NCBI GenBank assembly: GCA_913773715.1
Contig: CAJYHD010000291.1
Coordinates: 1-23,256, forward strand
Length of the DNA stretch: 23,256 bases
Direction: 5' to 3'
Origin: an uncultured Sphingobium sp.
Lineage (GTDB): Bacteria; Pseudomonadota; Alphaproteobacteria; Sphingomonadales; Sphingomonadaceae
The notes beneath the pieces were generated by a model that was not told the DNA's origin, did not search any database, and saw nothing but the letters and a program-made list of their open reading frames with translations. Shown here piece by piece: positions 1 to 23,256 of this stretch; the stretch's first letter is position 1; each line of letters opens with the position of its first letter. Both the position numbers and the translations under genes were made by a program.

Positions 1-3000
1 TCTGGTCGAGCGTCAGCGCCAGCGTACCGTTGCCGGTGACCGCGAGCTGTTCGAACCCGCTGCGCGCGCCGATCCCGCTGCGGTCGCCCGACAGCGCGAC
101 GCGATAGGTGTCGACGCCCGCGCCGCCGTCCACGCCGCCGCCCACGCGGCTGCCTGCGCGCTCGACGAACGTGTCGTCGCCCGCGCCCAGCGCGACCGCG
201 CCGGTGATCGTACCGGCATTGTCGACCGTCTCGGCCGCGTCGCTGCCGGTGATCGTGACCGGGCCGGTGCTGCTCAGCGTGTCGCCCGCCGCGACGCTCA
301 GCGTGCCGCCGCTGACGCCGAGCGTCGTCGCCTGGAACGCGCCGACATAATCGACCGCGCCGTTGCCGATCTGGCTGAAGCGTTCGAAATTGACGAACTG
401 GCTGGCGCGCACCGTGCCGCCCGCGGTCGCGTCGATGATGAGGCTGTCGGTGCCGACCCCGCCGTCTACCGTGCCGGTCAGCGTCGCCGAGGCGCGGTGC
501 AGGAACGTGTCGTCGCCGTCACCCAGGAACACGTCGCCGGTGATCGTGCCGTAATTCTCGACGCGGTCGTCACCCGCGCCGGTCGCGATCGAGCCGGTGA
601 TCGTGCCGGTGTTGATGATGCGGTCGTTATAATCGACGCTCTCGATCGCGCCGGGGTTCGGGCCACCATAAGCGGTGAAGCCGTTCGTCCCGCTGATCGT
701 ACCCGCGTTGGTCAGATCGAGACGACCCCGCGCCACGATTGCGGTCGACAGCGTGCCGGTCGCCTCGATCGTGCCGGTCGCGGTGTTGGTGATGGTGATC
801 GGGTTGCCGGCATCGGCCGCCAGATTGAGCGCCGACGCCACGTTGTAATAGGTCTGGGTCCGCTCCTCGACCTGTCCGGTCGACGGATTGAATATCTGAT
901 AGGTGTAGGTCTCTTCGTTCCCGCCGGCATTGGCGCGGATCGTGCCGCTGTTGGTGACGGTGATCTGCCGCGTGCCGCCGACCGGCATGCCGTTCATGCC
1001 ATCGCCATAGGTTTCCAGATAGGCGGCGACGCCGCCGGTACCGGTCGCCTCGATCGTGCCGCGATTGTCGAGCGTGACCGACGCGATGCCACCGGCATTG
1101 TCGATCGTCGTCATCTCGAGCGCGTTGCCGCCGCTGGTGATCGTGCCACGGTTGACCAGCGACGCGACCAGCGGTTGCGCGGCAACGACATCGGTGCGGT
1201 TCTGTACCGATGCGTACACCTTGCCGTTGATCGCACCGTCATTGGCTGCCGTGACGGCGCTGCTCGAGACGAGCGACACGGCGAGATTGCCCCCGCCGAC
1301 ATTGATCGTCCCCGCGTTCGCGACATCGACCGCGTCGGCCTGGAAGATCGACACGGCATCCGTGCGCGGATCCTGGGTCGTCACGGTACCGGTGGCAGTG
1401 TTGACGAACCGCGCGACGCTGCCGCTGAAGCCGCCGTTCAACTGCCCCTGATTGGTGAATGACGCGAGGAGCGGCGCTGCCATGTCGCCGCTTTGCGTGA
1501 GGTTTTCCGTCGCCACCAGGCCGCCGATCGTCGCGGTGTTGACGACGCTGCCGGTGCCCGAAATGTTCAGGCCGGTCGTGACCGGTGCGGCCGCCGCAAC
1601 CGTGACCTGCGTGTCCGCGCCGAGAACGCGCACCCCTTCGAGTTCGAAATTGGTCGGCAGGGTGCCGCCGAGCGTCACCGTGCCGCTGGTGGTGCGCGCA
1701 TGGACATAGGTGTCGTTGCCCAGCCCGCCGTCGATCGTGCCGCTGACACCGGTCACGTCGTCGTAGGCGACCAGCGTATCGTCACCATCGCCGAACAACA
1801 GGTCGCCCGCGATCGTGCCGCCAGGCGCGATATAGGTCGCCGACGAGAACGATCGACCGAACGATGAAAAGCCGAGATCGACATTGCCGATGATCGTGCC
1901 GGAATTCAGCAGCGATCCGCCGCTGATGCGGATGGCGGCGTCTTTGCCCGAAATCGTCGCGCCCGCAGCGTTGATGATCCTGGCGGAACCATAATTGTCG
2001 GTGGTGATCGCGATGTCGTCGGTGCTGGCGATCACGCCATTGTTATCGATGTCGAGACCATAACCGGCGCTGACCGCTGGCCCGCCAACCCGGATGGTGC
2101 CACTATTGGTGAGCGTGACGCCCCCGAACCAGTTGTAGACCCCCCGGCTCGCTGCGCCGTCTGCGACCTGGGAAATGGTGCCGCTATTGGTCACGATTGC
2201 GGCATTGATACCCGTCGCACCGTCGAGCGCGATCGCGCCGTCGTTAATCACCGTACCGCCATCGATCGCATAGGGCTGGCTGTAGAGAGTGCCTGACCGG
2301 TCGCGTACGGTGATGGTGCCAGCGTTGGTGAAGGTGGTGCCGGAGCCTAGCGATACCGCGCTATAGGGCGCATTCGAGGACATCCGGTCCAGCGTCAGCG
2401 CGCCGCGGTTGACGATCGTCAGGTTCGTATCGGGCAGCGACGCCGTGTCATAAGGCGTACGCACGAGCTGGGATACGCCGATCGCGGCACTCGTCGTTGC
2501 CGAGATAGTGCCGCTTACGTCGACGGTGCCGGTGCCCGCGAACACGATAGGGGTGGTCGCGTCGGTGACGGTCAGCGCGGCATTGTCGTAGAGGTCGTAT
2601 CGAACCGACGAGAAGCCGGATGCCACCGCGCCTGCAGTCGCGGCGGTCCGCACACGATAGACCAGCGTGGCGTCGGTCGCGCTGACCGTACCGTTGATCC
2701 CGGCGAACGGACCCGGACCGTCGTTGGCGAACTCCGTGACGAGATACGTCCCGCTGCCGAGCGTCAGATTGCCGTTCAGCACACCCCCGGACAGCGCGAA
2801 ATAGCGATTGTTCGTGCTATATGCCTCGACGCCGTCGAGACGGACGTTGCCGTTGATGGTTCCGGCATTCAGCACCAGCGCATCGCGCGTTCCTAAGAAC
2901 GGCTGCGACGTGGTTGCGATGTTGCCCGAGATCACACCGCCCGCGCGATTTTCGATCGCACCGCTCGATCTCAATATGACCGCGGCATCAGTCCCGGCAA

Positions 3001-4594
3001 TGATGCCGGTGTTGACCAGCCGCCCCGACAGCACCACGCCCGCGGTCGCTCCGGTGATCGTGCCGCTGTTAAGCGAGTTCGCACCGTACAGATTATCGAG
3101 GCGCGCACCGATCCCGGCGGTCGAGGTGATCGTGGCATTATTGGTGAACGTGGTACCGGAGAAGCTGACGGCGGTCCCTGCCGCCGTGATCGACCCTTTG
3201 TTATCGAGCGTGCCACTGGACTGCGATACGCCATTGACGGCCGAAGTGATGATGCCGTTGTTCGTGAAAGAGCGTGCTGAATTCAACGTCACTGCATAGT
3301 CGGCGCTGTTCCCACCGGTCGCCGCGATGCTGCGCGCGTTGACGAAGGCAATCGACCCGTCGCGATCGAAGGTGTCCGATACGATCGACGCGGTTCCGCT
3401 CAGCGAACCGTCGTTGATGACGGTTCCTCCGCCGCCGATCTGAAGAAGCCCGCCCAGCGCCCCGAACGTGCTGTCCAGCGTCACCGTTTTACCGGTTGTG
3501 GTCATCAGGCCAAGTCGCTCGAAGCCCGTCGGCAGCGTCACCGCTCCGATCGTCGCATCGTCGACAATCCTTGCGCTCAGCGTATCGACCCCCGCACCGC
3601 CGTCGATTGCGCCGGTGATGCCGGTCGTCAAACGTCCGCCGTCGAATCGTGCCTGGATCGTATCATTGCCGGAACCGAGCGTCAGGTTGCCGTCGATCGT
3701 ACCGGACAGCGTATCGACCGTGCTGTCCGGTCCGCTCGACGCCCGCGATACGACAGCCCCGGTGATCGTGCCGCTGTTGACCAGCGTCAGCGCACCGTCG
3801 ACGCTGATCGCGGTGCCCCCGGGGGCCGAAATCGTCCCGCTGTTGGTGACGAGCGTACGCGTGGAGGTGCCCGCGATGGCATATCCCGAGGCGGCGGAAA
3901 CCAGACCGGCATTGATTAGCTCGCCGAGATCGCCGCGAATCCCCGCGATAATGCCGCCCGCAAGGTTCGAGACGGTCAGCGAACCGTTCGAATAGACGTC
4001 AGCGACGATCGCGGGGCCGGCGGTGCCGGTCAGTGAACCGGCATTGGTCAGCGTGGCAGAAGGGACGCCGACGAAGTTACCGGGATTGAGGCCCAGTAAC
4101 AGCGCCTGCTGGCCCGTTACCGTCGCACCGGCCGCGACAACGATCGTTGTGCTGGAAGATGGATAGACCCATTGGTAGCTGCCCGGCGGGCAGTAAGGGT
4201 AGGGCACCGAGGCACCGGCATACGGATCGTCGGGGCAGCGTCCGTAGTACGACGACCCTGGCGTGACGAAAATACCAGCACCGCTACCACCGTCGACACG
4301 CCCCTCGATGGCGATCGTCGTACCGACGGCGCGGTTGACGATCGCACCGTCAGTGCCACCCCACCCCATCGCGCCGCCCTGCACGATCGCTCCGGCGACG
4401 ACAGTGGCGCGCGTACCCGGCGTCGAGATGACCAGCCCATTCCCATCCACACCAGTGCAGACGGTAGTGCCATTCGCCACGGTCGGGTCGGGCGAGCATT
4501 GCGCCTGCGCCGAGGAGGCGATGCCAATCGCCGCGATGCTCGAACCGAGCGCAAGCGACCACCGGCGCAACCGCACCGAACGCTGACCTGTCAT
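1..4594 (-). CDS. Giant autotransporter-like beta-helix passenger protein, 3' end off the window
   Basis: The frame is open for about 1,531 codons from ATG at 4594 to the left edge, preceded by GTGAGGATAC as a ribosome site. Residues 1-31 form a signal peptide: basic start, hydrophobic core, AQA at 29-31. The rest is a low-complexity repeat in which N-x-G-T-I or N-x-G-x-I recurs dozens of times at about 20-residue spacing, as expected for stacked beta-helix rungs of a type V passenger. Acidic turns of the G-x-G-(D/N)-D-T type lie near residues 305, 933, 1337, 1356 and 1469, usually followed by a GTIDGG-like stretch. Cysteines 33/46 and 120/135 may form two disulfides. A C-terminal beta-barrel is expected beyond the window but not seen. 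Likely exported to the cell surface; a role in adhesion or biofilm is only inference. It diverges from the polysaccharide cluster. Confidence 0.85.
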   Translation of the reverse strand, partial: MTGQRSVRLRRWSLALGSSIAAIGIASSAQAQCSPDPTVANGTTVCTGVDGNGLVISTPGTRATVVAGAIVQGGAMGWGGTDGAIVNRAVGTTIAIEGRVDGGSGAGIFVTPGSSYYGRCPDDPYAGASVPYPYCPPGSYQWVYPSSSTTIVVAAGATVTGQQALLLGLNPGNFVGVPSATLTNAGSLTGTAGPAIVADVYSNGSLTVSNLAGGIIAGIRGDLGELINAGLVSAASGYAIAGTSTRTLVTNSGTISAPGGTAISVDGALTLVNSGTITGAVVSRASSGPDSTVDTLSGTIDGNLTLGSGNDTIQARFDGGRLTTGITGAIDGGAGVDTLSARIVDDATIGAVTLPTGFERLGLMTTTGKTVTLDSTFGALGGLLQIGGGGTVINDGSLSGTASIVSDTFDRDGSIAFVNARSIAATGGNSADYAVTLNSARSFTNNGIITSAVNGVSQSSGTLDNKGSITAAGTAVSFSGTTFTNNATITSTAGIGARLDNLYGANSLNSGTITGATAGVVLSGRLVNTGIIAGTDAAVILRSSGAIENRAGGVISGNIATTSQPFLGTRDALVLNAGTINGNVRLDGVEAYSTNNRYFALSGGVLNGNLTLGSGTYLVTEFANDGPGPFAGINGTVSATDATLVYRVRTAATAGAVASGFSSVRYDLYDNAALTVTDATTPIVFAGTGTVDVSGTISATTSAAIGVSQLVRTPYDTASLPDTNLTIVNRGALTLDRMSSNAPYSAVSLGSGTTFTNAGTITVRDRSGTLYSQPYAIDGGTVINDGAIALDGATGINAAIVTNSGTISQVADGAASRGVYNWFGGVTLTNSGTIRVGGPAVSAGYGLDIDNNGVIASTDDIAITTDNYGSARIINAAGATISGKDAAIRISGGSLLNSGTIIGNVDLGFSSFGRSFSSATYIAPGGTIAGDLLFGDGDDTLVAYDDVTGVSGTIDGGLGNDTYVHARTTSGTVTLGGTLPTNFELEGVRVLGADTQVTVAAAAPVTTGLNISGTGSVVNTATIGGLVATENLTQSGDMAAPLLASFTNQGQLNGGFSGSVARFVNTATGTVTTQDPRTDAVSIFQADAVDVANAGTINVGGGNLAVSLVSSSAVTAANDGAINGKVYASVQNRTDVVAAQPLVASLVNRGTITSGGNALEMTTIDNAGGIASVTLDNRGTIEATGTGGVAAYLETYGDGMNGMPVGGTRQITVTNSGTIRANAGGNEETYTYQIFNPSTGQVEERTQTYYNVASALNLAADAGNPITITNTATGTIEATGTLSTAIVARGRLDLTNAGTISGTNGFTAYGGPNPGAIESVDYNDRIINTGTITGSIATGAGDDRVENYGTITGDVFLGDGDDTFLHRASATLTGTVDGGVGTDSLIIDATAGGTVRASQFVNFERFSQIGNGAVDYVGAFQATTLGVSGGTLSVAAGDTLSSTGPVTITGSDAAETVDNAGTITGAVALGAGDDTFVERAGSRVGGGVDGGAGVDTYRVALSGDRSGIGARSGFEQLAVTGNGTLALTLDQ

Positions 4595-4852
4595 GTATCC
4601 TCACCCCTGTGCGGCGCCCCGTGCCGCAAAAGTCACTTATGTGAAGGCGGACGAAGCGTCCAGTGTAGGTTCTGCCGGATCGTTACGAACCGGGTCAGGC
4701 CGCAGCTCACTTTCGGCCCGAGGTCGATCAAATCCTGGACGCGAGCAGCCTCGTCCCCGGAACACAAGAAGGCTTCGCGCCCGAGCCAATTTCGACTAGG
4801 GGCCTTCGCAATCGAAAGGATTGGCGTTCCGGGGAGCGTCCAACCGGCAGTG

Positions 4853-6175
4853 ATGGGTACCTCGTTCCTCAATGGCGTCGTCATGCTTCTGACTAGGGTA
4901 AAGGCAGCATCGCCGACACGGGTGCTGATCCTCGAAAGTATGCGGATTCAGCTTCTGCTGGGGCTGTGTTTTGCTGCCGTGTTACCGCTACTTTTGGTGG
5001 GTTTGCGCAATTTGGACGCCGATCCCATCGCGTGGCATGGTATCCAGAATAGTTCCGTCGCGGCGGTGATCGCCGTCGTGCTGGCTGTCATCATGTTCCG
5101 GCGGGTTACGTCATTTCCTGGCATCCGCGCGTTTCGTTTCGTTCTACCCACTTATGCCGGCGTCTATGGTGTCATCCTTACCATGATCCTGGCGCTTAGA
5201 TTCGACTATAATCGTCCGCTTCTGGCGCTGTCGTTCATCATGGCGCTCACCGTGGCGTTCGGGTCGCATTTCTATGTGCTGCGGCGCGGCTTGCGTCGCT
5301 TCTACATCGTCCCGTTCGGTCGGTATGAAATGGCGTTCCGCTCTCCCAACGCGGAATGGGTAGTAATGACCGAGCCCAAGATTCCCGATGATCCCGACGC
5401 GATCATTGTTGCGGACTTTCGTTTCGATCATGAGAAAGCCTGGGAGCAGATGCTCGCCCATGCGGCGGTCGCGGGCCATCCTGTCTATCATATCAAGCAA
5501 TTACGGGAGTCGCTGACCGGGCAGGTGTCGATCGAGCACATATCGGAGAACAGCTTCGGCTCGATGTTGCCCAATCTGGCATATCGTAAGGTCAAGCGGT
5601 TTGTGGATCTGGCATCCGCTCTCCTGTTGCTACCGCTCCTGACGCCGCTGTTCCTGGTGGTGGCATGGGCCATCAAAATGGATTCTCCCGGCCCTGCACT
5701 CTTCCGGCAGCAGCGCATGGGATATCGTGGTCATCCGTTCAGCATCTACAAATTCCGTACGATGCGGGTTCAGAGCAATCATGTTCCCGATGCGCGTGGT
5801 GCGGCGATGACGGGGGCCGACGATCCACGGATCACCCGGCTCGGTCGCTTCCTCCGCCGCAGTCGAATCGATGAACTGCCGCAGATTTTAAATATTATCG
5901 CCGGTGATATGAGCTGGATTGGCCCGCGTCCGGAAGCGCTGGCGCTGTCCGACTGGTACGAGCGCGAAATCCCATTCTACTTTTACCGGCACATCGTACG
6001 TCCCGGGATTACTGGATGGGCCCAGGTAAACCAGGGGCATGTCAGCGACATCAATGCCGTCTCGACGAAGCTGAGCTACGATTTCTACTACATCCAGAAT
6101 TTTTCCGCCTGGATCGATGTGCTCATCGCGCTGCGAACGATCAATACGATGTTGAATGGCTTTGGAGCGCGCTGA
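4853..6175 (+). CDS. Polyprenyl-phosphate sugar-1-phosphate transferase (WcaJ-like, initiating)
   Basis: Membrane enzyme that starts each repeat unit by moving a sugar-1-phosphate from a nucleotide sugar onto undecaprenyl phosphate. From the chosen ATG it is 440 residues. Four hydrophobic segments lie near 33-50, 68-82, 97-116 and 123-141, then a soluble linker, then the bacterial sugar transferase domain from about 247: a hydrophobic membrane-anchoring helix (250-274), SPGPALFRQQR (278-288), KFRTM (300-304), DELPQ (340-344) and GPRPE (357-361). The family signature is complete, so activity is likely; the sugar (glucose, galactose or an N-acetylhexosamine) cannot be read from sequence. The start is uncertain: the frame is open far upstream, and ATGs at 4853, 4883 and 4940 all lack a clear Shine-Dalgarno. 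The last would shorten the N-terminus by 29 residues without losing a membrane segment. It is the first gene of the + strand block and faces away from the autotransporter-like gene. Confidence 0.9.
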   Translation: MGTSFLNGVVMLLTRVKAASPTRVLILESMRIQLLLGLCFAAVLPLLLVGLRNLDADPIAWHGIQNSSVAAVIAVVLAVIMFRRVTSFPGIRAFRFVLPTYAGVYGVILTMILALRFDYNRPLLALSFIMALTVAFGSHFYVLRRGLRRFYIVPFGRYEMAFRSPNAEWVVMTEPKIPDDPDAIIVADFRFDHEKAWEQMLAHAAVAGHPVYHIKQLRESLTGQVSIEHISENSFGSMLPNLAYRKVKRFVDLASALLLLPLLTPLFLVVAWAIKMDSPGPALFRQQRMGYRGHPFSIYKFRTMRVQSNHVPDARGAAMTGADDPRITRLGRFLRRSRIDELPQILNIIAGDMSWIGPRPEALALSDWYEREIPFYFYRHIVRPGITGWAQVNQGHVSDINAVSTKLSYDFYYIQNFSAWIDVLIALRTINTMLNGFGAR

Positions 6176-6252
6176 CATCTCATCGACGGGTGGTGGATCG
6201 CCCCTCTTCTCAAACACACACTGCCCTGTCGAACGGATCGCTCGGGGGGACG

Positions 6253-6258
6253 AAGGAG
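6253..6258 (+). promoter_or_regulatory. Ribosome binding site deciding the start of the 6-dehydrogenase
   Basis: AAGGAG lies 2 nt before ATG 6261 and 5 nt before ATG 6264. The spacing favours 6264 as the initiation codon. Confidence 0.6.
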
Positions 6259-6263
6259 CAATG

Positions 6264-7544
6264 ATGGAACAGCGAATGCCGACGGTGGTAGTGGTCGGTC
6301 TGGGCTATGTCGGTCTTCCGCTAGCGGTGGCGTTGGCGAAGCGCTTCCCCACCTGGGGGCTCGACATCGATACCGGTCGCATCGCGGAACTGGAGCGTCA
6401 CCACGACCGCACGGGCGAAATAGATGAAGCCCGACTGGCTGCCTCGGAACTCCGCCTGACCGCCGATGCGACCCAGTGCCCGCCTGCCGATTTCTACATC
6501 GTGACGGTCCCTACCCCGGTCGATGCCGACAATCGTCCCGATCTGCGGCCTGTCATGAGCGCAACCCGCAGCGTGGCGGCGATGCTGGATACGGCGCGGC
6601 AGCCGATCGTCGTCTATGAAAGCACCGTCTATCCGGGCGTCACCGAAGATATCTGCGCACCGGAACTGGAGCGCCTGTCCGGTCTTGTCTGTGGTAAGGA
6701 TTTCTTCGTCGGATACTCGCCGGAGCGGATCAATCCGGGTGATCGTGAACATACGATCGACCGCATCACCAAGGTCGTGTCCGGCCAGGATGCCGAGACG
6801 CTCGACAAGGTGGCCGCGCTTTATGAAGCCGTCACCACCGGCGGGGTATTTCGCGCCGCATCGATCCGGACGGCAGAAGCGGCCAAGGTGATCGAGAATG
6901 CACAGCGTGACATCAATATCGCGTTCATGAACGAGATCGCTCAGATTTTCGCGCGCATGAACATTTCGGTCTGGGATGTCCTGGAAGCAGCCGGGACGAA
7001 ATGGAATTTCCTAAAGTTCCAGCCCGGTCTGGTGGGCGGCCACTGCATCGGCGTCGATCCTTATTACCTCAGCTTCCGTGCTGAGGAACTGGGCCATGAC
7101 CCCCGCGTGATCCTGTCTGGACGGACGACCAACGACGGCATGGCGTCGTGGACCGGGGACTCCATCCATGCCGCAGCCGGCGAAAAGGCCGGGAAGGCGC
7201 TGGTGCTGGGCCTCACCTTCAAGGAAGACGTACCCGATATCCGCAACTCCAAGGTAGCTGATCTGGTGGCGCGCTTAGTAGAGCATGGCCATGACGTGAC
7301 TGTGCATGACCCCCATGCCGATGCGGCGGAAACCGCGCACGAATATGGTTTGACACTCGACCGAGATGCCTTGGCCGAGCGCTACGACCTCGTGGTGCTG
7401 GCGGTGCCGCATCATCATTACCGCGACATGGGTTTGGAAAAGGTCGCGGCGCTTGTGAAGGATGGTGGAACGTTCGCCGATCTCAAGGACTGCTTCCGCG
7501 GGGCGGCCGTTCCTGCGCATGTTGCATCGCACTGGCGGCTGTAA
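6264..7544 (+). CDS. Nucleotide-sugar 6-dehydrogenase, TviB/WbpO/WbpA type
   Basis: Oxidises C6 of a UDP-sugar to a carboxylate with two NAD+, giving a UDP-uronic acid. It is 426 residues, normal for the family. Seen: NAD site GLGYVG (12-17), TVPTP (81-85), YSPERINPGD (151-160), ENAQRDINIA (211-220), and the catalytic cysteine C261 in GGHCIGVDPYY. The early DRTGEI element and the stretch around KWNFLKF resemble enzymes of the Vi-antigen TviB and WbpO type, which act on UDP-GlcNAc or UDP-GalNAc, more than plain UDP-glucose dehydrogenases. The product is therefore more likely UDP-GlcNAcA/GalNAcA, but UDP-GlcA is not excluded. It starts 88 bp after the initiating transferase and is followed 13 bp later by an epimerase that probably works on its product. 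Confidence 0.93.
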   Translation: MEQRMPTVVVVGLGYVGLPLAVALAKRFPTWGLDIDTGRIAELERHHDRTGEIDEARLAASELRLTADATQCPPADFYIVTVPTPVDADNRPDLRPVMSATRSVAAMLDTARQPIVVYESTVYPGVTEDICAPELERLSGLVCGKDFFVGYSPERINPGDREHTIDRITKVVSGQDAETLDKVAALYEAVTTGGVFRAASIRTAEAAKVIENAQRDINIAFMNEIAQIFARMNISVWDVLEAAGTKWNFLKFQPGLVGGHCIGVDPYYLSFRAEELGHDPRVILSGRTTNDGMASWTGDSIHAAAGEKAGKALVLGLTFKEDVPDIRNSKVADLVARLVEHGHDVTVHDPHADAAETAHEYGLTLDRDALAERYDLVVLAVPHHHYRDMGLEKVAALVKDGGTFADLKDCFRGAAVPAHVASHWRL

Positions 7545-7557
7545 GGAGACGTATTCC

Positions 7558-8553
7558 ATGAAGGTACTTGTAACCGGCGTCGCCGGCTTCATCGGCTCGA
7601 CATTGGCGCATCGCCTGCTTGATCGCGGTGACAGCGTCGTCGGCATCGACAACATAAACGATTATTATTCCGTTCAGCTCAAGCAAGATCGTCTGGCCAG
7701 GCTCACCGCCCGCGACGGTTTTGCATTCGAGAAGGTCGATTTCGCCGATCACGTCGCGCTCGATGCCGCGCTTGCGGGACATGACTTCGACCGGATTGTC
7801 CACCTCGGGGCACAGGCCGGGGTGCGCTATTCGATCGAACAGCCGCGCGCCTACATCCAGGCAAATCTTGTCGGCCACCTCAATCTCATGGAGGTGGCAC
7901 GGCATCGCCGCAGCGAGCATCTCGTCTATGCGTCGTCCTCATCGGTCTATGGCGGCAACACCAAGCTGCCCTTCTCCGTCGATGACAGGGTCGACCATCC
8001 GATCTCGCTCTATGCCGCCACCAAGAAGGCGGATGAATTGATGAGTGAGACCTACGCTCACCTGTACCGCCTGCCGCAGACCGGTCTGCGCTTCTTCACG
8101 GTTTATGGTCCGTGGGGACGTCCCGACATGGCGATGTGGATCTTCACCAAGGCGATCCTTGAGGGGCGCCCGATCGATGTCTACAATTTCGGCAAGATGC
8201 AGCGTGACTTCACCTACGTCGACGACATCGTGTCGGGCGTGGTCGCATGTCTCGACCATCCCCCGGCCGACAACGGTGCCCCCAAGGCGGGCGGCAGCGT
8301 CGGGCCCCATGCGATCTACAACATCGGCAATCATCGCTCCGAAGAACTCGGGCATATGATCGACCTGATCGAGGAAGCCTGCGGACGCAAGGCGATCCGC
8401 AATCTGATGCCGATGCAGGACGGTGACGTGCCCGCTACTTTTGCCGACATCGAGGCGATCCAGCGTGATCTCGGATTCCAGCCAACCACGGCGATCGCGG
8501 ACGGCGTGCCGCGCTTCGTCAAGTGGTATCGCGACTATCACCAGCTCGGCTGA
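7558..8553 (+). CDS. UDP-uronate 4-epimerase (UDP-glucuronate 4-epimerase family SDR)
   Basis: Extended short-chain dehydrogenase/reductase that inverts C4 of a UDP-uronic acid (UDP-GlcA to UDP-GalA in characterised relatives). 331 residues. Seen: NAD motif GVAGFIG (7-13), DNINDYY (31-37) typical of UDP-glucuronate epimerases, the AQAGVRYSI element (85-93), serines in YASSSSVYG, the Y152-x3-K156 pair, and KMQRDFTYVDDIV. The start is set by GGAGA at 7545-7549, 8 nt upstream. The site directly follows the dehydrogenase stop, so the two are co-translated. Because the partner dehydrogenase looks like a hexosaminuronate enzyme, the real substrate could be UDP-GlcNAcA. Last gene of the + block; it converges on the 2-epimerase gene with a 75-bp gap. 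Confidence 0.9.
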   Translation: MKVLVTGVAGFIGSTLAHRLLDRGDSVVGIDNINDYYSVQLKQDRLARLTARDGFAFEKVDFADHVALDAALAGHDFDRIVHLGAQAGVRYSIEQPRAYIQANLVGHLNLMEVARHRRSEHLVYASSSSVYGGNTKLPFSVDDRVDHPISLYAATKKADELMSETYAHLYRLPQTGLRFFTVYGPWGRPDMAMWIFTKAILEGRPIDVYNFGKMQRDFTYVDDIVSGVVACLDHPPADNGAPKAGGSVGPHAIYNIGNHRSEELGHMIDLIEEACGRKAIRNLMPMQDGDVPATFADIEAIQRDLGFQPTTAIADGVPRFVKWYRDYHQLG

Positions 8554-8628
8554 TGCCAGCGGGAGGGGGAGGGCACGACAGGTAATTACCGGTCGCGCGC
8601 TTCCCTTCCGATCGTGGTGTGTGTGACG

Positions 8629-9753
8629 TCAGCCTTCGCGCCACACCGTGCGACGAGCATAGTCGGTGTAGCTGACGATCAGACGGACGACCTTGTCGGA
8701 AACATTGGGTGTGGCGTAATCGTCGACCAGACGCAGCGTTCGGTCGTCGCCCCGCCCCTGTTCAGCCAATATCGACAGGCCTTGCTCGACACGGGCAAGG
8801 TCAAGACCGGTCATCATCACGGCCGCTTCTTCCATGCCTTCGGGGCGTTCGTGTGCCTCCCGTATGTTGAGCGCCGGAAAGTTGAGGATTGATGATTCTT
8901 CGGTGATTGTACCACTATCCGACAGAACCGCCCGTGCCGATTGCTGAAGGCGGACATAATCATGGAACCCCAACGGTTTCATGAGCATGACCTTATCGTG
9001 GAAGCGCATGTCCAGCGCGTCGATCCGCTTTTGCGTTCGCGGATGCGTGGAAACAACCACGGGCATGCCGTGCTGTTCGGCCAGATGGTTCAGGATGCCG
9101 GCAAGGCGCGTGAAATTTCGCTCGGAATCAATATTTTCCTCGCGATGAGCGCTGACGAGATAATATCCTTGCTCGACCAGACCCAATCGGTCGAGCGCGT
9201 CCGATGCATCGATGTGACTCCGGAAATGGTGCAGAATCTCGAACATCGGACTGCCCGTCTTGATGACGCGATCCGGCGGGATCCCCTCGCGCAGCAGCAT
9301 TTCACGCGCGATGTCGCTATAGGTGAGATTGATGTCGGCGATATGATCGACAATGACGCGGTTGATTTCCTCGGGCACGCGTTGATCGAAGCACCGGTTG
9401 CCTGCTTCCATATGGAAGATCGGGATGCGCCGGCGCTTTGCGGGGATCGCTGCCAGCGCGCTATTGGTATCACCTAGGATCAGCACGGCGTCCGGACGGA
9501 ATTCGGCCAGGTGCCGATCCGCGGCCAGGATCACGTTCGCGATGGTTTCCGACGCGGTGCCGCCTGCGGCCTCTAAAAAGACGTCCGGGGTACGGATGCC
9601 CAGATCGTCGAAGAATACCTGGTTCAGGCCATGATCGTAATTCTGACCGGTGTGGACCAGCCGATGATCGCAGAAACGATCGAGTTTCGCGATCGTAAGC
9701 GACAGACGGATGAGTTCGGGACGCGTCCCGACGATCGTAGTGACTTTCAGCAT
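8629..9753 (-). CDS. fnlC: UDP-2-acetamido-2,6-dideoxy-L-hexose 2-epimerase (WbjD/FnlC/WbvD type)
   Basis: Non-hydrolysing 2-epimerase of the WecB superfamily, 374 residues. Within it the sequence matches the WbjD/FnlC/CapG branch: GTRPELIRLS at 9-18 (WecB itself has a different loop), HTGQNYD (34-40), GDTNS (94-98), HMEAGNRCFD (114-123), VPEEINR (126-132), SAHREEN (201-207), and LSDSGTITEESSILNFPALNIRE near 290. Catalytic acids D95, E116 and E128/E129 and H203 are present. It does the last step of UDP-L-FucNAc or UDP-L-QuiNAc synthesis, inverting C2. It starts at ATG after GGGGGAA and lies 15 bp downstream of the RmlD-like reductase. Its 4,6-dehydratase partner is about 8 kb away in block 4. 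A plain UDP-GlcNAc 2-epimerase is less likely given these motifs. Confidence 0.88.
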   Translation of the reverse strand: MLKVTTIVGTRPELIRLSLTIAKLDRFCDHRLVHTGQNYDHGLNQVFFDDLGIRTPDVFLEAAGGTASETIANVILAADRHLAEFRPDAVLILGDTNSALAAIPAKRRRIPIFHMEAGNRCFDQRVPEEINRVIVDHIADINLTYSDIAREMLLREGIPPDRVIKTGSPMFEILHHFRSHIDASDALDRLGLVEQGYYLVSAHREENIDSERNFTRLAGILNHLAEQHGMPVVVSTHPRTQKRIDALDMRFHDKVMLMKPLGFHDYVRLQQSARAVLSDSGTITEESSILNFPALNIREAHERPEGMEEAAVMMTGLDLARVEQGLSILAEQGRGDDRTLRLVDDYATPNVSDKVVRLIVSYTDYARRTVWREG

Positions 9754-9768
9754 CTGGGTTCCCCCGAG

Positions 9769-10623
9769 TTATCCGAACCGGCGCATGTCGGCCACGAGCG
9801 TGGCCCAGTCGGCGGGCGTATAGCCTGTCGCCGTACGAAACCGCGTGGAATCGAGCGACCGGTCGATGACGAGCGCATCGTCTGGTACGATGTCGATGTC
9901 ACGATCATAGGCGGCCGCAAAGAGGCGCAGCAGGCTGTCCTTGTCGATTGCTTGGGTCGAGACATGATAGAGGCCGGACAATTCCGGGCGCGGAAGCACG
10001 AGATCGCGCACCACCCGCGCCAGTTCGACTGTAGGCAGCCCCGAGAAGATCGCCCGGCGGAACCCTCGTACGCTTCCCGACTGTTTCAAGAACCAACCCA
10101 GCAATCCCCGCCCGGAGTTCAGTTCGGGCCCGATGATCGATGTGCGCAACGTGATCGCATGCGGATCGTGGACTTCACCCCATAGCTTGCTGGTGCCGTA
10201 GAGGTCGGTCGCATCCGGCGTGTCGCTTTCGCGATAATTGCCCATGTGCCCAGAAAAGACGCAATCTGTGCTGACATGGACCAGCCGGGCATCCGTCATG
10301 CCACACAGCCGCGCGAGACGATGAGGCAGCAAGGCATTGATCGGTACGGATGTCAGCACCTCAGACGCCGCCGCGAGCTGTTTGACGACGCCGATGCAGT
10401 TGATGACCACGTCCGGCTTGTGGGCGGCGAAGGTGGCGACCAGATTTTCGGTATTCTCTACGTCCAGCCCGCCATGGAATGTCGCCTTGATATCCGGCGG
10501 GAACCATCGCCGCGCATCGTTCGCGCGCGACAATGCTGCGACGTCAAATTGATCATGTTCCGCCAATATCCGTGTCATGGCGCTACCGAGCATGCCGGTC
10601 GCTCCAAGGATCATGATCTTCAC
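9769..10623 (-). CDS. RmlD-like nucleotide-sugar 4-reductase (WbvR-like)
   Basis: Short-chain reductase of the dTDP-4-dehydrorhamnose reductase family, 284 residues. Seen: GATGMLG (7-13), VINCIGVVKQ (73-82), STDCVFSG (118-125) and the Y142-x3-K146 pair. It sits between a WbuB-like transferase and a WbjD-type 2-epimerase, so it is predicted to reduce the 4-keto group of a UDP-2-acetamido-2,6-dideoxy-L-hexosulose. It lacks the C-terminal cupin half of WbjC/CapF/FnlB, the 3-epimerase used for L-FucNAc. That points to WbvR of the UDP-L-QuiNAc pathway. The start is GTG at 10623, overlapping the previous stop as GTGA, with GAGGGAGA 6 nt upstream. ATG 10614 would cut into the first beta strand. An ordinary dTDP-rhamnose reductase is unlikely because no rmlABC genes are near. 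Confidence 0.82.
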   Translation of the reverse strand: MKIMILGATGMLGSAMTRILAEHDQFDVAALSRANDARRWFPPDIKATFHGGLDVENTENLVATFAAHKPDVVINCIGVVKQLAAASEVLTSVPINALLPHRLARLCGMTDARLVHVSTDCVFSGHMGNYRESDTPDATDLYGTSKLWGEVHDPHAITLRTSIIGPELNSGRGLLGWFLKQSGSVRGFRRAIFSGLPTVELARVVRDLVLPRPELSGLYHVSTQAIDKDSLLRLFAAAYDRDIDIVPDDALVIDRSLDSTRFRTATGYTPADWATLVADMRRFG

Positions 10624-11861
10624 CGGGTGTCTCCCTCATCAAAGGCACGCACGACTGCATGCGCCGCCACTTGCGACAATCCTTCCGACAGCCGGGTGGC
10701 GAGCAGGTCGGGGCGATAATGATGATCGAAGTAGCGCCGTCCGGCCCGGCCCAATGCGGCACGTTCTTGGACAGGCAGTGCATGGAGGCGGCGGATCGCA
10801 TCGGCCAGCGCCTGCGGGTCACCGGCAGGGCAGCTGATCCCGCTGCCCGACGCCTCGACGATCTGCGCTGCCTCGCCGCTCACCCCCGCCACGATTGGTA
10901 TGCCGGCGGCCAGATAGGATTGTAGTTTGCTGGGGACAGTGCGGGCCAGCATCGGATCGTCCACCAGCGTCAGCAACAAGGCCGATGCGTCGGCATAGAC
11001 TTGGCGGATTTCCTCCGGCGACACGCGTCCCGGCAGGATCACGTTGCGCAGCCCACGTCGCGCGACGTCCTGAGCAACCCGTTCGGCGTCCGAACCGGAG
11101 CCGTAGAGCATGATCTGCACATCCGGGAGGTCCTGTAGCAGCACGGCCGCAGCGACCACGGTATCCAGCGCCTGGGCTCGACCGAGATTGCCGGCGAACA
11201 CCACCGTAAAATCCGGCCGCTTGGTCATGGGCGAGGCTGACGCTTCTCCAGGCTCTCCCGGATTGGGGAAATAGGCAACCAGGGTTGGCCGGGCCTGGTC
11301 GCGCAATATCTCCACGAACGCGTGCGATTGACCCAGAACCAGATCCGACCAGCGATACATCCTGCGCACCAGTAGATCGACCACTCGAAGCGCAGCTGGA
11401 GAGCGGACGTAGCCGGTGGCCGATAGCGCATGGGGCCAGAGATCCTGGACCCATTGGACAATCGGAGCGCGCTTCAGTCGTCCCAGCCAGACTGCAACGA
11501 AACCTTGGATCGCGGGAGAGGTGCCATAAACGAAGACCACATCAAACGGGCGCCCCCGCAACAACCAGGAGCCGACCACGATCCCGGACACCACGAACGA
11601 GAGGTAATTGAGCACGAGGCGGATCGCGCCGCCCCGCCCACGCGGAACAACCGGCACCCTCACGATATCGTATCCGTCCGGATGCCGTTGTGTCCCCGCG
11701 GCCAAAGCCCGGTATCCGGGATAAACCGCGCCATCGGGATAATTCGGCTGCCCGGTCAACGCCGTGACCTCGACGCCCTGTGCGATCAGATCGGTGATGA
11801 CCTGATTGATCCGGAAGGATTCCGGCCAGAGACACTGACTGACGACAAGGACACGCGGCAT
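10620..11861 (-). CDS. wbuB: GT4 glycosyltransferase, WbuB-like (L-FucNAc/L-QuiNAc transferase candidate)
   Basis: GT-B fold glycosyltransferase acting at the cytoplasmic face. From ATG 11861 it is 413 residues. The N-terminus VVSQCLWPESFRIN (6-19) and LTGQPNYPDG (35-44) are typical of WbuB proteins, as are YGTSP (112-116), VQWVQDLWP (135-143), FAGNLGRAQ (222-230) and PSKLQSYLAAG (310-320), the last replacing the usual glutamate motif of GT4 enzymes. In E. coli O26 wbuB follows fnlA-fnlB-fnlC and is assigned to L-FucNAc transfer. Here it lies directly before the reductase and 2-epimerase of the same pathway and shares a 4-nt overlap with the reductase. Substrate assignment is inference from this linkage. 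The frame is open upstream of 11861, but only this start gives the normal first beta strand. ATG 11894 is an alternative. AAGGGA lies about 12 nt before 11861. Confidence 0.88.
   Translation of the reverse strand: MPRVLVVSQCLWPESFRINQVITDLIAQGVEVTALTGQPNYPDGAVYPGYRALAAGTQRHPDGYDIVRVPVVPRGRGGAIRLVLNYLSFVVSGIVVGSWLLRGRPFDVVFVYGTSPAIQGFVAVWLGRLKRAPIVQWVQDLWPHALSATGYVRSPAALRVVDLLVRRMYRWSDLVLGQSHAFVEILRDQARPTLVAYFPNPGEPGEASASPMTKRPDFTVVFAGNLGRAQALDTVVAAAVLLQDLPDVQIMLYGSGSDAERVAQDVARRGLRNVILPGRVSPEEIRQVYADASALLLTLVDDPMLARTVPSKLQSYLAAGIPIVAGVSGEAAQIVEASGSGISCPAGDPQALADAIRRLHALPVQERAALGRAGRRYFDHHYRPDLLATRLSEGLSQVAAHAVVRAFDEGDTR
10630..10637 (-). promoter_or_regulatory. Ribosome binding site for the GTG start of the reductase
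   Basis: GAGGGAGA on the minus strand ends 6 nt before GTG 10623. It lies inside the last codons of the WbuB-like gene and supports the GTG start and coupled translation. Confidence 0.65.
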
Positions 11862-11919
11862 CGCGGATCGACGTCCCTTCGGGGGCGGAGACATGAATAT
11901 GGTCCGATCTTCCCGGAGC

Positions 11920-11937
11920 GGGCGATCATGATCGCCC
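11920..11937. repeat. Perfect 18-nt palindrome in the wzx-wbuB gap
   Basis: GGGCGATCATGATCGCCC reads the same on both strands. It lies 33 bp after the wzx stop and 58 bp before the wbuB-like start. It can form a 7-bp stem with a 4-nt loop, or be a dimeric-protein operator. No T-run follows on either strand, so a classical terminator is not supported. Confidence 0.6.
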
Positions 11938-11970
11938 TTCCAGCAGTTCCGGCTTCTGGTCAACCTTCGA

Positions 11971-13263
11971 TCAGGGCGTCCCGCCTGGCACCGTCCGCGG
12001 TGGCCGGGTGATAAGCAGGAATACCACAAGCATACCGTAAAGCCACGACACCAGATGGGCGCCGGCCAGTCCGACGGCACCGTGGCGTGGGACCAGGATC
12101 AGCGCTGCCCCCATCAGGATCAAATCCTTCGGTACGGTATAGGCCAGCAAGGATGTCCACATCCGCCGGTCTCCAGCTAGTCGATAGGACCCGATCGTCG
12201 CGACGCTCTCGGCCACGACGGCGCCCATCAGCAGGCGCAATGCGTCTGTGCCCAGCGCAAATCGAGTGCCGAACACCAGCATCAGCCACGGCGCACAGAG
12301 CGCGATAGTGCCGGCCACGGCGATGCTGAAGCCGCCGATCGCCAGCATGATCTGCAGAAGATAGCGGTTGGCATGTGCCGGATCCGCCTCGCTGGCCGCA
12401 ACATAGCGCGGAAGGAAAACCGTGCCGACCTGGACTGGGATGAACACCACCAGCGTCTTGACCATGAACGCGGTCGAGAACAGCCCCAGCTCGTTCAATC
12501 CTCGCGCGTTGACTAGCCAGGCATTGGTCAGCCACACCGCTGGGGTCAGCGTGAGGCCTGCCAGCGCGCTCGGCAGCGCGAAGGGTGCGAGGGTGTGCAG
12601 CAATGCCTTCCAGTCGGAAGGGCGCCGCCACGGGGGGAGGTCGGCGAAGGTGCGACGCAGCAGATGCGATCCATGCACCGCACGTAATGCGGCCGCGGCG
12701 GCATAGCCGATTGCGGCACCGAGGGGGCCGCCCAGAGCTAAGCCGATCGAAACGCCTAGTAGGAGAAAGATCGCATAAGCGATGGCATTCGCGGCGAGCG
12801 ACCGGAACGCCTGCACCCCGATGAGGACGGCGTTCTGCACCAATACCAAGGTCGCAGCCGGAATGCCCGCCCCAGCTACGATGAATAACGGAAGCAGGCT
12901 GGCATTGTCATACAGCCGGCCCGCGATGATGGGCGCTCCAAAGGCAACCACGGCGCCGATGATGGTGCCGGTCATCGCGGCGCTGGAGATACAGAAAGCC
13001 GCGATCCGCTCGGCTCGTGCACGATCCGCGGTAAGATAACGCGCGATGAAATTGGTCGCGGTGAAGGCCAGCCCGAACTGCGCAAGCGCACTCAGCGCCA
13101 GGATGGTGCTCGTAGCCACGGCGAAGCGCCCGAACTGAGCAGGCCCCAACAGGTTGGCCAACCCAATCGTGAGTGCAAGCGTTGCGCCCTGTCCCGTGCC
13201 CGCCGCAATGAGATTCCAGAACAGGGGTCGGGCCCTGTTCCAGCCACGTAGCCAGATACTCAC
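11971..13263 (-). CDS. wzx: Oligosaccharide-unit flippase (Wzx-like, MATE/MOP superfamily)
   Basis: Integral membrane protein, 430 residues from the GTG start, made almost entirely of hydrophobic helices (roughly a dozen to fourteen) separated by short basic loops. The N-terminus (WNLIAAGTGQGATLALTIGL, then LGPAQFGRFA) is typical of polysaccharide-export flippases, which turn the lipid-linked repeat unit across the inner membrane. No catalytic motif is expected in this family. The GTG at 13263 overlaps the stop of the upstream glycosyltransferase as GTGA, arguing for coupled translation; the frame is open upstream to 13311 but those residues ([11 protein letters not shown]) look like read-through of the neighbour. 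It is the only flippase seen in the cluster, so it is taken as the Wzx that partners the polymerase at the right edge. Confidence 0.9.
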   Translation of the reverse strand: MSIWLRGWNRARPLFWNLIAAGTGQGATLALTIGLANLLGPAQFGRFAVATSTILALSALAQFGLAFTATNFIARYLTADRARAERIAAFCISSAAMTGTIIGAVVAFGAPIIAGRLYDNASLLPLFIVAGAGIPAATLVLVQNAVLIGVQAFRSLAANAIAYAIFLLLGVSIGLALGGPLGAAIGYAAAAALRAVHGSHLLRRTFADLPPWRRPSDWKALLHTLAPFALPSALAGLTLTPAVWLTNAWLVNARGLNELGLFSTAFMVKTLVVFIPVQVGTVFLPRYVAASEADPAHANRYLLQIMLAIGGFSIAVAGTIALCAPWLMLVFGTRFALGTDALRLLMGAVVAESVATIGSYRLAGDRRMWTSLLAYTVPKDLILMGAALILVPRHGAVGLAGAHLVSWLYGMLVVFLLITRPPRTVPGGTP

Positions 13264-14333
13264 GCGTTCGCCGCGCCTGTATTTGCGGTCATGGCGTTGC
13301 GCAGCAGCCATTCGAGCTGCTCCATCCGGTAGCCGATACGATGCTCTGCCATCGTGCGGGCGAAGGCGGCGCGGACATGTTCCTCACGCGCGCGTTCGTT
13401 CGTGAGGAAATGGTCAAGTTGAACGATCAGCTCCTCAGTGTTGCGATATCCTTCGATTTCTTTGCCGACCGCATAGAAATCGTTCAGATACTCACCGCCA
13501 TCGGAAATCTGCATCACACCGTTGGCGGGGAGTTCGAACAGGCGGTATCCCCCCACGGTGTAGTCCCCGCGCAGATGGACGTTAAAGCCGATCTTGCTGC
13601 GTCGATACAGTGGAACGTATTCTTCAAAATCAATCGGGCGAACCCATCCTGGTGCGCCGTATTTGTACTTGAAATACAGGTTTTTCTTTGTCGATGCCAA
13701 GCCGTAGAGATGACAGCGCTTGCCAAAGGCGCGCTTGATCGCGGCCAGCATCGGCATCTTGTCAAGGTGAAGTGCCCCGACGAACACGATGTCCCGGTCG
13801 CGTCGCTCGGATAGGAGATCTTCGATCGTCGTGCCGGGGCGCCAGTTGGTGTCGAACAACGCCAGCGGCCAGAAGTCGGCGCGTTTCACCCCGAGATAGG
13901 CAAGCTTGTTCGGCATGTCGATTTCAGGGCTGTATGCCCTTGTGTGATAAAGCACCTGATTGAACGCATGTGCGTAGGTGAAATCGCGATCATAGGCGAT
14001 GGTCGGTCCATCGGACGTGCGCAGAACCTTGTGGATGTTCAACGTGCGCAGGAATTCGGGGTGATAGGGATTGGCGTTGTCGACGACCAGCGCGTCGATG
14101 CGCTCCGCCTCGATCGTCCGGCGTAGCGTATCGTACAGTCCAAGAAGCTGCGGGTCCTTGTCGAACCAGCGATTGTCGAGCGTTTGGCCGCGCAGGTAGT
14201 TGGCGAGAGGATAGAGCATACCGTGATCGAACGGTATGAAACGTACCGAGGTGGATGACGCGGCCGCGATCTCGCGTTCCCAATATGCGCGCTCAAACCC
14301 TCTCTTATTGTGGCTGTAAAGAACGGCAAGCAT
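13260..14333 (-). CDS. CgeB-like glycosyltransferase
   Basis: 357 residues. The C-terminal half carries the glycosyltransferase region of the CgeB/YkvP type: IVFVGALH (182-189), [17 protein letters not shown] (248-264), [13 protein letters not shown] (266-278), then a helix-rich tail with [24 protein letters not shown]. The N-terminal half (first strand LAVLYSHNK, later LVVDNANPY and KVLRTSDGP) fits the acceptor-side Rossmann domain of a GT-B enzyme. It is one of three non-initiating transferases; donor and acceptor are unknown. It starts block 2 and is transcribed away from gmd across a 174-bp divergent gap, so it could share control with the colitose genes; a colitosyltransferase is possible but only a guess. 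The start ATG 14333 begins directly at the first beta strand. Confidence 0.78.
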
Positions 14334-14409
14334 GAAGTCGGATCCCCGGTACGGCCTGCGGCTGCGGCCGCGGCAAGTCTCAGGCGTGCGGTGGCCGAGA
14401 ACTGGTGGC

Positions 14410-14439
14410 TTGGCAATCTTCGTGTAACTCCCCTATGGG
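14410..14439 (+). promoter_or_regulatory. Weak candidate sigma-70 promoter for gmd-colC-colD
   Basis: TTGGCA (14410-14415) and TATGGG (14434-14439) are 18 nt apart in the divergent gap upstream of gmd. The -10 match is poor, so this is only a candidate, supported by position. Confidence 0.22.
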
Positions 14440-14507
14440 CGCAGCAAGGCATGGGCCACGAAATGGCCGCTCTCCACCCCCACACGAGACATGAAGGCGG
14501 TTCCCAG

Positions 14508-15557
14508 ATGAAAAAGGCGCTAGTCACCGGAGTCACCGGCCAAGACGGAGCCTATCTCACCGAGCTGCTGCTCAAAAAAGGGTATGAGGTCCACGGCGTG
14601 AAACGCCGTTCGTCGTCGTTCAACACGGGGCGGATCGACCACCTCTTCCGCGATGTGCACGAGGATCAGGTCCGCTTCTTCCTCCATTATGGCGACATGA
14701 CGGACTCGACCAACCTCATCCGGTTGATCCAGGACGTCTGCCCCGACGAGATTTACAATCTGGCCGCGCAAAGCCATGTCCACGTCAGCTTCGAGACGCC
14801 GGAATATACGGCAAACGCCGATGCGATCGGCACGTTGCGCCTGCTGGAGGCGTTGCGGATCCTGCGCATGGAAGATCGTGTGCGTTTCTATCAGGCATCG
14901 ACGTCGGAGCTCTACGGCCTGGTGCAGGAGACGCCGCAGCGCGAGACGACCCCCTTCTACCCGCGTTCGCCATATGCGGCGGCCAAGCTGTATGCCTATT
15001 GGATCACGGTGAACTATCGTGAGGCCTATGGGATTCACGCCTCGAACGGTATTCTGTTCAATCACGAAAGCCCCATCCGTGGCGAAACTTTCGTCACGCG
15101 CAAGATCACCCGTGCCGTCGCGGCCATCGAACTGGGCAAGCAGCAGGCGCTCTACCTCGGCAATCTCGATGCACGCCGCGACTGGGGACATGCGCGCGAT
15201 TACGTCGAAGGCATGTGGCAGATCGTGCAGCAGGACGCAGGCGACGATTATGTCCTCGCGACCGGCGAGACGCGATCGGTTCGCGAATTTGTGGAATGCG
15301 CCTTTGCCGAGGTCGGACGTACGATCGAATGGTCGGGGACCGGTGTTGATGAGATCGGTCGTGACAAGGACAGCGGAGCCGAGGTCGTTCGGATCGATCC
15401 GCGCTATTTCCGCCCCACCGAAGTGGACCTGCTGATCGGCGACGCAAGCAAGGCGGCCGCCAAGTTCGGGTGGAAGCCCCAGACCGGATTCCATCAGCTG
15501 GTCACCGAGATGGTGCAGGCCGATCTGGCCGAGCTGCGCACGGAGGGATCGCGCTAA
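14508..15557 (+). CDS. gmd: GDP-mannose 4,6-dehydratase
   Basis: Converts GDP-D-mannose to GDP-4-keto-6-deoxy-D-mannose, the branch point to fucose, perosamine, rhamnose and colitose. 349 residues, normal length. Seen: NADP motif [10 protein letters not shown] (8-17), [14 protein letters not shown] (33-46), [12 protein letters not shown] (84-95), STSELYG (131-137) with T132 and E134, SPYAAAK (154-160) with Y156 and K160, and [16 protein letters not shown] (185-200). All catalytic residues are present. ATG 14508 is chosen because it begins the first beta strand; the frame is open upstream but the extra residues are not family-like. It is the first gene of a tight three-gene operon; its stop is 3 bp before colC. 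GDP-mannose itself must come from manB/manC genes outside the window. Confidence 0.97.
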
Positions 15558-15560
15558 TCC

Positions 15561-16496
15561 ATGCGGATATGGATCACCGGTGGGGGCGGCATGCTGGGGG
15601 CCGCGGTGCGGCGTACCGCTCAGGCGCGCGGACGCGACGAGTTGCTGGCGCCGCGTAGTGCGCAACTCGATCTTCGCGATCGTTCGGCCGTCCGCGCTTT
15701 CCTGGCAGGCGAACGGATCGACATGGTGATCCACGCAGCGGCGCGGGTCGGTGGCATTGCCGCCAACATGGCGGACATGAGCGGTTTCCTGACGGACAAT
15801 CTGGAGATCAATCTCAACCTGATCGCGGAATGTGCCACTGCTGGCATACCAAAACTGCTCAACATCGGCAGTTCGTGCATGTATCCAAAGGATTATCGGC
15901 AGCCATTGGTCGAAAGCGATCTGCTGGCTGCCCCTCTGGAGCCGACGAACGAAGGTTATGCGTTGGCCAAGATCGTGGCGGCGCGTCATTGTGACTATTT
16001 GGCGGCGCAGCGCGGCCTGTCGTATCGCACGATCATCCCCTGCAATCTCTACGGTCCGGGGGATAATTTTTCTCCCGCACATGGTCATCTGATCGCCAGC
16101 ATCATTCGCAAGATCGACGAAGCGATGCGTAAGGGTGCCGAGAGCGTCGAGATCTGGGGCGATGGATCGGCACGGCGCGAGTTTCTTTTCACCGAAGATT
16201 TGGCTGAGTGGATCGTCACGCACGCGATCGAGAAGATCGACGCGCTACCGCAATATCTCAACACCGGCTACGGCAGCGATCATTCGGTGCTCGATTATTA
16301 TCGCATCGCGGCCAAGGTGATGGGCTTTACCGGCGAGTTCCGTCACGATCTTGATCGCCCGGTCGGCATGCGACAGAAACTGATCGACTCCCGTCGCGCC
16401 AGCGACTTTGGATGGGCGCCTGCCACCTCGCTCGAGAATGGACTGGCGCAGACGTATCGCTCCTACCTGCAACAGGCGGATGACCTCGTTCAATGA
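15561..16496 (+). CDS. colC: GDP-L-colitose synthase (ColC), GDP-fucose-synthase family
   Basis: 311-residue extended SDR of the GDP-L-fucose synthase (Fcl/GMER) family. Seen: GGGGMLG (7-13), HAAARVGGI (58-66), LNIGSSCMYPK (100-110) with the catalytic serine and C106, the Y133-x3-K137 pair, and CNLYGPGDNF (161-170) followed by histidines 174 and 176. These match the 5-epimerase and 4-reductase centre of Fcl. By sequence alone it could be a GDP-fucose synthase. The next gene, which it overlaps by ATGA, is ColD, so the natural substrate is predicted to be GDP-4-keto-3,6-dideoxy-D-mannose and the product GDP-L-colitose. That order (gmd, reductase, ColD in one operon) is the main argument. Confidence 0.85.
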   Translation: MRIWITGGGGMLGAAVRRTAQARGRDELLAPRSAQLDLRDRSAVRAFLAGERIDMVIHAAARVGGIAANMADMSGFLTDNLEINLNLIAECATAGIPKLLNIGSSCMYPKDYRQPLVESDLLAAPLEPTNEGYALAKIVAARHCDYLAAQRGLSYRTIIPCNLYGPGDNFSPAHGHLIASIIRKIDEAMRKGAESVEIWGDGSARREFLFTEDLAEWIVTHAIEKIDALPQYLNTGYGSDHSVLDYYRIAAKVMGFTGEFRHDLDRPVGMRQKLIDSRRASDFGWAPATSLENGLAQTYRSYLQQADDLVQ

Positions 16497-17671
16497 CCCA
16501 AACCCTTCTTCCGCTCGCTACCGATAGCTGGGACGCGGCCGAATTCGCAGCGATCGATCGCGTCGTCGCGTCCCGGCAGTTTTCGATGAGCCATGAAGTC
16601 GCGGCATTCGAGCGCGATGCCGCGGCGCATTTCGGCACCCGTCACGCCCTGATGGTGAACTCCGGTTCGTCGGCCAACCTCGTGGCGGTTGCCGGGCTCG
16701 TCTATCATCCGGACTCGCTCCTGAAGCCGGGTGACGAGGTACTGGTGCCCGCCGTATCGTGGAGCACCAGTTACTATCCCTTCCACCAGCTCCGCCTAAA
16801 GCTGCGGTTCGTCGACATCGACCCCGATACGCTGAACCTCGATCTCGATCTGCTGGAACAGGCGTTGACCAGCGATACCCGCGCGGTTCTGGCCGTCAAT
16901 CTGCTCGGCAATCCGGTCGATCTGCCGCGGCTCGCGGCATTTTGCGAAGCACATGGATTGATCCTGATCGAGGATAATTGTGAGTCGATGGGCGCGATGA
17001 TCGGCGGGCGCCAGGCGGGCACCTTCGGTCGCTGCGGTACGTTCAGTACGTTCTTTTCCCACCATATTTCGACAATGGAAGGCGGCTTCGTCGTTACCGA
17101 CGATACCCGTCTCCATAACACGATGATCTCGTTGCGCGCACACGGATGGGTCCGTGGGCAGCCCGAGGATTCACATCTGCAAGTGTCCAGCGATCCATTT
17201 GAACGGATGTTTCGCTTCGTGCTGCCGGGCTATAATTTGCGACCGCTGGAGATGTCGGGCGCAATAGGGCAGGAGCAGTTGAAGAAACTGCCGATGATCG
17301 TCGCAGAACGCCGAGCCAACGCAGAACGCTTTGTGACGGCATGCGGCGGCATCCCAGGCATCCGACTACAACAGGAAACCGGCGAGAGTTCGTGGTTCGG
17401 CTTCGCGTTCATCCTAGAGGGACATCTGTCGGATCGCAGAGCCGAGCTCGTCGCCCGACTATCAGCGGCCGGTATTGAATGCCGTCCGGTGGTGGCCGGC
17501 AACTTTACCAAAAATCCCGTCGTGACGTTGCTGGACCACAGCATCGCAGGATCGCTGGACGTCGCCGAGGCCATCGACCGTAACGGTCTTTTCGTGGGCA
17601 ATCATCACTTCCCGATCGGCGATCAGATCGGCCAGCTCGGCGCCATCCTGCAGGATTTTGCCAAGCGTTAA
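16493..17671 (+). CDS. colD: GDP-4-keto-6-deoxy-D-mannose 3-dehydratase (ColD)
   Basis: PLP-dependent 3-dehydratase of the DegT/DnrJ/EryC1 fold, 392 residues. It removes the C3 hydroxyl of GDP-4-keto-6-deoxy-D-mannose using glutamate as amino donor. The decisive feature is FFSHHISTMEGG (187-198): where aminotransferases of this fold carry the PLP-binding lysine, this protein has histidine (H190), as in E. coli ColD H188. Other ColD-like stretches are PAVSWSTSYYP (86-96), NLLGNPVDLP (136-145), EDNCESMGA (160-168), a run containing QETGESSWFGF, then AGIECRPVVAGNF and NGLFVGNH. A perosamine synthase (lysine enzyme) is therefore excluded. ATG 16493 overlaps the colC stop (ATGA). The gene ends at a strong hairpin shared with the convergent fnlA. 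Confidence 0.95.
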   Translation: MTQTLLPLATDSWDAAEFAAIDRVVASRQFSMSHEVAAFERDAAAHFGTRHALMVNSGSSANLVAVAGLVYHPDSLLKPGDEVLVPAVSWSTSYYPFHQLRLKLRFVDIDPDTLNLDLDLLEQALTSDTRAVLAVNLLGNPVDLPRLAAFCEAHGLILIEDNCESMGAMIGGRQAGTFGRCGTFSTFFSHHISTMEGGFVVTDDTRLHNTMISLRAHGWVRGQPEDSHLQVSSDPFERMFRFVLPGYNLRPLEMSGAIGQEQLKKLPMIVAERRANAERFVTACGGIPGIRLQQETGESSWFGFAFILEGHLSDRRAELVARLSAAGIECRPVVAGNFTKNPVVTLLDHSIAGSLDVAEAIDRNGLFVGNHHFPIGDQIGQLGAILQDFAKR

Positions 17672-17676
17672 GCGAG

Positions 17677-17703
17677 GCGCCGGAAGCATCACGCTTCCGG
17701 CGC
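17677..17703. terminator. Perfect 11-bp hairpin between convergent colD and fnlA
   Basis: GCGCCGGAAGC and its exact complement GCTTCCGGCGC flank a 5-nt loop (ATCAC). The hairpin begins 5 nt after the colD stop and overlaps the last four codons and stop of fnlA, so it can work for both strands. No T-run follows on either side; a bidirectional terminator or mRNA-end stabiliser is inferred. Confidence 0.65.
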
Positions 17704-18723
17704 AGCATCCTTGCCTTGCAAGACGGCCTGCATGAATGGAAGGGTTAGAAGAAGCTCCTTCGTTCCTTCAAGGTCCAACCGCCGCGTGTTGTGAGAGTTG
17801 TAGTCGATGGCTTCCGAGATGCTCGTTTCGCCCTCGACAAAGTACTTCGCATAGTTGAGGTCGCGCAGGTCGGGGGGGATGCGATAATAATCGCCAAGAT
17901 CCTGTGCCGTGGCCATCTCTTCACGGGTCAAAAGCGTCTCGTAGAGCTTCTCGCCGTGGCGCGTTCCAATGACGTTGATCGGATGATCCGTCACGCCCAT
18001 CAGTTCGGCGATGGCGCGTGCCACGGTGCCGACGGTTGATGCAGGTGCCTTCTGGACGAAGATATCGCCGTTGTTGCCATGCTGGAACGCGTAGAGCACC
18101 AACTCAACCGCGTCGTCCAGCGACATCATGAAGCGCGTCATTGCAGGATCGGTGACGGTGATCGGCTGGCCGCTGCGCACCTGATTGACAAACAGCGGGA
18201 TGACCGAGCCGCGCGACGCCATTACGTTGCCGTAGCGGGTGCCGCAGATCATGCCGCCCTGGAGACGCGGCAGACGCGACTTGGCCACCATGACCTTTTC
18301 CATCAACGCCTTCGACATGCCCATCGCGTTGATCGGATACACTGCCTTGTCGGTGCTGAGGCAAATTACCCGCGATACGCCATTGGCTACCGCAGCTTCC
18401 AATACGTTGGCAGTGCCATGAATATTCGTCTGCACGGCCTCCAGCGGGTGGAATTCGCATGAGGGCACTTGCTTGAGTGCCGCGGCATGGAAGATGAAAT
18501 CCACATCCCGTGTCGCGTTGCTGATCGCCACGGGATCGCGGACATCGCCGATGATGAAGCGCAGCTTGTCGCTGCGGTACATCGATCGCATGTCATCCTG
18601 CTTCTTCTCGTCCCGGCTGAAGATACGAATTTCGCCGATGTCGCTGTCGAGGAAGCGGCGCAAGACGGCGCTGCCAAACGATCCGGTGCCACCTGAAATG
18701 AGAAGTGTCTTATCCTTGAACAT
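17689..18723 (-). CDS. fnlA: UDP-GlcNAc 4,6-dehydratase/5-epimerase (FnlA/WbjB/WbvB/CapE type)
   Basis: First step of the UDP-L-FucNAc or UDP-L-QuiNAc route: 4,6-dehydration of UDP-GlcNAc with C5 inversion. 344 residues, the family length. Seen: GGTGSFG (11-17), FSRDEKKQDDMR (35-46), HAAALKQVPSCEFHP (79-93), STDKAVYPINAMGMSK (123-138) with the M134-x3-K138 pair that replaces Y-x3-K in this dehydratase group, RYGNVMASRGS (163-173), MTRFMMSL, IFVQKAPA and the YNSHNTRRL tail typical of WbjB/CapE. The start at 18723 gives the normal N-terminus; a GTG at 18771 would add a proline/serine-rich leader of 16 residues. Its reductase and 2-epimerase partners are in block 2. Last gene of block 4, 78 bp after a glycosyltransferase gene. 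Confidence 0.93.
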   Translation of the reverse strand: MFKDKTLLISGGTGSFGSAVLRRFLDSDIGEIRIFSRDEKKQDDMRSMYRSDKLRFIIGDVRDPVAISNATRDVDFIFHAAALKQVPSCEFHPLEAVQTNIHGTANVLEAAVANGVSRVICLSTDKAVYPINAMGMSKALMEKVMVAKSRLPRLQGGMICGTRYGNVMASRGSVIPLFVNQVRSGQPITVTDPAMTRFMMSLDDAVELVLYAFQHGNNGDIFVQKAPASTVGTVARAIAELMGVTDHPINVIGTRHGEKLYETLLTREEMATAQDLGDYYRIPPDLRDLNYAKYFVEGETSISEAIDYNSHNTRRLDLEGTKELLLTLPFMQAVLQGKDAAPEA

Positions 18724-18743
18724 GATCGACCTATGCAACGAAC

Positions 18744-18768
18744 GGGGGGAAGAAGGAAAGGAAGGAGG
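18744..18768 (+). repeat. 25-nt polypurine tract in the fnlA leader
   Basis: Every base from 18744 to 18768 on the + strand is A or G. On the minus strand this is a pyrimidine-only leader segment about 20 nt upstream of the fnlA start. It could limit RNA structure near the start or sequester purine-rich sites; no function is shown. Confidence 0.5.
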
Positions 18769-18801
18769 CACGGCGTATGATGCGGCGGTAAGAGGCGCCC
18801 A

Positions 18802-19935
18802 TCAGGCTGACGGTCCCTTTACGACTGACAGGATCGCCTCCCATGTTCGCCGGCCGGCATCTTCCCACGTGTAGCGCTCCGATTGTTGCCTAGCGGCTTT
18901 TGCCACCCGGGCACGATGCGCTTCGTCGTCCAGAAGTTTGGTCAGCGCCGCGGCGACCGCCGGAATGTCATAGGGGGCGACATAATCTAGCTCCGGCCCT
19001 CCAAGCTCAGGCATCGGCTGTCGATCCGAGATCAGCATCGGACGACCGACGCGCATCAACTCCAGCATGATATTAGGGCAGTTTTCGCATGCCGACATGA
19101 AGACGTTGAGGGTTGCTCGTTCCGCGAGATCGAAGACCTGATCGTGGCGGATCTCGCCTAACAGGACGACATCATTCTCGAGGCCGTTTCGCTTGATCGC
19201 GTCACGAACGGCATCCGCATAGGCGCCAACGGCCGGGCCGGCCAATACAAGCTTTTCAACGGTAATGCGCTCACGACGCATCAGCGCCCAGGCCTCAACC
19301 AACTCGATTTGTGCCTTGTAGACGTCGAGGATGGACAAATAGAGAACGAAGTGTTCCGGCAGGCGATCGACGAGCACCGGGGCCAGCGTGGCGGTTGTTG
19401 GCGTGACGCCATGCGGAATGACAGCGGCGACACCGCGGCGCTTGACGCGCGCATCAATCACCTCACGTGCGTAATCGGAGATGAAGATTACCAGATCGGC
19501 CTTGCGGAAGGCATGTGACTGGACAAATTTCAACAGCCAGTGACGAAATCGCATCCAGCCAAGCGGATAGCGCCGCGCCGCTTCGAGATCGAAGGGCAAC
19601 ATGTTGCGGAATGCCACAGCCTTTTTGACGCGAGGTGGCAGCCGCATGTCGAAACTGCCACCGGCAAAATATGCCAGATCATAGTCATGGCGGGCTGGCC
19701 ACAGCCATCGGAAGTAGATTGATCCCATCAGAAAACGAGGGATCGGTCGAACCGTCCAGCCCGGCGCGCGCACCCATTCGACATCGGGATGGGATGGCAA
19801 ACCGTCGATGGGCGTCGCAGAAAGAAGCGCGAGATGATGGCCTTGCCCGCTTGGAAACGCCTTAACGACGTGCCGCAGATAGGTGAGGCCGCCGCCCCTG
19901 CGGGCGGACAGGGCACTGAGCAGAATGCGAGCCAC
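18802..19935 (-). CDS. GT4 family glycosyltransferase
   Basis: GT-B enzyme of 377 residues from the GTG start. Seen: an N-terminal donor/acceptor loop SARRGGGLTYLRHV (10-23), FISDYAREVI (151-160), IPHGVTP (173-179), YLSILDVYKAQIELVEAW (199-216) where GT4 proteins keep their hinge strand, and the E-x7-E motif with E284 and E292 in SACENCPNIMLELMRVGRPML. The position of this motif in a full-length domain suggests an active enzyme. The donor is unknown; GDP- or UDP-sugars made in this cluster are candidates. The GTG at 19935 is 2 bp after the asnB stop. An ATG at 19974 inside asnB would add 13 residues without similarity to the fold, so GTG is preferred. Confidence 0.88.
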   Translation of the reverse strand: MARILLSALSARRGGGLTYLRHVVKAFPSGQGHHLALLSATPIDGLPSHPDVEWVRAPGWTVRPIPRFLMGSIYFRWLWPARHDYDLAYFAGGSFDMRLPPRVKKAVAFRNMLPFDLEAARRYPLGWMRFRHWLLKFVQSHAFRKADLVIFISDYAREVIDARVKRRGVAAVIPHGVTPTTATLAPVLVDRLPEHFVLYLSILDVYKAQIELVEAWALMRRERITVEKLVLAGPAVGAYADAVRDAIKRNGLENDVVLLGEIRHDQVFDLAERATLNVFMSACENCPNIMLELMRVGRPMLISDRQPMPELGGPELDYVAPYDIPAVAAALTKLLDDEAHRARVAKAARQQSERYTWEDAGRRTWEAILSVVKGPSA

Positions 19936-19937
19936 GT

Positions 19938-21803
19938 TTATTCGTCCACCGTGATGCCGTAATGACGTCGCCACAACTCCAGCATCGCGATCTGGTAGAC
20001 CGGGTGGGCGAGCCGATCGGCTGCAAGTCCTCCGGCGAGGAACTTGCGCACCATCTCGGCATCCAAAAGACTATTGTCAGCCGAGGCCGCAATGTCCGCC
20101 AGCAGCGGCTTCCATGGACCGCGCAGCCACGCGGGAAGCGGAATGGAGAAGCCTTGCTTGCGGGTGGTGTCGAACCATGCCGGAAGACGACGCTGCGCCA
20201 GTTGCCGCAGCATCAGCTTGCGGCCGATCGGACTGGCCCGTTGTTCGGGGGCAAGTTGGCTGAAGGCAAATTCGATGATCGCGGGATCCAGCAACGGCGC
20301 GCGTACTTCCAATGAGGTCAGCATGCTCGATCTGTCGACCTTCACCAGAATATCGTCACACATGTAGGTGAGATAATCGAGTGCCATCGCGCGCTCGCGC
20401 GGTTCGCGCCAACGCGACACCAGATCAGCGCGGTAATCCTCGGCCGCCTGATACGGCACGCCGTGGTGCCGGCCAATCAAGGCCTGTCGGAGCCCCGGTT
20501 CCATGAGACGGGTGACGGTGATCGCCGGGTCGTGGCGATCGAGCAGCCGCAGGACGGTCTTGCGGGCCTTGAAGCCGTAGGGAAGCATGCGATCGGCAAG
20601 CGAGCGCGCGAGCGGCAGATGCTGTATACCGGCACGGCGGGCCCTCATCATGTTCAGCATCCAGCCGTGATGATGATAGCCGCCGAACAGTTCGTCGCCC
20701 CCATCGCCACCCAGTGCGACGGTCGCGCGGCTCCGTACCAACTGGCTGACCATGAAGGTCGGGATCATCGAGCTGTCGGCGATCGGCTCGTCGAACTGCG
20801 CGGCGAAGCGCGGCAGCAGGTCGAATGAATCCGCCTCCACCATCAATTCGATGTGTTCTGTGCCCAGTTCACCTGCCAGCCGCCGTGCAAGCGGGCTTTC
20901 GTCGAAGGCGGCATGTCCCGGGAAACCAATGGTGAAGGTTGTTACCTTGCCCGATACTTGTGCCGCCGTTGCGGCGATCAGGCTGCTGTCCAGACCGCCG
21001 CTCAGCAGGATGCCGACCGGCACGTCTGCGACTAACTGGCGTTGTACCGAGCGATCAAGCAATCCGCCCAGTTCCTCGCTCAAGTCTTCGAACGAGCGGA
21101 CGGGCGCTGCGGGATCGCGTTGGGGCAGCGTCCAATACGGTTCGACCGTAAGCCGATCGTTCGTCAGGTCGTAGCGCAGGAAATGCGCGGCCGGCAGCTT
21201 GGCGTAACCGGCAAGAAGGCACAGCCCTCGTGGGACATAGCCATAAGCGAGGTAATGATCCAGCGCGACCGGATCGGCGCGGCGCGGCATCGCGGGATGC
21301 TGCAGCAGCATCTTCAGCTCGGAGCCGAACGCCAGCCCGCGATCGGCATGACGATAGAAGAACGGCTTTTCGCCGGCCCGGTCGCGCGCCGCGAACAGTG
21401 TATGCTCGACCTTGTCGTAAATGGCGAAGGCAAACATGCCGGCCAATCGGGGCAGGGCGTCCGCTCCCCAGTGGCGATAGGCCGCGAGCAGGACTTCCGT
21501 ATCGCTCTCGGTCGCGAAATCGTGCCCGGCCGAGCGCAATTCCTCCCGCAGTTCGCGGAAGTTGTAGATCTCACCGTTGAAGGTGATGACATAGCGTCCG
21601 TCGGGCGAATGCATCGGCTGATGCCCGCCCTCACTCAGGTCGATGATCGCAAGACGACGATGGCCAAGCCCTACGCGCCTGTCTTCGGACAGCCACGACC
21701 CCGCGCCATCGGGGCCACGATGCTCGGCTGCGTCGCGCATGGCGTCCAGCAGCGGGGGGGTGATCGGCGTCGTGGCCGAAAGATAGCCGGTAATGCCGCA
21801 CAT
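19938..21803 (-). CDS. asnB: AsnB-type glutamine-dependent amidotransferase
   Basis: Two-domain asparagine synthetase family protein, 621 residues. The N-terminal glutaminase has the nucleophile C2 after Met1, HRGPDG (28-33), HRRLAIIDLS (48-57) and FNGEIYN (75-81). The synthetase domain has the ATP pyrophosphatase loop SGGLDSS (268-274), FDEPIADSS and GGDGGDELFGGY. Both active sites look intact. Within polysaccharide clusters such genes (for example WbpS in P. aeruginosa and WbtH in Francisella) are assigned to converting a uronic acid carboxyl to an amide. The uronate dehydrogenase of this cluster makes the same role plausible, but free asparagine synthesis cannot be excluded. Co-transcribed with the next GT4 gene (2-bp gap). 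It follows a 423-bp stretch without a gene, so it may have its own promoter there. Confidence 0.93.
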   Translation of the reverse strand: MCGITGYLSATTPITPPLLDAMRDAAEHRGPDGAGSWLSEDRRVGLGHRRLAIIDLSEGGHQPMHSPDGRYVITFNGEIYNFRELREELRSAGHDFATESDTEVLLAAYRHWGADALPRLAGMFAFAIYDKVEHTLFAARDRAGEKPFFYRHADRGLAFGSELKMLLQHPAMPRRADPVALDHYLAYGYVPRGLCLLAGYAKLPAAHFLRYDLTNDRLTVEPYWTLPQRDPAAPVRSFEDLSEELGGLLDRSVQRQLVADVPVGILLSGGLDSSLIAATAAQVSGKVTTFTIGFPGHAAFDESPLARRLAGELGTEHIELMVEADSFDLLPRFAAQFDEPIADSSMIPTFMVSQLVRSRATVALGGDGGDELFGGYHHHGWMLNMMRARRAGIQHLPLARSLADRMLPYGFKARKTVLRLLDRHDPAITVTRLMEPGLRQALIGRHHGVPYQAAEDYRADLVSRWREPRERAMALDYLTYMCDDILVKVDRSSMLTSLEVRAPLLDPAIIEFAFSQLAPEQRASPIGRKLMLRQLAQRRLPAWFDTTRKQGFSIPLPAWLRGPWKPLLADIAASADNSLLDAEMVRKFLAGGLAADRLAHPVYQIAMLELWRRHYGITVDE

Positions 21804-22226
21804 CGTCTTATGCCTTCGCCTTGCTGCCGCGTCCGGCGTGGAGGCCCTGTCGGGGCTCTGCGAGTGTCATGGAATAGCTTCGTTCGAAACGATGCCATGC
21901 TGCGGACCTTGTTCGCAGTTGGCGACGGACGAGGGACTGGAGGTCGGTAATTCCCGATCGGTCCCGCTCACATGACTGACTCTTCACGAAAGAAGCAGGC
22001 TCACCTTGTACAAAACACCTTGCCCCCCGGAGGGCGGCGATCTTTACAATCCAGCCTGTCATCGACACGACCCCGGACATGGAATGGATTGCGAGATGCC
22101 CGATGCGATGTCGTCGCTTGGGCGTCAACCGCTTCCACGATGGTGCTGATTGACTTGGCCCGTCATCCGGACGTGGGTCATCATCACGATCCTCACACAG
22201 ATCGGGGCGACGCACTCCCATGCCGC
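21804..22226. other. Intergenic stretch between wzy and asnB with no convincing gene
   Basis: About 423 bp. Open frames of about 100-140 codons exist on both strands but are rich in Arg, Ser and His, have no recognisable domain and no good ribosome site. A short GC inverted repeat (GCCCTCC next to GGGGGGC on the minus strand, about 22021-22035) lies in the middle. TTGACG near 22120 on the minus strand is -35-like but has no good -10. It may hold the asnB leader and promoter, or the remains of a lost gene. Confidence 0.5.
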
Positions 22227-23256
22227 CTAGCGGTCACCGGGTGTCGGCTGAAACGGTGGCGCGATTTCACGATCACCGCGACGTAGCAGGGATGAGAGCA
22301 GCACGCAGAGAAGAATTGCCGGGGCAAGCTGGAAGAAGAAACGTCCGAACAGGGTGAAAGTCGTATCACGAAAACTCTGATACACCGAAATGGCGACCCA
22401 GACATAGATGATGTACGTCCAGATCGAATGGCGTTTCGTCAAAGTGTTCAAAACCCCGCTAAGAACGGCTCCCAAGGCCAGGCCTCGGATCAATGCCGGT
22501 ATGAAGCCTCCGCTCAATGCCGCTTCGGCCAGCATGCCGAACGCAAACCCGCCGCCTTGCGCCGCATATTCCGGATAGAATGTTGTGACATACCAGCTGG
22601 CTGGATCCACTTTCTCGAACGGCAGGATCTGTTGCGGAACCAGCCGCAGCAAGTCACCCAGCAACAAGGTGCCGCTCATGTCGAGCGACGATCCTGCCAG
22701 GTAGATCTGGCGGATATCGAGCGCGGTGACGAAGACAGCCATGAACTCGGACTGCGCGAATACGCCCGAAAGTGAAGTGGTTCCACCACGCAACGAGCCC
22801 AGGATCAGGAACGTGCCGATGATGAACACAAAAAGCAGAAAAATAACCAGTGGCGAGATGCGTTTGTACAAGTGGTCCCAGCAAACGATCACGGAAAAAG
22901 CGATCAGAACAAGCGGTGTACGAGCGCCGGTCACCACGAGAAAAAGAAAAAAGCTCATGACAAGCAATATCGCCAAGGCGCTGAATTTTCTGGCTGTGAA
23001 GTAATAAATCAAAAGGCCGAACAGAGAAACGTAAAACAGATTGTTTAGGATATTGAAGATCTGTATGACAAAGACCGGTAGCGACTGGATCAGGAGATAC
23101 TCGTCGCCATAATCCCCGCCGCCGCCCCCGGCCAGGCGCAATCCTACCTGGACCATGAAGGCCAGCCCGAACATCAGCCACAGGGTGACCATGACATGAG
23201 GGCCGGGCAGTTCGAGTGCTGGCATTCGTGGCGTGCGGATCAATAGATAGGTGGCG
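22227..23256 (-). CDS. wzy: O-antigen/oligosaccharide repeat-unit polymerase (Wzy-like), 5' end off the window
   Basis: 342 residues are visible; the frame stays open through the right edge, so the true start is outside. A TTG near 23243 is inside a continuing hydrophobic reading frame and is not taken as the start. The protein is almost wholly membrane helices with one large soluble loop (roughly the stretch from SLRGG to YPEYAAQGGG), the usual layout of Wzy polymerases, which join repeat units on the periplasmic side. GARTPL at the end of a helix and the later EAALSGG plus FRDTTF near the C-terminal helices are seen often in this loosely conserved family. A run of five glycines (AGGGGGDYGDEY) marks an early loop. 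Identity rests on topology and context; Wzy proteins share little sequence. It is more AT-rich than the neighbouring enzyme genes, as is common for wzy. Confidence 0.8.
   Translation of the reverse strand, partial: ATYLLIRTPRMPALELPGPHVMVTLWLMFGLAFMVQVGLRLAGGGGGDYGDEYLLIQSLPVFVIQIFNILNNLFYVSLFGLLIYYFTARKFSALAILLVMSFFLFLVVTGARTPLVLIAFSVIVCWDHLYKRISPLVIFLLFVFIIGTFLILGSLRGGTTSLSGVFAQSEFMAVFVTALDIRQIYLAGSSLDMSGTLLLGDLLRLVPQQILPFEKVDPASWYVTTFYPEYAAQGGGFAFGMLAEAALSGGFIPALIRGLALGAVLSGVLNTLTKRHSIWTYIIYVWVAISVYQSFRDTTFTLFGRFFFQLAPAILLCVLLSSLLRRGDREIAPPFQPTPGDR

What the first reader, a model, noticed from the sequence alone, without database searches (positions are those of the whole stretch)
14508..17671. 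Complete GDP-L-colitose operon in an alphaproteobacterial surface-polysaccharide cluster
gmd, an Fcl-family reductase and a DegT-fold protein are packed with a 3-bp gap and an ATGA overlap. In the third gene the PLP lysine is replaced by histidine (H190 in FFSHHISTMEGG), the mark of ColD 3-dehydratases. Together they should make GDP-L-colitose from GDP-mannose. Colitose is known mainly from enterobacterial, Vibrio and Yersinia O-antigens; a clean operon in a sphingomonad-like genome would extend that range. Automatic annotation would probably call the genes fucose synthase and aminotransferase and miss this.
Basis: partly seen in the sequence, partly recalled or inferred. Interest (0 to 1): 0.75.

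Follow-up and report, generated by a model that had tools for sequence, protein, structure and literature searches.

The report
Ordinary bacterial colitose sugar operon

Summary
In detail: gmd (14508-15557), colC (15561-16496) and colD (16493-17671), with a 3-bp gap and an ATGA overlap. The third protein is ColD-like: 51% identical to E. coli O111 ColD, H190 aligned with H188 of solved ColD, no E1-type cysteine cluster. The second groups with E. coli ColC, apart from the fucose synthases sampled (100/100), and keeps five Fcl active-site positions. GDP-L-colitose is the best-supported product; no activity was measured.

The claimed extension of range is not supported. Of the best 80 of 192 confirmed ColD loci, 80 have the His, 66 have gmd-colC-colD in that order, and 49 are Alphaproteobacteria. 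Colitose is reported from Colwellia and Herbaspirillum.

A correction: the His plus about 50% ColD identity does not prove colitose. Gmd and ColC next door make the call here. Verdict: new member of a known kind, low interest.

The parts
14508..15557 (+). gmd, GDP-mannose 4,6-dehydratase (the long GTG ORF from 14310 is overcalled)
   Evidence: TIGR01472 602 bits, over its cut-off; 62% identical to E. coli Gmd; best PDB match 7kf3
15561..16496 (+). colC, GDP-L-colitose synthase (5-epimerase / 4-reductase, SDR)
   Evidence: 42% identical to E. coli O111 ColC and 41% to E. coli Fcl; 303 bits against the Fcl cut-off of 500; on the ColC side of the tree at 100/100; S104, C106, Y133, K137, H176 align with Fcl S107, C109, Y136, K140, H179
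16493..17671 (+). colD, GDP-4-keto-6-deoxymannose 3-dehydratase; H190 stands where aminotransferases have the PLP lysine
   Evidence: 51% identical to E. coli O111 ColD; PDB 2gms 427.6 bits, H190 = H188; trees
17689..18771 (-). neighbour, not part of the operon: FnlA-like UDP-GlcNAc 4,6-dehydratase/5-epimerase
   Evidence: TIGR04130 599 bits, below its cut-off of 730
9769..10623 (-). neighbour: RmlD-like reductase, presumably of the same amino-sugar pathway as the FnlA-like gene
   Evidence: PF04321 98 bits; NF047837 (WbjC/FnlB-type reductase) not among its hits
8629..9753 (-). neighbour: WecB-like UDP-GlcNAc 2-epimerase, presumably of the same amino-sugar pathway
   Evidence: TIGR00236 218.6 bits, over its cut-off of 210
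11971..13311 (-). neighbour: Wzx-like flippase
   Evidence: PF01943 57.8 bits
22227..23243 (-). neighbour: Wzy-like repeat-unit polymerase
   Evidence: TIGR04370 48 bits, over its cut-off of 40

Best explanation
The three genes are a standard gmd-colC-colD operon. Gmd turns GDP-mannose into GDP-4-keto-6-deoxymannose. ColD, with PMP and H190 as acid/base, removes the C3 hydroxyl; the enamine is hydrolysed to the 4-keto-3,6-dideoxy sugar plus ammonia, and glutamate regenerates PMP. ColC inverts C5 and reduces C4 to give GDP-L-colitose. A glycosyltransferase of the cluster then adds it to a Wzx/Wzy-type surface polysaccharide. Gene identities, active-site residues and tree positions are shown here. 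The reactions are inferred from characterised homologues. Use of the sugar in the polysaccharide is inferred from gene context.
For: Operon layout. Third protein matches solved ColD with H190 = H188, far above E1 and perosamine synthase. No Cys in the stretch where E1 has its Cys-rich run. ColD on the same side as E. coli O111 ColD of the branch that sets off the thiamine-linked clade (100; 98/91). ColC on the ColC side with E. coli O111 ColC, 100/100 (same side). Same gene order in 66 of the best 80 ColD loci. No thiamine E1 genes in the window by tblastn with the Azospirillum pair. Wzx, Wzy, sugar-phosphate transferase and glycosyltransferases around it. ColD mechanism from passages of PMC8987622.
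Against: No enzyme or polysaccharide data exist for this sequence. By identity ColC is nearly as close to E. coli Fcl (41%) as to E. coli ColC (42%), so the call rests on the tree. In the larger quick tree two SDRs from ColD loci (L003, L072) fall on the Fcl side, so an Fcl-type enzyme can apparently sit in such an operon; those two rows were not in the careful tree. Within ColD the window lies in a subgroup (98/95) apart from the one that holds E. coli ColD (89/92), and with the E1 root, which carries a long-branch warning, the order of these two and the thiamine-linked clade is unresolved.
Confidence: 0.93

Rival explanations
1. The operon makes GDP-L-fucose (gmd plus Fcl) and the DegT gene is an aminotransferase such as perosamine synthase.
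For: Names given by annotation pipelines; the SDR is 41% identical to E. coli Fcl; two SDRs from other ColD loci group with Fcl.
Against: The DegT protein has His in place of the PLP lysine and matches ColD at 428 bits against 114 for perosamine synthase. The window's SDR lies on the ColC side and below the Fcl cut-off.
Confidence: 0.03
2. The DegT protein is a 3-dehydratase of another pathway: E1/RfbH type on CDP sugars, or the thiamine-linked branched-sugar type.
For: Both share the His; NCBIfam's best-scoring model for it is RfbH; it is 50% identical to the Azospirillum ColD-like protein.
Against: RfbH scores 235 bits, below its cut-off of 423. The E1 Cys-rich run is absent. Gmd next door points to GDP sugars. 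No thiamine E1 genes in the window. Unrooted trees separate it from the thiamine-linked clade.
Confidence: 0.03

Closest known systems
E. coli O111 gmd / colC / colD (O-antigen cluster, NC_013364)
   Same: All three enzymes, the aligned catalytic residues, and a colC-colD overlap of 4 bases
   Different: In O111 gmd is separated from colC by a GDP-sugar hydrolase, a mannose-1-phosphate guanylyltransferase and a phosphomannomutase gene; the window has all three together. Identities are 61, 42 and 51%.
gmd-colC-colD operons of Roseovarius, Litoreibacter, Chelatococcus, Gellertiella, Pandoraea and others
   Same: Same three genes in the same order in 66 of 80 loci
   Different: ColD of the 80 loci is 51-62% identical to the window's; the wider polysaccharide genes were not compared
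   Same: About 50% identical to the window's ColD, with His at position 190
   Different: Near an E1-alpha/beta pair and mostly another SDR, with no gmd in view; set apart by an unrooted branch

Membership tests
ColD (GDP-4-keto-6-deoxymannose 3-dehydratase) | His in place of the PLP lysine at position 188 | tested here: met
   H190 aligns with H188
ColD (GDP-4-keto-6-deoxymannose 3-dehydratase) | No [2Fe-2S] cysteine motif (present in E1 and SpnQ; passages of PMC8987622) | tested here: met
   No Cys where E1 3bcx has its Cys-rich run; Cys only at 151, 163, 181, 284, 330
ColD (GDP-4-keto-6-deoxymannose 3-dehydratase) | Groups with characterised ColD | tested here: met
   Unrooted: the window and E. 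coli O111 ColD are on one side, the six thiamine-linked rows on the other (100; 98/91). The window is in its own subgroup, and the rooted order is unresolved.
ColD (GDP-4-keto-6-deoxymannose 3-dehydratase) | Activity with PMP and glutamate | not testable with these tools
   Needs an enzyme assay
ColC (GDP-L-colitose synthase) | Groups with E. coli ColC apart from Fcl | tested here: met
   100/100 in 34 rows with 8 Fcl; same side in 44 rows, where two other ColD-locus SDRs fall with Fcl
ColC (GDP-L-colitose synthase) | Epimerase and reductase residues of the Fcl/ColC kind | tested here: met
   S104, C106, Y133, K137, H176; the catalytic roles are recalled from work on E. coli Fcl
Fcl (GDP-L-fucose synthase) | Score above NCBIfam NF047922 cut-off (500 bits) | tested here: not met
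   302.7 bits
RfbH / E1 | Score above NF011936 cut-off (423 bits) | tested here: not met
   235.2 bits
Gmd | Score above TIGR01472 cut-off (415 bits) | tested here: met
   602.1 bits

The most novel reading that the evidence does not exclude
The cluster makes a not yet described surface polysaccharide that joins L-colitose with a UDP-L-FucNAc or L-QuiNAc type sugar and an amidated hexosaminuronic acid. It would be the first colitose polymer shown in a sphingomonad-like bacterium.
Probability: 0.35. Interest if true: 0.25.

Novelty: new member of a known kind. Interest (0 to 1): 0.12.

Why it matters
It is a clean example of a pathway that annotation hides under 'fucose synthase' and 'aminotransferase', so colitose is probably under-counted in environmental bacteria. 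The useful lesson is a caution: the active-site His and about 50% identity to ColD do not by themselves mean colitose, because a second clade keeps both and sits in a different gene context. ColC and gmd next door are what make the call safe here.

Tried and rejected
Perosamine/GDP-fucose and RfbH/E1 readings were tested and rejected. The idea that the operon is new to Alphaproteobacteria was rejected. No fold prediction was made, because a relative with a solved structure is known and the E. coli O111 protein is 51% identical.

In print: searches for colitose with alphaproteobacteria, Sphingomonas, Paracoccus, Herbaspirillum, and biosynthesis + marine gave 3, 1, 1, 2 and 8 papers, with overlaps. 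I saw passages of PMC7725333 (plus part 1 of 3 of its results), PMC3210612, PMC8614823, PMC8914368 and PMC8204192. I did not open PMC12731072, PMC9391130, PMC4052302 or PMC12409901. The passages show no colitose polymer from an alphaproteobacterium. The library lacks most subscription journals, so this is weak. Searches were swamped by unrelated papers.

Limits of the counts. The 80 loci are the best of 192 confirmed, and their lean to Alphaproteobacteria partly reflects the query. In the class sample 23 of 289 genomes match ColD at E 1e-90. One of the 23 (G001) is the genome that defined the class and was known to have it, and one match (G158) is reported with a stop inside. The 23 are not a count of colitose operons. 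Of the 8 of 23 loci laid down, 2 have ColC beside ColD (L095, L096). Of the other 6, in wider pieces, 5 have the E1-alpha/beta pair and 1 (L116) has gmd about 4 kb away plus a 33% SDR. Trees used part of the rows: 42 of 94 and 44 of 93; 34 rows, without L003 and L072; 32 rows. L036 was asked for but had been left out because its match held a stop.

Full report
Observation. One search read the sequence directly. gmd runs 14508-15557, three bases (TCC) follow, colC runs 15561-16496, and colD runs 16493-17671 with an ATGA overlap. The proteins are 349, 311 and 392 aa. The motif FFSHHISTMEGG starts at residue 187 and its first His is residue 190.

ColD. The best solved relatives are four ColD sequences in the PDB (up to 427.6 bits), then two E1 sequences of the CDP pathway (156.7 and 152.6), a putative 3-dehydratase 9wvy (125.6) and perosamine synthase (114.2). 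The alignments show wild-type ColD with HH, one variant with NH and two with KH at this motif, so H190 corresponds to H188. Passages of PMC8987622 state that the Lys-to-His change is shared by ColD, E1 and SpnQ, and that E1 and SpnQ but not ColD carry a four-cysteine [2Fe-2S] motif. The window protein has no cysteine where E1 has its Cys-rich run (Cys list). RfbH is NCBIfam's top model for it, but at 235 bits it is below the cut-off of 423.

ColC. By identity alone the second gene is undecided: 42% to E. coli O111 ColC and 41% to E. coli Fcl. The tree decides. In a careful tree of 34 rows, 19 SDRs from ColD loci (E. coli O111 included) and 8 fucose synthases (E. coli Fcl and seven from plasmids) form two sides at 100/100, and the window sits on the ColC side. 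Of the seven plasmid genes, four have gmd next to them (L103, L106, L107, L108); their role as fucose synthases rests on annotation and on no ColD being matched in the stretch fetched. A quick tree of 44 rows gave the same split, except that two SDRs from ColD loci (L003, L072) fell with the fucose synthases. Those two were not in the careful tree. The five residues aligned with Fcl 107, 109, 136, 140 and 179 are kept; their catalytic roles are recalled, not from a call.

Range. ColD was searched in one genome per species of GTDB 220: 192 stretches were confirmed and the best 80 kept. All 80 have His at position 190, as do all 120 proteins listed out of 8000 scored. In 66 of 80 the order is gmd-colC-colD on one strand with colC within 300 bp. 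In 7 gmd and colC lie elsewhere in the locus. In 5 colC is adjacent with no gmd upstream on the same strand in view (4 without any gmd match in the held DNA; L017 has one on the opposite strand). In 2 no colC is in view. By record title, 49 of 80 are Alphaproteobacteria (39 Rhodobacterales, 9 Hyphomicrobiales, 1 Hyphomonadales), 13 Betaproteobacteria and 5 Gammaproteobacteria, with others in Bdellovibrionota, Melainabacteria, Armatimonadota, Actinomycetota, Bacteroidota and Methanobacteriota. None of the 80 is labelled as a sphingomonad. Of 13 plasmid records with a ColD-like protein, 9 are not Azospirillum (Paracoccus 5, and one each of Sulfitobacter, Phaeobacter, Chelatococcus and Parasedimentitalea), and in 8 of those 9 a ColC relative lies directly beside it (positions).

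In print. A survey of 12,939 genomes infers that the L-fucose and L-colitose pathways were lost in the TACK archaea (PMC7725333, passage). Its text does not name colitose among the common or less common sugars, which would put it in the rare group, at most 10% of genomes (part of the results). That is in line with 23 of 289 here as an upper limit. So the pathway is widespread but patchy, not common. Colitose is found chemically in Colwellia LOS (PMC8914368, passages), and a title in the reference list of PMC8614823 reports it in the O-polysaccharide of Herbaspirillum frisingense. The gene set is thus already present in many alphaproteobacterial genomes, although I saw no paper that shows colitose chemically in one.

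Context. Around the operon are an FnlA-like dehydratase (17689-18771), a WecB-like epimerase (8629-9753) and an RmlD-like reductase (9769-10623), which together suggest a UDP-L-FucNAc or UDP-L-QuiNAc pathway. The reductase does not hit the FnlB/WbjC model, which leans to the L-QuiNAc kind; that link is recalled knowledge. There are also TviB/TviC-like genes (6156-8553), an asparagine-synthase-like amidotransferase (19938-21803), Wzx, Wzy, glycosyltransferases and an initiating sugar-phosphate transferase. The operon's GC content is 0.603, against 0.612 for 8629-14333 and 0.599 for 17689-23243, so composition gives no sign of recent import.

A correction. ColD-like proteins about 50% identical to the window's, with the same His, form a second clade. 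Seven of the 8 also have an SDR like that of Azospirillum. None has gmd in view, and two (L114, L115) also have a ColC-like SDR (Pfam of the Azospirillum genes). None of the 80 colitose-type loci has either E1 gene in the DNA held, nor has the window. PMC12247030 (passages) describes E1-type enzymes that add two-carbon branches to keto sugars, mainly in antibiotic clusters. A branched 3,6-dideoxy sugar is the obvious guess. So His plus ColD likeness is not enough, and in this window it is gmd and ColC beside it that make colitose the right call. The window's ColD forms its own subgroup with Paracoccus and an Armatimonadota relative, whose loci have gmd and colC; its order relative to the E. 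coli subgroup and the thiamine-linked clade is not resolved when rooted on E1.

Verdict. Its novelty claim is not. New member of a known kind, interest 0.12.

Noticed in passing
L111-L115, L117-L119: A ColD-like clade with the catalytic His sits near a PDH-type E1-alpha/beta pair (8 of 8 loci), usually with an SDR (7 of 8); none of 80 colitose-type loci has the pair. It probably makes a C4-branched dideoxy sugar; PMC12247030 describes the enzyme type mainly for antibiotic clusters.
   Followed up: partly
window 8629-10623 (-) and 17689-18771 (-): WecB-like, RmlD-like and FnlA-like genes, split by other cluster genes, suggest a UDP-L-FucNAc or UDP-L-QuiNAc pathway.
   Followed up: partly
window 19938-21803 (-): Asparagine-synthase-like amidotransferase (XrtA/PEP-CTERM model below its cut-off, 494 of 817 bits) in a polysaccharide cluster; may amidate a uronic acid made by the TviB/TviC-like pair at 6156-8553.
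   Followed up: no
window 2-4594 (-): An open frame of at least 1531 aa, cut by the window edge, with a signal-peptide-like start and repetitive Gly/Thr/Asn-rich sequence; no Pfam match. Looks like an autotransporter or adhesin.
   Followed up: no
L003, L072: The SDR beside ColD groups with fucose synthases rather than ColC in the quick tree: possible replacement of ColC by an Fcl-type enzyme.
   Followed up: no
L001, L002, L004, L005, L007, L011, L013: Another gene order, colD-gmd with colC 1.4-1.8 kb further on, in seven Paracoccus loci; the two tested (L001, L002) have ColD near the window's in the tree.
   Followed up: no
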